From: Synergistota bacterium
Lineage (GTDB): Bacteria; Synergistota; GBS-1
DNA length: 64,000 nucleotides
Assembly: GCA_025060595.1 (NCBI GenBank)
Contig: JANXBX010000008.1
Coordinates: forward strand, 1-64,000
Direction of reading: 5' to 3'
The notes under the pieces were generated by a model. The model saw only the letters and a list, made by a program, of their open reading frames with translations, was not told the origin of the DNA and ran no database searches. Made by a program: the position numbers and the translations under genes. Every line of letters begins with the position of its first letter. The first letter of the stretch is position 1. This document shows, piece by piece, positions 1-64,000 of this stretch.

Positions 1-11
1 TTTTGCCTCCT

Positions 12-1484
12 TTATTCAAAGTGTTTCTTAATTACTTCTTTACTTGGTGGAGGAGTAATAAGAGAAACAATTATCATTACTATCAGGGTTATTATTGCTG
101 ATGGGATTAACGCATGGAAGCCTTTAGTTAAAGCAGGGGTCTTTGTGAAGTATATAACGGATATTAAACCAATGATTAAACCAGATAAGGCTCCATATTT
201 GTTTGCCCTTTTCCATCTTGTTCCTAAAACTAAGAGTATAGTGTTTATGCCAAGGCCTCCAAAGACAAACAGGATTATCTGGAATATGGTAGCTGGACGG
301 TATATTCCTATAAGAGTGGCAGCTATTCCGGCAAGAAGAGTTGCGACTCTCGCTACCTTCAAAACCGTTTGCTCCGATGCTTTTGGATTTATGACTTGCT
401 GATATAGGTCACGTGCGAAAGCTCCTGACACTGCGACAACAACCGAATCTATAGTTGACATTCCAGCTGATAGAACACCCGCCATTAAGATACTACCAAT
501 TATGGGATGTAGGGCTTTGGAAACTAGCGTTGGAACGACCCAGTCAGTCATCTTAGGTGGTATACCAGGGATAGCAGCCCTCGCTAAGACCGCTGCACTA
601 TACATGAATATTACTGATAGGAACATGCCTATTCCGCTTGCTATAGCTGCCCCCCATAATACTCTTCTGTCTCTCATAAGGAAAAACTTTGTAGCAAGTT
701 GAGGTTGTCCTACAGCGAAGAGGTTCCATAGCATAACGTTTGAGAGGAAAAATGGATATAGCATGTATTTTGTTGGGCTACCTGGCATTGTAAAGGCTTT
801 AGGATCTGTGGCCAAGAGTGCCTTGTTCGCTGCTTCAACGCCTCCAGCCAAATTTGCTGCTCCCCAAAATGTGAGGATAGCCGTAAACACCATTAATATT
901 CCTTGAACGATATTCGTATACATCGCTCCCCTTATTCCACCCATGAAACAGTAAACTGTAACGCCTAAGCCCATAACACAAACGCCTACCCAGTATGGCC
1001 AACCAGTAAAGGTATTGAATATGGTACCTGCTCCTATAGTTTGAGCTCCCATATAGGGTATAAGGAAGACGATAATTGCAATTGCTGAAATAACCCTTAT
1101 GGCTTTGCTTTCGTATCTATCGGCAAGGTAATCCGGTAGCGTTAAAAGCCCAAGCTTTTTACCTAGCCTTAAAAGTGGTCCTCCAACTAAAGCTGCCGGA
1201 ACTAGCATACTAAATGCTGCAGTTGGTACGCTTACAGCTAATCCAGCCCATCCGACGTTATATATAGTTCCGGGAACGCCAAGGAAGGTGCTTATACTGT
1301 ATTGAGTTGCGAAATAACCAAGCCCACCTAAAAGTATCCCTGCAGATCCGCCCATAACAAAGAATTCATTAAGGTTTAGAGCTTTCTTAGATGAAACCCA
1401 ACCGAGATAAAGCACAAAAGCTAAGTATAATAAGACTACTACTAAAAATGTTCCGGGAACAGGAGTTACCTGAGGTGCCTGCAT
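12..1484 (-). CDS. Sodium:solute symporter (SSS family, PanF-like)
   Basis: A 490-residue, highly hydrophobic protein with about 13 predicted membrane segments, the usual size and layout of the SSS family, which couples uptake of a small organic solute to Na+. Family-like stretches include FATQYSISTFLGVPG near residue 60 and GVLSAGMSTIDSVVVAVSGA near 340. The ATG is preceded by GGAGGG, which contains the stop codon of the upstream small membrane protein, so the two are translationally coupled. The solute cannot be read from the sequence; pantothenate, proline or a carboxylate are all possible. A GGAGG motif (minus strand, bases 6-10) follows the stop codon at the left window edge, so another gene of the same operon probably begins just outside. 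Confidence 0.9.
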   Translation of the reverse strand: MQAPQVTPVPGTFLVVVLLYLAFVLYLGWVSSKKALNLNEFFVMGGSAGILLGGLGYFATQYSISTFLGVPGTIYNVGWAGLAVSVPTAAFSMLVPAALVGGPLLRLGKKLGLLTLPDYLADRYESKAIRVISAIAIIVFLIPYMGAQTIGAGTIFNTFTGWPYWVGVCVMGLGVTVYCFMGGIRGAMYTNIVQGILMVFTAILTFWGAANLAGGVEAANKALLATDPKAFTMPGSPTKYMLYPFFLSNVMLWNLFAVGQPQLATKFFLMRDRRVLWGAAIASGIGMFLSVIFMYSAAVLARAAIPGIPPKMTDWVVPTLVSKALHPIIGSILMAGVLSAGMSTIDSVVVAVSGAFARDLYQQVINPKASEQTVLKVARVATLLAGIAATLIGIYRPATIFQIILFVFGGLGINTILLVLGTRWKRANKYGALSGLIIGLISVIYFTKTPALTKGFHALIPSAIITLIVMIIVSLITPPPSKEVIKKHFE

Positions 1485-1486
1485 GG

Positions 1487-1759
1487 CTATCCCTCCTTTT
1501 CCTCAAGTAGACCACTCTTCTTGAGCTGGAAGTAAAGGATTATCATGCCAACTATCGTTAAGATATTTACGATAATCCAGGTCCATACAAACCAAGGGAT
1601 CATAAACGGTCCCAAAGATAGTTCTGTCGTATAGTTGAACTTACCTGGGATCCAAACAAGAAAGTAAAGGAAAGCGAAATAGATTATCCACCCAACTAGG
1701 AAGCTTGGAATCTCCGATGGATAAAAACTCTCGGGTAGCTTAATAGTCTTCCTCTTCAA
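1487..1759 (-). CDS. Small two-helix membrane protein paired with the SSS symporter
   Basis: A 90-residue protein with two membrane helices (about residues 20-42 and 55-80) and a charged C-terminus. Small membrane proteins of this shape (DUF997/YhdT, DUF485 or DUF3311-like) are often encoded directly in front of SSS symporters, and I infer a helper or stability subunit. I could not assign it to one of these families with certainty. The start is TTG at 1759, with GGGGGTGA six bases upstream. A TATAAT (1809-1804, minus strand) without a clear -35 lies upstream, between this gene and the icd terminator, and may be its promoter. Confidence 0.75.
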   Translation of the reverse strand: MKRKTIKLPESFYPSEIPSFLVGWIIYFAFLYFLVWIPGKFNYTTELSLGPFMIPWFVWTWIIVNILTIVGMIILYFQLKKSGLLEEKEG

Positions 1760-1848
1760 GGTTCATCACCCCCGTGTGAAAAATTGTATGCACCTTAGTA
1801 TTATTATAATACTTAAAGTTTGGTTAGTGCATGAAAGGCACAAAAAAA

Positions 1849-1873
1849 GCCCCACCTCTTTTGAGATGGGGCT
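1849..1873 (-). terminator. Rho-independent terminator after icd
   Basis: An 11-bp stem (1849-1859 with 1863-1873, one wobble/mismatch, TTT loop). On the minus strand it is followed by a run of T residues (plus-strand A at 1843-1848). It sits about 20 bases beyond the icd stop and separates icd from the symporter promoter. Confidence 0.85.
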
Positions 1874-1892
1874 TTTAAGAGAAAGACTCTGT

Positions 1893-3089
1893 TTACATAC
1901 TCTTTATGTGTTCTATTATCCTTTCTCCAAAGTCGCTTGTGGAGACTTCCTTTGCTCCTTCTATCTGTCGAGCTAGATCGTAGGTTACGAACTTCTCTTC
2001 GATTGTTCTTTGTATACCCTCTATTATTAGTTCCTTGGCTTCTTTCCAACCGATATATTCAAGCATTTCCGCTCCGGATAGTATGAAGGAGCAAGGATTA
2101 GCCATGTTTTTGCCAGCATACTTGGGGGCAGAGCCATGAGTGGCTTCAAAGACCGCTATTCCGGTTTCGAAGTTTATATTTGCTCCCGGAGCCATTCCTA
2201 AGCCTCCCACTTGAGCTGCAGCCGCATCGGAAACGTAATCTCCATTTAGGTTAGGTGTGACCAATATATCATACTCATCGGGTCTTAAAAGTAGCTGTTG
2301 AAACATTGCATCGGCTATTCTATCTTTTAGCACTATCTTACCTTCTGGAGCTTTCCCTCCATAGTCTCTAATTAGTTCTTCTTCAGTTATAACCTTATCT
2401 TTGTATTCTTCTTTAGCTAATTCGTATATGGCATCTCTGAATAGCCCTTCAGTGTATTTCATTATATTCCCCTTGTGCATTATTGTTACCGACTTTCTCC
2501 CATGGTGTAAAGCATATTCTATGGCTGCTCTCCCCATCCTCTTTGAGCCATATATGCTTATGGGTTTTATTCCTATTCCAGAGTCTTCCCTTAGCTTTAT
2601 CCCAAAGGCTTGCTCTAAAAATTCTCTTATCTTTTTGGATTCTTCAGCATTAAAGGGCCACTCTATTCCAGCATAGACATCTTCAGTGTTTTCTCTAAAG
2701 ACTATGATATCTACTAACTCTGGTCTTTTTAGAGGAGAAGGGACCCCCCTAAAGTATCTAACAGGTCTAAAGCATACGTATAGGTCCAATATCTGTCTTA
2801 TAGCTACATTTACTGAGCGATACCCTCCTCCCACTGGTGTGGTTAGCGGTCCCTTTATCGCTATCTTATATTTTTTAATCTCTTCAATCGTTTCTGATGG
2901 TAAAACATCTCCCATCTCCTCTATAGCTTCTTCGCCAGCTAGGATTTTCTTCCATGTAATTTTTCTTTTCCCTCCATAGGCTTTTTCTACAGCAGCGTCA
3001 ATTACCTTTAAACCTACTGGTGTTATGTCTCTTCCTATTCCGTCTCCAACTATATAAGGTATAGTTGGGTTATCTGGGAGCTTTAACAA
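1893..3089 (-). CDS. icd: NADP-type isocitrate dehydrogenase
   Basis: A 398-residue isocitrate dehydrogenase that converts isocitrate to 2-oxoglutarate. Visible family features are the substrate-binding RSVNVAIRQ segment (around residue 92), [15 protein letters not shown], and the nucleotide-binding region with [19 protein letters not shown] and the [13 protein letters not shown] segment. The length is normal for the bacterial NADP-dependent homodimer. The start is TTG at 3089, with GGAGGTG eight bases upstream and only three bases after the aconitase stop. It is therefore cotranscribed with aconitase from the divergent, palindrome-bearing promoter at about 5100-5142. The pair turns cis-aconitate/citrate into 2-oxoglutarate, and is separated only by that promoter from the tricarboxylate uptake operon. 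Confidence 0.95.
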
Positions 3090-3092
3090 TTT

Positions 3093-5048
3093 TTAAACAC
3101 CTCCTCTTGAAACTAATGGTAAAACTCCTCCCTCAAGAATCATCTTTCTTTGCCTTTCGCTTAAGTTGAGCCTTAAGGGTATCTCCTTATTATCCTTGAG
3201 TCTTATCAGTTTTGTTACTTCTCTTCCTTCCTCTATGTCTCTTCTTAGTGTAGGTAGTATTACCTCGTCCCCTTCATTCAGGTTATCATAATCGTTAGGG
3301 TTAGCCAAAGTTAAGGGAACTATGCCGAAGTTGGTAAGGTTTGAGAAGTGTATTCTCTCTATAGACTTGGCTATAATTGCTTCAACGCCTAGGAACATCG
3401 GACATATGGCTGCATGCTCCCTTGATGATCCTTGTCCATAGCTTTCTCCAGCGAGCACAATGTTTGCTAAGCCCATTTCCTTATTTTTTAAGGCCCTTTC
3501 GTAGAAGCTTGGATCTAGAGGTTCAAATACATGCTTTGCATATTCGGGGACGTTTGATCTCAGCTTGAGATAAGCTCCAGCAGGCGTTATATGGTCTGTG
3601 GTTATTTTGTCTCCAACCTTTATGGTTATGACACCTCTTATGCTATCCTTTAACCTCTCCTTTATCGGCACAGGCTTAATATTGGGTCCTCTATATATTT
3701 CGATTTTTTCTCTTTCCTCTTTTGGTAGTGGGAAAATGAAGCCTGAGTCATCTATAACAAAGCTTTCTGGAAGAGAGAACCTCTTGTAGTTAATTCCCAT
3801 ATCTTCCAGTTTTCTTGGGTCGGTTATCTTTCCTGTTAAAGCTGTTGCCGCGGCTGTTTCAGGACTTACAAGGTAGACTAAAGCGTCTGGGGTTCCGCTT
3901 CTTCCCTTGAAGTTTCTGTTGCTGGTTCTTACAGAAACGCCACCCGAGTTTGGTGCAAAGCAAACCCCCACACAGAAGTTACAAGTGGTTTCAAGCAGCC
4001 TTGCTCCCGCTTTTAGTATCGATGCTAATCCGCCATCTCTATCTATTGTTAATAAAACCTGTCTTGATCCTGGTGTTACCCCTAACTGGACATCTTTGTG
4101 AACCTTTCTTCCGCTTAGTATGTGAGCGACTATCATAAGGTCTCTGTAAGAGGAATTTGTGCAACTTCCTATTGCAACCTGATCTACCTTGATGCCTTCT
4201 ATTTCCCTAACGGGTTTTACATTGTCTGGATGGTGAGGACAGGCCGCTAACGGCTCAAGCTTGGATAAGTCTATTTCTATTAATCCATCGTATTCTGCGT
4301 TTTCATCTGCTTCCAATGGTATCCAATCTTTTTCCCTGCCCTGTTTCTTTAGGAATTCTAATGTTACTTCATCAGAGGGGAAAATTGACGTGGTTACCCC
4401 AGTTTCGGTTCCCATATTCGTTATAGTTGCCCTATCAGGTACAGATAGCGTTTTAACTCCCTCTCCCCCATACTCTAATATACAGCCTACGTTACCTTTA
4501 CTTGTGATAATTGATAAGACTTTAAGTATTACATCCTTCGCTGATACCCAAGGAGGTAATTCTCCCTTTAACTCTACTCTTATTACCTTAGGGTAGGTAA
4601 GGTAAAACGGGCCTCCTCCCATAGCTACAGCTACATCTAATCCACCTGAGCCTATAGCGAGCGCTCCTATCCCTCCAGCTGTTGGTGTGTGACTATCGGC
4701 ACCGAGAAGAACTATACCTGGCTTTGCAAACCTCTCTAAGTGAACTTGGTGACATATTCCGTTGCCCGGTTTAGAGAAAATCATTCCAAACTTTTCTGCC
4801 ACGCTTTGAAGGTATTTGTGATCATCCATGTTTTCGAATCCCACTTGGACCGTGTTGTGATCTATGTAGGTTACTGAAAAGGTCTTGACTTCTTTGAATC
4901 CCATGCTTTCAAACTCGAGACAGGCCATCGTCCCGGTTGCATCATGGATAAGGGTTTGATCTACCTTGATCGCTATTTCTTCTCCTTTCTCCATTTTTCC
5001 CTTTAATAGGTGCTTTTCTATTATCTTTTGGACTATGTTCTTACCCAA
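3093..5048 (-). CDS. acn: Aconitate hydratase (aconitase)
   Basis: Monomeric aconitase of the mitochondrial/IPMI-like type, interconverting citrate, cis-aconitate and isocitrate. The [4Fe-4S] ligands lie in GSCTNSSYRDL and CNFCVGVC, and the C-terminal swivel domain contains GESYGQGSSREHAA. I place the start at TTG 5048, giving MGKNIVQKII, the usual family beginning, with AAGGAG about 11 bases upstream. An in-frame ATG at 5099 would add 17 basic residues, has no ribosome binding site, and starts inside the 23-bp palindrome, so it is probably transcribed leader. First gene of the acn-icd operon, divergent from prpF. Confidence 0.93.
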   Translation of the reverse strand: MGKNIVQKIIEKHLLKGKMEKGEEIAIKVDQTLIHDATGTMACLEFESMGFKEVKTFSVTYIDHNTVQVGFENMDDHKYLQSVAEKFGMIFSKPGNGICHQVHLERFAKPGIVLLGADSHTPTAGGIGALAIGSGGLDVAVAMGGGPFYLTYPKVIRVELKGELPPWVSAKDVILKVLSIITSKGNVGCILEYGGEGVKTLSVPDRATITNMGTETGVTTSIFPSDEVTLEFLKKQGREKDWIPLEADENAEYDGLIEIDLSKLEPLAACPHHPDNVKPVREIEGIKVDQVAIGSCTNSSYRDLMIVAHILSGRKVHKDVQLGVTPGSRQVLLTIDRDGGLASILKAGARLLETTCNFCVGVCFAPNSGGVSVRTSNRNFKGRSGTPDALVYLVSPETAAATALTGKITDPRKLEDMGINYKRFSLPESFVIDDSGFIFPLPKEEREKIEIYRGPNIKPVPIKERLKDSIRGVITIKVGDKITTDHITPAGAYLKLRSNVPEYAKHVFEPLDPSFYERALKNKEMGLANIVLAGESYGQGSSREHAAICPMFLGVEAIIAKSIERIHFSNLTNFGIVPLTLANPNDYDNLNEGDEVILPTLRRDIEEGREVTKLIRLKDNKEIPLRLNLSERQRKMILEGGVLPLVSRGGV

Positions 5049-5083
5049 TATTCCACCCGCTCCTTTCCTTTTGGCTTTAACTC

Positions 5084-5113
5084 TTGACAAGTAAGTCATG
5101 TATCATATATTAT
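5084..5113 (+). promoter_or_regulatory. Promoter of the prpF-tct operon
   Basis: TTGACA at 5084-5089 and TATTAT at 5108-5113 with an 18-base spacer. The -10 box and spacer lie inside the palindrome at 5099-5121, so a bound repressor would block RNA polymerase. On the other strand, TTGTCA (5142-5137) and TATCAT (5119-5114) with a 17-base spacer could serve acn-icd. Confidence 0.65.
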
Positions 5114-5121
5114 ATGATACA
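5099..5121. promoter_or_regulatory. 23-bp palindromic operator, site 1
   Basis: A perfect inverted repeat: arm TGTATCATATA, one central base, arm TATATGATACA. It lies in the divergent acn/prpF promoter region and overlaps the candidate -10 boxes on both strands. A near copy lies at 11846-11868 in front of the operon that encodes a GntR/FCD regulator. I infer that this is that regulator's operator; no binding evidence is available from sequence. Confidence 0.75.
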
Positions 5122-5163
5122 GGAAATAATCAGCTTTGACAATAGGTATTGGAGGGAGAAAAG

Positions 5164-6336
5164 TTGATAAAAATACCTGTTACGATCATAAGGGGAGGGA
5201 CGAGCAAGGGTATTTACATAATGAGGAAGGACCTACCTGAGGATGAAACGCTTATGAAGAAGATCATCCTAGGTATATTTGGTAGCCCTGATGTAAGACA
5301 GATAGATGGTTTAGGGGGAGCCGATATAGTAACAAGCAAAGTAGCGATAATAGATAAATCAGATAAGGAAGAAATTGATGTCTATTACAAGTTCGGTCAG
5401 GTGGGAATAAAGGAGCCTGTTGTAGACTTTTCTTTAAGTTGTGGGAATTTAGTCTCTGGGGTAGGGGTTTTTGCTCTTCTCAAGGGATTTAAGAAAGCTG
5501 AGGAGCCCTTTACTATGGTTAACGTCTATGATGTAAATATTAGGAAGCATGTTAGGATAAAGGTGCCCGTTAAGGATGGAATGCCTTACTATGATGGCGA
5601 TTTCTATATAGATGGCGTTCCCTTCCCGGGTGCAAGGATAGATGTGACTTTCTTAAATCCTGCAGGCTCTATAACTGGCAAGCTTTTACCTACTGGAAAA
5701 GTTAGAGATGTTCTAAGTAACGGGATTGAATATTCTTTGGTTGATGCCGGAGTTTTAGGTATGTTTGTAAAAGCTTCGGATCTAGGTCTCACTGGGAAGG
5801 AAGGGCCTGGTGATATAGACAATAACATAGGTTTACTTAATTTAATTAATGATATGAGGGGTGAAGTTTTAGTAAATATAGGAATGGCTCCAGATAAGAA
5901 AACTGCGTTAGCAAGGTATCAATACCTCCCAAAATTCATAGTAGTAGCTCCTCCTTCAGATTTTATCTCTCCTATAAATGGAAAGAGGGTTAAGAAAGAG
6001 GAGTGTAGCTTGCTTGCTAGAGTTATAACTGGCAATAAATTACATAAGGCTTTCCCCGTTACTAGCTCTATATCTTTAGCTGCCGCGTTTGGGCTTGAGG
6101 GCTCAATTGTAAATGAGGTAGCGGTTAGCAGGGAGGAAGGAAAAGTTTTTATAGGTCATCCTTCTGGGGTTATAGATCTCTCATTTAAGAAGTCTTCAGA
6201 TGGTGAAATTGAAGAGGTTACCATAGGTAGAACCGCAAGGCTGATAATGGAGGGGATCGTTTATGTTCCTGAGAGTCGTATTTATGGGAGGTGGTATGAT
6301 AGCAGTGAGGATAAGCTGGCTGATGTGGAAATCTGA
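5164..6336 (+). CDS. prpF: PrpF-family aconitate/2-methylaconitate isomerase
   Basis: A protein of about 390 residues of the PrpF family (diaminopimelate-epimerase fold), whose members shift the double bond of methylaconitate or isomerise trans- to cis-aconitate. The family opening IPVTIIRGGTSKGIY is present, as are GGADIVTSKVAII and SLSCGNLVSGVGVFAL. I choose TTG 5164 as start because GGAGGG lies seven bases upstream; the in-frame TTG at 5149 overlaps that motif. First gene of the operon that continues into tctC, tctC, tctB, tctA and a PrpD-family gene. With aconitase across the promoter and no methylisocitrate lyase in sight, aconitate isomerisation seems more likely than propionate metabolism; that is an inference. 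Confidence 0.9.
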   Translation: MIKIPVTIIRGGTSKGIYIMRKDLPEDETLMKKIILGIFGSPDVRQIDGLGGADIVTSKVAIIDKSDKEEIDVYYKFGQVGIKEPVVDFSLSCGNLVSGVGVFALLKGFKKAEEPFTMVNVYDVNIRKHVRIKVPVKDGMPYYDGDFYIDGVPFPGARIDVTFLNPAGSITGKLLPTGKVRDVLSNGIEYSLVDAGVLGMFVKASDLGLTGKEGPGDIDNNIGLLNLINDMRGEVLVNIGMAPDKKTALARYQYLPKFIVVAPPSDFISPINGKRVKKEECSLLARVITGNKLHKAFPVTSSISLAAAFGLEGSIVNEVAVSREEGKVFIGHPSGVIDLSFKKSSDGEIEEVTIGRTARLIMEGIVYVPESRIYGRWYDSSEDKLADVEI

Positions 6337-6351
6337 CATAAGGGGGTGTTA

Positions 6352-7329
6352 ATGTTGAGAAAACTAAAGTATGTTGTTCTTGCCTTGGTAGTAGTTGTAA
6401 CTTTAGGCTTATGGAGTTTTGCTTTCGCTAAGTTTCCTGAAAGACCTGTGACCCTGGTTTGCCCCTTTGGTGTGGGTAGCGCAAGCGATACTTTTGTTAG
6501 GGCCTTGAAGGAGCCGCTGTCTAGAGCCTTAGGAGTTCCCGTTGTTATAGTTAATGTGGAAGGAGGAGGCGGACTTAAGGGTTTAGTTTATGCAGCTCAG
6601 CAACCGGCAGATGGTTATACGCTATTTCAATTTACTCCCTCTCATATAATAGCCTCCGTTTTAAAGAGATCAGAATATGATCTTTTTAATGACTTTGTGG
6701 TTTTAGGTAGAGGAGATGATGATATCTATGCCCTTGTTGTAAGTCCTAAAGGTGAGTTTAATACCTTTAAGGACTTGCTTGAGTGGGCTAAGAAGAATCC
6801 TTATGCTCTAACTATGGGCGGTGTTTCTCCTATGGGGCTTGATGAGTTCGTTACCCGCGTTTTTGCTAAAAAGTTTGGTATTAACGTTACATTTGTTCCC
6901 TTTGAAAGCGGTTCCCAAGCCTTCACAGCTTTAATGGGCGGTCACATAAAGGCAATGCTTTATAAGATGGAATCAGTTGCTCCGCAAGTTGCTTCTGGTG
7001 CAGTTAAACCGTTGCTTGTTATGACTCCTGAGAGAATCAACGATCCTCTTTGGAAAGATGTTCCTTGTGTTAAAGAGTTTGGAGTTGAGATGTATATAGG
7101 CTCCTTTAGGGCATTTGCTGTTAGGAAGGGAGCACCGGAAGAGGCCATAAAGGTCCTTGAGGCTGCTATAAAGGATGCGGTTAATAGCCCTGAGTTTAAG
7201 GAATATATAAAAAAGCTCGGTTCTATACCTAGGGGCGGATATATGGGGCCAGCAGAGTTCGCAAAATATATGGAGGATGCCAAAGTGATGTTTACTGAGA
7301 TAGCCAAGGAATTTGGTTATTTGAAATAA
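6352..7329 (+). CDS. tctC: Tricarboxylate-binding protein TctC, copy 1
   Basis: Periplasmic solute-binding protein of a tripartite tricarboxylate transporter (TTT), about 325 residues. An N-terminal signal peptide (hydrophobic VVLALVVVVTLGLW ending in FAFA) is followed by the family signature FPERPVTLVCPFGVGSASDT and later GGGLKGLVYAAQQPADGYT. ATG 6352 follows AGGGGG by five bases; GTG 6346 and TTG 6355 are possible alternatives. It is tandem with a clearly paralogous tctC. The ligand pockets differ (for example VGSASDT here and VGGGADT there), so the two may bind different acids. Confidence 0.93.
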   Translation: MLRKLKYVVLALVVVVTLGLWSFAFAKFPERPVTLVCPFGVGSASDTFVRALKEPLSRALGVPVVIVNVEGGGGLKGLVYAAQQPADGYTLFQFTPSHIIASVLKRSEYDLFNDFVVLGRGDDDIYALVVSPKGEFNTFKDLLEWAKKNPYALTMGGVSPMGLDEFVTRVFAKKFGINVTFVPFESGSQAFTALMGGHIKAMLYKMESVAPQVASGAVKPLLVMTPERINDPLWKDVPCVKEFGVEMYIGSFRAFAVRKGAPEEAIKVLEAAIKDAVNSPEFKEYIKKLGSIPRGGYMGPAEFAKYMEDAKVMFTEIAKEFGYLK

Positions 7330-7360
7330 TAGAAGGCATGAGTGAGGGGAGGGATAGCTT

Positions 7361-8338
7361 ATGGTTAGTAAAGGTAAGAAAAGGTGGATTTTGTTATTCG
7401 TCCTAGCTTCGCTTCTCCTTGTGTCTTTTTCTGCTTATGCGAAGTTTCCGGAAAGACAGGTAACAATCGTTGTTCCCTTTGGTGTAGGTGGCGGTGCTGA
7501 TACATTCGCTAGAGCCTTACAGGGACCGTTATCTAAGGCTTTAGGAGTTCCCGTTGTGATAGTTAATGTAGAAGGCGGTGGAGGATTGAAAGGTATGATT
7601 TATGCGGCTCAGCAACCTGCTGACGGTTATACTATATTTCTCTTTACTACATCGCATCTTATAGCATCTATTTTGAAGAGAGCGGAAGTAGATCTTTTTA
7701 AGGATTTCGAGATACTAGCTAGGCTTCAGCATGACGTTTCTGTTCTTTGGACCTCTGGGAAAAGTCAGTTTAAGAGCTTTAAGGAGCTCTTAGATTGGGC
7801 AAAGAAGAACCCTTATGCCTTAACCGTTGCTGGAACTTCTCCATTGGGTTTTGATGAGTTTAGAGATCGTTATTTTGCTAAGAAGTTTGATATCAAGATA
7901 ACCTTTGTTCCCTTTGAAAGCGGTTCTCAAGCTATAGCTGCTACCTTAGGTGGCTTTGTTCTTACTCACATGGAGGAACCTGCTCCGATAAAGGATATTA
8001 TAGCTAGTGGTGAGGGTAGAGCTCTCGTAGTTATGTGGAAGGAAAGGCTTCCTCTTTGGCCTGATGTTCCTTGCGTTAAGGAGTTTGGAGTTGAAGACTA
8101 TATAGGCGTGTTTAGAGCCTTTGCTGTTAGGAAAGGAACACCACCTGAGGCAATTGAAGTGTTATCCAAGGCTATCGAGAAGGCTATTCAAGATCCAGAG
8201 TACCTAGATTTTCTTAAGAAAACCATGGGAGATTTAAGACCTGGTTATCTTCCTGGACCGCAGTTCCTCAAGGAGTTAGAGGAGGAAAGGAAAGCATACG
8301 AGGAGATCGCAAAAGAGCTTGGTTATGTTAAACAGTAA
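7361..8338 (+). CDS. tctC: Tricarboxylate-binding protein TctC, copy 2
   Basis: Second TTT binding protein, 325 residues, with a signal peptide (WILLFVLASLLLVSFSAYA) and the family start FPERQVTIVVPFGVGGGADT. It resembles the preceding gene along its whole length (shared GVPVVIVNVEGGGGLKG and TFVPFESGSQA), so it arose by tandem duplication. ATG 7361 is preceded by GAGGGGAGGG. A terminator-like hairpin follows immediately (8347-8375) before tctB, so both binding proteins are probably made in excess over the membrane subunits. Confidence 0.93.
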   Translation: MVSKGKKRWILLFVLASLLLVSFSAYAKFPERQVTIVVPFGVGGGADTFARALQGPLSKALGVPVVIVNVEGGGGLKGMIYAAQQPADGYTIFLFTTSHLIASILKRAEVDLFKDFEILARLQHDVSVLWTSGKSQFKSFKELLDWAKKNPYALTVAGTSPLGFDEFRDRYFAKKFDIKITFVPFESGSQAIAATLGGFVLTHMEEPAPIKDIIASGEGRALVVMWKERLPLWPDVPCVKEFGVEDYIGVFRAFAVRKGTPPEAIEVLSKAIEKAIQDPEYLDFLKKTMGDLRPGYLPGPQFLKELEEERKAYEEIAKELGYVKQ

Positions 8339-8346
8339 GTTTCTGA

Positions 8347-8375
8347 TCGAGGGTGGGAGAGTACCCCACCCTCGA
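8347..8375 (+). terminator. Intra-operon attenuating terminator after tctC
   Basis: A perfect 11-bp stem, TCGAGGGTGGG with CCCACCCTCGA, a 7-base loop, then C and five T residues. It lies between the binding-protein genes and tctB in the same direction. It looks like a partial terminator that lowers downstream membrane-gene expression. Confidence 0.8.
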
Positions 8376-8395
8376 CTTTTTAAGGGGTGATGAAA

Positions 8396-8875
8396 GTGGG
8401 AGAACTTGTATTTGAACTATCTGCTTTGGGTTTGGCGGTTTTCTTTTATGTAGTTGCTGTAGTTTCAGATGCTCCTAATCCTATCTCTGTTATGAGGCCT
8501 TACTGGTGGCCTAAAATGATATTATTCATAATGTTAATTATATGCTTGGTGCTTATTTTCGGAGCTTTGAAGGAGTGGAAAGCTTTAAAGGTTACTAAGA
8601 GGGAAAGTAAAGCTAGAGCTTGGCCTTGGCTTTTAGCTCAGGTTATTAATATAACTGCCTTGGTTGCTCTCCAGAATGTATTAGGCTTCTTAGTAACCTC
8701 TATTATCTGTGGGATTTTATCTTGTTTCATAATAGAGGGGAAATTCAGGTTTATGCATCTTCTAGTATCTTTAGTTGCCGTATTAAGTTTGACCTTGTTT
8801 TTCGGTTCCGTTATGGGTGTAATTCTTCCCAGGGGTCTTTGGGTTTTTAGAGATTTAAGTTTTTACCTATATTGA
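8396..8875 (+). CDS. tctB: Tricarboxylate transporter small membrane subunit TctB
   Basis: About 159 residues with four predicted membrane helices, the size and topology of TctB/DUF1468, the small subunit of TTT transporters. The conserved early stretch RPYWWPKMILFIMLIICLVL is visible. GTG 8396 lies eight bases after AGGGG; in-frame GTG 8387 and ATG 8390 sit too close to that motif. Its stop is followed at once by the ribosome binding site of tctA. Confidence 0.88.
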   Translation: MGELVFELSALGLAVFFYVVAVVSDAPNPISVMRPYWWPKMILFIMLIICLVLIFGALKEWKALKVTKRESKARAWPWLLAQVINITALVALQNVLGFLVTSIICGILSCFIIEGKFRFMHLLVSLVAVLSLTLFFGSVMGVILPRGLWVFRDLSFYLY

Positions 8876-8887
8876 GGGGTGAGGAGA

Positions 8888-10390
8888 ATGGAGCTTTTAG
8901 GTGCTTTTTATAAGGTTATGCTCGACCCGATAAGCTGGTTTTTAATGGTTATCGGTGTAGCAGCTGGCACACTCTTTGGAGCGCTTCCAGGTATAAGTAC
9001 TTCTATGGGTGTTGCTCTAATGTTACCTTTTACCTATAAGCTTGATGTTGTTTATGCTCTTATACTATTGGTTTCAACTTACTGTGGTGGCGTTTTTGGA
9101 GGATCTATAACCGCAATCATGTTTAATATCCCTGGAACTCCAGAAGCGACACCTACCACATTTGATGGCTACAAGATGACGTTGAAAGGTGAAGGTGGAA
9201 AGGCCCTTGGAACAGCTATAGCTTGTTCGGCATTTGGAGGAGCTTTTAGCGTTGTAATGATGGCTTTGATTTCTCCTCTTTTGGTTAAAGCAGCGTTAAG
9301 TTTTAGCCCTGCTGACTATGCTGCTGTTGCCTTTTTAGGTTTAAGTGCTGTAGCTGGTTTAGGTTATGGACCTAAAGAGCAGTTAAAGGCTTTACTTTCG
9401 GTAACCTTAGGCTTGCTTTTAGCTACTGTTGGTATAGATGCTATAACAGGTGTTCCTCGTTTTACCTTTGGCTCGTCAGCCCTTCTTGGTGGTATAAAGT
9501 TTATACCCGTAATGATAGGGGCCTTTGCTGGTGGGGAGGTTTTAAGACAGATAGAGGATAGAAAGAAGGGTTTAGGTGAGGAGATAGTTCTTTACAAGAA
9601 GGAAATAACAGCTAAGATTCCATCCTTAAGGGAGTTTTTAGCTATAAAGTGGACGATACTTAAATCGGCTTTCATAGGATTAGGTATAGGGATTCTTCCT
9701 GGAGCTGGTGCAACTATAGCTGCCTTTGTAAGTTATGGTGTAGCTAAAAGATCGTCTAAGCATGGGGATAAATTTGGAACCGGAATAATGGAAGGCGTTG
9801 CCGCTCCAGAGACAGCAAATAATGCTTCTACAGGAGGAGCAATGGTTCCTTTGCTTTCCCTTGGTATTCCAGGGAGTGGAACTACAGCGGTTATCTTAGG
9901 TGTTTTCCTTATGTATGGAATTCAACCTGGGCCTTTACTTTATGCTAAGGATCCGCAGCTTGTTTATTCTATAATAATAGGAATGTTTTTAGCTAACGTA
10001 TTAATGCTTTTTATTGGAAAGCTTGGAGTGAAGCTATTTGTTCAGACCCTTAGGCTACCCTATTATGTTATAGGAACATCTATATTGCTTCTTTCCCTTA
10101 TAGGTTCCTATGGTCTTGATAATGATATAGATGATGTTTGGGTATGTCTGGTATTTATGGTTATAGGTTACTTCATGAGGAAGTATGGTTTTCCTGTAGC
10201 TGCTTTAGTTTTAGGTTTGGTTTTAGGGAAGCTTATAGAGAATAATCTTAGAAGAGCGCTTATAATATCTGGTTTCAGCTGGAGCGCTGCTCTTGGAAGG
10301 CCTTTAACTATTTCTCTTGTAGCCATAACGATATTCATGCTTGTTTGGCCGTATATAAAGGCGTTTAGGGAAAAGGTAAAAGGCGTTTAG
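8888..10390 (+). CDS. tctA: Tricarboxylate transporter large membrane subunit TctA
   Basis: About 500 residues with roughly 11-12 membrane segments, the TTT permease. Family motifs are GTLFGALPGISTSMGVALMLP near the N-terminus and, in the second half, GILPGAGATIAAFVSYGVAK, PETANNASTGGAMVPLLSLGIPG and LMYGIQPGPLL. These two loop motifs form the carboxylate/Na+ site in the family. ATG 8888 is chosen over GTG 8879 because GAGGGGTG lies six bases before it. With TctB and the two TctC proteins this makes a complete citrate/aconitate-type importer. Confidence 0.95.
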   Translation: MELLGAFYKVMLDPISWFLMVIGVAAGTLFGALPGISTSMGVALMLPFTYKLDVVYALILLVSTYCGGVFGGSITAIMFNIPGTPEATPTTFDGYKMTLKGEGGKALGTAIACSAFGGAFSVVMMALISPLLVKAALSFSPADYAAVAFLGLSAVAGLGYGPKEQLKALLSVTLGLLLATVGIDAITGVPRFTFGSSALLGGIKFIPVMIGAFAGGEVLRQIEDRKKGLGEEIVLYKKEITAKIPSLREFLAIKWTILKSAFIGLGIGILPGAGATIAAFVSYGVAKRSSKHGDKFGTGIMEGVAAPETANNASTGGAMVPLLSLGIPGSGTTAVILGVFLMYGIQPGPLLYAKDPQLVYSIIIGMFLANVLMLFIGKLGVKLFVQTLRLPYYVIGTSILLLSLIGSYGLDNDIDDVWVCLVFMVIGYFMRKYGFPVAALVLGLVLGKLIENNLRRALIISGFSWSAALGRPLTISLVAITIFMLVWPYIKAFREKVKGV

Positions 10391-10392
10391 CA

Positions 10393-11760
10393 ATGCTTTC
10401 TCCAACTCAGAGGCTAGCGTTCTTCATTAAAGGTCTTAGTTATGAGAGTTTACCGGATATCGTTAAGGAAAGGGCTAAAGAATCAGTTATAGATACCTTA
10501 GCTGTAGCTATAGCTGCCTCCTGCTTTGAGGAAGTTCCTTATGTTGTTCAAGAGATTTTAAGTCATGACGAATCTTCTGAATCGACCGTATGGGGTTATA
10601 ATCGTAAAGCTTCGGTTTTTAACTCTGCTCTTTTAAATGGAATCATGGGACATGCTTTGGAGCTTGATGATGTCCATAAAGAGTCAAAGACCCATCCAGG
10701 TACGGTTGTTATTCCTGCTGTTTTAAGTGTAGGTGAGCTTTTAGCTTCCTCTGGAAGAGAGATAATAGAAGCTATCGTGGCAGGTTATGAAGTAATGATA
10801 AGAATTGGTATGGGTATAGGTGTTAGCAGTCATCGGTTAAAAGGGTGGCATGTAACGGGCACAGCTGGAACTTTTGGAGCGGCAGCTGGGGTAGCGAAGC
10901 TATTAAAACTTGATGAATCTCAAATAGTAAGTGGCCTAGGTTTGGCTGGTACCCAATCGTCTGGGTTATGGGCTTTTACTGCAGATGGAGCTACCTGTAA
11001 AAAGCTTCATCCAGGACATGCTGCCTATTGTGGCGTTTTGTCCGCTTTTCTCTCTAAGGCTGGCATGACAGGGTCAAGTAGGATACTTGATGCGGAAGAT
11101 GGAGGATTATTTCGCGCTACCTCGGATGAGTATGATCTTTCCTTAGTCACGAAAGATTTGGGAGAGGCCTTTGAGATAGTTAATGTTGATCGCAAACCCT
11201 ATGCTTGTTGTAGAAGTATGCATCCTCCTATAGATGCGATACTTAAGTTAAAAAAGGAATATAATCTTGAGCCTGAGGATATAGAGTCTATATATATAAA
11301 GACTTATAAAGTTGCCATTAAGCAATGTGCCTTCACTAAAAAACCTGTTAACGTTGCTGAAGCGAAGTTCTCTATGGCTTATGGTGTTGCAGTAGCTTTA
11401 TATGATGGTTGTGCTCTTGTAGAGCAGTTTAGTCCGGAGAGAATAAGAGATCCTAAGGTTTTAGCCCTATCGGATAAAGTGTATATAGAGGAGGATGAGG
11501 AATTTACGTCTAGGTATCCTCTTGAATGGGGTTGTGAGGTCACGGTTCTAACAAAGAGAGGAGAAAGATTTACTACTAGGATTTACGCTGCTAAGGGAGA
11601 CTCTAGGAGGAATCCTATGAATACCGAAGAGATAAAGGATAAGTTTATGAGATTAACCCAGCCTATACTTAAGGAGAAAGCTGAAAGGCTTTATGAAATG
11701 CTGGTTAACATGGAAAGTTTAAAGGATATAAGTGAGTTGAGTAATTTATTGAAAACTTAA
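10393..11760 (+). CDS. MmgE/PrpD family dehydratase or decarboxylase
   Basis: A 455-residue MmgE/PrpD-family enzyme. The family contains 2-methylcitrate/citrate dehydratase (PrpD) and cis-aconitate decarboxylase. Visible signature regions are NGIMGHALELDDVHKE, THPGTVVIPAVLS, GWHVTGTAGTFGAAA, KKLHPGHAAYCGV and YACCRSMHPPIDA. It starts two bases after tctA ends and is the last gene of the prpF-tct operon. Context suggests it acts on an imported tricarboxylate such as citrate or aconitate. Whether it dehydrates (giving cis-aconitate for aconitase) or decarboxylates (giving itaconate) cannot be decided here. Confidence 0.88.
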   Translation: MLSPTQRLAFFIKGLSYESLPDIVKERAKESVIDTLAVAIAASCFEEVPYVVQEILSHDESSESTVWGYNRKASVFNSALLNGIMGHALELDDVHKESKTHPGTVVIPAVLSVGELLASSGREIIEAIVAGYEVMIRIGMGIGVSSHRLKGWHVTGTAGTFGAAAGVAKLLKLDESQIVSGLGLAGTQSSGLWAFTADGATCKKLHPGHAAYCGVLSAFLSKAGMTGSSRILDAEDGGLFRATSDEYDLSLVTKDLGEAFEIVNVDRKPYACCRSMHPPIDAILKLKKEYNLEPEDIESIYIKTYKVAIKQCAFTKKPVNVAEAKFSMAYGVAVALYDGCALVEQFSPERIRDPKVLALSDKVYIEEDEEFTSRYPLEWGCEVTVLTKRGERFTTRIYAAKGDSRRNPMNTEEIKDKFMRLTQPILKEKAERLYEMLVNMESLKDISELSNLLKT

Positions 11761-11804
11761 TAAGCTTGTGAAACATCTTTCCCTTCCTTCTTGATGTTTT
11801 GGAC

Positions 11805-11833
11805 TTGACGAAGGAGATTACCTTAGGTATAAT
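11805..11833 (+). promoter_or_regulatory. Promoter of the citrate synthase-gntR operon
   Basis: TTGACG (11805-11810), a 17-base spacer and a perfect TATAAT (11828-11833). The 23-bp palindrome at 11846-11868 starts about 13 bases downstream of the -10 box, covering the early transcribed region. Confidence 0.8.
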
Positions 11834-11845
11834 ATCGAGCAATTA

Positions 11846-11868
11846 TACATCATACAATATATGATGTA
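11846..11868. promoter_or_regulatory. 23-bp palindromic operator, site 2
   Basis: Arms TACATCATACA and TATATGATGTA around a central A, with one mismatch between the arms. It shares the ATCATA...TATATGAT core, length and symmetry centre with the perfect palindrome at 5099-5121. It lies just downstream of a strong promoter, so binding would repress the operon that contains the gntR gene itself (autoregulation, inferred). Confidence 0.75.
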
Positions 11869-11891
11869 TTTAAAAGTGAAGGGAGGGAAAG

Positions 11892-13031
11892 TTGTTGTGT
11901 GTTGAAGGAGAGGTAAAATGGGGGCTTGAGGGTGTCATTGTAACGGTGAGCTCCATCTCTTACTTGGACGGGGAGAAGGGATTGCTCTCTTACAGAGGTT
12001 TCGCTGTTGAGGAACTAGCTTGTAATTCTTCCTTTGAAGAGGTGGCTTACCTTTTGTGGTTTGGGGCGTTGCCGACGAGTGATGAATTAAATTGGCTTTC
12101 ATCAGAGCTTTCTAAGGAGAGAGATATACCTTTGGAAGTGGTAAATATAATGAAACTTTTTCCCAAGAAAACTCATCCAATGGATGTTCTAAGAAGCGTA
12201 GCTTCTATTCTAAGTTTTTACTCAGAGGATGACTCTATTTCTTTCAAAAATGCTATACATTTAACAGCTAAACTTCCCACAGTAGCTGCTTATTGGTATA
12301 GGTTAAGAAACGATTTACCGTTGATACCACCTGATAGAAGCTTAAGTCATGCTGATAATTTCCTTTACATGATGTTTGGCGAGGTTCCTGAGTATTCTGA
12401 TCTATTCGATAAGATGCTTATACTTCATGCAGAGCAGGAGATAAACGCATCTACTTTTTCTGCGATGGTTACCTCTTCTACGTTAAGCGATATTTACTCT
12501 GCTGTGGTCTCCGCTATAGGAACATTAAAGGGGTCCCTTCATGGTGGGGCTAACGAAAAGGTTTTAGAGATGTTAGAGGAAATAGGATGTATTGAAAACA
12601 CTGAAAGCTACTTTAACGCTATGGTTTCAAGAAAGGAAAGGATTATGGGATTTGGTCATAGAGTATATAAGACCTATGATCCGAGAGCAAAGCTTATGAA
12701 GGAATGGCTTTGCGAGTTGAATGAAATTCAAAAGGTGAAATATTTGGATATAGCTTTGAAGCTTGAGGAGCTAGTTTTGGAAAAGTTTAAGGATAAAAGG
12801 ATTTATCCTAATGTAGACTTTTTCTCTGGTATTTTGTACAATCATTTTGGTATACCAAGGGACTATTTTACAGTTTTGTTTGCCATGGCAAGGATCGTGG
12901 GATGGACGGCTCATGTGATCGAGTATCGTCAGAATAATAGGCTTTTTAGACCATTAGCGATCTATAATGGTCCTGTAAATTTAAGTTATAAGGAAGTTAA
13001 GAAACAAATTAGTAAGGGAGCGGCTTCATAA
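11892..13031 (+). CDS. Citrate synthase (or 2-methylcitrate synthase)
   Basis: A 379-residue citrate synthase of the short bacterial type. Catalytic regions are visible: the first His in GSLHGGANEKV, the second in GFGHRVYKTYDPRAK, the Asp in NVDFFSGI, plus HAEQEINASTF. TTG 11892 follows GGGAGG by five bases; TTG 11895 is equally possible. Motifs alone do not separate citrate from 2-methylcitrate synthase. The nearby aconitase and icd, and the lack of prpB in the window, favour citrate formation from acetyl-CoA and oxaloacetate. Same operon as the downstream GntR regulator. Confidence 0.92.
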   Translation: MLCVEGEVKWGLEGVIVTVSSISYLDGEKGLLSYRGFAVEELACNSSFEEVAYLLWFGALPTSDELNWLSSELSKERDIPLEVVNIMKLFPKKTHPMDVLRSVASILSFYSEDDSISFKNAIHLTAKLPTVAAYWYRLRNDLPLIPPDRSLSHADNFLYMMFGEVPEYSDLFDKMLILHAEQEINASTFSAMVTSSTLSDIYSAVVSAIGTLKGSLHGGANEKVLEMLEEIGCIENTESYFNAMVSRKERIMGFGHRVYKTYDPRAKLMKEWLCELNEIQKVKYLDIALKLEELVLEKFKDKRIYPNVDFFSGILYNHFGIPRDYFTVLFAMARIVGWTAHVIEYRQNNRLFRPLAIYNGPVNLSYKEVKKQISKGAAS

Positions 13032-13054
13032 ATAAATTTTATGGGGGCGAGGCG

Positions 13055-13720
13055 GTGCTTTTACTCATGATAGAGAGAAGGTCTTTGAAGGATGAGGTGT
13101 TAGAGAAGGTTAAAAGCTATATAGTTTCAGGGCGTTATCTTCCTGGGCAGAAAGTGGTTATAGACAGTCTTGCTAAGGAGCTTGGGGTTAGTGTGACTCC
13201 TGTACGGGAAGCTTTGCACTATCTGGCAGCTCAGGGATTGTTGGTTTCAGAGCCTCACCGGGGATTTTTAGTTAAGAAGTGGAGTAGAAAGGAAATAGAA
13301 GACCTTCTTTCATTAAGGGCTTATCTTGAAAGGCTTGCTGCTAAGCTATTTATAGAGCGAGGATATGATGCTTATATTGATCTCCTTAGGGAGAAGCTTA
13401 AGGAGATGGAGCTAGCTTCTGGTATGAGCAGTGTAGAAGAGATGACCAGGCTTAACTCTGAGTTTCATGCGATAATTGTTAAAGGGGCTGGAAATGAAGA
13501 GCTTCGGCGTGTTATAGATTCTTTAAGTGAGAAGCTTTATAGGGTTAGAGTTCTTTCAATATCCTATCCAGGTAGGTTTAAGGATTCTTATAAGGAGCAT
13601 ATGGATATCTATGAAGCCATAGAAAGTAAAAATATTTCTCTTGCTGAAAAGAGAGTAGAGGAGCACATAAATAGTATTTTAAGAGTTCTCCTTAAAAGGT
13701 TTGAGGAGGGCTTAATTTAA
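13055..13720 (+). CDS. GntR-family transcriptional regulator (FCD domain)
   Basis: A 221-residue regulator. The N-terminal winged helix-turn-helix (about residues 10-75) includes LAKELGVSVTPVREALHYL and PHRGFLVKKW. The C-terminal all-helical FCD ligand domain (about 80-215) contains the metal/ligand-type residues D/H of LNSEFHAIIVKGAGNEEL and EHMDIYEAIESKN. FCD regulators typically sense small organic acids, and citrate or aconitate would fit here. GTG 13055 follows GGGGG by seven bases; ATG 13067 is an alternative. Cotranscribed with citrate synthase, it is the natural candidate to bind the palindromes at 5099-5121 and 11846-11868. Its 3' end overlaps the convergent kinase gene by 29 bases. 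Confidence 0.92.
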   Translation: MLLLMIERRSLKDEVLEKVKSYIVSGRYLPGQKVVIDSLAKELGVSVTPVREALHYLAAQGLLVSEPHRGFLVKKWSRKEIEDLLSLRAYLERLAAKLFIERGYDAYIDLLREKLKEMELASGMSSVEEMTRLNSEFHAIIVKGAGNEELRRVIDSLSEKLYRVRVLSISYPGRFKDSYKEHMDIYEAIESKNISLAEKRVEEHINSILRVLLKRFEEGLI

Positions 13721-14750
13721 GCTTAAGCCTCTTTAGAGCTACTAGGATTGCTCCGATTGCCGATGCCTTTTCGGCAACCTCATATGAAAGGACCTTCACA
13801 TTGATTTTGAGTGCTTCCGATGAGATCCACATGTTGAATAATTTTCCGAAAATTTCTCTTAGTGGACCTGTTCCCCCAATGAATATGTTGGCCTCTCCTT
13901 GATCAATTAAGCTCTTGAATCTTTGATCTTTCTCGAGAGCTAAGATATCTATACTACCGAGCGCGCCCCAAAGGAAGCTTCTTCTCTGGTCAGTATTAGA
14001 TTCGCTCATTAGATGAAGAAGCCTTATCATAAATAGGCTTCGAGTTAATCCGCATTGGCGAGCCATTTTAAAGCCGTTAAGAAGGAACTCTTCATCAAGG
14101 TAGCTTAGCTTTAAGTCTTCAAGAGATCTTCCCAATAGCGTTGAAGATACCAAGGCGCTTGCAAGCTCTCCTGTTATGGTTGTTAAAGAGCCTTTTATGC
14201 GCTTATTTTCATCTATAAATATGAACTTTGTATGAGAGCCAGGTATAACTATTATCGCTGGTTTTTCTATTTTCTCGAGCTCTATGATCCCAAAGCTTTC
14301 ACATTCTTCGCCTCTCATTATGTCGCAAGATTTTATTTGCTCAAAGAGAGAGCCTTTTTCCTCTTTTGGGATCGTCTTTACTCCTGGTATGAATAAAATG
14401 GGTTTTGGCCATATCCTTTCAAAGAGCTTTTCAACTATGTTTGAGGCTACCTCTTCAAGGCCAGCTGGAGCAATAACATGCTGGACTTCAAGAAGGCCTG
14501 CCTCTGAGGTTATCATCCCCGAGGCTGCGATTCCCATTATTTCATTTGAGGATATACTCCCTTCCTCAATTACCCTTGATATGCATTTAATTAAGGCTTC
14601 CTCTAAGGCCTCTTTACCTTTTAATCTTGTATCCTTAGCACCTATATTTTCACTTACTTTAGCCACTATAGATAGACTGCTTAAATCTACTAGTCTTACT
14701 CTTGTGTTAGTTGTGCCTCCATCTATCGTTATGAAGAATTTCTTTTCCAT
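13692..14750 (-). CDS. 2-dehydro-3-deoxygalactonokinase-like sugar-acid kinase (DgoK family)
   Basis: A 352-residue DgoK-family kinase (ASKHA fold). It has the phosphate-binding opening ITIDGGTTNTRVRLVD, the family segments GVKTIP, DIMRGEECES and VIPGSHTKFI, and a late IGGTGPLRE. DgoK phosphorylates 2-keto-3-deoxygalactonate, but relatives act on other keto-deoxy acids. It is the last gene of the leftward operon dehydrogenase-RraA-LarA-kinase, starting 13 bases after the larA stop. A KDPGal aldolase is not nearby; the RraA-like aldolase in the operon may take that role (inference). Confidence 0.85.
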   Translation of the reverse strand: MEKKFFITIDGGTTNTRVRLVDLSSLSIVAKVSENIGAKDTRLKGKEALEEALIKCISRVIEEGSISSNEIMGIAASGMITSEAGLLEVQHVIAPAGLEEVASNIVEKLFERIWPKPILFIPGVKTIPKEEKGSLFEQIKSCDIMRGEECESFGIIELEKIEKPAIIVIPGSHTKFIFIDENKRIKGSLTTITGELASALVSSTLLGRSLEDLKLSYLDEEFLLNGFKMARQCGLTRSLFMIRLLHLMSESNTDQRRSFLWGALGSIDILALEKDQRFKSLIDQGEANIFIGGTGPLREIFGKLFNMWISSEALKINVKVLSYEVAEKASAIGAILVALKRLKLKLSPPQTF

Positions 14751-14763
14751 CCCTTTACCCTCA

Positions 14764-16047
14764 TTAATTTTGTGCTAGCTTTGGAAGTACAGTTGTGGAT
14801 CTTGGGAAAACAGCTATCTTACACTGTCTTCCATATCTAGCAATTACTCTGTCGATGGCCTCTTGCAATGTAAGGCAGCTTTCGATTCCCATCTTCTCAA
14901 TTATATGAGGCTCTATCTTTTGCGTTACTATTATCATTCTAACCTTTTCTAATGTTCTCGCCCATATTTGAGCTCCCCATTGATCTTTAACCGGGGATGT
15001 ATAGCACTTTTCAATTATAGCCTCAGGTTTTCCTAAACACATTAGCTCGTAAAACTCTCGATGGTGTCCGATTCCCTCCGTTCCCTCCATAGGCAGTATT
15101 ATAGTTCCTCCATCTTTTATGATTTTACTTTTTGTTCTAAAAACTGCTGATGTTATCTTCGGTCCTTGATAAAGTACTTGATCTAGTGGGAATCCGCTTG
15201 CTGTTATAGCCACGTCACAAGGATGAGGAAGTTCGACTTCTCTGAAGCTTCTAGAAAGCTCTACTCCTTTAAGCCATGCTTTTTCTAAATCTCCGCCTAC
15301 GGCCCAGGTGAGCTTTTCATTTTGATTTAAGACTAAGTTTAAGATAAAGTCTACCCTTATCGCTCTTGCAAACTCCATAGCATCCTCATGTTGGGGATTC
15401 CCCTCTAGTACACCGTTTACCGCAAGCGGATGGTCCATCATCTTAGCATTGTGGTTATGCATTACAGCTTTTTCGCTTGCTATCCCGGGCATGATGCTTT
15501 TTCTCCCACCTGTGAAACCAAATTGCTGGTGGGGCTCTATATATCCTGTGAGTATAAGTACATCTGTTTCTACAGCTATTCTGTTAACTTCTATAGGGGT
15601 TCCTCTGCTTGTTTCCCCTAGATATACTAAATTAGACTTATCTTTGTAATCGTGATTTATTATCTTAACTCTTTTAACGATGTTTTCTCCATAAAGGTTT
15701 TTTTGTTCCTCTATGGTTAATCCTCGATGTAATCCTGTTGCGATAAGAAGAGTGATGTCTTCGTCTTTCACTCCGCATCTATTTAAATACTCAAGGAGAA
15801 TAGGTAGCACTACTTTGTAAGGTATAGGTCTTGTTATATCGCTTACTACTATACAGACCTTTTTACCCGGCTTAGCTAGCTTGGATAAGGGCGGAGTTCC
15901 TATGGGTTCTTCAAGCGCCTTTGTGATCTCTTCTATAGGATCTTTTGCTGGTTCTACCCCTGGAGCTTCGTAAATTCCCATCAGGTTTTCCGTTGGAATG
16001 TTTGCGCTTATATAGTTATGGCCAAAAGGTATGGTAACTTTTATCAA
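14764..16047 (-). CDS. larA: LarA-family nickel-pincer racemase/epimerase
   Basis: A 427-residue LarA (DUF2088) homologue. LarA of Lactobacillus uses a covalently bound nickel-pincer nucleotide to racemise lactate through hydride transfer. The key residues are all in register: His107 (GLHRG), His173 and Lys183 in EPHQQFGFTGGRK (Lys carries the cofactor), and His199 in HNHNA. Homologues act on several 2-hydroxy acids, and the sugar-acid neighbours argue for something larger than lactate. The cofactor makers LarB, LarC and LarE are not in the window and must be elsewhere if this enzyme works as expected. Two bases separate it from the upstream RraA-like gene. Confidence 0.9.
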   Translation of the reverse strand: MIKVTIPFGHNYISANIPTENLMGIYEAPGVEPAKDPIEEITKALEEPIGTPPLSKLAKPGKKVCIVVSDITRPIPYKVVLPILLEYLNRCGVKDEDITLLIATGLHRGLTIEEQKNLYGENIVKRVKIINHDYKDKSNLVYLGETSRGTPIEVNRIAVETDVLILTGYIEPHQQFGFTGGRKSIMPGIASEKAVMHNHNAKMMDHPLAVNGVLEGNPQHEDAMEFARAIRVDFILNLVLNQNEKLTWAVGGDLEKAWLKGVELSRSFREVELPHPCDVAITASGFPLDQVLYQGPKITSAVFRTKSKIIKDGGTIILPMEGTEGIGHHREFYELMCLGKPEAIIEKCYTSPVKDQWGAQIWARTLEKVRMIIVTQKIEPHIIEKMGIESCLTLQEAIDRVIARYGRQCKIAVFPRSTTVLPKLAQN

Positions 16048-16048
16048 G

Positions 16049-16747
16049 TTAAAGCCTCCCGAATTCCTTAAGAAGATCCTCTAATCCCTTGCCTTCCCTG
16101 ATTCTTTTTCTGGTTAATTCTTCTTGTTCAGCTAAAGCTTGGGCTTTTAGTAAAACTTCCTTTGCCTTTTCCTGCGGAACCACTGTTACTCCTATTTCGT
16201 CAGCTATGATGATATCTCCGGGTTTTACTATAACGCCTCCACAGGTTATGGGTACATTTATCTCTAAAGTATCAAGGCGTCCAGAGTAAGGAGAGTGGGT
16301 TGACCTTGGAATTACTCCCCGAGAAGCTATTGGAAATCCTAAGTCTCTTATTTCATCGGTATCCCTAATGGAGCCATCTACAACCGCACCAGCTATTCCC
16401 TTATGCATGCATAAATTCGCCATAAGTCCTCCCCATACGGATGTTTCCGTTTCCCCGCGAGCATCGACTACGATTACATCTCCAGGTTGAGCTACAGATA
16501 GAGCATAAAGGGGATCTACGAGATCACCAGGATATAGTTTAACAGTTAAGGCCGGCCCAGCAAATTTCTTTGAACGATCTATAAGCTTTATTTGAGAGTG
16601 CATCACTCCAGCTCTTTCTTGTGCATCTGCCACAACGCAACTTATGCTATAGGTTGGAAGGAGCTTTTTGAATCCCTCAACTACTTCCCAATCAACGTTT
16701 GCGTGAGCTAAAATCTTAGGAAAGCTTTTCTTTTCCTCTTTACACAT
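16049..16747 (-). CDS. RraA-like aldolase (HMG/CHA aldolase family)
   Basis: A 232-residue RraA-family protein. Besides RNase E inhibitors, this family contains 4-hydroxy-4-methyl-2-oxoglutarate aldolases and oxaloacetate decarboxylases. Motifs typical of the active aldolases are present: SVWGGLMANLCMHKGIAGAVVDG and the catalytic SIRDTDEI, followed by PGDIIIADEIGVTVVP. The catabolic context (2-hydroxyacid dehydrogenase, LarA, sugar-acid kinase) fits an aldolase that splits a 2-keto acid to pyruvate. Its ATG overlaps the stop of the upstream dehydrogenase (TAATG), so the two are translationally coupled. Confidence 0.85.
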   Translation of the reverse strand: MCKEEKKSFPKILAHANVDWEVVEGFKKLLPTYSISCVVADAQERAGVMHSQIKLIDRSKKFAGPALTVKLYPGDLVDPLYALSVAQPGDVIVVDARGETETSVWGGLMANLCMHKGIAGAVVDGSIRDTDEIRDLGFPIASRGVIPRSTHSPYSGRLDTLEINVPITCGGVIVKPGDIIIADEIGVTVVPQEKAKEVLLKAQALAEQEELTRKRIREGKGLEDLLKEFGRL

Positions 16748-17790
16748 TAGGATCCCTCCTTTATATTCCTCCTGAATCGGAGGTTAGGCGAGTTAAGTAC
16801 TTCTCTGTTAACTATGTTATTGGGCAAAGTTCCTGTTAATGCTCTGGAGACCTCTAAGGCTGCGGTTGTCCTGGCTTCGATCAAGGATTCCTCAGAGTAA
16901 TAGGCAGCATGTGGTGAGACTACAAGGTTGCTTAGCTTGAATATAGGATTTATAGGCTTCCAATTTCTTTGCTTTGCTGGTTCCTCCTCAAGGTCATCAA
17001 GAGCTGCCCCAGCTATCTTTCCCGAGGATAAGGCTTCATACAAGGCATCGTTTTCTATTATAGGGCCTCGTGCGGTGTTGATGATAAAGGCCCCTTGTTT
17101 CATCATGGAGAAAGCCTTTCTATTAAACATCCCTCTCGTTTCCTCAGTAAGAGGAGCTTGAATAAAAATTACATCAGAGTTTCTTAAAAGTTCCTCAAAG
17201 GAAACGGCTTTACAACCGTCGCTTTCTATCTTAGATTTATCAGCATAAGGGTCATACACCAGGATCTTAAGGCCAAAGGGCTTTAATCGAGAGGCTATGG
17301 CGCTACCTATCCTTCCGTAGCCTACGATTCCTGCTGTCATTCCAGCAATTCTATGGATTTTATAACCGCACGCGTCCCAATGCCACTTTCCTTCTCTGAC
17401 AGCTTTGTCATATTCCCTTATTCGCCTGGCCATTGTTAAAAACATCGCTAGTGCGTGATCCGCCACCTCGGAAATACAGTACGCTGGCACATTTGTTACT
17501 ATTATTCCATTTTTGGTAGCTGCCTTTACATCTACAATGTCAACGCCAACGCCATATCTTGCTATGATAATGCAGTTTTTCATTTCGGATATGACCCTTT
17601 CGCTTACCTTTGCATACTCAACGAGTATTCCATGGGCGTCATGAGCTACCTCTATTAGCTCTTCTTCTGTTTTACATTGATTTCCTATAACTTCAGCACC
17701 GATTTCTCTTAATATAGATGTTTCTATGCTTAGATCTGGATAATCGTAATCAGTAACTACTACTTTGTATTTGAAATTAGGTCTGTTCAA
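16747..17790 (-). CDS. D-isomer-specific 2-hydroxyacid dehydrogenase (SerA-like)
   Basis: A 347-residue NAD-dependent dehydrogenase. The Rossmann motif GIVGYGRIGSAIASRLKPFG is near residue 155, and the catalytic Arg (NTARGPIIENDAL), Glu (LEEEPA) and His (VSPHAAYYSEES) regions are visible. Members oxidise or reduce D-2-hydroxyacids such as phosphoglycerate, lactate or glycerate. There is no ACT-type regulatory domain, which argues against a dedicated serine-biosynthesis enzyme. It is first of the four-gene sugar-acid set and lies 45 bases after ksgA in the same direction, so read-through from ksgA is possible. Confidence 0.9.
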   Translation of the reverse strand: MNRPNFKYKVVVTDYDYPDLSIETSILREIGAEVIGNQCKTEEELIEVAHDAHGILVEYAKVSERVISEMKNCIIIARYGVGVDIVDVKAATKNGIIVTNVPAYCISEVADHALAMFLTMARRIREYDKAVREGKWHWDACGYKIHRIAGMTAGIVGYGRIGSAIASRLKPFGLKILVYDPYADKSKIESDGCKAVSFEELLRNSDVIFIQAPLTEETRGMFNRKAFSMMKQGAFIINTARGPIIENDALYEALSSGKIAGAALDDLEEEPAKQRNWKPINPIFKLSNLVVSPHAAYYSEESLIEARTTAALEVSRALTGTLPNNIVNREVLNSPNLRFRRNIKEGS

Positions 17791-17835
17791 ATCTTAAGCA
17801 CCCCCTATTTGGCTTTCTGATTTAAGGCTACTTGG

Positions 17836-18705
17836 TTAACCTTCTTTTGTCAAGCTTTCTTTGATACTATTAGTTATCTTAACCCAATCCTCTAAAGGGA
17901 GCTCTTCTGCTCTTACCGTTGCAGGTAGATTCATTTCCGCTAATATAGACTTTAGCTTGATTTCTTCGAAGAGGACTTTGAGATTGTTAAGTAAGGTTTT
18001 CCTCTTCCTTTTAAAACCTTCTTTGACTATCTTGAAAAATAGGTCTTCATCCTTAATACCCCATTTTCCTCTCGGGTTTTCATAAGGTTTAAGTTTTATG
18101 AAGGAGGATTCAACCTTAGGTTGGGGATAAAATACCCTTGAAGGAACGTTAAAAAGGATCTGGACCTCTGCATAATATTGCACTATCACGCTTAAAGCTC
18201 CGCGGGTTTTTCTTTTTGGGGGTGAGGCGATTCTTTCCGCTACCTCCTTTTGAAGCATTAGGTATAGTTCATCTATAAGCCCTTTACCCTTTTCTAAAAG
18301 GTATAGTATTATTTCAGTTGCAATTCTATAGGGGAGATTTGCCACAACTTTTACCTCATATTTCTTCTTCTCTTCCTCTAAAAAAGATAGATCTACCTTA
18401 AGAATATCATCTTCTATTAGATAAAAGTTTGGTTGACTTCCCATCACTTCATCTAGTACTTTGCATAGCTTTTCATCGACTTCTACACCTACGACCTTTG
18501 CTGCATATCTAGATAGGAAAAGAGATAGGTTGCCCATTCCCGAACCTATTTCTAATACGAAGGTATTTTTACCTAAATTTGCTACTCTGCATATCTTATC
18601 CAGTAGCTGGGGATCGTATAGAAAGCTCTGCCCCTTAGCCTTGCTAAATCTTAATTTAACTTTGTGAGCCAGGACCTTCATCTGTTTTAGGGTTAGATAT
18701 TTCAT
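17836..18705 (-). CDS. ksgA: 16S rRNA (A1518/A1519) dimethyltransferase KsgA/RsmA
   Basis: A 289-residue rRNA adenine dimethyltransferase. The N-terminus GQSFLYDPQLLDKI is followed by the SAM motif VLEIGSGMGNLSLFL (about residue 50) and the catalytic NLPYRIATEI (about 123). The C-terminal region VFYPQPKVESSFIKL is also typical. It dimethylates two adenines in helix 45 of 16S rRNA late in 30S assembly. It follows the tRNA-Pro gene and its terminator. Confidence 0.95.
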   Translation of the reverse strand: MKYLTLKQMKVLAHKVKLRFSKAKGQSFLYDPQLLDKICRVANLGKNTFVLEIGSGMGNLSLFLSRYAAKVVGVEVDEKLCKVLDEVMGSQPNFYLIEDDILKVDLSFLEEEKKKYEVKVVANLPYRIATEIILYLLEKGKGLIDELYLMLQKEVAERIASPPKRKTRGALSVIVQYYAEVQILFNVPSRVFYPQPKVESSFIKLKPYENPRGKWGIKDEDLFFKIVKEGFKRKRKTLLNNLKVLFEEIKLKSILAEMNLPATVRAEELPLEDWVKITNSIKESLTKEG

Positions 18706-18721
18706 GGCTTTCTTAAATAAA

Positions 18722-18745
18722 AAGGACCGGGTTAAACCGGTCCTT
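18722..18745 (-). terminator. Terminator of the tRNA-Pro gene
   Basis: A perfect 9-bp stem, AAGGACCGG with CCGGTCCTT, with a 6-base loop. On the minus strand it ends in a T-rich stretch. It lies 17 bases beyond the CCA end of the tRNA. Confidence 0.8.
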
Positions 18746-18761
18746 ATTTTTTAAAACTAAA

Positions 18762-18840
18762 TGGTCGGGACGAGAGGATTTGAACCTCCGACCCCCTGCG
18801 CCCCATGCAGGTGCGCTAAACCAGGCTGCGCCACGCCCCG
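18762..18840 (-). tRNA. tRNA-Pro (anticodon GGG)
   Basis: Read on the minus strand, the acceptor stem CGGGGCG pairs with CGTCCCG (one G-U). The anticodon stem CCTGC/GCAGG holds the loop ATGGGGC, giving anticodon GGG, which reads CCC and CCU. The T arm contains GGTTCAAATCC. The discriminator A and a genome-encoded CCA end are present. The D arm and 79-nt length are normal. Confidence 0.96.
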
Positions 18841-18853
18841 ACCGCTAATTTAA

Positions 18854-18882
18854 ATTTTAAACTTTTTTTTCTTTTAAGTCAA
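18854..18882 (-). promoter_or_regulatory. Promoter of tRNA-Pro
   Basis: TTGACT (18882-18877), a 17-base spacer and TAAAAT (18859-18854) on the minus strand. The expected start point lies about 7 bases before the mature tRNA. Confidence 0.65.
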
Positions 18883-18892
18883 GGGGAGCCTC

Positions 18893-19462
18893 TTATTCAA
18901 GCGGGTTTCCAAAGTTGTTCAAGAAAGCGAACTCTTTAAGCTGTAGGCGGGGAGGCCTTTCCTTTTCAGCTTTAATTTGTTTTTCGGTCAAGGTTGGTTT
19001 TATATCTTTCGAGTGTTTTCCCACTACTAAAAGGGTTATCACTTCATATTCTTTAGGTATGTTAAGAATCTCCTTTACCTTATCCGGTGAGTATCCTGCT
19101 ATGGGATGTGCTACTAAGTCAAGCTCGGTTGCTCTTAACATCAATATTCCAACGGATATCCCTACATCGAAGGCGTAATACTGTCTTCCGTCTTTAAGCA
19201 TGCAATCGAGATCTGGTTTGCTACAAACGGCTATAAAAGCGGATGCATCATAAGCCCATTCGTTTCCTTTTGATAAGGCTTCTCGCATCGCTAATAGCTT
19301 TTCCTCTGAGTTCACAAAGATGAACCTCCAAGGTTGATTGTTAAAGCAAGAGGGAGATAAAGAGGCGCATTTTGCTAAGTCTATAAGTGTTTCCAGAGGT
19401 ATGTTGATCTTATCGAGAGATCTGTAAGCTCTTCTTTCCTCTATAGCTCTTTTTACATCCAT
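18893..19462 (-). CDS. Nitroreductase-family flavoprotein
   Basis: A 189-residue FMN-dependent nitroreductase-fold protein. The family start AIEERRAYRSLDK and the FMN-contact segment LSPSCFNNQPWRFIFV are visible, followed by AFDVGISVGILMLRATELDL and IAGYSPDKVKEIL. It is one of the short, single-domain members common in anaerobes. The physiological substrate (flavin, quinone or nitro compound) is unknown. It stands alone, ending 53 bases before the tRNA gene. Confidence 0.9.
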   Translation of the reverse strand: MDVKRAIEERRAYRSLDKINIPLETLIDLAKCASLSPSCFNNQPWRFIFVNSEEKLLAMREALSKGNEWAYDASAFIAVCSKPDLDCMLKDGRQYYAFDVGISVGILMLRATELDLVAHPIAGYSPDKVKEILNIPKEYEVITLLVVGKHSKDIKPTLTEKQIKAEKERPPRLQLKEFAFLNNFGNPLE

Positions 19463-19603
19463 GTTCTCACCTCCCTTTTAAATTATATCAGACTTGAAAA
19501 TATTAATAGATGTATAATCTTAAGTTTTATATAGCATTTTGAAAAAGCCTTGTTTTAAATGTATTAAATCTTTTTACTTCATTTTACAAATATGTTAAAA
19601 TAC

Positions 19604-19632
19604 TTGACCTTTTTTAGAACTTCTTGTAGAAT
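19604..19632 (+). promoter_or_regulatory. Promoter of the amino-acid dehydrogenase operon
   Basis: TTGACC (19604-19609), a 17-base spacer and TAGAAT (19627-19632). It would give a leader of about 185 bases before the first structural gene at 19826. That leader holds a small ORF and a hairpin. The rest of the long gap (19463-19603) is AT-rich and shows nothing I can name. Confidence 0.6.
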
Positions 19633-19691
19633 ATAAAAGTGTTGAAGGATTGCTATTCTAGGAGATATTGATTTAAGAGGAGAAAGTGATT

Positions 19692-19736
19692 ATGCTTTTT
19701 GTTTTGTGTGTTTTTGATGAAAGCCCTTTATTATAA
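19692..19736 (+). CDS. Candidate 14-residue leader peptide
   Basis: A short ORF, MLFVLCVFDESPLL, behind a strong ribosome binding site (AAGAGGAG, nine bases before the ATG) and downstream of the promoter at 19604-19632. Twenty-one bases after its stop comes a GC-rich terminator-like hairpin. Position, size and signals match a leader peptide used in attenuation, but its codons are not obviously enriched for one amino acid apart from Leu, Phe and Val. Function is inferred only. Confidence 0.4.
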   Translation: MLFVLCVFDESPLL

Positions 19737-19757
19737 AATTAGGATATGGCTTTCCGT

Positions 19758-19794
19758 GTCGGTGGGAGGGATCATGAGAAACCCTCCCATCGAC
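19758..19794 (+). terminator. Terminator-like hairpin in the leader
   Basis: A 13-bp stem (19758-19770 with 19782-19794, one G-U) with an 11-base loop, followed by the T-rich TTATTTTAGAG and five T. It sits between the small leader ORF and the first structural gene, so it may act as an attenuator. Alternatively it is the leftover terminator of a lost gene. Confidence 0.6.
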
Positions 19795-19825
19795 TTATTT
19801 TAGAGTTTTTATAAGGGGTGATCTT

Positions 19826-20137
19826 GTGGTGGGATGGATAGGGGAGCATCCTATTTTGAGTTTTAAGCATGGTAGAAAGGTCAAGTTTTACGTTGATGGG
19901 AGGGAATGCGAAGGATATGAGGGAGAGCCGATTGCCGCTGCCCTTCATGCTAATGGTATTAAAGTTTATAGAAGGAGTGTAAAGTTGGGAAGACCGAGAG
20001 GCTTTTTCTGCGCTGTTGGCAAGTGTTCCTCCTGCTTTATGGTTGTGAATGGTGTTCCTAACGTTAGGGTTTGCATAACTCCTCTTAAAGAGGGAATGAG
20101 GATTCAAACTCAAACTGGAAAGGGTGAGATACGTTGA
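19826..20137 (+). CDS. Small [2Fe-2S] ferredoxin subunit of an amino-acid dehydrogenase
   Basis: A 103-residue plant-type [2Fe-2S] domain. The ligands are the Cys residues of FFCAVGKCSSC plus the Cys of NVRVC. In proline, hydroxyproline and sarcosine dehydrogenase/oxidase complexes such a domain forms a separate small subunit or the N-terminus of the alpha subunit. GTG 19826 follows AAGGGGTG by five bases. Its stop codon overlaps the TTG start of the next gene. It is probably the electron-transfer subunit of the complex encoded by this operon. Confidence 0.88.
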   Translation: MVGWIGEHPILSFKHGRKVKFYVDGRECEGYEGEPIAAALHANGIKVYRRSVKLGRPRGFFCAVGKCSSCFMVVNGVPNVRVCITPLKEGMRIQTQTGKGEIR

Positions 20138-21240
20138 AAGAGACAGAGATATTGGTGGTAGGTGGCGGGCCTGCCGGTTTAAGCGCATCAATTGAGGCCG
20201 CTCGTGCAGGAGCCAAGGTTTTAATAATAGATGATGGCCTTAGACTAGGTGGCCAGCTTGTAAAGCAGACGCATAAGTTTTTTGGCTCGAAGGAAGAATA
20301 CGCTGGGACAAGGGGTTTCAAGATAGCGGATCTTCTTCTTCAAGAGCTCGAGGAGTATAAGGATAGATTTGAAGCTATCACTAATACAACTGTTACGGGG
20401 TATTACGCTGATGATGGGGTTTTTGGAGCTTTAACCGGGGAGGAAAAGTACTTTAAGGTGAAGCCTAAGAAGGTTGTAATTGCTACCGGTGCTTATGAAA
20501 AGACCATTCCTGTTCCTAACTGTGATCTTCCTGGGGTTTATGGTGCTGGGGCAGTTCAAACTCTGATGAATGTTTATGGAGTTAAACCTGGCGAGAAGGC
20601 TTTAATGGTTGGAGCTGGGAATATAGGGCTTATAATAAGCTACCAGCTAGCACAAGCTGGCGTTAAGGTTCAAGCGGTTGTGGAAGCTATGCCTAAGATA
20701 GGTGGATATTTAGTTCACGCTTCGAAGATAAGAAGGATAGGCATACCTATATATACATCTCATACTGTTAAAGAGATACATGGTGAAGATTATGTAGAGG
20801 GGGCAACTATAGTGCAAGTGGATGAAAGGTGGGAGTTTATATCTGGGACTGAAAAGTATATAGAAGCTGACCTTATTTGTCTTGCTGTTGGGTTATCTCC
20901 CCTAATTGAGCTTCTGTGGCAGGCGGGGTGCAAGATGAGGTATATTCCTGAACTCGGAGGCTATGTTCCCGTAAGGAATAAGGAGATGCGAACTTCACAT
21001 CCGGATTTCTATGTTGCAGGAGATGCTGCTGCCATAGAGGAGGCCTCTACAGCAATGATTGAAGGTAGAATAGCTGGTTTATGTGCTGCAGCAAGCTTAG
21101 GATATAAGTTGCCCGATTTTGAAGAGAGATTTAACAAGTTTTGGATGCAGCTTGAGATTTTGAGGAAGGGTCCCGTAACTGAAAAGATAAGACAGGGACT
21201 TCCAAGGGCTACTGTGGAAGGAGTGCAAGAATATGCTTGA
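20134..21240 (+). CDS. FAD/NAD-binding oxidoreductase, alpha subunit of amino-acid dehydrogenase
   Basis: A 368-residue pyridine nucleotide-disulfide type flavoprotein. The FAD motif [19 protein letters not shown] is at residue 8, and a second dinucleotide motif, MVGAGNIGLIISYQLAQAG, is near 160. The late VAGDAAAIEEASTAMIEGRIAG closes the FAD site. This is the alpha-subunit architecture of D-hydroxyproline/L-proline dehydrogenase and sarcosine oxidase complexes. It starts at TTG, overlapping the ferredoxin-subunit stop, and ends overlapping the next gene by eight bases, so the operon is tightly coupled. Confidence 0.88.
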   Translation: MKETEILVVGGGPAGLSASIEAARAGAKVLIIDDGLRLGGQLVKQTHKFFGSKEEYAGTRGFKIADLLLQELEEYKDRFEAITNTTVTGYYADDGVFGALTGEEKYFKVKPKKVVIATGAYEKTIPVPNCDLPGVYGAGAVQTLMNVYGVKPGEKALMVGAGNIGLIISYQLAQAGVKVQAVVEAMPKIGGYLVHASKIRRIGIPIYTSHTVKEIHGEDYVEGATIVQVDERWEFISGTEKYIEADLICLAVGLSPLIELLWQAGCKMRYIPELGGYVPVRNKEMRTSHPDFYVAGDAAAIEEASTAMIEGRIAGLCAAASLGYKLPDFEERFNKFWMQLEILRKGPVTEKIRQGLPRATVEGVQEYA

Positions 21241-21730
21241 GAAAACGGGCGTACCTACTCCTGAACAGATAAAGGAAGTGACACCTCCGGAAGAAATTCT
21301 AAACTCTAAGCCTGTTGTTATAGTTGAATGCTTTCAAAAGATCCCTTGCGATCCGTGTCATACAGCTTGTCCAACGGGAGCTATTTTAGAGTTTGAAGAT
21401 ATAAATGATCTTCCAAGGGTAGATTGGAATAAGTGTACAGGATGTGCCCTTTGTGTTGCTAAGTGTCCGGGTCTGGCTGTTTTCGTTGTTGACATGACCT
21501 ATTCTGACAAAGAAGCGATCGTTAAACTTCCTTATGAGTTTCTTCCCGTTCCTCAAAAGGGAGAAATTGTAGAGTGTTTAAACAGAGAAGGGATTGTCGT
21601 TTCGAAGGGTAAGGTTCTTCATGTTTTTGAGCCCTTCAAAGATGGTACAAAGGTTATTTCTGTAGCGGTTCCTAAAGAGCTTGCGATGGAAGTAAGGCAC
21701 ATAAGGGTGGTGAGGAATGGTGGCAGATGA
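21233..21730 (+). CDS. 4Fe-4S ferredoxin-type electron-transfer subunit
   Basis: A 165-residue protein with two iron-sulfur motifs in its first half: CDPCHTACPTGA and CTGCALCVAKCPG. The C-terminal half (residues 105-165) is a small beta-rich region with a GEIVECLNREGIVVSKGKV segment. In multisubunit dye-linked proline dehydrogenases a comparable ferredoxin-like subunit carries electrons between the two flavoproteins. It overlaps both neighbours (8 and 14 bases). Confidence 0.85.
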   Translation: MLEKTGVPTPEQIKEVTPPEEILNSKPVVIVECFQKIPCDPCHTACPTGAILEFEDINDLPRVDWNKCTGCALCVAKCPGLAVFVVDMTYSDKEAIVKLPYEFLPVPQKGEIVECLNREGIVVSKGKVLHVFEPFKDGTKVISVAVPKELAMEVRHIRVVRNGGR

Positions 21731-22004
21731 GAAGGATATCGTAATTTGTAGGTGTGAGGATGTAACATTGGGTGAGATACGTGAACTTATAAAGAAAGGA
21801 TATGCTACAGTTGATGAAATAAAGAGGATTACTCGAGCTGGTATGGGGCCCTGTCAAGGGAGGACCTGCAGGGATCTTATAATAAGGGAGATAGTTCGCT
21901 TGACAGGTAAAAGGATAGATGAGGTACCGATGCCTACCTTTAGGCCTCCTATTAAACCTATTAAACTTGGGGTCCTCGCTCAAGGCGAGGATGAGGGGGA
22001 ATGA
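21717..22004 (+). CDS. BFD-like [2Fe-2S] subunit
   Basis: A 95-residue protein with the bacterioferritin-associated-ferredoxin motif: CRCEDV near the N-terminus and GPCQGRTC about 32 residues later, four Cys binding one [2Fe-2S] cluster. This domain normally forms the C-terminal part of the alpha subunit in hydroxyproline/sarcosine dehydrogenases, but here it is a separate gene. The C-terminal tail (residues 68-95) is proline-rich then acidic. It overlaps the following flavoprotein gene by four bases. Confidence 0.87.
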   Translation: MVADEKDIVICRCEDVTLGEIRELIKKGYATVDEIKRITRAGMGPCQGRTCRDLIIREIVRLTGKRIDEVPMPTFRPPIKPIKLGVLAQGEDEGE

Positions 22005-23143
22005 GAAAGAGCGCTGATGTTGTTATTATAGGTGGAGGAATCCAAGGGTGTGCTATAGCTTATAACTTAGCTAAGATGGGCTGTAAAAACGTAGTAATTC
22101 TTGAAAGGAATACCATTGCAAGCGGTTCCACTGGGAGATGCGCTGCAGGTATAAGGGCTCAATGGGGAACGGAGATGAACTGTCGCTTAGGTATAGCTTC
22201 TATAGAGATATTTGAAAATCTCTCTGAGGAGCTTGGAAGGGATATAGATTTGCATCAAGGAGGCTACCTGATAATAGCTTATAAGGAGAGCGAGTTTGAA
22301 CAGCTTAAGAAAAACGTGAAGCTTCAAAATAGCCTTGGTATAAAGTCAAAGATTATATCGGAAGAAGAAGCTAAGGAGCTATGTCCCCTTCTGAATACGG
22401 AAGGGGTGGTAGGCTTTACTTTTCACCAAAGAGATGGACATGCGGATCCTCTTTTAACCACTTTCGCTTATGCTGAGGCTGCTCGAAGGCTTGGAGTGGA
22501 GATATGTAGTTTCACTGAAGCTATAGGTATAGATGTGAGGAATGGGAAAATTAGAGGTGTTATTACAAACAAAGGATATATCTCAACTAAAGTGGTAGTT
22601 AATTGCGCTGGTCCTTATGCTAAGGAAGTAGCGGCAATGGTTGGAGTAGACATACCGATATATCCTGAAAGGCACGAGATACTTGTTACTGAGCCTATAG
22701 AAAGGGTTTCAAAGCCTATGCTTATGTCTTTTTCTGGGAACTTCTACGTTCAGCAAAGACCTCATGGAAGTTTCATAATGGGTTATGGACCTAAGGAGCA
22801 TTTAAGAAGCCATGCACTTAACTCTACTTGGGGATTTCTCGAGGAGATGGCAAAAAAGTTTGTGAGATTGTTACCAGCCTTAAGTGGGCTTAGAGTTGTT
22901 AGACAATGGGCAGGTTCCTATGAGATGTCTCCAGATGCTCAACCTATCTTAGGGGGAATAGACGAGATAGAGGGATTTTACATATCAGCGGGCTTTAGTG
23001 GTCATGGCTTTATGTTTGGTCCGATAACCGGAAAGGTCTTGGCAGAACTTATACTTAATGGAGAAAGCTCTATACCAGTGGAAATGCTAAACTATAGAAG
23101 ATTTGAGAGAGGAAACCTGATCAAAGAACCTGCTGTGGTTTAA
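22001..23143 (+). CDS. DAO-family FAD oxidoreductase, beta (catalytic) subunit
   Basis: A 380-residue D-amino-acid-oxidase-fold flavoprotein. The FAD motif VVIIGGGIQGCAIAYNLAKMG is at residue 6, followed by ASGSTGRCAAGIRAQWG. The C-terminal ISAGFSGHGFMFGPITGKVLAELI is typical of sarcosine/proline/hydroxyproline dehydrogenase beta subunits, which carry the substrate site. With the four preceding genes it makes a five-subunit dye-linked amino-acid dehydrogenase. Substrate cannot be fixed from motifs; D-hydroxyproline, proline and N-methyl amino acids are candidates. Confidence 0.9.
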   Translation: MRKSADVVIIGGGIQGCAIAYNLAKMGCKNVVILERNTIASGSTGRCAAGIRAQWGTEMNCRLGIASIEIFENLSEELGRDIDLHQGGYLIIAYKESEFEQLKKNVKLQNSLGIKSKIISEEEAKELCPLLNTEGVVGFTFHQRDGHADPLLTTFAYAEAARRLGVEICSFTEAIGIDVRNGKIRGVITNKGYISTKVVVNCAGPYAKEVAAMVGVDIPIYPERHEILVTEPIERVSKPMLMSFSGNFYVQQRPHGSFIMGYGPKEHLRSHALNSTWGFLEEMAKKFVRLLPALSGLRVVRQWAGSYEMSPDAQPILGGIDEIEGFYISAGFSGHGFMFGPITGKVLAELILNGESSIPVEMLNYRRFERGNLIKEPAVV

Positions 23144-23159
23144 ATATTTTTGTCGCCTC

Positions 23160-24357
23160 ATGATGGCAGCTGTAGGTATGGCCGTAGGTACCGGAAATAT
23201 TTGGCGTTTTCCAAGGATAAGTGCCGCGAATGGTGGTGGCTCTTTTGTCTTAGTTTATATTATCGCTTTTATACTTTGGGCCATACCGCTTCTTATGGCT
23301 GAGGCGGTTTGGGGAAAGGCTACAAGGAGAGGAGTAATTGGCGCCTTTAAAGAGTTTTTAGGAGAGAGATATTCTTGGATGGGAGGCTTTGTAGGTTGGA
23401 TTTCTTACGCTATAGCTTGTTACTATGCTGTAGTTATGGGGTATTGCGTTAGGTATTTTGTATATGCCCTAACTGGTGTTATAAGTCCTGGCGTGAATAC
23501 GGAAGCTCTATGGAATAATTTTGTAAATTCTTCCTCTCAAATGATGATCTTTTTTGCTAATAAAGTAATGATCCCATCTCTATTTGTAATGCTTATTCTA
23601 TGTCTATTCAAGGGAAGATGAAGATATAGCCTTGAACTGCACTTTAACGTGTTTTGCTGATACTGCTGCTGCATTGTTAGCTGCTTTAGCTGTCATTCCA
23701 ATGAAGGTTGTAGGTTCTGGGAACACTGGTCTTGCTTTCATTCATCTCACCAGCCTGTTTGCCCAAATGCCTGGTGGAAGTATTGTTGCTGCTATATTCT
23801 TCTTGGCTTTAATCTTTGCAGCTTTGTCTTCGCTTCTTTCCATGCTTGAGCTTGCAACCAGGGTTTTAATTGATGCGGGTTGAGAGCGCACCAAAGCTGC
23901 GTTGGTTGTAGGTATAGTTACACGCTTTTGGGATTGCCCTCTTCCTATAAGGCTTATATTCTTGAGAATCAGGACTGGGTATGTGGCGTAGGATTGCTTA
24001 TAAGCGGTATGTTCTTCTGGTATGGTGTAATTAAAAAGGGTGTAGATAAGATATATGAAAAATATATACGTCCCGTGTCTGATATAGATGTTCCTTGGCT
24101 TTGGAAGCTAATATATCTCTTCCCGGTTTGGTTCTTTATAATTGTTGGTTGGTGGATTTACCAGGCGATAACTTGGTATCCAGGAGAGTGGTATATGCCG
24201 TTTCCAATTGATAAATATTACTTATACTGTTGGAACTATGCTCTTTCAGTGGGCTATTGCCTTTATAATAATTTATTCTCTTAATAATAAGCTTGCGGGT
24301 TGGGTTAAACCATTAAATAATACCAAAATCTCTAAAAGCGGAAAGAGGGTGAGCTAG
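23160..24357 (+). pseudogene. Decayed sodium:neurotransmitter symporter family (NSS) transporter
   Basis: Pieces of one NSS amino-acid symporter lie in order but in different frames. Segment 1 (23160-23621) holds the TM1 signature AVGMAVGTGNIWRFPR. Segment 2 (from about 23611) begins EDEDIALNCTLTCFADT in a new frame, so a block of membrane helices is missing between them. At 23881-23883 the expected Trp is TGA. A frameshift follows near 23925, before LPSSYKAYILENQDWV, and another near 24228, after which the true C-terminus (QWAIAFIIIYSLNNKLAGW) reads to TAG at 24357. The normal N-terminus is also gone. It directly follows the amino-acid dehydrogenase operon and was probably its uptake system. 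Confidence 0.88.
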
Positions 24358-24369
24358 ATATAGGTCTTA

Positions 24370-24468
24370 ATGATGGTTATCGTTTTTATCCTCGTCTTTG
24401 GAGGATTAGGTTGGTGCATTAAAAGGTCCTTTGAGGCCGAAAAGAGGAGAAACTCTCGATCAAGATAG
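24370..24468 (+). CDS. MetS-like small subunit of the NSS transporter
   Basis: A 32-residue ORF: one membrane helix (VIVFILVFGGLGWCI) followed by a strongly basic tail (KRSFEAEKRRNSRSR). Tiny one-helix proteins directly after NSS genes are known as MetS in the methionine/alanine importer MetPS of Corynebacterium, where they are needed for transport. The reading frame here is intact although the transporter in front of it is broken. Only a weak AGG precedes the ATG. It ends eight bases before the shared terminator. Confidence 0.6.
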   Translation: MMVIVFILVFGGLGWCIKRSFEAEKRRNSRSR

Positions 24469-24475
24469 AAACTAA

Positions 24476-24505
24476 TAGGGGCTATCCCTTAAGGGATAGC
24501 CCCTA
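24476..24505. terminator. Bidirectional terminator between the amino-acid dehydrogenase and hypD operons
   Basis: A perfect 15-bp inverted repeat (24476-24490 with 24491-24505) at the meeting point of two convergent operons, with short T-containing flanks. It can serve both strands. Confidence 0.8.
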
Positions 24506-24510
24506 AGTTT

Positions 24511-26961
24511 TCATACCTTGTTATGTTCCGTGCGGGCTATTATTTCCTCTTGTAATCCCTTTGGTAGGTTAACGAAGTAGTCGCTATAACCTGCTACTCT
24601 AACCATTAGATCTTGGAAGTCTGCAGGTCTTTTCTGAGCTTCTCTTAAGACTTCAGCGCTTATTACATTAAATTGGACGTGATGTCCACCAAGCCTAAAG
24701 AAAGTCCTTATAAGTTGTGCAAGCTTAAAGAGATTTTCTTCGGTTTCAAAGAGATCAGGCGTTAGCTTTTGGTTAAGTAAGGCTCCTCCAGTTTTGTCCC
24801 AATCGCATTTAGCTATGCTTTTAAAAACTGCGGCTATACCCTTTCTATCCATTCCTTGAACGGGTGATATCCCTTCAGATACAGGAAAGCCTGCCTCTCT
24901 ACCATCAGGAGTGGCTCCAGTTACCTTTCCAAAATAAACATGAACTGTGGTTGGTAAAAAGTAAACCCTTCTTTGGGCTCTCCTTATAGAGGAGGGTGGA
25001 TAGCTTTCAATCATTTCTACTAGGGAATCTACTAGCATTTTAGCTATTTCATCTACATAATCATCATCATTCCCAAACTTGGGAGTTTTTTCAGGGTTGC
25101 GTAAAACCTCCCTTAGTAGTTCATAACCTTTCCAGTTAGATCTTAAAGCATCTAAGAGTGTGTTTATGGAGATTTTCTTTTTGTCAAAGACATGATACTT
25201 TATAGAAGCTAGGCTGTCAGCTAAGGTTCCAAGTCCAACTAATTGGATGTATTGAGTGTTGTATCTTGCTCCTCCTGCGTTATAGTCCTTTGCGTTTCTG
25301 ATACAGTCATCTATCCATAAGGATAAGAATGGTACTGGAAGAAGCTTGGCGTAAAGGCTTTCTATTATATCGTTGCCTCTCATTTTTATATCTAAGAAAT
25401 GCTTTACTTGTCTTAGAAAGGCATTCCATAGCTCTTCAAAGCTTCTAAAATCTCTGGGATCGCCAGTTTCTAATCCTATCCTCTTGCCCGTTAAGGGATC
25501 AGTTCCATTATTTAATGTTATCTCAAGTATCTTTGGGAGGTTAAAGTATCCAGTTAATATGTAACACTCTTTTCCAAAGGCACCAGTTTCAACACATCCG
25601 CTTACCCCAGAGGTTCTTGCATCTTCTAAGCTTTTCCCCTGTCTTAACATCTTCACTATAACTCCATCAAAGTTGAAAAACGGGGGTTCACCGAAGCCAT
25701 CTGAAGCTACCCTTAGGGCCTCTATTAGAAACCTATCTGGGTTTTTGTTACTTATCAAAACCGCAGTGTTCGGTTGTAATGTTCTCATTTCCCTTAAAAC
25801 CTCTAAGAAAAGGTAAGATAGTTCGTTAACTCCATCAGATCCATCCTCCTTTAGGCCACCGAAGTTTAGCTTTGAGAAATCATTGTATGTAAAGCTCTCT
25901 TCCGCTGTAACTCCAACTTTTGGGACAGCTGGTTGGTTATTAAATTTAAGCCAAAAGGCTTGGAGTAGTTCCTTCGCCCTTTCTCTTGTTAACCTTCCTT
26001 CCTCTAAATCTCTCTTGTAAAATGGATAAAGATGTTGATCTATCCTTCCAGGATTAAAGGAATCCCAGGGGTTGGTCTCATAAGTTACCCCCACATGAAT
26101 AAACCAGTAGTGTTGAAGAGCCTCCCAAAAAGTTCTTGGAGCATGTGCGGGTACCCATCTGCATATCTCCGCCATTTTTTCAAGCTCTGCTTTTCTCTCT
26201 GGATCCTTTTCTTCATTTGCCGTTTTTTCTAATTTTTTTGCATAACGCTCAGCATAAATCATTATGGCATCGGCTGCTATATCCATGGCTTTCAATTCTT
26301 CCATCTTCTCGTAGTAGTCTGGATCGCTTTCTTTAAGTTCGGTTATCTTTTTCTTTATTTCCTCCTTTATGTCGAGGATCCCCATTTTAAAAATTCTCTC
26401 TCCTCCTGCAGTATGGCCTGGAGATCTTTGCTCCATAAACTCCGTCCATATCCCTGCTTCATAGGCGTTTATCCACTCTTTAGGGAGATTCTCAAAGATG
26501 ATGTTTCTCATATCTTTGCCTTTCCAGAAAGGGATTATCTCTTCTTTATAAGCTTTTTTGACCTCTTCATTTACCTTATAAGGCATGTTTTCCCTTGAAT
26601 TTAATATTTCTAAATCCTCTAAACTATGAACACAAATCTCAGGATAGGTTGGAACCTCCTTTATTCCTGTTCCTCTCAAGCCCACTATAAGTTCTCCTTC
26701 TTCTAAGGGTATTGAGCAGTTTTCAAGGAGATATTTAAAGAATAAAGCTCTTTGAATCGGGATTGACTTCCCTTTCGGAAGATCGCTTTTGTAAAACTCG
26801 GTTATAAGTTTTGCCCTTTCAAGGGAAATCTTAACTTCTTTTTCAACGCTTTCATTCCTTAGTTTTGAAATTCTTTCATTAACTGGTTTTATGGGGGATC
26901 TACGCCTTTTGATCTCCCTTCCGATCTTCTCTTCACATACTTTAGACACAAACTCACCCAT
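24511..26961 (-). CDS. hypD: Glycyl radical enzyme, trans-4-hydroxy-L-proline dehydratase-like (HypD)
   Basis: An 816-residue glycyl radical enzyme. The radical Gly791 lies in RVAGYSDYF, and the thiyl Cys456 and Glu458 in GVSGCVETGAFGKE. Residues that mark HypD, as I recall the Clostridioides difficile enzyme, are kept: Phe175 and His183 in TEFMEQRSPGH, Asp300 in NPWDSFNPGR, Tyr472 (16 after the Cys) and the PTT motif at 670-672. HypD removes water from trans-4-hydroxyproline to give pyrroline-5-carboxylate; a related hydroxyproline isomer remains possible. The N-terminus is about 25 residues longer than the clostridial enzyme. ATG 26961 has GGGGGG eight bases upstream, overlapping the hypE stop. 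The enzyme is oxygen-sensitive, implying anaerobic life. Confidence 0.88.
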   Translation of the reverse strand: MGEFVSKVCEEKIGREIKRRRSPIKPVNERISKLRNESVEKEVKISLERAKLITEFYKSDLPKGKSIPIQRALFFKYLLENCSIPLEEGELIVGLRGTGIKEVPTYPEICVHSLEDLEILNSRENMPYKVNEEVKKAYKEEIIPFWKGKDMRNIIFENLPKEWINAYEAGIWTEFMEQRSPGHTAGGERIFKMGILDIKEEIKKKITELKESDPDYYEKMEELKAMDIAADAIMIYAERYAKKLEKTANEEKDPERKAELEKMAEICRWVPAHAPRTFWEALQHYWFIHVGVTYETNPWDSFNPGRIDQHLYPFYKRDLEEGRLTRERAKELLQAFWLKFNNQPAVPKVGVTAEESFTYNDFSKLNFGGLKEDGSDGVNELSYLFLEVLREMRTLQPNTAVLISNKNPDRFLIEALRVASDGFGEPPFFNFDGVIVKMLRQGKSLEDARTSGVSGCVETGAFGKECYILTGYFNLPKILEITLNNGTDPLTGKRIGLETGDPRDFRSFEELWNAFLRQVKHFLDIKMRGNDIIESLYAKLLPVPFLSLWIDDCIRNAKDYNAGGARYNTQYIQLVGLGTLADSLASIKYHVFDKKKISINTLLDALRSNWKGYELLREVLRNPEKTPKFGNDDDYVDEIAKMLVDSLVEMIESYPPSSIRRAQRRVYFLPTTVHVYFGKVTGATPDGREAGFPVSEGISPVQGMDRKGIAAVFKSIAKCDWDKTGGALLNQKLTPDLFETEENLFKLAQLIRTFFRLGGHHVQFNVISAEVLREAQKRPADFQDLMVRVAGYSDYFVNLPKGLQEEIIARTEHNKV

Positions 26962-26966
26962 ATCTT

Positions 26967-27866
26967 TTACCCCCCGATTTTAACCTTTAAGCCTATCTTC
27001 TCGAACTCTCCTCGTATCCAGCTTAAGGTTTCCTCGCTTGTTTTTAAATTTAGCTTCATTTTATATTCTTTATTTAGCCTCTGATATTTTTCACTGACCT
27101 CGTGATAGGGTAAGAGGTTTACCTCTAGGATTCCATCAAGCTTAGATATTAAGTTTACCCACTCTTTAACGTTATTAAGGCTATCGGTAATCCCAGGTAT
27201 TACTGGAAGTCTTAGGATGGTCTTCTTTCCGTTTTCTAACAAAAATTTAAGGTTCTCTTTTATGATTTCGTTTGATACACCTGTATATCTTTTGTGTTCG
27301 TTAGAGTTAAAAAGCTTTATATCATAGAGGAATAGATCTGTGTGAGGAAGGATCAACGCAAGGCTTTCCCTCGGGGCATAACCGGAGGTATCCACTATGG
27401 TATTTATATATCTTTTCTTTAATTCTTTTAAACATTGCGCTAAAAACTCAGGTTGTGCTAACGGTTCTCCCCCTGAGAAAGTTACACCTCCATTTGAGCT
27501 ATCATAGAAAGGTAAATCCTTTTCTACCTCTTCTATAAGCTCTGGGATACTTATTACTTTTCCGATCTTCTTAAGAGCGCTTGTAGGACATGCTTCTACA
27601 CATATTCCACAACCGTTGCATCGGTTGCGGTCGATTAATACCTTTTTCTCGCTAAAGCTTATGGCTTTCAAAGGACAAGCTTCAAGGCAACCTTTGCACC
27701 TTAGGCACTTATACTCAAGGTGAGCTATTTCTATTTTTCTTGATATACCTTCAGGATTATGGCACCACCAGCAATTTAGGGGACAACCTTTCATAAATAC
27801 AGTTGTTCTTATTCCTGGGCCATCGTGAATAGTATACCTTTTAATGTCGAAAATCAGCCCTTTCGT
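26967..27866 (-). CDS. hypE: Glycyl-radical-enzyme activase (HypE-like), ancestral start codon is ACG
   Basis: Radical-SAM activase for the adjacent dehydratase. It has the cluster motif CPLNCWWC, two ferredoxin-type clusters (CLRCKGCLEACP, CNGCGICVEACP) and the GGVTFSGGEPL segment. The first in-frame ATG (27794) would leave out the conserved beginning KGLIFDIKRYTIHDGPGIRTTVF. That region is present in frame upstream, but at the expected Met position the codon is ACG (27866-27864). GAGGTG lies exactly eight bases before this ACG. Either ACG serves as a weak start, translation begins at 27794 with a truncated protein, or the base is a sequence error or a disabling mutation. Coordinates here use the ACG. 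Confidence 0.8.
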   Translation of the reverse strand, partial: TKGLIFDIKRYTIHDGPGIRTTVFMKGCPLNCWWCHNPEGISRKIEIAHLEYKCLRCKGCLEACPLKAISFSEKKVLIDRNRCNGCGICVEACPTSALKKIGKVISIPELIEEVEKDLPFYDSSNGGVTFSGGEPLAQPEFLAQCLKELKKRYINTIVDTSGYAPRESLALILPHTDLFLYDIKLFNSNEHKRYTGVSNEIIKENLKFLLENGKKTILRLPVIPGITDSLNNVKEWVNLISKLDGILEVNLLPYHEVSEKYQRLNKEYKMKLNLKTSEETLSWIRGEFEKIGLKVKIGG

Positions 27867-27915
27867 TTAAAAGACACCTCTTTTTTTAAATGCTAATCGA
27901 ATTTGGCGTTTAATT

Positions 27916-28797
27916 TTAAAGTAATTTAACTTTATTTTTTAAGATTCCTATTTTCTCTATTTCTATCTCTACTATATCTCCTTCAATTAACGAAAAATCC
28001 TCGGGAGGGATTATCCCTGTTCCTGTTAAGCATACGCTTCCTGGAGGAACAGGGTTATACTTTAAAAGATACTCTCTTATTTCGCTTATGCTTCTTTTCA
28101 TCTGCTCTGTGCTAGTTTTTCCTTCGAATATCATATTTCCGTTTCTAAATATTCTACATTCTATGTTGAGTTTAGGTTCAAGGCCTACCTCGTCAACGGT
28201 AACTATTGATGGACCTATTGCACAGCATGCTTCGAATATCTTGGCCTGGGAAAGGTAAAGGGGATTTGCTGCCTCTATATCTCTTGAAGATACATCATTT
28301 CCTGCTGTGAAACCGATTATTTCTCCATCGAATCCAAGTACAAAAGCAAGCTCTGGCTCTGGTACGCTCCAATTAGAATCTCCTCTTATCCCTATTTCCT
28401 CGTCGGGGCCTACACAGCGATGATTTGTAGCTTTAAAGAATATCTCCGGTCTTTTTGCCCTATAAACCATACTATATATTCCCTTTATACCCGTTTCTTT
28501 TTCTCTTTCCTCTTCGCTTCTTTTATAGGTTACTCCTGCTCCCCAAACCTCAGGAGGGTCTATGGGTTTTATGATCTTGAGGTTTTTGAATGGTAACCTT
28601 TTGAGACCTTGAGGATTTTCAGTTATTATTTCCTTCAGAAGATCCCCAATGCTTCTATTTTTCCTTTTTGCATCAATAGATAAATCTAATATGCTCTGAT
28701 ACTTATCATCTTTCGCCTCGGTTATGTCTATAACTTCTTCGTTTACCCAGACACCGAGACGAACCTCATCCCTGAGAATGAAACGTACAATTTTCAA
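27916..28797 (-). CDS. Fumarylacetoacetate hydrolase-family enzyme (KdaD-like)
   Basis: About 293 residues of the FAH fold. The metal-binding and active-site regions WGAGVTYKRSEEER, VPEPELAFVLGFDGEIIGFTAGNDVSSRDIE and SVCLTGTGIIPP are visible. The overall pattern is closest to 2-keto-3-deoxy-D-arabinonate dehydratase and related hydratases/isomerases. I start it at TTG 28797, with GGAGG eight bases upstream; an upstream ATG at 28851 lacks a ribosome binding site. It precedes hypE and hypD in the same direction (49-base gap). The link between a keto-acid dehydratase and hydroxyproline use is not obvious, so it may process a downstream 2-keto acid or be independent. Confidence 0.85.
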   Translation of the reverse strand: MKIVRFILRDEVRLGVWVNEEVIDITEAKDDKYQSILDLSIDAKRKNRSIGDLLKEIITENPQGLKRLPFKNLKIIKPIDPPEVWGAGVTYKRSEEEREKETGIKGIYSMVYRAKRPEIFFKATNHRCVGPDEEIGIRGDSNWSVPEPELAFVLGFDGEIIGFTAGNDVSSRDIEAANPLYLSQAKIFEACCAIGPSIVTVDEVGLEPKLNIECRIFRNGNMIFEGKTSTEQMKRSISEIREYLLKYNPVPPGSVCLTGTGIIPPEDFSLIEGDIVEIEIEKIGILKNKVKLL

Positions 28798-28833
28798 GCT
28801 TGAACCCTCCTTTCTCTCTTCTATTATATCGTA

Positions 28834-28862
28834 TTGATCTTTATCTAGCATGGTATTATAAT
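28834..28862 (+). promoter_or_regulatory. Promoter of the 28905 methyltransferase gene
   Basis: TTGATC (28834-28839), a 17-base spacer and a perfect TATAAT (28857-28862), about 40 bases before the GTG start. Confidence 0.6.
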
Positions 28863-28904
28863 TTTTTTAAATCGTGTTATTAATTTTAATGGAGGTGTCA
28901 CGCT

Positions 28905-29513
28905 GTGAAGGAAAAGCTTCGGACCTTCTTTAACGAGATGGCTGATAAATGGGATGAGATACAAGATATATCCTATGAGAAGCTGGAACAGCTTCTTTCT
29001 CGGCTACCTATACCAAGGGGAAGCGTGATACTAGATGTGGGTTCTGGAACTGGCGTGCTTATACCTTTCCTAAGAAAGCTTTTTATGCCCTCCTTGATAG
29101 TTGAGATGGATATAGCTGAAAGGATGCTTGCTATAGCTAGGAGGAAGTTTGGAAGTGATGGAATACTTTACATTTGGGGTGACGCGGAAAGTTATAGGTT
29201 TGATATAAACTTTGATGCTATAATCTGCTACTCCTCCTTTCCTCACTTTGAGGATAAGGAAAAGGCAATCAAAAATCTCGTTAATTTTCTTGATGGGAGG
29301 GGAATATTTGCTATAGTTCATACCTTGGGGAGAGAAGATATCCGCAGGATTCATTCTATGAATGAGATAACCAAGGATGATATCCTTCCTTCGGCAGAAG
29401 AGATTTCTCTTTTATTTAAAAAGAATGGATTGGAAATCCTTGAAAGTATAGACGATGAGGACAAGTATCTTGTCGTTGGTGTAAAGGTTGAGAATCCAAG
29501 ACTAAATTTATAA
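28905..29513 (+). CDS. Class I SAM-dependent methyltransferase
   Basis: A 202-residue small-molecule-type methyltransferase. SAM motif I, VILDVGSGTGVLIPFL, is near residue 41, an acidic residue of motif II lies in IVEMDIAERML, and FDAIICYSSFPHFEDKEKAI forms the motif IV region. The N-terminus resembles ubiE/arsM-like enzymes (FFNEMADKWDE). GTG 28905 is preceded by GGAGGTG. Substrate unknown. It stands alone between divergent and convergent neighbours. Confidence 0.82.
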   Translation: MKEKLRTFFNEMADKWDEIQDISYEKLEQLLSRLPIPRGSVILDVGSGTGVLIPFLRKLFMPSLIVEMDIAERMLAIARRKFGSDGILYIWGDAESYRFDINFDAIICYSSFPHFEDKEKAIKNLVNFLDGRGIFAIVHTLGREDIRRIHSMNEITKDDILPSAEEISLLFKKNGLEILESIDDEDKYLVVGVKVENPRLNL

Positions 29514-29527
29514 TTTCATTTTCAGTC

Positions 29528-29559
29528 TCCGGCCACAATCTTACAAGATTGTGGCCGGA
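29528..29559. terminator. Hairpin between convergent genes
   Basis: A perfect 15-bp inverted repeat with a two-base loop (29528-29542 with 29545-29559), located between convergent genes. Neither strand has a clear T run after the stem, so it may be a two-way RNA 3'-end/stability element rather than a classic terminator. Confidence 0.6.
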
Positions 29560-29584
29560 AAGACAGCATATATAAGTTATAATT

Positions 29585-30277
29585 TCATTTTAGCTCGAAG
29601 CATAAGGTTGAAGATAAGGATAGTCTATCCGCATGTGTTTTATCCTCCAGGGGTATCCTTGTGCTTGCTATTATTACGTTATAACCTTCCCTTATACCGG
29701 TTATGATAACCGTGCCGTTCTTATCCGTTTTAAATGTCTTATCTGAACCTTGGATTTCGATTGTTACATCGGGCGTGGGTTTCCCCTTGTACAACACTTG
29801 AAGTCCAAGCTCTTTGTCTTTTATAGGTTGATTTAAAGGTATTATTTCAAACTCTAAACCAACCGGTTTTAGAGATGCTTCACTCCAACTTAAAATTAGT
29901 TTGCTGTACTTTAATGGATGAGAGGAGTCCTCAACAGGTTTTCCGTATTCAACTTTTGACATGTTTTTCCATCCCTCAGGCGTTTTTACCCAGTAACCAT
30001 TGTCGAAGAAAACGGTTAAAATAGCCAGATTTTTAGAGGAATCAGTCAAACTCACAGCTACCTCGCCATCTCCTTCGATCAGCTTTACCCCTAGAGGTTC
30101 TCCCTTAGGGGAAAAACCCTTAACCTCTTTGACCTTCTTGACATCGTACTTTTCAAGATCGTTTCCGTGTCCATAGGCTATAAGGAAAAGATTTCCCTTT
30201 GGTATAAACCAAACGTCGTGTCCCCATGCTACACCCGTAATAGTAAATACCAGCAGTACCGCTAACAGTAAGCGCAA
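29585..30277 (-). CDS. Secreted DUF4198-family protein
   Basis: About 230 residues: signal peptide (MRLLLAVLLVFTITGVAWG), then HDVWFIP, the usual N-terminal stretch of DUF4198 proteins, whose relatives occur with Co/Ni ABC transporters. The N-terminal His of HDVW could contribute to metal binding. The C-terminal third (about 165-215) reads like a beta-sandwich with KGKPTPDVTIEIQGSDKTF and TDKNGTVIITGI. The start is TTG 30277, ten bases after AAGGAGG; the GTG at 30301 overlaps that motif. No metal transporter lies next to it, so the role is open. Confidence 0.75.
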   Translation of the reverse strand: MRLLLAVLLVFTITGVAWGHDVWFIPKGNLFLIAYGHGNDLEKYDVKKVKEVKGFSPKGEPLGVKLIEGDGEVAVSLTDSSKNLAILTVFFDNGYWVKTPEGWKNMSKVEYGKPVEDSSHPLKYSKLILSWSEASLKPVGLEFEIIPLNQPIKDKELGLQVLYKGKPTPDVTIEIQGSDKTFKTDKNGTVIITGIREGYNVIIASTRIPLEDKTHADRLSLSSTLCFELK

Positions 30278-30331
30278 CTTTAATCTACCTCCTTTTAACA
30301 CGAATTTTATTTTTTGTGCTATTAGGCAAGC

Positions 30332-30360
30332 ATTATATCAATGGGGTATTACTATGTCAA
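30332..30360 (-). promoter_or_regulatory. Consensus promoter of the DUF4198 gene
   Basis: Perfect TTGACA (30360-30355), a 17-base spacer and perfect TATAAT (30337-30332) on the minus strand, about 55 bases before the start codon. It is the best sigma-70-type match seen in the window. Confidence 0.85.
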
Positions 30361-30363
30361 GGG

Positions 30364-30392
30364 TTGCTTGATAGGCTTTTTTGATTTAAAAT
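30364..30392 (+). promoter_or_regulatory. Possible promoter of the carboxypeptidase gene
   Basis: TTGCTT (30364-30369), 17 bases, TAAAAT (30387-30392), 40 bases before GTG 30432. Confidence 0.45.
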
Positions 30393-30431
30393 TCTTAAAG
30401 GTGGGGAATTTTAATTGAGGGAGTGTAAGGC

Positions 30432-31244
30432 GTGAAAAGGAGATCTTTCGTGAGAGCTTTTGTGGTGTTTTTATTTTTGCTTTTTACTACAGGTGGCTTC
30501 TCAGAGGCTAAGGAATTAATAGATCCATTTCCTTTTATAGCTTCATCTTATTTAGTTAAGATAGATGGTAAGATCGTATGGGCTAAGGATATTCATAAAA
30601 GGCTTCCTCCTGCAAGTTTGACCAAGATTATGACTGCCTTGATCGCCCTTGAGAAGATTAAACCTGATGAGATAGTTCGGGTTAGCAGAAGTGCTGCTAT
30701 GGAAGACGGATCGAGGATAAGGCTTAAAGAGGGAGATAGGTTAAGGGCTATAGATTTAATTTGTGCAGCTTTAATACATTCTGCTAATGATGCCTGTAGG
30801 GCTATAGCGGAATATGTGGGTGGAAGTGAGTCTAACTTTGTAAGGATGATGAACCTTCGTGCGCAGAGGATGGGCTTGAAGAACACAAATTTCGTCAACT
30901 CTTGTGGTCATGATCACCCGAATCATTACTCAAGCGCTTACGATTTAATGATATTAACCGAAGCTGCTATGAGAAATCAAGCCTTTGCCAGAATAGTTTC
31001 AATTCCTGAAATGGAAGTGAAAACTGTTGATGGTAAGAGAACCTTTAAACTTAAGAATAAGAATAAACTTATCGATTGCTATCCAGGGGTTATTGGAGTG
31101 AAGACGGGTTATACAGATAGAGCGGGGAGATGTTTAGTGGCCTGGGCAGAGAGAGGCAATAGAAAGGTTTTATTGATCCTCTTAAATGCTCCCAATCGCT
31201 GGGATGATGCGCCTTTCCTTCTTGACCTCGCTTTTGAGTTTTAG
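30432..31244 (+). CDS. D-alanyl-D-alanine carboxypeptidase (PBP5/DacF type)
   Basis: A 270-residue low-molecular-weight penicillin-binding protein that trims the terminal D-Ala from peptidoglycan stem peptides. It has a signal peptide (FVRAFVVFLFLLFTTGGFSEA) and the three catalytic motifs: Ser62-x-x-Lys65 in ASLTKIM, Ser117-Ala-Asn119, and Lys224-Thr-Gly in GVKTGYT. It stops soon after the catalytic domain, so the C-terminal PBP5 domain and amphipathic membrane anchor of E. coli PBP5 are missing. The enzyme is probably periplasmic and soluble or held by an uncleaved signal. GTG start. Confidence 0.92.
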   Translation: MKRRSFVRAFVVFLFLLFTTGGFSEAKELIDPFPFIASSYLVKIDGKIVWAKDIHKRLPPASLTKIMTALIALEKIKPDEIVRVSRSAAMEDGSRIRLKEGDRLRAIDLICAALIHSANDACRAIAEYVGGSESNFVRMMNLRAQRMGLKNTNFVNSCGHDHPNHYSSAYDLMILTEAAMRNQAFARIVSIPEMEVKTVDGKRTFKLKNKNKLIDCYPGVIGVKTGYTDRAGRCLVAWAERGNRKVLLILLNAPNRWDDAPFLLDLAFEF

Positions 31245-31261
31245 GGGAGGGGTGGTTTTTT

Positions 31262-32308
31262 TTGTTAAAGTGTAGGGTTTGTGGAAAAGGCTTCGTTGGT
31301 TTTAAAATTTCGTGTGATTGTGGTGGGTTATTGGACTATTTTTATGAAAGACCTAGAGTTTTCGATGTTTGCATTGATAAGAGGTTTTTGGACATAAGAA
31401 GGTATGTTAAGTTGCTTCCGTTAAAAGAGGCTTTTTATCCAAGCCTTACATTACCTTTAACTCCTATTGTTGAAAGGACCTTTAGTAATGTAAAGGTTTT
31501 CTTTAAGCTTGAGTATTTGATGCCAAGCGGTTCCTTTAAAGATCGAGGAACCTATGTAACGGTAGCAAAGCTTAAGGAAGAGGGTATACAAGAGGTTACT
31601 TTAGACTCTTCAGGTAATGCTGCTTTAAGCCTAGCTCTTTTTTCTAAGTGTGAAGGATTAAAGGCTCACATATTTATACCTAGTCACACAAGCAAGGGTA
31701 AAAAGAGGCTCCTTAAGTTTTTGGATGCTGAGGTTCATGAGGTTGAGGGCTCGAGAATGGATGTATATAAAAAGGCAAAAAGCTTTGAAGGGGGACTATA
31801 TGTATCTCATTGGTTTAATCCCTTCTTCCTTGAAGGTACAAAATTGATCGCTTACGAGGTCTATGAGCAGGTAGGCTCGATAGATTACGTTTTAAGCCCT
31901 GTAGGAAGTGGAAGTCTATTTATAGGTCTTTATAAGGGCTTTAAAGAGCTTGAAAAATATGGTAAGCTTACCATGCCTGTCATGATAGCTGTCCAAGCTA
32001 AAGGTTTTGAGAGTTTAATTGAAAGAAGCGAAGAAAAGAGTTCCTTAGCTGAAGGAATAGCTATCCCAGAGCCACCGAGAAAAGAGGAGATGAAAGAAAT
32101 CCTTAAGGAAAGCTGTGGAAAAGCTATTTCTGTGGGAGATAGTGAGATAAGTGAAGCTTTAGCTGAACTCCTTTCTTTTGGTTTTCTTGTTGAACCTACA
32201 TCAGCTGCAACTTATGCTGGATTTAAGATCTTATTTAATGAAGGTTATTTTAAGGGAAAGGCGAAGGTTTTGATCCCTTTAACTGGCTCTGGTTTAAAGA
32301 GCGTTTAA
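31262..32308 (+). CDS. thrC: Threonine synthase
   Basis: A 348-residue fold-type II PLP enzyme converting O-phosphohomoserine to threonine. An N-terminal zinc-ribbon-like segment (CRVCGKGF, CDCGG) is followed by the PLP lysine region MPSGSFKDRGTYVT (Lys93), then SSGNAALSLALF and the phosphate-binding SPVGSGSLFIG. The late FLVEPTSAATYAGF is also typical. TTG 31262 has GGGAGGGG upstream. Its reading frame follows the carboxypeptidase gene by 17 bases, so they may be cotranscribed. Confidence 0.88.
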   Translation: MLKCRVCGKGFVGFKISCDCGGLLDYFYERPRVFDVCIDKRFLDIRRYVKLLPLKEAFYPSLTLPLTPIVERTFSNVKVFFKLEYLMPSGSFKDRGTYVTVAKLKEEGIQEVTLDSSGNAALSLALFSKCEGLKAHIFIPSHTSKGKKRLLKFLDAEVHEVEGSRMDVYKKAKSFEGGLYVSHWFNPFFLEGTKLIAYEVYEQVGSIDYVLSPVGSGSLFIGLYKGFKELEKYGKLTMPVMIAVQAKGFESLIERSEEKSSLAEGIAIPEPPRKEEMKEILKESCGKAISVGDSEISEALAELLSFGFLVEPTSAATYAGFKILFNEGYFKGKAKVLIPLTGSGLKSV

Positions 32309-32310
32309 TG

Positions 32311-33153
32311 CTATATGTTCACATCCTTAAGCTTCATTTGAGCTTTTACTACAGAGGATATTACTCTGGATAGCGTTTCGAATTTTTCAACCGTTTTTTC
32401 CATAACTTCAAGAGCCCTATCAAAATTATTTTTCTCTTCAAGGAGATTTTCTCTTGTTCCTGAAAGGAGCTCTGCTATGCGATAAAGCAAAGTGTAATTA
32501 CTTTGCATGAATTCCATTAGCTGTTGTAAGGATTTCTGAACGCTGGTGAAAATTTCTCCCACAAGTTTAGTGCTTTCCAAGGCCTCGCTAACTGCTTTTG
32601 ATAGCTCCCTTACCTGATCTGTTATGCTTTTAGCTACTTTGTTTGATTCTCCAGCTAGCTTTTGCACTTCAGAAGCCACCACAGCAAATCCCTTGCCAAA
32701 CTCTCCAGCTCTTGCAGCTTCTATAGATGCATTTAAAGCTAGTAGGTTTGTTTGCTTTGCAATTTTAGTTATTTCAATAGCCATGCTTTGTATTTCACTA
32801 AACATAGAAAGCGTATGAGAGGTTTTATTTATGGATGAGAGAACCACTTCGCTTATCTTAGATATATCTGCACCAGATTTCTCCAGATCTTCAACTATTT
32901 GTTTATTAACCTCTCTAGATTTTTCTATGCTTTCTATAAGGTTTTTACTTTCTTCCCCAAATTTTTCTGAAAGCTCTTCTATTTTCTTGCGAGTTTCTTC
33001 AAAGGTTTTTTCGAGCTCCTTTAGATTTCCTTGAGATTTTCTTACTCTTGAAAGAAGAGCCTCGTCAAGTTGCGACATGAATGATGTCATTAGGTTTTCT
33101 GCAAAAAACGCCGATAAAACTCTTTCACTGCATTTATCTTTGGACCTTATCAT
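32311..33153 (-). CDS. Soluble methyl-accepting chemotaxis protein coupled to ODP
   Basis: About 280 residues with no membrane segment. The C-terminal half contains the kinase-contact hairpin tip: [24 protein letters not shown] followed by [15 protein letters not shown]. The flanking regions are long coiled-coil helices (about residues 45-115 and 165-270). There is no recognisable ligand domain of its own. The start is ATG 33153; AAGGTG, which also contains the TGA of the upstream ODP gene, lies five bases before it, so translation is coupled. By analogy with the Treponema ODP-chemoreceptor pair, the ODP protein would be its oxygen/iron-sensing partner. Confidence 0.88.
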
Positions 33154-33157
33154 GTTA

Positions 33158-33937
33158 TCACCTTCCGTAGATTTCATCTATTATATCTATTCCACACTTT
33201 AGGGTTTTAAGCCATTCAAGGAATTTCTTAACGTTTTCTCCCTTAATTATAGCTCCATGTTGTGGTGCTATTACGTTTATTTCCTTTCTTTCGACCAAGC
33301 TGAGCCACTTTTTGAGCACAACGCTTGAGGCAACATATCTTTTATGGAAGCCTTCCATTAGCTTTGTATGACTATTAAAGTCCTCCACAATTGGGTATCT
33401 CTTGCCCTTTTCAAATATTGCAGCTCCTATATCGCCAGAGAAAAGAATCTTGGCCCTGGGATCATAGAGGTTGAAATTACCTGTTGAGTGAAGGAAATGA
33501 GCAGGTATTAACTCAAGCTCGACCCCTGAGGAAAGCTTTATCTTATCTCCGTTATCTGGTATGGGCACTACTCTTCTGTAATCGTATATGCCGAAGTGGG
33601 GAAGAAATCTTATCCACAGTTTCGATATATATATCCTTGCGTTTTCAGCTATGGAGAGCCAAAGCATTATTCCGGAGGATACATCTGGGTCTTGATGAGT
33701 GAAGAAGATATACTTTATCTTGCTTGGCTCTATTATTTCAGATACGTTAGCTAAAACTCTTGGGAAAACGTGAACTCCGCCTGGATCAAGTAAGACCGCT
33801 TCATTTCCATCGATTATCATATACTGGTTGGTTTGAACGATACCTTCTTCCTCCTTTTCCTCCCAAGCGAGAAATAGGAACTTATGGTTACTGTCTTCGT
33901 ATAGGGTGATGTTTTCTGTCCCTTTTATATTTTGCAT
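33158..33937 (-). CDS. ODP-type diiron oxygen-sensing protein (metallo-beta-lactamase fold)
   Basis: About 259 residues of the flavodiiron metallo-beta-lactamase fold, but without the flavodoxin domain. The diiron motif is [10 protein letters not shown], where flavodiiron enzymes usually have HxExDH. Further ligand regions are [20 protein letters not shown] and APQHGAII. This HxDPD variant is the signature of ODP, which in Treponema denticola and Thermotoga maritima binds O2 at a diiron site and in Treponema serves chemotaxis. ATG 33937 follows GGAGGTG by six bases; an ATG at 33952 overlaps that motif. The chemoreceptor gene directly downstream strongly supports a sensing role. Confidence 0.88.
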
Positions 33938-34086
33938 CTTTGACACCTCCATTTTGTGGAATAGAAGTCAAGTTGATTATAGTTCAATTATATCATCTAC
34001 CTTGAGCTGTTTAAAAAGCTGTGGTAAAAATTATTAAGTATTATGACTCTATGAGTTTAAATTCCTGAGAAAGGAGAGTATTGAGA

Positions 34087-35301
34087 ATGCTTCATAGTAG
34101 ATGGGTTGTTTTAATATCAACTCTTTTAATCATGTTTTGTATAGGTGGAGTTTATGCTTGGAGTGCCTTTGCCTATGAGCTTATCAAAGGAGGATATTTT
34201 TCTGTAACACAGTCTCAAATAGTTTTCAGTTCCATAAGTGGAGGAATACCCTTTTATATGATCTTGGCAGGCAGATTGGAGCAGAAGGTTAGAAGGCTAA
34301 AAAAGGTAGTTTTACTTACCGGGATACTGTTTGGTATAAGCTATATTCTTGCGGGGCTTTTTAATGGAAATTTTTGGGGAGTATGGCTTTCTTTAGGCTT
34401 TTTAAGTGCGATAGGTATAGGGATTCTTTATGCCTTAGGTATAGGTATTCCTATAAGATGGTTCCCTGCCCATAGGAAAGGTTTGGTTGCCGGTTTAGCT
34501 GTTGGTAGCTTTGGATTGGGATCGGTAGTATTGCCGTTCATAATTATGTATTTTAAGGGCTTGGGTTACTCTGTTCATCAAATATTCATAATTGTGGGTG
34601 TTATTTATCTTTCAGTCATTTCGGTAAGCGCTATCTTTTTTGATAGGCCAAATGATCCTGAGGGATCCTTATCTGGAGAGGGAATTTCAGTGAAGATTAA
34701 GTTTTTCAATCAATGGTGTTTCTGGAGGCTCTGGCTAGGTATTTTTTGTGGTGTGTTCGGAGGGGTGACTATAATAGGTAACTTGAAAAATATAGGATTG
34801 ACACTTATTAATGATGAGTTTCTTGTTACAGCAAGCATATCTTTGTTTGCGATTACTAACTGTATAGGAAGGGTTTTATGGGGATTTATAGGTGATAGAA
34901 TTGGTTCTCCTCGCGCTATAGTTCTGAGCATGCTTTGTGGAGCGTTAGCTTTAATAGGACTTTACACTCTCTCCATTAGTGCTATTATATATGTGTTATT
35001 GATATTTTTGCTTGGTTTTAGCTATGGTGCGAACTTCGTTCTCTTTGCGAGGGAGACCGCTGAGTGTTATGGGATTAATAAGGTTACCTTAATTTACCCA
35101 TATGTCTTCCTTGGTAATGCTCTAGCAGCAATTTGTGGACCGATCATTGGAGGGATTCTATATGATCTTTCTGGTGGATATTATAAAGTTATTTTAGTTG
35201 CCTTTTTTGTGAACTTATTAGGGGTTTCCTTCTTTGCGAAGGATGTGCTAAGGCTTATCCTATCCTTAATAAAACATCTTGGATTTTGTAAGGGGGGATA
35301 A
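34087..35301 (+). CDS. MFS transporter, oxalate/formate antiporter (OFA) family, copy 1
   Basis: About 404 residues with 12 membrane helices. The OFA-like start RWVVLISTLLIMFCIGGVYAWSAF, the GIPIRWFPAHRKGLVAGLAVGSFG loop and the second-half loop GRVLWGFIGDRIGSPRAI are the family's conserved regions. Substrates are typically small mono- or dicarboxylates. ATG 34087 aligns with the start of its paralogue and has AAGGAG ten bases upstream; TTG 34081 is an alternative. First gene of a tight four-gene operon ending in 2,4-diaminopentanoate dehydrogenase. Confidence 0.88.
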   Translation: MLHSRWVVLISTLLIMFCIGGVYAWSAFAYELIKGGYFSVTQSQIVFSSISGGIPFYMILAGRLEQKVRRLKKVVLLTGILFGISYILAGLFNGNFWGVWLSLGFLSAIGIGILYALGIGIPIRWFPAHRKGLVAGLAVGSFGLGSVVLPFIIMYFKGLGYSVHQIFIIVGVIYLSVISVSAIFFDRPNDPEGSLSGEGISVKIKFFNQWCFWRLWLGIFCGVFGGVTIIGNLKNIGLTLINDEFLVTASISLFAITNCIGRVLWGFIGDRIGSPRAIVLSMLCGALALIGLYTLSISAIIYVLLIFLLGFSYGANFVLFARETAECYGINKVTLIYPYVFLGNALAAICGPIIGGILYDLSGGYYKVILVAFFVNLLGVSFFAKDVLRLILSLIKHLGFCKGG

Positions 35302-35304
35302 GGC

Positions 35305-36501
35305 GTGTTTAAAAACAGATGGATTATACTGCTTGCGAGCTTTTCAATGATGTTCTGTGTGGGTGGGATCTATGCTTGGAGTGCCTTCGCCTATGAACTT
35401 ATGAAGGGAGGGTATATTTCTGCTACACAGTCTCAGGTAATTTTTAGCTCTATAGTGGGTGGTTTTTCTGCTTTTATGATCCTTGTGGGTAAGTTAGAGC
35501 GTAAATTAAGAACTCTTAAAAAGCTTGTTTTAACTGGAGCGATTCTTTTTAGCAGTGGTTACTTTCTCGTTGGCTTCTCCGGAGGGGATTTCCTCAAAAT
35601 TTGGCTTTTCTTGGGAGTTTTAGGTGCTCTAGGCATAGGTATCATTTATACATTGGGAGTAGGTATTCCTATAAGATGGTTTCCTCCAGATAGAAAGGGA
35701 TTAGTTACAGGAGTTTCTGTAGGTGGTTTTGGTTTAGGAGCCATAGTTTTACCCTTTATAATCTCTTATCTGATTGGCTTAGGATATAACATCTTTCAAG
35801 TGTTTATGATCGTCGGATTGTCCTATTTAGTTATAGTTGGTTTTAGTGCCCTTCTTTTTGATAAGCCTTATTACGAGGAAAACTTCGTCAAGGAGGAAAG
35901 CGGCTTAAAGGTAAAAGACATTTTCAAAAGGTGGACTTTTTGGAGGCTTTGGCTTGGCATCTTTTGTGGGACCTTTGGTGGAATGATGGTAGCGGGGAGT
36001 TTAAAAAGTATAGGGTTAAGTAAGCTGAATAATGAATCTGTGGTAACTATAAGTATCTCCCTCTTTGCCTTTGCTAACTTTATGGGTAGAATAGTGTGGG
36101 GATGGATTGGTGATCTTATTGGTTCCCCTCGAGCTATAGTTTTAAGCTTCCTTTGCGGGGCTTTTACCTTGCTGAGCTTAAATGTTCTTTCTTTCGGCGT
36201 TGTGTTGTATTTAGTTATGGTATTTTTGCTTGGTTTTAGCTATGGTGCGAACTTTGTTCTCTTTGCGAGGGAGACCGCTGAAAGATATGGGGTTGATAAG
36301 GTTACATTGATTTATCCTTTTGTTTTTCTAGGGTATTCCCTTGCGTCCTTTGCTGGGCCAATTTTGGGGGGTTTCTTATACGATCTTTATGGAAATTATA
36401 ACAGTGCTATATTAATCTCATTTTTAATTATGGTGATTGGTATTATAATTTTCTTTAAAAGTGCAGTGTTCGAAAGAAAAGCTCTTCGAATGGAGGGATG
36501 A
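35305..36501 (+). CDS. MFS transporter, OFA family, copy 2
   Basis: 398 residues and 12 helices, a close paralogue of the preceding gene, which ends three bases upstream. Shared landmarks are IYAWSAFAYELMKGGYISATQSQ, split here as in copy 1, the GIPIRWFPPDRKGLVTG loop and GRIVWGWIGDLIGSPRAI. A 61-base DNA stretch (36221-36281) differs at only one position from copy 1 (35003-35063), much more alike than the surrounding DNA. Two tandem carriers could work as a heteromer or on two acids. GTG start after GGGGGG. Confidence 0.88.
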   Translation: MFKNRWIILLASFSMMFCVGGIYAWSAFAYELMKGGYISATQSQVIFSSIVGGFSAFMILVGKLERKLRTLKKLVLTGAILFSSGYFLVGFSGGDFLKIWLFLGVLGALGIGIIYTLGVGIPIRWFPPDRKGLVTGVSVGGFGLGAIVLPFIISYLIGLGYNIFQVFMIVGLSYLVIVGFSALLFDKPYYEENFVKEESGLKVKDIFKRWTFWRLWLGIFCGTFGGMMVAGSLKSIGLSKLNNESVVTISISLFAFANFMGRIVWGWIGDLIGSPRAIVLSFLCGAFTLLSLNVLSFGVVLYLVMVFLLGFSYGANFVLFARETAERYGVDKVTLIYPFVFLGYSLASFAGPILGGFLYDLYGNYNSAILISFLIMVIGIIIFFKSAVFERKALRMEG

Positions 36502-36504
36502 TAC

Positions 36505-37749
36505 TTGGCTATTTTAAAACCCTTTAAGGCTTTAAGGCCTAAATCTCATTTAGTTTCTCTTGTAGCTGCACTGCCTTATGATGTGGTGGGTTTTAAGGAG
36601 GCAAAGGAAATTGTTAAGGGTAACCCTTATTCCTTCCTCAGGGTTGAAAAATCTGAGATCGAGTTCCCTTATGAGCCTGATGTTAACGATGTGAGCGTTT
36701 ATGAAAAGGCCAGAGAAAATTTGGAGAATATGATTAAGGAAGGAGTATTTATTTTAGAGGAAAAGCCTTGCTTTTACATTTATAGGGAAATCATGATGGG
36801 GAGAGCTCAAACTGGCATAGTTGGATGTTGCAGCATAGATGATTATTTAAGTGGAGTTATTAAGAGGCATGAGCATACCCGTGCGGATAAGGAGCTTGAA
36901 AGAATAAAACATATAGATATATGTGATGCTAATACTGGTCCGGTTTTCCTATTTTATCCCTTTAATGAGGAAATAGACGCTTTGATTAAAAGTTGGATAG
37001 AAGCTCATGTTCCGATTTACGATTTTATTTCTGAGGATGGAGTTAAACATACCGTTTGGATTGTGGATGAGGATGAGATTATTGGTAAATTAGAAGCCCT
37101 ATTTAATAAGGTTAGCTCTCTTTACATAGCTGATGGTCACCATAGGTGTGCCGCTGCCGTTAAGGTTGGTTTTGAAAGAAGAAAGGGTTCTAAATATAAG
37201 GATGGGGAGTTTAACTACTTTTTGGCAGCTGTATTTCCCGATAAGGATGTTTACATAATGGAGTATAACCGTTTAGTTAAGGATCTTAACGGTTTAAGCG
37301 AAGAGGAATTTTTAATTAGTATTAGGGATAAATTTGAAGTAGAAGAAAAGGGAGTTCACCCCTATAAGCCAGAAAGGGAACATATTTTTGGTATGTATCT
37401 TGAGGGTAAGTGGTATAAGCTTGAGGCTAGGAAGGGAAGTTATGATGAATCCGATCCAGTTAAAAGCCTTGATGTCTATATTTTGCAAGAAAATCTATTG
37501 AGGCCATTACTAGGTATATTAGATCCAAGAACTGATAAGAGAATAGATTTTGTTGGAGGTATAAGAGGGCTTGAGGAGCTTAAGAGAAGGGTTGATTCAG
37601 GAGAGATGAAGGTAGCCTTTGCCCTTTATCCTGTATCAGTTAAAGCTCTAATGGCCGTTTCTGATGCGGGTATGGTTATGCCTCCTAAATCTACATGGTT
37701 TGAGCCAAAGTTAAGGAGCGGTTTGTTTGTCCACAGATTAAGTGAGTAG
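36505..37749 (+). CDS. DUF1015-family protein
   Basis: A 414-residue conserved cytoplasmic protein. Recognisable DUF1015 stretches are IKPF-like LKPFKALRP at the start, ALPYDVV, NPYSFLRVEKSE, KRHEHTRADKELERI, NTGPVFLFYP and, near residue 210, ADGHHRCAAA. Function unknown; in other bacteria the family is often next to serine biosynthesis genes. TTG 36505 follows GGAGGGATG. It lies three bases after the second OFA carrier and 15 before the dehydrogenase, so all are in one operon. Confidence 0.85.
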   Translation: MAILKPFKALRPKSHLVSLVAALPYDVVGFKEAKEIVKGNPYSFLRVEKSEIEFPYEPDVNDVSVYEKARENLENMIKEGVFILEEKPCFYIYREIMMGRAQTGIVGCCSIDDYLSGVIKRHEHTRADKELERIKHIDICDANTGPVFLFYPFNEEIDALIKSWIEAHVPIYDFISEDGVKHTVWIVDEDEIIGKLEALFNKVSSLYIADGHHRCAAAVKVGFERRKGSKYKDGEFNYFLAAVFPDKDVYIMEYNRLVKDLNGLSEEEFLISIRDKFEVEEKGVHPYKPEREHIFGMYLEGKWYKLEARKGSYDESDPVKSLDVYILQENLLRPLLGILDPRTDKRIDFVGGIRGLEELKRRVDSGEMKVAFALYPVSVKALMAVSDAGMVMPPKSTWFEPKLRSGLFVHRLSE

Positions 37750-37764
37750 AGGGAGGGTAAGCTT

Positions 37765-38775
37765 TTGCGCATAGCTCTTTGGGGATTTGGTGCAATGGGG
37801 AGAGGGATAGCTACTGCTTTAATTCAGAGCGATTTAATAAAGCTTGTTGGGGTAATAGATAGAGATCCTTCTCTTTCGGGTAGGGATGTGGGCGAGATCT
37901 TAGGGATAGGCCCTTATGGGATTAGAGTTTCTGACTCTCCAGAAATTATAAGAAAGGTCAATCCCGATTTAGTTATAATTGCCACAAGCTCTTTTGTTAG
38001 GGAGGTTCTTCCTCAGGTGGAGTTTGCCGTTAAGGCGTGCTCCAATGTTATAACTATAGCTGAGGAAATGGTCTTTCCCTTTTATACTTATCCTGATGAA
38101 TCCAGCTATTTAGATGACTTGGCTAAACGATATGGGGTTACCATACTTGGAACCGGCGTAAATCCTGGTTTTGTATTAGACACTCTTATAATTGCCTTGA
38201 CGGGGGTATGCTTGAAAGTTGAAAGAATAGTTGCAAGAAGAATAAACGATCTCTCCCCCTTTGGTAAAACTGTCATGGAATCCCAAGGGGTTGGTAAAAC
38301 CTTAAGCGAGTTTGAGAAGGGTTTAAGAGATGGAAAAGTCGTTGGGCACATTGGTTTCCATCAGAGCATCGGGATGATATCAAGGGCTTTAGGTTGGAGG
38401 ATAACGAGGGTAGAGGAGGAAAGAAGGCCTATCGTATCTAAAGTTTATAGGGAAACCCCGGTTGTTAAGATTGAGCCTGGCTTAGTTGCTGGCTGTGAGC
38501 ACTTGGTTAAGGCTTATATGGGAGACAAATGCGTGATCGAGTTTTATCATCCTCAGCAAGTCTATCCTCATCTTGAGGGGATCGAAACCGGTGATTACAT
38601 AGAGATTTATGGTGATCCAGATATAAAGCTTGCTATAAGGCCTGAGATACCTGGTGGGAAAGCTACTGTTGCCATAGCAGTTAACATGATCCCAATTGTC
38701 TTGAGGGCAGAGTCTGGATTAAAGTGTATGGCCGATCTTCCTGTGCCGAGATCGATGTTATCATGCTGGAGATAA
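37765..38775 (+). CDS. 2,4-diaminopentanoate dehydrogenase-like enzyme
   Basis: A 336-residue NAD(P)-dependent amine dehydrogenase of the dihydrodipicolinate-reductase fold. The nucleotide motif is ALWGFGAMGRGIATAL, and further family regions are VIIATSSF, TILGTGVNPGFVLDTLIIALTG and the terminal MADLPVPRSML. In ornithine fermenters this enzyme oxidises 2,4-diaminopentanoate to 2-amino-4-oxopentanoate. The other genes of that pathway (ornithine aminomutase, AKP thiolase) are not in the window. TTG 37765 with GGGAGGG upstream. It is the last gene of the OFA-DUF1015 operon. Confidence 0.82.
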   Translation: MRIALWGFGAMGRGIATALIQSDLIKLVGVIDRDPSLSGRDVGEILGIGPYGIRVSDSPEIIRKVNPDLVIIATSSFVREVLPQVEFAVKACSNVITIAEEMVFPFYTYPDESSYLDDLAKRYGVTILGTGVNPGFVLDTLIIALTGVCLKVERIVARRINDLSPFGKTVMESQGVGKTLSEFEKGLRDGKVVGHIGFHQSIGMISRALGWRITRVEEERRPIVSKVYRETPVVKIEPGLVAGCEHLVKAYMGDKCVIEFYHPQQVYPHLEGIETGDYIEIYGDPDIKLAIRPEIPGGKATVAIAVNMIPIVLRAESGLKCMADLPVPRSMLSCWR

Positions 38776-38976
38776 AGGGTGGCCTTCATCTAATCTAAAG
38801 GGTTTGAAGGTAGAGGAAGGGCATTGCTTATTTTCATACTTTATGATAAAACAAGAGCATAAAGCGCTAATTAGACCAAGGAGTAGATATTGATTGTAAG
38901 ATTTTTGAGAAAATATTAGCTTCAGATAAAGTCCGAATTTCCCTTTCCTGGATTTGGGGAAGTCACATCCTTAAAG

Positions 38977-39843
38977 TTGGTCTATAAATTTGCTTTTGGA
39001 GGTTGGAGGCTTAAGCTTTTAAGGAATGCGATGAGCGTTGAGTATAAGGTTGATTGGTGGAGCGTATTTAGAGAGATACTTTCCTCTCACTCTCCCGAGA
39101 AGATTAGATTCCCTTCAGTGAGTCTAGTTAAGGAGGAGGATGGTTTCGGTTTTTTTAGGATTGGGGAAAGAGAGTTTTATTTCCCTTTGTCTTTCTACTC
39201 TCAAAGCCTTTTAGGATTTATTTACTGGGAGGTCTTTGACAGGAAGGTCTATGAGGGTGGGAACTGCTTAATTCAACCTGGTGACTGGGTGGTTGATGCA
39301 GGGGCATGCGAGGGCTTCTTTTCTCTTTATGCGTTAGAGAAGGGAGCTAACGTTCTCGTTTTTGAGCCTATACCTGAATTAGCGAAGGCTCTTGAGATGA
39401 CGCTTAAGAAATATATAGATGAGGGAAGGGCTAAGGTTTTCCCTTTAGGTCTTGGTAGTAGAAATGCTAGTGTGGAAATGTTTGTTTCAAGAAAAAGTGT
39501 GATAAGTAGTAGTTTTTCCAAAGATAAGATAGACTATCTTAAAGAAGAGTGGCTAGACTTTGAAAGAAAGATATTAAGAGTTGCTCCTCTTGATGAGCTT
39601 TTAAGATCTAATCTTTTGCCTCCTATATCTTTCATTAAGGCGGATGTGGAGGGTTATGAGAGGGAGCTACTTTTGGGTGCTTCTGAGGTTATCCGCAGAT
39701 ATAAGCCTCGTTTATCTATATGTACTTATCATCTTCCAGATGATTATATTGAGATACCGAAAATAGTTGAAGGCTTTGGCCTAAACTATAAAATAATACT
39801 AAAAGTGCATGGTAACACCTTAAGTATTATGCATGCTTGGTAA
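38977..39843 (+). CDS. FkbM-family methyltransferase
   Basis: A 288-residue methyltransferase of the FkbM type, which usually O-methylates sugars or lipids. The SAM motif is VVDAGACEGFFSLYAL near residue 105, followed by the acidic VFEPIPELAKAL and the FkbM hallmark SFIKADVEGYERELLLGA. TTG 38977 lacks a good ribosome binding site; ATG 39031, with AAGGA five bases upstream, is a serious alternative that trims 18 residues. The 200-base gap before it (38776-38976) shows no gene I can support. Confidence 0.85.
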   Translation: MVYKFAFGGWRLKLLRNAMSVEYKVDWWSVFREILSSHSPEKIRFPSVSLVKEEDGFGFFRIGEREFYFPLSFYSQSLLGFIYWEVFDRKVYEGGNCLIQPGDWVVDAGACEGFFSLYALEKGANVLVFEPIPELAKALEMTLKKYIDEGRAKVFPLGLGSRNASVEMFVSRKSVISSSFSKDKIDYLKEEWLDFERKILRVAPLDELLRSNLLPPISFIKADVEGYERELLLGASEVIRRYKPRLSICTYHLPDDYIEIPKIVEGFGLNYKIILKVHGNTLSIMHAW

Positions 39844-39919
39844 AGAGGGGGCTGGATGGCTTTGGTATGTAATTGGAGAACTTGGTTTTATGAGGATATT
39901 CTTGAAAAGGTGAGGTAGG

Positions 39920-40528
39920 TTGTTATGTAAGGTTTTTGGGGGTATTATATTTTGGATTTTTGTTTTTTCTTTATCTTTAGATTTGGATGGGGATGGGTTG
40001 TTAGAGGATGTATCTTTTTACCCTCATGTTGATAACGCTATCAGGGTTTTTAGAGAGGGCGTTGAAGTTTGGAAAGGGGTTCCCGCTCGCTGGGAAGCAT
40101 GGAAGCTTGTTATAGCTGATGTCGATGGTGATGGTATAAAGGAGCTTTTGGTTGGGGTTAATATTAAAACTCGATTTTTTCCTAACAAGCATAGGAGTAT
40201 CTTTGTTTTAGGATGGAATGGAAGCTTTGCTTATCCTCGCTGGCTTGGTTCTCACATGTCTAAGCCCTTAATTGATTTTACGGCTTTTAACTTGGATGGT
40301 TTGCCTCAGGATGAGCTTATAACTTTAGAGGAGACTCGCGAAGGCAGACGTTGTTTATTAGTTTATAGATGGGTCGGTTTTGGTTTCATTGTGATTTGGC
40401 ATAGTGAGCCGTTTAATGGTGGAGAGCTTTTCAATGATGGAAGTGTAGTCGGGGTAAAGTTTCAAGATGGGGGATTTCGCATAGTTCGATTTTTTAACGG
40501 GGGATTTCTTTTAAGGCCTTATCCTTGA
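39920..40528 (+). CDS. Secreted FG-GAP/EF-hand-like repeat protein
   Basis: A 202-residue protein with an N-terminal signal sequence (KVFGGIIFWIFVFSLSL). It has repeated calcium-binding-like loops DLDGDGLLEDVSF and DVDGDGIKELLVG, then a weaker third copy around NLDGLPQDELITL. This is the pattern of short FG-GAP/VCBS beta-propeller blades. TTG 39920 follows GAGGTAGG. It lies 32 bases before the DUF3160 gene in the same direction; such repeat proteins often accompany DUF3160, so a joint surface role is likely. The specific function is not known to me. Confidence 0.7.
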   Translation: MLCKVFGGIIFWIFVFSLSLDLDGDGLLEDVSFYPHVDNAIRVFREGVEVWKGVPARWEAWKLVIADVDGDGIKELLVGVNIKTRFFPNKHRSIFVLGWNGSFAYPRWLGSHMSKPLIDFTAFNLDGLPQDELITLEETREGRRCLLVYRWVGFGFIVIWHSEPFNGGELFNDGSVVGVKFQDGGFRIVRFFNGGFLLRPYP

Positions 40529-40560
40529 GAGGATAAGTGAAAATTTAAGGAGGTAGAATT

Positions 40561-42648
40561 ATGAGATTAAAAATTTTTTTATTTTTAGTATTAGGTTTTT
40601 GTTCCCTTTTATCTGGCCCATCCTTAAGTTATGTAAAGATTGAGGATGTTTCTAATATTGATAGGTTTCATATACCCGATAGCTCTAAGGCCCTGTTGGA
40701 GAAAAATCTCTTTGTAGTTTGTCCTGCTAGTCATTGGCAGCCTTTCTTTGTATACGAGGATAACGTATATCGCCGTATACCTAACTTTGTTACCGTTGAT
40801 AGCGTTCTTCATCTTTATCATCTTTTCTTTAACTTCACCTTAAGGAAATTGGAGGAAGAAAGATTTCTACCCCTTCTTAAAACCTTTACAAGAGGGCTTC
40901 TATCTCAAACTATTAGAACCTATGATAGCCTTCAAGGTGGGGAGCTTAAAGAAGCGGCCTTACGAAACGTAGCTTATGTAGGTGTGGCATTTAACTTACT
41001 TGGCCTTAAGGGGGAGCTTCCTCCTCAGGCTCAATCTATGGTTTCGAGGGAGCTCAATCTTATCAGAGAAAGGCCTGGTTTAGTTGAAGGGAATATATTC
41101 CCATATGCGATCGACTATACTCAGTTTATTCCTCGAGGGCATTACGCGGGAAAGGAAAGCCTAAGGCGATACTTTATGGTTATGGCTTGGTATGGCCTTG
41201 TCCCCTTTTCCCCAGCCTATAGGGATTCTGAGGGTAACCTGAAGTTAAGCTCGAGAGTGGCCCTTCAGACGATGCTCATAGTTAATGATGTTTATTCAGC
41301 TGGTTTAGTTGATACATGGGATAGGTTATTTAAACCACTTAACTATTTTGTTGGTTTTTCTGATGACCTTACAGTGAGAGAGGTAAGAGGTCTTTTAGAA
41401 AGCGTTTATGGCAAGAGGTATAACCTATCTGATCTTTCTAACCCGAGCGCACTAAGATTATATATAGATAAGTTTATTAAGCTAAGACAGCCTAGGATTA
41501 AGCCTAAGTTAGCTCACCTTGCTGGAAGGTTGCCTAACTTACCTGATCCTGAGGCCTCTCAGTTTCGGCTGATGGGACAGCGTTATACCCCCGATAGCGA
41601 AGTTTTACAAGAGCTTTCTGATCCTAAGGAGCGTCCTATACCATGCGGTTTAGATCTTATAGCTGTTATGGGAAGTGATAGGGCTTATCAGATAATCGAT
41701 GGAGGATATAGGGTTTATGGTTTGCCGGAAGCTTTTGGCAAACTTGTGTGGAAGGAATATATTAATAGGCGCGATGAGTTAGCCCAGAGGTTTAGTCAGC
41801 TTAGGGAAGGCGATTGGACCTCTACACTTTATTGGGGTTGGCTTTGGGTCTTAAAAAGCTTGATTGAGCCTGTTGATGAAAGATGCCCTCCTTTTATGAA
41901 AAACGTTGCCTGGAAAGATAAATCTATCCAGACCGCTTTAGCCTCTTGGGTTCAGCTACGTCATGATATCGTACTTTATGCTAAGCAATCCTTTGTAGGC
42001 GCTGAAGGGGGAGACGGAAGTGAGGAAGTTGTTAAAGGTTATGTGGAGCCTAACGTTGAAGCTTGGAAGCGCTTGCTTACTCTGATTCGTCAAACTAAAA
42101 AGTTATTCAATTACCAGAGATTGTTTGTTAAGGGTGTGGATGAGAAGTTAAATAGACTTGAAAATATGATTGATTTTTTACTTAAATGTGCTGAAAAAGA
42201 ACTTAAAGGAGAGCCTTTAAGCGAACAAGACTATATCAGGATAGAGACTATAGGCGGAGAGATGGATTTCCTCGCTTTGGAAGTAGTTAGCGATGGTAAA
42301 GCTTCAGGTTGGATGGAATTAGTTCATCCCTCTGATAGGAACATGGCATGTGTCGTTGATGTTCACACCGCAGATATTCGTGTAGAAGGTTTTGGACATC
42401 AAGTTTTGGAGGAGGCTATCGGGCATGCTAACGAGATATTTGTTATCGTTCCTATAGAAGGTAAGCCTACTTTAACTCGAGGGGCTGTTTTCAGTTATTA
42501 TGAGTTTTTATGGCCAGCCTCTGATAGATTGACTGATGAAAGATGGCAGGAAATGTTATCTAGAAATATAGCACCGCCTCAACCATCTTGGACAGGTTCC
42601 TTTACATCTCCTGAGAAAATAAAAGTAAAAGAAACCCCGGCACCTTGA
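40561..42648 (+). CDS. Secreted DUF3160-family protein
   Basis: A 695-residue exported protein. A signal peptide (LKIFLFLVLGFCSLLSGPSLS) is followed by a long region typical of DUF3160, with NFVTVDSVLHLYHLFFNFTLRKLEE near residue 75, RQTKKLFNYQ near 520 and VHTADIRVEGFGHQVLEEAIGHANEIFV near 600. Function is unknown; the family is found in thermophiles and archaea, usually exported. AAGGAGG lies six bases before ATG 40561. Pairing with the small repeat protein upstream suggests a cell-surface assembly. Confidence 0.82.
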   Translation: MRLKIFLFLVLGFCSLLSGPSLSYVKIEDVSNIDRFHIPDSSKALLEKNLFVVCPASHWQPFFVYEDNVYRRIPNFVTVDSVLHLYHLFFNFTLRKLEEERFLPLLKTFTRGLLSQTIRTYDSLQGGELKEAALRNVAYVGVAFNLLGLKGELPPQAQSMVSRELNLIRERPGLVEGNIFPYAIDYTQFIPRGHYAGKESLRRYFMVMAWYGLVPFSPAYRDSEGNLKLSSRVALQTMLIVNDVYSAGLVDTWDRLFKPLNYFVGFSDDLTVREVRGLLESVYGKRYNLSDLSNPSALRLYIDKFIKLRQPRIKPKLAHLAGRLPNLPDPEASQFRLMGQRYTPDSEVLQELSDPKERPIPCGLDLIAVMGSDRAYQIIDGGYRVYGLPEAFGKLVWKEYINRRDELAQRFSQLREGDWTSTLYWGWLWVLKSLIEPVDERCPPFMKNVAWKDKSIQTALASWVQLRHDIVLYAKQSFVGAEGGDGSEEVVKGYVEPNVEAWKRLLTLIRQTKKLFNYQRLFVKGVDEKLNRLENMIDFLLKCAEKELKGEPLSEQDYIRIETIGGEMDFLALEVVSDGKASGWMELVHPSDRNMACVVDVHTADIRVEGFGHQVLEEAIGHANEIFVIVPIEGKPTLTRGAVFSYYEFLWPASDRLTDERWQEMLSRNIAPPQPSWTGSFTSPEKIKVKETPAP

Positions 42649-42760
42649 TGGTATTATACATTGCTAATTTTGTATAAATATGATATCATTTTGATGAGAC
42701 TTAATTAGAATATTTAAATGAAATTATTCTTACCAAAATATGAAAGGAGTAGGTACAAAA

Positions 42761-43645
42761 ATGGTTAAAAAGGCTCCCTATGGTATTATAATTCCTCCTG
42801 TTATACCCTTTAAGAAAGATGGGGCGCTTGATAAAACTGCGCTCAAAGAGCTTATAGAGTTTTGGTGTAAGCATGTTGACGGTTTCTTTATATGCGGTAC
42901 GGTTTCATCTGGTCCATTGATGACAGTAGATGAGAAAAAAGAGCTTACGGAGAAGTTTATTGAATACGTTAATGGTTGTTGTCCAGTATTCGTTCATGTT
43001 GGATCGCCCTCTACTTATGAAGCGTTGGATCTTGCTAAGCATGCTGAAAGGGCAGGTGCTGATGCCATTGCGGCTGTTCCTCCTTATTACTATCCTCACA
43101 CTTCGAGTGCCATTAAAAGCTATTATGAAACGATATTGAGCTCTGTTTCTTTGCCATTTTATGTTTATACTATACCTCAGAATACGAATGTTAATTTATC
43201 AGTTGAGCTTTTAAAAGAGCTAGCGGATATGGGAATAAATGGCATAAAGGACAGTACCCTTAATTTCTCATATCACATGGAGTTGAGGAGGAAGCTTGCT
43301 CCTTTAGGTTTTGAGGTAATTCAAGGAAGCGATTCTCTTTTGGTTCCCAGTTGGATGGCGGGAAGTCGTGCATGCGTTTCCGGAATTGCTAATGGTTTGC
43401 CTGAATTGGTTAAAGATGTTCTTAGGAAGTGCGAAGAGAGATATTATGAGGAAGCCTTTCATATGCAACAGGTTCTACTGAGTATCAGGGATTCCTTTGG
43501 ACAGGCTTCTTTTATTCCGATGCTTTACGGGCTTCTTAAATTGAGGGGGTTAAATGCTGGATATCCTAGACAACCTTTTATCCCTGTTTCTGATGATCTG
43601 TTAAGGAATGTGGAGCAGAATTTAAAAGAATTGGGAGTTTTATAA
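42761..43645 (+). CDS. DapA/N-acetylneuraminate lyase-family aldolase
   Basis: About 295 residues, a class I aldolase TIM barrel. It opens YGIIIPPVIPFKKDGALD. The Schiff-base Lys is in GINGIKDSTLNF, and the catalytic Tyr in FYVYTIPQNT. The usual GTTGE motif reads GTVSSGP, so it is not a standard dihydrodipicolinate synthase. It probably splits or forms a 2-keto sugar acid. ATG 42761 is preceded by AAAGGAG; an ATG at 42740 overlaps that motif. It is first in an operon with a TAXI-TRAP transporter, a flavoprotein and an SDR, which supports a catabolic role. Confidence 0.85.
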   Translation: MVKKAPYGIIIPPVIPFKKDGALDKTALKELIEFWCKHVDGFFICGTVSSGPLMTVDEKKELTEKFIEYVNGCCPVFVHVGSPSTYEALDLAKHAERAGADAIAAVPPYYYPHTSSAIKSYYETILSSVSLPFYVYTIPQNTNVNLSVELLKELADMGINGIKDSTLNFSYHMELRRKLAPLGFEVIQGSDSLLVPSWMAGSRACVSGIANGLPELVKDVLRKCEERYYEEAFHMQQVLLSIRDSFGQASFIPMLYGLLKLRGLNAGYPRQPFIPVSDDLLRNVEQNLKELGVL

Positions 43646-43689
43646 GTTATTAAAAAGAAAAACAAGCTTTAAGGAAGGAGGGGGTAGTT

Positions 43690-44691
43690 TTGGGGAAAAA
43701 GTTGGTTGTGGTATTGATGGTAACAGCTTGTATAGGGTTGGTGGCTTCCGGTGCTTTTGCCTCTGAAAGTACCCTGATATTTGCCACACAAAGTCCTGGG
43801 ACGAGCTGGTATGCTTATGCTACAGTGATGTCTGGTCTAATTAGTACGGTGTTGCCTCAGGGTTATAAAGTTGATGTTCAAACGATATCCCCTGGAGGAC
43901 TTGCTGCTCCTTTTCTTATTGCTGAAGGAAAGGCACATTTAACGTTTGCTAATGCGGCGGCAGTTAAATGGGCTCTTGAGGGAACTGTTCCGGGTAGGCC
44001 TAAAATTAGCGGTGTTACCGCTCTCGCAGGAGGGTTTGATACTCCCTTCCTTGTGGTGATATTCACTGATAACTTTGTTAAGAAGACAGGTATAGCTACC
44101 ATGGAGGATTTAGTTAAGAAGAAGCATCCTGTTAGAATAGCAGTTAAGGCTTTGGGATCCTTTGGTGAGATAGCATGTAAACATGTTTTTAGCGCTTATG
44201 GTGTTACCTATGACGATATTAAATCATGGGGTGGATCCATTACACATACTGGTCCAGCTCAGATCGTGGATCTTTTGAGGGATGACAAGGCTGATATAAC
44301 CATCGACCACATACCTGCAGGTCAAGCTGCTATAAGTGAGCTTTGCATGACTACCAAGGTTCATTTTATACAGCTTCCTGATGAAATTATTGCAAAGCTT
44401 AATCAGATGGGATGGGATACTTATGTTATGCCTGCAGGGACATGGAAGGGACAGGAAAAGGATATTAAGACGGTTGGTAGCGGAACGGTCTTAATAGCTA
44501 CTGATAAATTGCCAGGGGATGTAGCCTATGCAATAACGAAGAAGCTTTGTGAAAGTAAAAAGGAATTGGTTTCTGCTTTTGCTGCTTTAGAGGTATTTGA
44601 TCCAGCTACCGCATGGAAACCGCTTAAATGCGGGGCTCCCCTTCACCCTGGTGCGGAGAAGTATTACAAAGAGAAAGGGTACATGAAATAG
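43690..44691 (+). CDS. TAXI-type TRAP transporter solute-binding protein
   Basis: A 333-residue periplasmic binding protein with a signal peptide (VVVLMVTACIGLVASGAFA) and the TAXI-family beginning LIFATQSPGTSWYAYATVMSG, split by a variable region, then TISPGGLAAPFLIAEGKAHL. It delivers a carboxylate to the fused TRAP permease downstream. TTG 43690 is preceded by GGAGGGGG. A strong terminator directly follows (44732-44771), before the permease gene. Confidence 0.92.
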   Translation: MGKKLVVVLMVTACIGLVASGAFASESTLIFATQSPGTSWYAYATVMSGLISTVLPQGYKVDVQTISPGGLAAPFLIAEGKAHLTFANAAAVKWALEGTVPGRPKISGVTALAGGFDTPFLVVIFTDNFVKKTGIATMEDLVKKKHPVRIAVKALGSFGEIACKHVFSAYGVTYDDIKSWGGSITHTGPAQIVDLLRDDKADITIDHIPAGQAAISELCMTTKVHFIQLPDEIIAKLNQMGWDTYVMPAGTWKGQEKDIKTVGSGTVLIATDKLPGDVAYAITKKLCESKKELVSAFAALEVFDPATAWKPLKCGAPLHPGAEKYYKEKGYMK

Positions 44692-44731
44692 TAAATGCTG
44701 ATATAGAGATATTAGTGATGTTAATTTCTGG

Positions 44732-44771
44732 CCCTCCTGATAGGTTTGCAAACCTATCAGGAGGGTTTTTT
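44732..44771 (+). terminator. Intra-operon terminator after the TAXI binding protein
   Basis: A perfect 17-bp inverted repeat (44732-44748 with 44749-44765) followed by six T. It is the strongest terminator in the window, yet it stands between two genes of one transporter. Partial read-through would set the binding protein in excess over the permease. Confidence 0.88.
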
Positions 44772-44798
44772 AAAAGCTGATTAGGAGGTGAATTCGTT

Positions 44799-46664
44799 TT
44801 GGAATTTAGATCTTTCTTTAAACGCCATATTGCTATTTTGATTTCAGTGTCGTGGATCTTGTTTCAGCTTTATATAGCTTTAGTTAAACCCCTTCATCCT
44901 ATGTTACAGAATCCAATACATTTGCTTTTTGCTCTTTTATTGGTTTTTGTATATTTTCCAAGCGGTAAGGGATGGTTGAGAGTGATTGATATAGTGAGTG
45001 GAATTGCTTTAGGTTTTCTGGCTTACTATTTTATAGCTCATACCCTTAGGCTTCAAACAAGGTGGCCTTATGTAGATCCTATATTAAGCATAGATATAAT
45101 TGCTGGTTTAATTACAATTGTTCTTTTACTTGAGGCGGTTAGGCGTGCTGTTGGAATAGAGCTCTTTATCTTGAGTTTGATGTTCTTAGTTTACGCGATT
45201 TGGGGGAAATACTTTCCAGGCTTACTTAAATTTAGCGGCATAGGGTTAAATCAGTTTGTGGAATTGATGGTAATGGGACCTGATGGTATCTTTGGTGTAC
45301 CCCTATCTACATCGACAAGCATGATATTTTACATTATTCTGTTTGGTGCCTTTTTCTCAGAGTTAGGCGGTAAGCTTCTTATTGACATTGGGTTGAAGAT
45401 AGGTGGAAGACAATATGGTGGTCCAGCTAAAGCTGCGGTTATATCGAGTGGTTTAATGGGTATGGTGAGTGGTAGCGCTGTGGCTAATGTTAGCACTACG
45501 GGAGTTATAACTATCCCTCTTATGAAAAGGATAGGTTATAAACCGGAGGAAGCTGGAGCTATTGAGGCTGTTGCATCAACTGGAGGCCAAATTATGCCTC
45601 CTATAATGGGTGTAGGGGCATTTATAATGGCTGAGTTTTTAGGTGTTAGATATGGATTTATAGCAAAATCAGCGATATTCCCTGCTCTATGCTATTACTT
45701 GACCTTATGGTTTGTGGTTGATTTTCTCGCAAGAAAGCGTAATATTAGGCAGATTCAGATGGAACAGTTTCTAAGTATAGAGCCTATTTTGCCGCGTTTG
45801 CATTCCTTAATACCAATGATAGCCCTTATTTGGTATATTTTCTCAGGAGCGTCTCTAGGTAGAGCTGCGATTATGAGTACCGCTATAGCTATATTAATAA
45901 ACGGGTTTAACTATATATTGAGATTTAAAAATGTATTAGGTTTAAGAGATTTCTTAGATTGTCTTATTCAGGCGACGAAACAGGCAGTGGGAGTTGCAGT
46001 TCCCACGGCAGCCTGTGGCATCATAATAGGTATAGTAGTTCAATCAGGATTGGCTGCTAAAGCTAGTAATCTATTGATTAGCGTAGGGCATAATAATTTA
46101 GCTCTATCTTTAATTATAACTATGGTAGGTTGTATTGTGCTTGGCATGGCTGTTCCCACAGTAGCCGTTTATATATTAGGAGCGGTTTTCTTTGCACCTA
46201 ATTTGATAAAGTTAGGACTTCCTCCTCTTGTTGCTCATATGTTTGTTTTTTACTTTGGAGCTATAGCTCAAATTACTCCGCCGGTTTGTTTAGCTTCTTT
46301 TACCGCTGCGGGAATTGCAAAAGCAAGCTCATGGCGTACTGGGTGGATTGCCTTTAGCTATGCTTTGACCGGTTTTCTTGTCCCATTTGCTTTTGCATAT
46401 AAGCCTGAGTTGTTGTTACTTGGATCATTTTCTGAATCAATCGGTGCCTTTTTATTGGTGATTTGTGGAGGCGTTTTATTAGCTTCTAGTTTAGTCGGAT
46501 ATTTTATGGTTCCTATAAAAAGCTTACTATTAAGGGTTATCTTAGGGGTTTCAGCTATAGGAGTTATATTGCCCGAGATTATAAGCTCTATCTTAGGGTT
46601 AAGCATTGGGGCTTTGATACTTATTTTTAATCACATTTATGTAAGAAGAGCTTTAAAGGGGTGA
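44799..46664 (+). CDS. TRAP transporter permease, fused small and large membrane subunits
   Basis: A 621-residue fused 4TM/12TM TRAP permease, the form that partners TAXI binding proteins. The DctM-like part starts near residue 100, with VSGSAVANVSTTGVITIPLMKR around 235 and EAVASTGGQIMPPIMGVGAFIMAE around 260, and in the second half GMAVPTVAVYILGAV and AQITPPVCLASFTAAGIA. It moves carboxylates with Na+ or H+. TTG 44799 follows AGGAGGTG by eight bases. It ends five bases before the flavoprotein gene. Confidence 0.93.
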   Translation: MEFRSFFKRHIAILISVSWILFQLYIALVKPLHPMLQNPIHLLFALLLVFVYFPSGKGWLRVIDIVSGIALGFLAYYFIAHTLRLQTRWPYVDPILSIDIIAGLITIVLLLEAVRRAVGIELFILSLMFLVYAIWGKYFPGLLKFSGIGLNQFVELMVMGPDGIFGVPLSTSTSMIFYIILFGAFFSELGGKLLIDIGLKIGGRQYGGPAKAAVISSGLMGMVSGSAVANVSTTGVITIPLMKRIGYKPEEAGAIEAVASTGGQIMPPIMGVGAFIMAEFLGVRYGFIAKSAIFPALCYYLTLWFVVDFLARKRNIRQIQMEQFLSIEPILPRLHSLIPMIALIWYIFSGASLGRAAIMSTAIAILINGFNYILRFKNVLGLRDFLDCLIQATKQAVGVAVPTAACGIIIGIVVQSGLAAKASNLLISVGHNNLALSLIITMVGCIVLGMAVPTVAVYILGAVFFAPNLIKLGLPPLVAHMFVFYFGAIAQITPPVCLASFTAAGIAKASSWRTGWIAFSYALTGFLVPFAFAYKPELLLLGSFSESIGAFLLVICGGVLLASSLVGYFMVPIKSLLLRVILGVSAIGVILPEIISSILGLSIGALILIFNHIYVRRALKG

Positions 46665-46669
46665 CTTGA

Positions 46670-48298
46670 ATGATTGGGTCTCGCTATGATGTGATAATCT
46701 TGGGTTCTGGACTTTCCGGCTTATGTGCTGCAATGCGTATATTAGAGCTTGAAAAGGCGAATATCTTAGTTCTATCTCCTGGATCAGGAGCTACCCCATA
46801 TATAGCGGCTATAAATGTAGCTTTACCATATAATCCGTGGGGGGATAGTGTTAAGCAGCATTACCTAGATACAATGGAAGCAGGTTTCTGGATAAATGAT
46901 CCGATGCTTGTTGAGGAGATGTGTTTTTCTGCTCCAAGATGTATAGAACTTTTGCAAGAGTGGGGAGTAAGATTTGCATCAAAGGATGGTGATTTTCTTC
47001 GCAGACGTACCTCTGGTTCAAGCTATCCCCGGTCACTCTGTCAAACTAGTGGATTGATAGGAGGACAAATTAGTAGTTTACTGAGAGAGGTTCTTTTGCG
47101 AAAAGGAGTAAAGTTTGTAAGGGGTTTTTGTAATAACTTAATAGTTTATGATGGTAGGGTTTACGGTGTGAGCTTTGTTACCCATGATGAAAGTGATTCT
47201 AAAAATATATTTGCTCCTGTTGTGGTTGCTGCGTGGGGTGGTATAGGTACGCTTTTTCCTGATTCTACCTACCCTTCAGATGTGGATGGAAGAGGTCTTG
47301 CTATTGCCTTTGAAGCTGGAGTTTCTCTTATTGACTTAGAGTTCTTAGAGTTTGAGCCCCTTGTTTTACTTCATCCCCCATCTTTAAGAGGCGAGCCCTG
47401 CCCTACTGCTATGCTTGGTGAGGGGGCTTACCTGTTAAACAAAAATGGTGAGAGGTTTTTGCTAAGATTTAGACCGCAAGGGGAGGCTGGAGCGCCTAAG
47501 AGTTTGATTAACATGGCTATTTGGGATGAAGTATCTAGGGGTAATGGTTCACCTCACGGTGGGATCTATGTTGATTTGCGACATATACCTGAGAGCACGT
47601 TAAGGGCTTATCCATGGTTTTATAATAGAGTTGTTAGTGTTGGTCTGGATCCAAAAAGGGACCTCTTAGAAGTTGGCCCAATGGCTCACAGTCACTCTGG
47701 AGGTATAAAGGTGGAAAGAGGGTATAGGACGTCTGTGAAAGGGTTTTTCGCTATAGGGGAGGCTGCTGGTGGAATACATGGTGCATGTAGGTTGGGTGGT
47801 AATGCTGCTACACAAGCTTTAGTCTCAGGAATTTTAGCAGCGGAGGAAATAGCTAAAGAAAGAGAAGAGAATGAAAGGGAGTTTGAAAAAGCTTTGGGAA
47901 AGAAAAGCTTAATAGATAGTTCTATAAGGTTTAAGAGAAACGCTTCTATTATGGGAGAGAAAATTTGTTTAATAAAAGATATATTAAGAAAGGCTTTTGG
48001 TTTTCGACGTAGTGGGTGTGAACTTGAGAGGGCATTTAATCTTATAAGCGATATTCTCGAATCTACCGAGCTTAAGCTCGATACCTTCTCATATCAGACA
48101 GTTCTTTCTGCTTTATTGCTGATAAAAGCTGCCTTTTTAAGGGAAGAAACACGTGGTTCTCACTATAGAGAGGATTATCCCTTTATTAAGCCCCAGTGGC
48201 AGTGCTCGATTGAGATATTTAAGGGGGAGGATGGTTCCGTCTGCTGGAGAAAAGTATCTCGGAGTCCCACTGAGGAGGGTTTCAAGTCTTGCTTTTAA
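46670..48298 (+). CDS. FAD-dependent fumarate reductase/aspartate oxidase-like flavoprotein
   Basis: A 542-residue flavoprotein of the succinate dehydrogenase/fumarate reductase/NadB group. The FAD motif is DVIILGSGLSGLCAAMRIL, followed by GGQISSLLREVLLRKGV, the substrate region LEFLEFEPLVLLHPP and the C-terminal FAD motif FAIGEAAGGIHGACRLGGNAATQALVSG. It is not next to iron-sulfur or membrane anchor subunits, so it is unlikely to be a respiratory enzyme. Context suggests oxidation or reduction of the acid imported by the TRAP system. It overlaps the SDR gene by ten bases. Confidence 0.85.
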   Translation: MIGSRYDVIILGSGLSGLCAAMRILELEKANILVLSPGSGATPYIAAINVALPYNPWGDSVKQHYLDTMEAGFWINDPMLVEEMCFSAPRCIELLQEWGVRFASKDGDFLRRRTSGSSYPRSLCQTSGLIGGQISSLLREVLLRKGVKFVRGFCNNLIVYDGRVYGVSFVTHDESDSKNIFAPVVVAAWGGIGTLFPDSTYPSDVDGRGLAIAFEAGVSLIDLEFLEFEPLVLLHPPSLRGEPCPTAMLGEGAYLLNKNGERFLLRFRPQGEAGAPKSLINMAIWDEVSRGNGSPHGGIYVDLRHIPESTLRAYPWFYNRVVSVGLDPKRDLLEVGPMAHSHSGGIKVERGYRTSVKGFFAIGEAAGGIHGACRLGGNAATQALVSGILAAEEIAKEREENEREFEKALGKKSLIDSSIRFKRNASIMGEKICLIKDILRKAFGFRRSGCELERAFNLISDILESTELKLDTFSYQTVLSALLLIKAAFLREETRGSHYREDYPFIKPQWQCSIEIFKGEDGSVCWRKVSRSPTEEGFKSCF

Positions 48299-49035
48299 AG
48301 GGAAAGGTAGCCATAATCACTGGAGCGAGCAGGGGTATAGGTAAGGCTATAGCTTTGGTCTTTGCTCAGCATGGTGCTTTTCTTGTGATTAATGGGACTA
48401 AGGGTGAACTTTTGGAGAAGTTGAGGGATGAAATAAGGAGCATGGGACGGAAATGTATTATTCAAGTTGGAGATGTGTCTGATCCCGATACGGGGGTCAA
48501 GCTTGCGAAATCTGCTTTTGATGAATTTGGCCATATTGATATTCTTGTTAATAATGCAGGCATAATAACGCGTACTACTACTTTGGATACTGAACCAGAG
48601 GAATGGCGTAGGATAATAGAAGTAAACTTAAGCGGTACATTTTATTGCTGTAAGGCGGTCTTGCCTTATATGATTAATCAGAAATATGGCAAGATTATAA
48701 ATATATCCTCTACAAGAGGAAAAGCTCCCCATCCGAATGCATCTCCTGCTTATGGTGCTTCTAAAGCAGGAATAATATATTTAACTCGGCATCTAGCTTT
48801 AGAGATGGGTAAATATAACATATATGTCAATGCTATTTGTCCCGGTCCTATAGAGACGGAGATGGTATCTACCTGGGAGAGGGATTATCGCGATCAAGTT
48901 ATAAGCAAGATCCCTTTGGGTAAGCTTGGATTGCCTGAAGATGTAGCTAATTTAGTTTTGTTTTTGGCCTCAGATATGTCGAACTTTATAACCGGTGAGG
49001 CTATAAATATCAATGGTGGAGCATATATGGATTAA
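48289..49035 (+). CDS. Short-chain dehydrogenase/reductase (FabG-like)
   Basis: A 248-residue SDR. The cofactor motif is ITGASRGIGKAIALVF. NNAG is at about residue 90, the catalytic Ser is in NISSTRG and the Tyr and Lys in YGASKAG, and the C-terminus has GEAININGGAYMD. Resemblance to FabG and to sugar-acid dehydrogenases is equally good; the surrounding aldolase/TRAP/flavoprotein operon favours a sugar-acid or hydroxy-acid substrate. TTG 48289 lies eight bases after GAGGAGGGT inside the upstream gene. Confidence 0.87.
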   Translation: MLLKGKVAIITGASRGIGKAIALVFAQHGAFLVINGTKGELLEKLRDEIRSMGRKCIIQVGDVSDPDTGVKLAKSAFDEFGHIDILVNNAGIITRTTTLDTEPEEWRRIIEVNLSGTFYCCKAVLPYMINQKYGKIINISSTRGKAPHPNASPAYGASKAGIIYLTRHLALEMGKYNIYVNAICPGPIETEMVSTWERDYRDQVISKIPLGKLGLPEDVANLVLFLASDMSNFITGEAININGGAYMD

Positions 49036-49040
49036 TAAAG

Positions 49041-50075
49041 TTAAATTTCAAGGTTTTTGTATATCTCTTTCCATTTAGGTCCTAACTTGGCTGCTAACTT
49101 TATTGCCTGAGCCATGCTACTTTCGTTGGCTATTCCTAAACCAGCGATATCAAAAGCTGTACCATGATCTACTGACGTTCTTAGGATAGGTAGTCCAACA
49201 GTTATGTTAACTCCCTCATCGAAGAATAAGCTTTTGAAGAATATATGTCCTTGGTCGTGATACATGGCTATGAGGAAACGGTATTTTCCTTTAGTGGCAG
49301 CTGGGAAGAGGGCATCCCCAGGTAGAGGACCTATCGCATTTATTCCTTCGCTTTGAGCTATTTTAACGGCTGGTTCTATGATCTCGATTTCTTCTCTTCC
49401 GAAAAGCCCCCCTTCACCTGCGTGTGGGTTTAAAGCTGATACAGCGATCTTCTCTTTATCGTACCCCAAGGCCTTGGAGAATAGGTGCGCTAACCTTATC
49501 TGATTTAATATACGTTCTATGTTTATAAGGTCAATTGCTTCACGCAAGGAAACATGGGTTGTTACGTGGAAGATAAAAATGTCTCTTGCTGTTAAAACTA
49601 AGGAGTATCGTTCTATTCCGAATTCACTGGCTAAAAGCTCCGTATGGCCTGGATAGTTAAAGCCGGCTTTATTTATAGCCTCTTTGTTTAGCGGAGCTGT
49701 AGCTATAGCATGTATAAGTCCCTTTTTGGCAAGCTCTGCTCCTGCCTTTACATATAAGGCTGCTCCTCTTCCTGCTTCTAAGGAAAGTTTGCCAGGTTCT
49801 ATCCCTTTTAAGGAAGGGATTGGCTGTATGATATTAATTTTACCTACTTCCCAGGAAGCGTATTCTGGAGAGCTAATTAAGATAAGCTTTGGGTCTTTGA
49901 TCTCCGAATCTTTTGGCCAAAACTTTAGGTTTTGCTCCATTATATGAAAATCTCCTATTATCAATGGTTTACATGTTTCCCAGATTTCCCTTTTAGCTAA
50001 GGCCTTGACTATTATCTCCGGTCCTATTCCAGCAGCGTCCCCCATTGTTATACCAACTACCGGAAGCTCACTCAT
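49041..50075 (-). CDS. pdxA2: PdxA2-type 4-phospho-threonate/erythronate dehydrogenase
   Basis: A 344-residue PdxA-family oxidative decarboxylase. It starts VVGITMGDAAGIGPEIIVKAL. Metal and phosphate regions are GHTELLASEF, LNPHAGEGGLFGREE, GPLPGDALFPAA and MYHDQGHI. Classical PdxA makes vitamin B6 from 4-phosphohydroxythreonine. Beside a four-carbon sugar-acid kinase, the PdxA2 relatives instead oxidise 4-phospho-D-threonate or -erythronate to dihydroxyacetone phosphate. It is 25 bases downstream of that kinase, so PdxA2 is the better call. Confidence 0.9.
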   Translation of the reverse strand: MSELPVVGITMGDAAGIGPEIIVKALAKREIWETCKPLIIGDFHIMEQNLKFWPKDSEIKDPKLILISSPEYASWEVGKINIIQPIPSLKGIEPGKLSLEAGRGAALYVKAGAELAKKGLIHAIATAPLNKEAINKAGFNYPGHTELLASEFGIERYSLVLTARDIFIFHVTTHVSLREAIDLINIERILNQIRLAHLFSKALGYDKEKIAVSALNPHAGEGGLFGREEIEIIEPAVKIAQSEGINAIGPLPGDALFPAATKGKYRFLIAMYHDQGHIFFKSLFFDEGVNITVGLPILRTSVDHGTAFDIAGLGIANESSMAQAIKLAAKLGPKWKEIYKNLEI

Positions 50076-50100
50076 TTGGCCAATCCCTCCCTTTTAATTT

Positions 50101-51453
50101 TCATGGCATGTTAACTAGATAATCTACCGCTTGTATCAAAATATCGGGTTTGCCAAACCCCCCTGCTTTAGTTATTATCTTAAGGTTAGGTTTGCTTCCA
50201 CCGCTTACTGTACCGACTGGAACTCCTGGTGAAACCTCAGAGATTAAGTCGATACCATTACCCCTAAGCTCGTTAAGAAGCGCTCTTGCGGTGTCACCAC
50301 CTGTAGCTATTACTCCGTGAACGTTTATTTTCTCTAACATTAGGGAAGCTAGCTTGGCTAAGAGCTTAGCAACTTTGAGAGATAAAGTCGTTTTGTCAAT
50401 TCCTCTTTTTTCAGCTTCAATCTTTATTGAATCTATAAAGTTTGGATCGGCTGGTGTTGTTAGAACCATTATGTTATGCCCTTGATTAATTGCGGTTTCT
50501 GAGGAGTTTAATGCTTCCATTAAAGCTTTATCCTGTAAGTGTTCATTTTCTAAGACAACGCTTACATCTAAAGTTATTATCCATGGATTTTTCTTTTCTT
50601 TAAGCAAGGATAATTGTTCTCTTGTTACAGGGTTAACTGATCCAATGAGTAATAATATCGTCTTTAACTTAGGCTTAGGTGGCTCTTTTTTAAGCTTCTT
50701 TGCTAAGGTCTTTGCTAAAGGACGGGCTAATCCAGCTGAGCCAGTCAAAATTACTCTACAGGGGTTTCCTTTTTCATCCAAGAAGTATGGTATATCTTCC
50801 TCGTGTAAGAATAAAGATTTAACTATCGTTTCTAGGTCTTCGTTTGTTATGGCGTCTATCACCACTATACTTCCGCCAGCTCTCTTAAAATTAGCAAGGG
50901 TTTCGGTTAGCTTTTCTGGTCCATATTGTAGTTGTTTTATATCTATGCTAAGTACAGGTCGCCGAACGTTTTTTGATAACAAGGTTGGTATATGAGCTTC
51001 TCTTACCGGTGAAACTGGATCGCGAGATATAGATGTTCTGGATACTAATTCTCCATTTACTAATAGGTATCCTCCTATTACGGTCCTTCCGTTATCTGGA
51101 AAAGCGGGGCATATTATAGCCATGTCAAAAGCGAAAGCATCCATCATCGCATCGGTCTCTACGCCTACGTTGCCTCTCATGGTGGAGTCTATTTTCTTAT
51201 ATATGGGATATACGCCTTTTTCTTTGGCAGATTTTGCAGTTGAGAGAACTGCATTATATGCTTCCTCTGCTTTTAATGGTCTACTTTCAGTGTTAAGCAC
51301 GATTACATCAGTTTCTAATAAAGATTCTGGTGTCCATTCCCCAAGTAAAACCCTTGTTCTTAATCCTGCTACCGCAAATTGGACACCGGTGTCTCCTGAC
51401 CCGGTTAGATCATCCGCTATTATGGCAAAAACCCTGCTTTTCAAAATTAACAC
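50101..51453 (-). CDS. Four-carbon acid sugar kinase (DUF1537, DtnK/DenK-like)
   Basis: A 450-residue kinase. The N-terminal domain starts FAIIADDLTGSGDTGVQFA with KKIDSTMRGNVGVETDAMM. The C-terminal nucleotide-binding domain has GVIATGGDTARALLNELRG and PGVPVGTVSGG. These proteins phosphorylate D-threonate, D-erythronate or related acids at the 4-position. The partner dehydrogenase pdxA2 and a KdgT-type permease flank it, which matches the described threonate/erythronate pathways. The exact isomer is unknown. Confidence 0.92.
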   Translation of the reverse strand: MLILKSRVFAIIADDLTGSGDTGVQFAVAGLRTRVLLGEWTPESLLETDVIVLNTESRPLKAEEAYNAVLSTAKSAKEKGVYPIYKKIDSTMRGNVGVETDAMMDAFAFDMAIICPAFPDNGRTVIGGYLLVNGELVSRTSISRDPVSPVREAHIPTLLSKNVRRPVLSIDIKQLQYGPEKLTETLANFKRAGGSIVVIDAITNEDLETIVKSLFLHEEDIPYFLDEKGNPCRVILTGSAGLARPLAKTLAKKLKKEPPKPKLKTILLLIGSVNPVTREQLSLLKEKKNPWIITLDVSVVLENEHLQDKALMEALNSSETAINQGHNIMVLTTPADPNFIDSIKIEAEKRGIDKTTLSLKVAKLLAKLASLMLEKINVHGVIATGGDTARALLNELRGNGIDLISEVSPGVPVGTVSGGSKPNLKIITKAGGFGKPDILIQAVDYLVNMP

Positions 51454-51475
51454 CTCTTTTAGAGTTATAAGCGGA

Positions 51476-52423
51476 TCACTTGTTTTTGTTAAGTCTCTTA
51501 TGTAGATAATGGGTTATAAGAGGAGTTACTATTGCGGTGACTAAGACTGAGGCAGCAACTTGAGCTGTTGCCACTGAGGAAAATGGAGCGAACCTTGGAT
51601 CCGCTTGAGCTACTACAGCAGGGGTAGCCACAGCGTTGCCTGCGGTTGTCCCGATTGCAAATCCAACAGCGCTTCTTTCCTTTAGAATATGACGATAGGA
51701 TAGATATCCCAGAGTTCCGGTTATCAAAGATACAAGTAAGCCTAACCATATACCGGTTACTCCTCCTAGTGCTAATGATTTTAGATCTATTCCTGCTCCC
51801 AAAGCAAAGGCGAAAAATGGTACGGTTATTGAGCTTGCTGGTTTCATCATGTCTGCAAACTTTTGGTCTAGATTGCCTAAAATAAAGCCTACCAGGAATG
51901 GTATTATAGCTGCTAAAATATATTTAAGAGGTATAGCTCCTAAACCGCTCAGTCCTAAGAAGACGAGTGTAAAGAATGGGCCATCGTTTAATGCGCTGGC
52001 GATATAGGCACCACGATCCTCATGATTGCCGTATTGAGCTGCTAAGGCTAACCAGAGACCGCCATTAGAGTTTATAAAGGCTGTCATTGCGGCAAGCAAA
52101 GACATACCGAATATCCCATTAAGCCCAAATATGTAACCATAGATGACCACAAGTATAGCTGGTATAATCGTTTTAGCTAAAAGCAATACTCCTGTTTTAA
52201 TCATTACTGCTCCACTTTGGCGGAGATTAATCTGTGCTCCTGTAGCTAATATTAATAAGGCGATAAGTGGTAAAGCACCGTTTTTAAAGAGCGCTGTGGT
52301 AAATGATCCGAGATCTAAGAAGCCGGGAGAGGTTGTCCTTACTATAGATCCAAGAAGAAGAGGTATCAGCATCATTCCACCGGGAACGCGCTGTAAGGTA
52401 GTTACTATTGGGACATTGATCAT
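51476..52423 (-). CDS. KdgT-family sugar-acid permease
   Basis: About 315 residues with around ten membrane helices, of the 2-keto-3-deoxygluconate permease family. Family stretches are LQRVPGGMMLIPLLLGS at the start, TGAQINLRQSG, AFINSNGGLWLALA and a late TTAGNAVATPAVVAQADP. ATG 52423 is chosen because GGAGGTG lies seven bases before it; an in-frame ATG at 52486 has none. As first gene of the kdgT-kinase-pdxA2 operon it probably imports a four-carbon sugar acid rather than KDG itself. Confidence 0.87.
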   Translation of the reverse strand: MINVPIVTTLQRVPGGMMLIPLLLGSIVRTTSPGFLDLGSFTTALFKNGALPLIALLILATGAQINLRQSGAVMIKTGVLLLAKTIIPAILVVIYGYIFGLNGIFGMSLLAAMTAFINSNGGLWLALAAQYGNHEDRGAYIASALNDGPFFTLVFLGLSGLGAIPLKYILAAIIPFLVGFILGNLDQKFADMMKPASSITVPFFAFALGAGIDLKSLALGGVTGIWLGLLVSLITGTLGYLSYRHILKERSAVGFAIGTTAGNAVATPAVVAQADPRFAPFSSVATAQVAASVLVTAIVTPLITHYLHKRLNKNK

Positions 52424-52476
52424 GAAAATACACCTCCTATTATTTAGCTTTATAATGATAAATCTTTCATAAGATG

Positions 52477-52505
52477 AAAATATCACTATTTAGTATAATT
52501 GTCAA
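52477..52505 (-). promoter_or_regulatory. Promoter of the kdgT-denK-pdxA2 operon
   Basis: Perfect TTGACA (52505-52500), 17 bases, TATTTT (52482-52477) on the minus strand. A short inverted repeat ATCTT/AAGAT (52462-52475) lies just downstream and could be an operator. Confidence 0.65.
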
Positions 52506-52595
52506 CTGATTGTTAGGATATTTTCGATTATATTTATTCTTATGTTTGTTGTTATCTCCTATAATTTAATCCTTTTGAACGAATAGAGGTGAAGA

Positions 52596-53312
52596 ATGTT
52601 TAGAGAGGAAAAGCCTTTAATTATCATTCTTGATTTTGATGGTATATATGGCGAACAATATTACTTATCTTCCCTGGGTAGGGTTATAGATTTGAGAAAG
52701 GTAGATGGGGTTAAGTTCATGTGTTTTCCTTCTAAGCTTTGTGAAATTGATGATCTGATTCCGAAAAGGCAAAAGCTTATCTGCTTTCTTGGGGGTGGGG
52801 AGTATCATCATTTTTCTCTGCTCTTTTTAAGAAGGATAAGCTTTCCATTTGTTTTGCTTCTTTTTGATAAGCATTTTGATGCTCTAAAAAGAGAGGATAA
52901 CTTTATCAGATGCGATTCTTGGATAAGAGATGCCTTAGGGCTTAAGAACTTGTTTAAGCTTGTATTTATTTGTAAGGCTGAAGTAAGGCGGGACAAGATT
53001 TGCTTTCTTCCACCAGATCCATCTAAGCTCAGCAATCTTATTAAGGGCAAGCAAGTTTATATAAGCATAGATAAGGATGTGCTTGATCTTCCATTGACAC
53101 GATGGGGTAGGGGATGGCTTTCTTTAGATGAGCTTTTAAATTTATTGATCTCTATTTCAAGGGAAAAGATTATCGGAGTTGATATATGTGGAGAGCCTGA
53201 CAAGCTTGAGCTGTGGAAGATACCGCAGAGCGAAAGAATTAATCTCTTGATTCTAAAGGCGTTAGGAGTTGTAATCCCAGATAATGTAATAACTAGTATT
53301 AAAATTGCATAG
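52596..53312 (+). CDS. Divergent arginase-family (ureohydrolase-fold) protein
   Basis: A 238-residue protein, shorter than typical arginase/agmatinase (about 300). The family's metal ligands can be traced: the GGGEYHHF segment in place of GGDHS, DKHFDAL in place of DAHxD, SIDKDVLD in place of SxDxD, and a closing GVDICGEPD. The loops that bind the guanidinium side chain are shortened or different, so the substrate is likely not arginine. ATG 52596 follows GAGGTG, and TATAAT (52560-52565) lies upstream. It is convergent with the gamma-glutamyltransferase gene. Confidence 0.72.
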   Translation: MFREEKPLIIILDFDGIYGEQYYLSSLGRVIDLRKVDGVKFMCFPSKLCEIDDLIPKRQKLICFLGGGEYHHFSLLFLRRISFPFVLLLFDKHFDALKREDNFIRCDSWIRDALGLKNLFKLVFICKAEVRRDKICFLPPDPSKLSNLIKGKQVYISIDKDVLDLPLTRWGRGWLSLDELLNLLISISREKIIGVDICGEPDKLELWKIPQSERINLLILKALGVVIPDNVITSIKIA

Positions 53313-53332
53313 CTAAGTTTTTGAACTAATCT

Positions 53333-54937
53333 TTAAAATACAGCTATATAACCATCGGCCCTTGGTTCTGTAGCTCCTATTAAGGTTCCGTTTTCAAGTT
53401 GCCATATAACTTGTCCTCTCCCGAAAGAGTCTACATCATCGCTATATAAAATTTCATGCCCCATCTGTTTTAAAGTTTCAGCTACTTCTTTTAAAAATTT
53501 GCTCTCAAGATGTAATGTTTTCTCTCCTCTCCATTGCCATCTTGGGCCATCCAAGGCTTCTTGAGGATTCATCCCCCAGTCTATAATCCTAGAAAGTACC
53601 TGTAGGTGTCCCTGAGGTTGCATAAAAGCTCCCATAACACCAAAGGGACCTATCGGCTTTCCTTCCTTCATCAGAAAGCCTGGGATAATCGTATGATAAG
53701 GTCTTTTGCCTGGCTCTAAAAAGTTAGGACTTTTAGGATCTAAGCTAAAACTGTAACCTCTATTATGAAGGGCTATTCCGGTTTCTGGAACAACTAAACC
53801 TGAGCCAAAGCCAGTAAAGTTGCTTTGTATGAAGGATACCATGTTTCCTTCTTTATCTGCTGTGGCTAAGTAAACTGTTCCAAACTCCTTAATTATGTCT
53901 ACTTTTGGAAGATAAGCTCTATCGCTTATTAAGGCCCTTTTCTTTTCTAGTCTATCTTCGCCTAAAAGCTCTTTTATAGGGATTTCTCTAAATCTAGGGT
54001 CGGATATAAAGTGGAAAGCATCTTCAAAAGCAAGCTTTATCGATTCTATTTGAAGATGTAAGGCTTCTGGGGTATCGGGAGGTGGCATCTTAAAACCAGA
54101 AAGTATTCCCAGGGCTATTAGTACCACCATTCCCTGGGAATTAGGAGGAAGTTCGTAAACTTCATAACCTCTATAATTAATACTTAAGGGATTTACCTCT
54201 TCAGGTTCGAAGGAAGCAAGATCTTCCTTTCTTATATATCCTCCATACTTTCTTGAAAAGTTATCTATTCGTTCGGCGATTTCCCCCTTATAGAACTCTT
54301 CAGAGTGACTTTCTGCTAATTTTCTTAAGGTTTTTGCATGATCTCTAAGTTTAATTATCTCTCCTGGTTCGGGTGGTCGCCCTTCATAGCAGAAAGCTTT
54401 AAACCAGAAGGAGAACTCTTCTCCGGAGAGTTTCGAGTATGTTTCGAAGGCCTTTTTCCATGAGCTTGCCACGGTTACTGATATCGGGAAGCCTTCTTCT
54501 GCGTAAGCTATAGCTGGTTCAAAGAGCTCCTTAAAGGGTAGCTTTCCAAACTTTCTGGATAGATATGCCCAGGCTGCAGGCGCTCCCGGGACAGTTACCG
54601 GAGGAAAACCATATTTTGGTATCCTCTTTAAGCCTCGTTCGATGAATTTCTCTGCTGAGATGAGCTTTGGAGCAAAGCCGCTTGAGTTTAAACCAACGAG
54701 CTTACCGTTATGATAAACTATAGCAAATGCATCTCCACCTATACCATTGCTTGTGGGTTCGACGACTGTTAGACATATAGCTGTAGCTATAGCGGCATCT
54801 ATGGCGTTGCCACCCCTTTTTAAAATCTCAAGGCCAGCTTGGGCTGCTAGGGGAACGGATGTTGCGATCATGCCTTTATTTCCATAAACTAGGCTTCTTC
54901 TTGAAGGATATCTATAAGAAAATGGGTTGAAACTCAT
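53333..54937 (-). CDS. ggt: Gamma-glutamyltransferase
   Basis: About 534 residues of an Ntn-hydrolase that is cleaved autocatalytically before a Thr. The N-terminal part has MIATSVPLAAQAGLEIL, GGNAIDAAIA and EPTSNGIGGDAFA. The nucleophile is most likely Thr354 in GTVYLATADKEGN, followed by SFIQSNFTGFGSG. No signal peptide is seen, so it appears cytoplasmic, unlike many relatives. ATG 54937 follows GGAGGTG; a TTG at 54952 overlaps that motif. It is divergent from a peptide ABC transporter, which could import gamma-glutamyl peptides for it. Confidence 0.93.
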   Translation of the reverse strand: MSFNPFSYRYPSRRSLVYGNKGMIATSVPLAAQAGLEILKRGGNAIDAAIATAICLTVVEPTSNGIGGDAFAIVYHNGKLVGLNSSGFAPKLISAEKFIERGLKRIPKYGFPPVTVPGAPAAWAYLSRKFGKLPFKELFEPAIAYAEEGFPISVTVASSWKKAFETYSKLSGEEFSFWFKAFCYEGRPPEPGEIIKLRDHAKTLRKLAESHSEEFYKGEIAERIDNFSRKYGGYIRKEDLASFEPEEVNPLSINYRGYEVYELPPNSQGMVVLIALGILSGFKMPPPDTPEALHLQIESIKLAFEDAFHFISDPRFREIPIKELLGEDRLEKKRALISDRAYLPKVDIIKEFGTVYLATADKEGNMVSFIQSNFTGFGSGLVVPETGIALHNRGYSFSLDPKSPNFLEPGKRPYHTIIPGFLMKEGKPIGPFGVMGAFMQPQGHLQVLSRIIDWGMNPQEALDGPRWQWRGEKTLHLESKFLKEVAETLKQMGHEILYSDDVDSFGRGQVIWQLENGTLIGATEPRADGYIAVF

Positions 54938-54997
54938 TTCTCTCACCTCCAAGTTTATTATATAATTTAAATTAAAACTTTGAAGGAGGTGTTTGTT

Positions 54998-56569
54998 TTG
55001 AAGAAGATAGCTTGGTTTTTGTTTTTCTCTCTTGCTTTAGGGGTTTTGTTTTCTTTTTCAGTTATGGCTCTGGATAGATCAAAGATAGTAATAGTCGCTA
55101 CACCTGAGGATCCGACTACTCTTGATCCTGCTGTAGCTTGGGAACCTAAGGCTCAGCTTGTTATAAAGAACTGTTATAACACGCTTGTTGTAATGGATGG
55201 GGAAAGCGCAACTAAAGTTAAGGGGGAGCTTGCTGAAAGGTGGGAAGTTAGGGACGAGGGTAAAACCTATGTATTTTACTTAGTTAAGGGAGTTAAGTTT
55301 CATGATGGTACGGAGCTTACTGCAGAGGATGTAAAATATTCTATTGATAGAACTATAGGGGTGAACAAGGGTCCAGGGGCTCAGCTTAAGGAGATAGTAA
55401 AGAATATCGAAGTAGTTGACAAATATACTGTTAAGTTTGAGCTTAATCATGCTACCCCATGGTTTTTAACTCTTTTAGCTCAGTCTGGTGCTTCCATTTT
55501 GAATAGCAAGTTAGTGAAAGCTCATGCTACTGAGAAAGATGTGTGGGCCTTAGATTGGCTTCATGATAAAGTTGCAGGCTCTGGTCCTTATAAGCTTGAT
55601 AGGTGGGTTCATGAACAGCAGATAGTTTTGGTTAAGAATCCGGGTTATTTTAAAGGATGGAAGGATAATCAGTTTGAGATGGCTATAATAAGGACTATAA
55701 AGGAGCCATCCGAAAGAAGGCTTCTGCTTGAGAAGGGAGATGTGGATATAGCTTTCAGAGTTTCTGAGGATGATTTGCTAAAGATAAGGGACCAAAAAGG
55801 GATAAAGGTCTTAACACAGCCTTCTTTAACTATATTTTATATTGGGTTTAATGTTAAGAAGGGTCCCTTGCAAGATGTTAGAGTTAGGAAGGCTTTAGCA
55901 TATGCTTTTGACTATGATGCTTTTATAAACGATGCAATGCGTGGATTTGTTCAAAGGCTGAAGGGGCCTGTTCCAAGCGCTATATGGAACTATGATGAGA
56001 GTTATCCATATTATAAGAGGGATATAGAAAAAGCGAAGAAACTACTAGCTGAAGCCGGATATCCTAACGGTGGTTTCACTTTGGATTTCATAGTTGAAAC
56101 AGGTGGTGATATACATAAACAGGCGGCCTTGGTTTTTCAGCAAAGCCTTAAGGAGCTTGGGATAAAGGTCAACATTCAGTTCTTGTCATGGACCACTATA
56201 TGGGCTAAGATGGCTAAGGAGGAAGAGGCCCCTCAGGTTTTTAATACTCACTGGTATGCTGATTATGCGGATGTGGAGAATTTTCTTTACTATCAGTATC
56301 ATTCCTCTATGTGGGGGGATAGAGGGTTTAATGAGTCTTACTATTCTAATCCCGAGGTCGATAAGTTGCTTGATGAAGCAAGGTATATGACTGACGAAGC
56401 TAAAAGGAGAGAATTGTTTGCTAAGGCAGTTAGGATTGTAATGGAAGATTGTCCAGCTATATGGTGTGCTGAAAGGCTTCAGATAGTATCAATAAGAGAT
56501 TGGATAAAGGGGTACGTCTTAAATCCCATTTATTACGAAACTCCTTGTTTTTATGATCTTTATAGGTAG
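54998..56569 (+). CDS. dppA: Peptide ABC transporter substrate-binding protein (family 5)
   Basis: About 523 residues: signal peptide (KIAWFLFFSLALGVLFSFSVMA) and the SBP_bac_5 fold, with PTTLDPAVAWEPKAQ, the conserved VKFHDGTELTAEDVKYSIDRT and VRKALAYAFDYDAFI. Members bind di- and oligopeptides, glutathione or some sugars. TTG 54998 follows GAAGGAGGTG by six bases. It is followed by a hairpin and then the permease and ATPase genes. Confidence 0.93.
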   Translation: MKKIAWFLFFSLALGVLFSFSVMALDRSKIVIVATPEDPTTLDPAVAWEPKAQLVIKNCYNTLVVMDGESATKVKGELAERWEVRDEGKTYVFYLVKGVKFHDGTELTAEDVKYSIDRTIGVNKGPGAQLKEIVKNIEVVDKYTVKFELNHATPWFLTLLAQSGASILNSKLVKAHATEKDVWALDWLHDKVAGSGPYKLDRWVHEQQIVLVKNPGYFKGWKDNQFEMAIIRTIKEPSERRLLLEKGDVDIAFRVSEDDLLKIRDQKGIKVLTQPSLTIFYIGFNVKKGPLQDVRVRKALAYAFDYDAFINDAMRGFVQRLKGPVPSAIWNYDESYPYYKRDIEKAKKLLAEAGYPNGGFTLDFIVETGGDIHKQAALVFQQSLKELGIKVNIQFLSWTTIWAKMAKEEEAPQVFNTHWYADYADVENFLYYQYHSSMWGDRGFNESYYSNPEVDKLLDEARYMTDEAKRRELFAKAVRIVMEDCPAIWCAERLQIVSIRDWIKGYVLNPIYYETPCFYDLYR

Positions 56570-56576
56570 ATCCTTT

Positions 56577-56605
56577 GAGGGCTCTCTAATTTTAGGAGAG
56601 CCCTC
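56577..56605 (+). terminator. Hairpin between the peptide-binding protein and permease genes
   Basis: A perfect 10-bp stem GAGGGCTCTC/GAGAGCCCTC with a 9-base loop. There is no T run after it, so it may stabilise the upstream mRNA end or slow transcription rather than stop it fully. Same position as the hairpins in the TTT and TRAP operons. Confidence 0.6.
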
Positions 56606-56640
56606 TGAATTATCTTATTATAGTGAGGTGTTTAAGCTAG

Positions 56641-57663
56641 TTGAAGCTCCGTCATTATGTGATTAGAAGGATTCTTCTTCTTTTCCCTGTTCTTCTTGGA
56701 GTTATCACTATAACCTTTTTCCTTATTTATCTTGTTCCGAGTAATCCTGCAAGGCTTATAGCTGGTCCACGTGCTACAGGTGATCAGCTTAAGCAAATTA
56801 ATCTTGAGCTTGGTTTAGACAAGCCCATTTATGTTCGGTATTTTATGTATCTTAAAAAGCTAATTAAGGGGGATCTGGGAAGATCTATTTTGACCAGGAG
56901 GCCTGTTCTTGATGATCTTATGACGTTTTTCCCAGCTACGCTTGAACTGACTTTAGCAAGTATGCTAATCATGGTTCCAATGGGGATCCTTTTAGGGGTT
57001 ATTTCTGCGATTAAGAGAAACTCCTCTTTAGATCATATTATAAGAATTTTTGCTTTAAGTGGGGTTTCCATGCCTGTCTACTGGCTAGGGCTTATATTGC
57101 TTTTAGTTTTTTACTTTAAGCTTGGTATCCTTCCCGGGCCGGGAAGGCTTGATCCTCATATAGTTCCACCTCCTATGATAACCGGTCTTTATATATTAGA
57201 TAGCCTTCTTACGGGAAGGTGGGATGCCTTCACAAGTAGCATAAAGCATATTATACTCCCCGCTATGACCTTAGCTTATGCCACTACTGGCATGACCGCA
57301 AGGGTGATGCGCTCTTCTATGCTTGATGTGATAAGTGCGGAATATATAAGGACTGCAAGGGCCAAGGGGTTAGGTTTTTGGCAAATAGTATTTAGGCATG
57401 CTTTGCGTAATGCTCTGATAGCTCCTTTAACCTTTATAGGTTACCAGTTTGGCTATCTTTTAGCAGGTGCCGTGTTGACCGAGAGCATATTTGGGTGGCC
57501 GGGTCTTGGAAGATATGCGGTTGAAGCTATGACAAATGTGGATTTTCCAGCAGTTTTAGGTGTGGTTATACTAACTACGATTATTTATGTCATAGTCAAT
57601 CTGGTTGTGGATATAGCTTATGTAGTAATAGATCCGAGGATAAGACTGGGAGGAAAGGAATGA
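56641..57663 (+). CDS. dppB: Peptide ABC transporter permease DppB
   Basis: A 340-residue inner-membrane permease with six helices. The DppB-type N-terminus YVIRRILLLFPVLLGVITITFFL and the ATPase-contact EAA loop EYIRTARAKGLGFWQIVFRHALRNALI are visible. TTG 56641 lies ten bases after GAGGTG. Its last codons overlap dppC by four bases (ATGA). Confidence 0.94.
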   Translation: MKLRHYVIRRILLLFPVLLGVITITFFLIYLVPSNPARLIAGPRATGDQLKQINLELGLDKPIYVRYFMYLKKLIKGDLGRSILTRRPVLDDLMTFFPATLELTLASMLIMVPMGILLGVISAIKRNSSLDHIIRIFALSGVSMPVYWLGLILLLVFYFKLGILPGPGRLDPHIVPPPMITGLYILDSLLTGRWDAFTSSIKHIILPAMTLAYATTGMTARVMRSSMLDVISAEYIRTARAKGLGFWQIVFRHALRNALIAPLTFIGYQFGYLLAGAVLTESIFGWPGLGRYAVEAMTNVDFPAVLGVVILTTIIYVIVNLVVDIAYVVIDPRIRLGGKE

Positions 57664-58514
57664 AAAGAAGCGAGTTTAAGTATACGCTGTTTCTTATAAA
57701 GCGGAATTATCTTATAATGCTTGGGTTAGCTATAGTTAGTATGGTTGTCTTCCTCGGGCTCTTTGCTCCTCTTTTGGCTACTCATGATCCTGAAGATATG
57801 GTTTTTTCAGATCGTTTGAAGCCTCCATCTTTGAAACATCTTCTTGGTACTGATGATAATGGGATGGATATCTTTAGTAGAATACTTTATGGGATAAGGT
57901 TTGATTTAACAATTGCTTTTGTGGTTATAGCTGTGGTGAGCGTGTTTGGGACCCTTTTAGGAGTTATATCAGGTTACTATGGTGGTTTAGTTGATGAAAT
58001 TATAATGAGGATAGCTGATATATTTTTATCCTTCCCATATATTCTTTTGGCTATGGCTATAGCTGCTGCTTTGGGACCAGGTCTCTTTCACTCCATAATA
58101 GCTATATCTGTAACGTGGTGGCCTGTTTATGCAAGACTTGCAAGAGGTATGACTCTATTTGTTAAAGAAATGAACTATGTGGAGGCTGCTCGGGCTTTAG
58201 GTGCGGGAGGCCTTTATATAATTTTTAAACATATCTTGCCTAATATACTGCCTCCGATACTCGTTCAAGCGACTCTTGACATGGGAAATGTAATCTTGGA
58301 GGCAGCTGCGCTTAGTTTCATAGGTTTAGGGGCACAACCCCCTCAACCTGAGCTTGGACTTATGGTTAGTATTGGGAGAGGTTACATGAGGGATTATCCG
58401 TGGGTTTCTCTCTTTCCAGGCTTAGCGATATTTTTAATGGTCTTAGGCTTTAATCTGTTAGGCGATGGTTTAAGAGACCTTTTAGATCCGAAAGTGAGAA
58501 GGAAGCTACTATGA
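57660..58514 (+). CDS. dppC: Peptide ABC transporter permease DppC
   Basis: A 284-residue permease with six helices. The family stretch LGTDDNGMDIFSRILYGIRFDL is near residue 62, split by the usual loop, and the EAA loop is NYVEAARALGAGGLYIIFKHILPNI. It pairs with DppB to form the channel. Start and stop overlap both neighbours by four bases. Confidence 0.94.
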   Translation: MKRSEFKYTLFLIKRNYLIMLGLAIVSMVVFLGLFAPLLATHDPEDMVFSDRLKPPSLKHLLGTDDNGMDIFSRILYGIRFDLTIAFVVIAVVSVFGTLLGVISGYYGGLVDEIIMRIADIFLSFPYILLAMAIAAALGPGLFHSIIAISVTWWPVYARLARGMTLFVKEMNYVEAARALGAGGLYIIFKHILPNILPPILVQATLDMGNVILEAAALSFIGLGAQPPQPELGLMVSIGRGYMRDYPWVSLFPGLAIFLMVLGFNLLGDGLRDLLDPKVRRKLL

Positions 58515-59467
58515 GTGGAAATCTGCTGGAGGTTAGGAATCTTAAAAGCTACTTTTATACGTATGATGGTGTGGTTAAAGCGGTTGATGGGATCAGCTTT
58601 TATATAAAGGAGAAGGAATCTTTTGGATTGGTGGGAGAAACCGGTTGTGGAAAGAGCGTAACTGCTCTTTCAGTTATGAGGCTTCTTGACCCTCCTGGAA
58701 GGATAGTCGATGGAGAGATCTTATTTGAAGGTCTTGATATTTTGCGTATTCCAGAGGAAAAGATGCGGGAGCTGAGAGGAAGCAGAATCTCAATTATATT
58801 TCAAGATTCTATGGCTTCGCTTAATCCCCTTATGAAGATAGGAGATCAGATAGCTGAGGTTTTGAGAAAAGGCAGGAGTAAAGTGGAAAGGGAAGATATA
58901 GAGGAGCTTCTCAAGCTAGTGAGGATGCCCTCACCTAGACGAGTGGTAAATTCCTATCCATTTGAGCTTTCAGGTGGGATGAGGCAGAGAGCAATGATAG
59001 CCATGATGCTTGCTTCTAAACCGCGATTGCTTATAGCGGATGAGCCCACTACCGCTTTGGATGTAACCACACAGGTTCAGATTTTGAATCTTCTTAAAGA
59101 TATGAAAGAAAATATGGGACTTTCTGTATGGCTTATAACTCATGATCTTGGTGTTGTAGCAGAGTTTTGTGATAGAGTTTGTGTTATGTATGCTGGAAAG
59201 ATTATCGAATGTGGTAGCGTTAGGGAGATATTTAAGGAGCCTCTTCACCCTTACACTATAGGGTTACTTAGTTCCATTCCGGTTGTTAATAGGAGGGTTG
59301 ATAGACTTTCGAGTATTCCGGGAAATGTTCCTAATCTTATAAATCCACCTTTAGGTTGTAGGTTTCATCCAAGGTGTTCATACGCTTTTTCTTTGTGCTC
59401 TGAAAGGGTCCCTGAGGAAACGCGAGTAAGCGAGACTCACACGGTTTTCTGTCATCTTTACTCTTAG
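58511..59467 (+). CDS. dppD: Peptide ABC transporter ATPase DppD
   Basis: A 318-residue ATPase. Walker A is GETGCGKSV near residue 42, the signature [12 protein letters not shown], Walker [13 protein letters not shown], and H-loop THDLG. The C-terminal oligopeptide-transporter extension carries [15 protein letters not shown], which binds an iron-sulfur cluster in some homologues. It powers import together with DppF. Confidence 0.94.
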
Positions 59468-59486
59468 GGGAGAGGAGATATTAGCT

Positions 59487-60458
59487 TTGAATGAGATTAT
59501 CCTGAAGGTCGAGGATTTAAGGAAGTATTTTCCTATAAAGGCCGGTATTTTCGGCAAGGTATCGGGATATGTTAGATCTGTAGATGGGATTAATCTGACC
59601 ATAAGTAGGGGAGAAGCCCTTGCCCTTGTTGGTGAAAGCGGTTGTGGTAAAACGACCTTTGGAAGGCTCGTTTTAAGGCTTATAGAACCTACCTCAGGGA
59701 GGATATTCTTTGATGGAATTGATATAACTGGCCTTTCAAGTAAGGAACTAAGGCCCTTAAGAAGAAGGATGCAGATAGTTTTTCAGGATTCCCTTTCCTC
59801 TTTGAACCCTCGAATGATGGTTAAGGAGATATTGTCGGAACCTTTTAAGCTTCAGGGAGGTTTTTCTTCGAGGGAAATCAGAAGAAAGATTATTAAGCTT
59901 CTTGAAATGGTTGGCTTAGGGGAAGAACATATGTATAGGTATCCTCATGAACTTTCAGGTGGACAGAGACAAAGGGTTTGTATATTAAGGGCTATTTCTT
60001 TAAATCCAGAGTTCTTAGTTTTGGATGAGCCCACATCTGCTTTAGATGTTTCTGTACAAGCTCAGATACTTAATTTACTTAAAAGCCTTCAAGAGGAATA
60101 TAGGCTGAGCTATCTTTTTATAACTCATGACTTGGGTATAGTTCGCTTTATTAGTGACCGTGTTGCGATAATGTATCTCGGTAAAATAGTGGAGCTTGCC
60201 TATAATGAGGAGCTCTTTAAGAATCCTCTTCATCCTTATACGAGATCTCTTCTTTCCTCTATCTTTATACCTGATCCAGATGTTAAAAGGATTAAAGAGT
60301 TTGTTTTTGGAGAGGTACCAGCTTCAACAAATATACCTTCAGGCTGTCGGTTTCATCCTAGGTGCCCTTATGCTTTAGATATTTGTTATACGGAAGAACC
60401 TATCTTACAAGATAAAGGAAATCATCACTTTGTTGCTTGTCATATTCATCTACATTGA
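59487..60458 (+). CDS. dppF: Peptide ABC transporter ATPase DppF
   Basis: A 323-residue second ATPase. Walker [12 protein letters not shown] is near residue 48, the signature [11 protein letters not shown], Walker [13 protein letters not shown], and H-loop THDLG, with the Cys-containing C-terminus [18 protein letters not shown] 59487. It is the last gene of the five-gene operon, ending 25 bases from the convergent reverse gyrase gene with no terminator visible between. Confidence 0.94.
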
Positions 60459-60483
60459 AGTTCACAGATGGATACGCTTACCT

Positions 60484-63400
60484 TTATAAGGTTTTTTCTT
60501 CAAGTGAGTTAAGTATTTCTTTTGTTTCCTCATAAAGCTTCATTAAGACCTTTTGATATTCTCTTTCTCCCCTCTCAACTAAGCTCATCTCCTCTTCAAT
60601 TTTCCTCGTGAAGTCCTCATCCGTGTATTGTGGATATTGTTCTCTTAGATGTCTATAAACCTCTATGCCAAGTTTGGTTGGGAATAGGAATCCGTTTTTC
60701 TGTACTACATAGTGTCTTTCAAGTAAAGTTTCAATTATAGTAGCATAGGTTGATGGTCTTCCGAGACCGCTTTTTTGCATCATCTCTATGAGAGACCCTT
60801 GAGTGAATGGATAGGCCTTAGGTAGCGTTATAACTTTAGACTCTTTTATGTCTAAGGAAAGACTCCCTTTTTCAAGGAGCTCTTTCCCTAAAGGAAAGAT
60901 GCTTAAGGGTGTTAAAGTGGAAAATCCTGGTTCCAATATCTTTAAGGTTAGGCTTTCCTCTTTTTCCATATGGTCAAGGGAAAGTAAAACCTTTCCCCTT
61001 AATACCCTTGCGTTTTTCATTTGAGAGGCTATGAATCTTCTAAATATCAGAGTGTAAAGGGAAACCGCTTTAGATGAGAGTGGGGGCTTACCGGTAGTAT
61101 ATATGTAGCTTAAGAGCTCTCCCTTATCCCATGGATGAGTTGGCCTTATTCCTTCGTGAGCTCCTCCATCTCCCCATGTTCTTCCTTGGAATAGATTTTC
61201 TCCAAGCTTTTCTAATATATACTCTTTAGCTATAGATATGCCTTTACCGCTTATCCTGAAGGAATCGGTTCTATGATAAGTTATAAGACCTCTTTCAAAA
61301 AGCTCTTGAGCAAGGGTCATGGTCTCCTCAGCGCTCCAACCGTATCTTGTAGAAGCCTCTTTAAGCATATTTGCGGTATCGAAAGGAGGGAGAGGAGAAA
61401 TCTCTTCCTCGGATAGGCTTATAAGCTTTAGATGAAGGTGACGCGGTTTTGAACCTTTGATATCCTCTTTTTTAGCTAAGGGAAACTCAACCCTTATATT
61501 GGGATCAGCTGATATCCTTAATATGTACTCCTTTTCCTTTCTCTCTTTTTCTTTCTCTATGATCCAACCTAAAACAGGGGTTTGAACTCTGCCTGCTGAA
61601 AGCCATTTTTGTTTGAAGGTCTCTTGAAGAAGTTGACTTAGGGAAAAACCGAACCATCTATCAGCTATTCTTCTTATAAATTGAGCTTCAACCAGCGGTT
61701 CATTAATATCTCTTGGTTCATCTATTGCTTCTAAAAAGGCTCTTTTCGTTATTTCGTGAAATTCAGCTCTTTTAAAATCTGGTGAATAAGGTTTTATATA
61801 ACAGGCTAGGTCCCAAGCGATCTTTTCTCCTTCTGTATCTGGGTCTGTAGCTATAAAGGCTACGTCTGCTTCTAAGGCTAGCTCTTTTAATCCCTCGATT
61901 ATCTCTCTCTTTTCATCAAAGGCTGGTACCTTGCATCTTGGGCAGATTTCTTGAACGGTTTGTTCCCCACAGGTTTGACATCTCTTTATTGTGTCATAGT
62001 GGGGTATAAAGGATCCATCTTTTACTTCTACTCCGAAAAGGCCAAGCTCATATACTAGATCAGCTACATGTCCTTTCGATGCGGCTATTAAAAGGGTATA
62101 TTTGAGGGCGTTTACTTCATAGACATCTATGCCGTGGACTCTTCTTCTTTGAGGTGATCCAAAGAAAGAGGCCAAAGTCCTAGCCTTATTTGGTGATTCA
62201 ACGATAATCAGGGCGGTTTTGAAGAGATCTTTTGGTATGGCGTCTATCTTGGTCAGCTCTTGCCTTTCTTTGTCCACCTTGTTTAGAACCTCCATTACCT
62301 TATCATGGTCGAAGGTTTTGAAGGAAAATTCTTCGAAGAAGTATCTTGCCTTTTTCTCAAGAAGGTGTAAGGCTTTTTCATCGTCAACTATAACTATTGA
62401 TAAACCTTGTAGCAGTCCTCCTGAGCATAGCCTAGAGGTTCTACCTGCAGCTTGTAGGTATCCAGTGACATCCGGTATCATTAAATAAATTTCCCCATCT
62501 ATTATTCTTATAGGGCTTTCAGGGCTTGAGGCTACTTGAGCTAGGAACTCTGGATTAGCGAGCTTCTCTGATAAGAAAAGCCTTATCTCATCCAGTAGCT
62601 TTTTGGATCTTTCTGTGAGCTTTTCTTCTTCCTTCTCAAGAATGTTTCTCAAAAAGGGGAGATATCTTCTTTCAACCTCCGGGTGATCCTCAAGGAGTTT
62701 TCTTAATGAAGTAAGTGCGTTAAACAGAGCTATTGAAGAAGTTTCCACCTTCAAGTTTATAAACATTTTAGGAACTCCTATGAAGATAGCATATCTCGTT
62801 TCAGGTATGTCAAGTCCTCGAGTGAGAGGGTTTCTACCGGAAGCTATACCTACCAGAACATCTACTTCCCCCTTTAAAAAAGCTTCTAAGTCTGCTTCCT
62901 CATAGCTCAGAGCCTTTATCCCTTTAATTTCAAATTTTTTGATAACCTCACTTACAGATTCCTTGCCTTTATCAGGGGATACAAAGATTAAACCCCTATT
63001 TCCTAATTTTTTTACAAGGTTTACCGTTTCATCTATCATACCGCTTAATGTCATTCGCTTAGGCCTTAATACAAGATCCTCAACTTTTCTTAAGAAAGAG
63101 GCACTTTTTCCAATTTCTAAGTCCAGTAATTCACGGAATAAAGCTACTCTTACATTTTTGGGCTTTGCTGTTGCTGAAGAAACTATTAGAACTCCTTTCG
63201 CAAGCTTTTTAAGTTCCTCGAGCTTTCTTCTTCCTTCTTCTATCTTTTGCCAAGATTCTTTCGAAGGTCTCCTTAAAAGCTTAATGGATAGATAAAGGAA
63301 GGAAAGCGTTTCATCTACCGCCTCTTTTGGTATACCTAGAAGCCCTAAAATTCTATCTACGCTCCTTGATTGTTTTAGTAAGGCATCTACATCATCAACA

Positions 63401-63981
63401 AAAACGAAATCAAAGGGCTTTGGTATATCTTCATAGCTTTTTACTAAGAACATGGTTGTTGAAACAAGTATGTCAAAATCTCCATTTTTAAGCTTCTCTC
63501 TTTCATCGTTTTTCATGTCCATAGCTATAAGTATTTTCTTTTTACCATCGTTATATTTTTTAAGAAGATTTTCTGCTTGTTCCACAAGCAGGCGTGTTGG
63601 GAAGAGGAGGTATGACTTTCCATCTAAAAATAGGGATGCTATTATACCGAAGGTTGTTTTGCCGATCCCTGGAGGGGCGACTATGGCAAAGGATCTTTTA
63701 AGAAATAGCCTTCGTGCCCATGTTCTTTGGAGAGACCAAGGATCGCTACCAACTTTTTCCTTAAAGAAGTTTACAAATTCCCATTCGCTTTTTCTCAAAT
63801 CATAAATACTTTTAAGTTTTTTTAAGGAACCTCTTTCGCTTAATTTTTTTACTATATCTTCTAAGGTTATGTTATCTTCCTCAGGCAAACAAAGCTCACA
63901 AGGAAGCCCTTTAAGTAGCCTAAGGCTTGAGATTTTTCCCTCACAGTTTGGACAGGCTTTTTCGAATATAGCTTCTGCCAT
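60484..63981 (-). CDS. rgy: Reverse gyrase
   Basis: A complete 1165-residue reverse gyrase: a helicase-like half fused to a type IA topoisomerase, introducing positive supercoils with ATP. The N-terminal zinc finger has Cys10, Cys13, Cys28 and Cys31. Walker A is APPGIGKTT (102-110), the DEAD-like box DDVD (196-199), and the helicase motif VI GYLQAAGRTSRL (about 507-518). The topoisomerase half starts near 590 (ALIIVESPNKA) and has a second zinc finger (Cys668, 671, 680, 683), the acidic TOPRIM triad in ATDPDTEGEK (711-720) and catalytic Tyr902 in TYHRTDSF. ATG 63981 follows AAGGTGG. Its presence marks growth at high temperature. Confidence 0.96.
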   Translation of the reverse strand: MAEAIFEKACPNCEGKISSLRLLKGLPCELCLPEEDNITLEDIVKKLSERGSLKKLKSIYDLRKSEWEFVNFFKEKVGSDPWSLQRTWARRLFLKRSFAIVAPPGIGKTTFGIIASLFLDGKSYLLFPTRLLVEQAENLLKKYNDGKKKILIAMDMKNDEREKLKNGDFDILVSTTMFLVKSYEDIPKPFDFVFVDDVDALLKQSRSVDRILGLLGIPKEAVDETLSFLYLSIKLLRRPSKESWQKIEEGRRKLEELKKLAKGVLIVSSATAKPKNVRVALFRELLDLEIGKSASFLRKVEDLVLRPKRMTLSGMIDETVNLVKKLGNRGLIFVSPDKGKESVSEVIKKFEIKGIKALSYEEADLEAFLKGEVDVLVGIASGRNPLTRGLDIPETRYAIFIGVPKMFINLKVETSSIALFNALTSLRKLLEDHPEVERRYLPFLRNILEKEEEKLTERSKKLLDEIRLFLSEKLANPEFLAQVASSPESPIRIIDGEIYLMIPDVTGYLQAAGRTSRLCSGGLLQGLSIVIVDDEKALHLLEKKARYFFEEFSFKTFDHDKVMEVLNKVDKERQELTKIDAIPKDLFKTALIIVESPNKARTLASFFGSPQRRRVHGIDVYEVNALKYTLLIAASKGHVADLVYELGLFGVEVKDGSFIPHYDTIKRCQTCGEQTVQEICPRCKVPAFDEKREIIEGLKELALEADVAFIATDPDTEGEKIAWDLACYIKPYSPDFKRAEFHEITKRAFLEAIDEPRDINEPLVEAQFIRRIADRWFGFSLSQLLQETFKQKWLSAGRVQTPVLGWIIEKEKERKEKEYILRISADPNIRVEFPLAKKEDIKGSKPRHLHLKLISLSEEEISPLPPFDTANMLKEASTRYGWSAEETMTLAQELFERGLITYHRTDSFRISGKGISIAKEYILEKLGENLFQGRTWGDGGAHEGIRPTHPWDKGELLSYIYTTGKPPLSSKAVSLYTLIFRRFIASQMKNARVLRGKVLLSLDHMEKEESLTLKILEPGFSTLTPLSIFPLGKELLEKGSLSLDIKESKVITLPKAYPFTQGSLIEMMQKSGLGRPSTYATIIETLLERHYVVQKNGFLFPTKLGIEVYRHLREQYPQYTDEDFTRKIEEEMSLVERGEREYQKVLMKLYEETKEILNSLEEKTL

Positions 63982-64000
63982 TTTGCATCAACCCACCTTT

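Follow-up and report, generated by a model that had tools for sequence, protein, structure and literature searches.

Two matching palindromes, very probably landing sites of a neighbouring GntR/FCD repressor, at an aconitase-isocitrate dehydrogenase locus in a Synergistota bacterium

Results

Gene content of the locus

The window, by which we mean the whole 64-kb stretch of Synergistota DNA analysed here (64,000 nucleotides), carries two divergent gene groups followed by a third that ends with a regulator gene:

1840-1869, minus strand: intrinsic terminator CCCCATCTCAAAAGAGGTGGGGCTTTTTTT, read directly from the sequence; it ends acn-icd before the 90-aa/SSF symporter genes
1893-3089, minus strand: icd, NADP isocitrate dehydrogenase (TIGR00183)
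3093-5048, minus strand: acn, aconitase (TIGR01342), start TTG at 5048 (MGKN...)
5164-6336, plus strand: prpF-like isomerase gene (PF04303), start TTG at 5164 read from the sequence
6346-10390, plus strand: tctC, tctC, tctB and tctA, genes of a tripartite tricarboxylate-type transporter
10393-11760, plus strand: gene for an MmgE/PrpD-family enzyme
11892-13031, plus strand: cs, citrate synthase (TIGR01800 subfamily)
13055-13720, plus strand: gntR, GntR/FCD regulator predicted to bind both operators described below

Although the acn reading frame could open at an ATG at 5099, within the first palindrome described below, the predicted start is the TTG at 5048, because a ribosome-binding site and the alignment with the orthologue of the GBS-1 genome (MGKN...) support it. 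Downstream of icd, the SSF symporter was considered as a further member of the regulon and rejected: a clear, strong intrinsic terminator cuts it off, and the symporter genes therefore probably lie outside the acn-icd operon.

The isomerase, a candidate aconitate isomerase, belongs to the PrpF family, and its nearest solved relatives are 3-methylitaconate isomerase (the nearest) and PrpF. The solved proteins nearest to the PrpD-like enzyme are IDS-epimerase and cis-aconitate decarboxylase, and it matches 2-methylcitrate dehydratase poorly. Given this poor match and the gene set as a whole, the locus does not support a 2-methylcitrate cycle, and we discarded that function. A plausible route for the prpF-tct module is one in which Tct imports an aconitate- or citrate-like acid, PrpF isomerises it, and aconitase and isocitrate dehydrogenase convert it to 2-oxoglutarate.

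Two further observations concern the surroundings. Next to gntR, the minus strand of 13692-17790 encodes a 2-keto-3-deoxygalactonokinase-like protein, a LarA-like racemase, an RraA-like protein and a D-2-hydroxyacid dehydrogenase, and this block adjoins gntR also in GBS-1 and in a same-genus genome. Besides the full aconitase, the genome encodes several LeuC/LeuD-type dehydratase pairs (contigs C1, C2 and C3), more than leucine synthesis alone needs.

Two palindromes with a common sequence

Re-reading the sequence bore out the two elements of the initial annotation: a perfect palindrome at 5099-5121 (TGTATCATATATTATATGATACA), with arms of 11 bases around one centre base, and a near copy of the same 11+1+11 build with one arm mismatch at 11846-11868 (TACATCATACAATATATGATGTA). 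Hereafter they are called operators 1 and 2. Counted by eye, 17 of their 23 positions agree in one orientation and 18 in the other, and the form common to both is of the type ATCATAYA-W-TRTATGAT.

We took the chance level for this geometry from a third-order Markov version of the 64-kb window. Perfect 23-mers occurred once against 0.02 expected per 64 kb, and one-mismatch 23-mers three times against 0.67; the third 11+1+11 palindrome of the window, at 57127, is GC-rich and unrelated to the operator motif. Palindromy on its own is strong for site 1 alone and weak for site 2. Since one-mismatch palindromes are expected this often, the decisive point is the sequence common to the two sites, not their symmetry. 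The statement that the window holds no comparable element stands for the motif and fails for palindromes generally, as others lie at 18723, 24480, 29533 and 44738. Their sequences are unrelated to the operator, and two of them are followed by T runs and resemble terminators. The perfect palindromes at 24479-24502 and 29532-29555 (22-24 bases) are unlike the operator motif and have no T run after them; they could be other operators or hairpins.

We then scanned the 1.86-Mb genome, allowing mismatches, with a pattern built from the two window sites. Within two mismatches, sites 1 and 2 were the sole matches, so that no crowd of unrelated copies speaks against the motif; simulated sequence composed like the window gave an expectation of fewer than 0.2 matches to this pattern. 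Allowing three mismatches added one match, C13:30898 (3 mismatches), which we rejected as an operator since it falls within a purF-like reading frame and the number of such matches is at chance level. A relaxed pattern, drawn up after the cs site of GBS-1 had been seen, gave weaker genome matches at 2-3 mismatches that were about as numerous as chance predicts. One of them, the weak palindrome TACATTATACATTGTATAATAAA at C1:181727-181749, precedes cupin and KduI/IolB-like genes at a distance of about 63 bp. It could be chance or the operator of a paralogous FCD regulator, and it was set aside as a regulon site, the number of matches being at chance level.

Position of the sites relative to predicted promoters

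The promoter-like sites scored over 1400-14000 are consensus matches rather than mapped starts, and their total was no higher than in shuffled sequence; three predicted promoters of the locus, those of acn, prpF and cs, were among the best in this interval:

5084-5111, plus strand: predicted prpF promoter TTGACA-16-TATATT, with the -10 at 5106-5111, within operator 1
5114-5142, minus strand: predicted acn promoter TTGTCA-17-TATCAT, with the -10 at 5119-5114, within operator 1
11805-11833, plus strand: predicted cs-gntR promoter TTGACG-17-TATAAT, just upstream of operator 2

Operator 1 lies 51 bp upstream of acn, with its centre (5110) near the middle (5106) of the acn-prpF interval, and covers the -10 elements of both divergent predicted promoters. 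Operator 2 begins 13 bases past the cs -10 and spans about +6 to +28 of the predicted cs-gntR promoter, in agreement with its earlier placement just after that promoter. The same anatomy recurs in GBS-1, where the predicted acn promoter (TTGCCA-17-TATCAT) occupies the same place with its -10 again within the palindrome, and the cs promoter (TTGACA-17-TATAAT) is followed by a site about 22 bases into the predicted transcript. The anatomy at both sites points to a repressor. Control of acn-icd, prpF-tctCCBA-prpD and cs-gntR had been proposed from the outset; the promoter overlap fits repression of these groups, which is the sign of control that we infer.

The GntR/FCD protein

The gntR product (221 aa) belongs to the FCD (FadR/FCD) subfamily of the GntR family. 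It combines an N-terminal GntR winged helix-turn-helix (PF00392, 59.3 bits against a cut-off of 27) with a C-terminal FCD domain (PF07729, 94.9 bits against a cut-off of 24.3) whose fold matches FCD structures. The fold is predicted with a mean pLDDT of 89.5, and PmiR is the nearest solved relative both by sequence (7xp0, E 7e-25) and by fold (7xp1/7xp0). Across the orthologues the core of the recognition helix is invariant, as are the candidate metal-site residues N134, H138, H182 and H204 of the FCD domain. These align with D, H, H and H of TM0439, so that the three histidines are kept and an Asn replaces the usual Asp.

Operators of the FadR subfamily are typically odd-centred, AT-rich palindromes with a 3-nt core, a single site lying near the middle of a divergon, and TKGT/ACMA boxes 3 (or 2) nt apart are common in them, though not universal (PMC4494728). 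The sites described here have the odd centre, the AT-richness and the 3-nt core; they are without TKGT/ACMA boxes, carrying ATAY instead, with mostly AY/RT at the GT/AC positions. Missing boxes do not bar membership of the FadR/FCD group, as its FCD members BioR and NanR also depart from them. Following the FadR alignment, we take residues 49 and 37 of the protein to be positions 40 and 28 of the numbering in which base preferences have been described for the subfamily. There, Pro at position 40 is reported to avoid G/C at the corresponding site position, and Asp at position 28, where most members have Arg, to prefer G/C (PMC4494728). Pro49 fits the A/T of the operator; Asp37 does not fit.

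Conservation in related genomes

Among 188 species of the phylum that were searched, only five genomes yielded an orthologue of the regulator, and the gntR system is therefore small and lineage-specific. The operator comparison covers three genomes, namely the window's own, GBS-1 (G003) and G005; the same-genus G001 and the same-family G002, whose contigs break in cs and in gntR, were left out. The GntR protein of GBS-1, from the same genus, is 77% identical to that of the window, and that of the other family 52%.

In GBS-1 (locus L027), acn-icd and cs-gntR are directly divergent with no prpF-tct-prpD between them, and no PrpF was found anywhere in this genome. Sites are nevertheless present beside both orthologous operons, at L027:8378-8400, 50 bp upstream of acn, and at L027:8758-8780, upstream of cs. 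They match the window-only pattern with 0 and 3 mismatches, respectively, and are the only matches to the relaxed pattern genome-wide. Between the window and GBS-1 the acn operator is identical at 22 of 23 positions, compared with 47 of 98 alignment columns (48%) in its flanks. The strongest evidence that the palindromes would act as operators is this comparative conservation.

In G005, from another family, one contig carries gntR-prpF-prpD-tctC, and at the beginning of another stands acn-icd, preceded by the end of tctA; the two contigs may be neighbours in the genome, and the proteins of the locus are 48-68% identical to those of the window. Just before gntR lies an AT-rich element, TAAATCATGTAAAATATATTATG, that matches the GBS-1 cs site at 18 of 23 bases. 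The best motif score of that contig falls in this stretch, with about 0.06 expected per contig of such length, which is no more than suggestive of a weak operator copy. Citrate synthase was not found in the G005 assembly, which is 82% complete.

The regulator gene is always present, and acn and icd are found wherever the assemblies cover the locus, while some relatives lack citrate synthase and some lack the prpF-tct-prpD module. The common denominator is gntR with acn-icd, and acn-icd is the constant target. The term tricarboxylate regulon used in the initial annotation holds for the window; tricarboxylate uptake is not what defines the regulon, since GBS-1 keeps both sites without prpF-tct-prpD. 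The regulator is better viewed as controlling the aconitase-isocitrate dehydrogenase step, to which supply modules can be added, either for synthesis (citrate synthase) or for uptake and isomerisation (Tct and PrpF).

Discussion

Our analysis suggests that the two palindromes are very probably landing sites of the neighbouring GntR repressor. We consider it probable that the GntR/FCD protein encoded at 13055-13720 uses both as operators and represses from them until relieved by an acid of the citrate group. A GntR dimer at operator 1 would cover both divergent -10 elements and shut off acn-icd and prpF-tctCCBA-prpD together, and a dimer at operator 2, immediately past the transcription start, would block cs-gntR and hence production of the regulator itself. 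Repression would be lifted when an acid of the citrate/aconitate/isocitrate group occupies the FCD pocket, probably together with a divalent metal. A tricarboxylate effector is plausible by analogy, because of the relationship to PmiR, the histidines of the FCD metal site and the binding of citrate by CitO. This model is favoured by the observation that the regulator is linked to these genes in other genera, too. Induction of citrate synthase by a tricarboxylate, on the other hand, would be feed-forward, which is unusual and counts against it. The missing TKGT/ACMA boxes, Asp37, the weakness of the G005 site and a comparison that covers three genomes also weigh against it.

The same operators and regulator could follow an end-product logic, in which a co-repressor such as 2-oxoglutarate or a signal related to glutamate turns down the citrate synthase-aconitase-isocitrate dehydrogenase branch once its product is abundant. 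The regulon of GBS-1, made up of cs, acn, icd and gntR only and thus of the oxidative branch that makes 2-oxoglutarate, is what one would expect of such a circuit. In the window and in G005, however, genes for an isomerase and for tricarboxylate uptake accompany the regulator, which speaks for substrate sensing. Moreover, PmiR, its nearest solved relative, responds to 2-methylisocitrate (according to a paper title), and the FCD protein CitO to citrate. We regard a co-repressor as unlikely.

It is more doubtful still that another regulator, such as a paralogous FCD/GntR protein, acts at these operators. At least two such paralogues (35-37% identity) are encoded in the genome, and regulators of the GntR/FCD family can control unlinked genes. 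Nevertheless, wherever an assembly covers the promoter of gntR, the gene belongs to an operon that has a site at this promoter, and it is a constant neighbour of acn/icd or prpF/tct. That the palindromes are RNA hairpins in leaders (a riboswitch or attenuator) or chance AT-rich symmetry is very improbable: site 2 does lie within a predicted leader and both sites have the AT-richness that raises chance matches, but we rejected an RNA element because there is no Rfam family match, the stems consist of A-U pairs almost throughout and no T run follows them, site 1 would be mostly untranscribed from the acn and prpF promoters, whose -10 elements it overlaps, both arms are conserved in sequence at two different loci, and the whole-genome pattern counts together with GBS-1 rule out chance symmetry for the pair.

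On this comparative evidence we have high confidence that the palindromes are real operators with a functional role, and that they serve a local GntR/FCD repressor that regulates itself. A broader proposal goes further, and we find it possible while leaning slightly against it: in this uncultured lineage, one GntR/FCD repressor that senses a tricarboxylate may directly govern the whole citrate synthase-aconitase-isocitrate dehydrogenase branch, and what has been connected to the shared operators may differ between relatives, being citrate synthase in some, aconitate isomerase/Tct uptake in others, or the two together. For a little-studied lineage, the locus provides a regulator, an operator and a set of target genes with which control of the oxidative TCA branch and of tricarboxylate uptake can be put to the test. 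Moreover, the FCD regulators gain a class of operators that has no GT/AC boxes, and the locus hints at the effector in a regulator family whose ligands are mostly unknown.

Comparison with known systems

Systems of this kind are well known, and what we describe is an ordinary metabolic switch in an uncultured bacterium. The closest relative, PmiR (PA0797, PrpR) of Pseudomonas aeruginosa, is a GntR/FCD repressor of the 2-methylcitrate operon (PMC9765439); its effector, going by the title of the paper in which it was named, is 2-methylisocitrate. The two have in common a predicted autoregulation, an operon with an enzyme of the citrate synthase family and, given the tricarboxylic effector of PmiR, the type of ligand proposed here. 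They differ in that the GntR protein of the window is only about 33% identical to PmiR, and in their sites: the predicted PmiR operator ATTGTCGACAAT is even-centred and contains GT/AC boxes (PMC9765439), unlike the two operators described here. The PmiR operon contains prpB, prpC and acnD, without a Tct transporter or icd; in the window locus neither prpB nor acnD was found, and a PrpB-like lyase on another contig scores below the curated cut-off. The gene of this lyase (L060, G000:C5:128415-129143) lies directly downstream of another FCD/GntR gene, away from the prpF/prpD locus.

CitO of Enterococcus faecalis, also an FCD regulator, binds citrate via a divalent metal and controls divergent citrate operons (PMC4746285). 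It is an activator of citrate lyase fermentation genes, unlike the repressor proposed here, and the gene content of the window locus includes neither citrate lyase nor oxaloacetate decarboxylase genes. The TarR-tarAB system of Bacillus velezensis, which serves trans-aconitate, likewise places a PrpF-superfamily protein, there an aconitate isomerase, and a transporter under a dedicated regulator. Its regulator, however, is the LysR-type activator TarR and its importer TarB, whereas the window has a GntR/FCD protein and a tripartite Tct transporter. Finally, CcpC of Bacillus subtilis, a member of the LysR family, controls the genes for citrate synthase and aconitase in response to citrate. It is unrelated to the regulator of the window in protein and in sites, yet the target genes of the two are similar.
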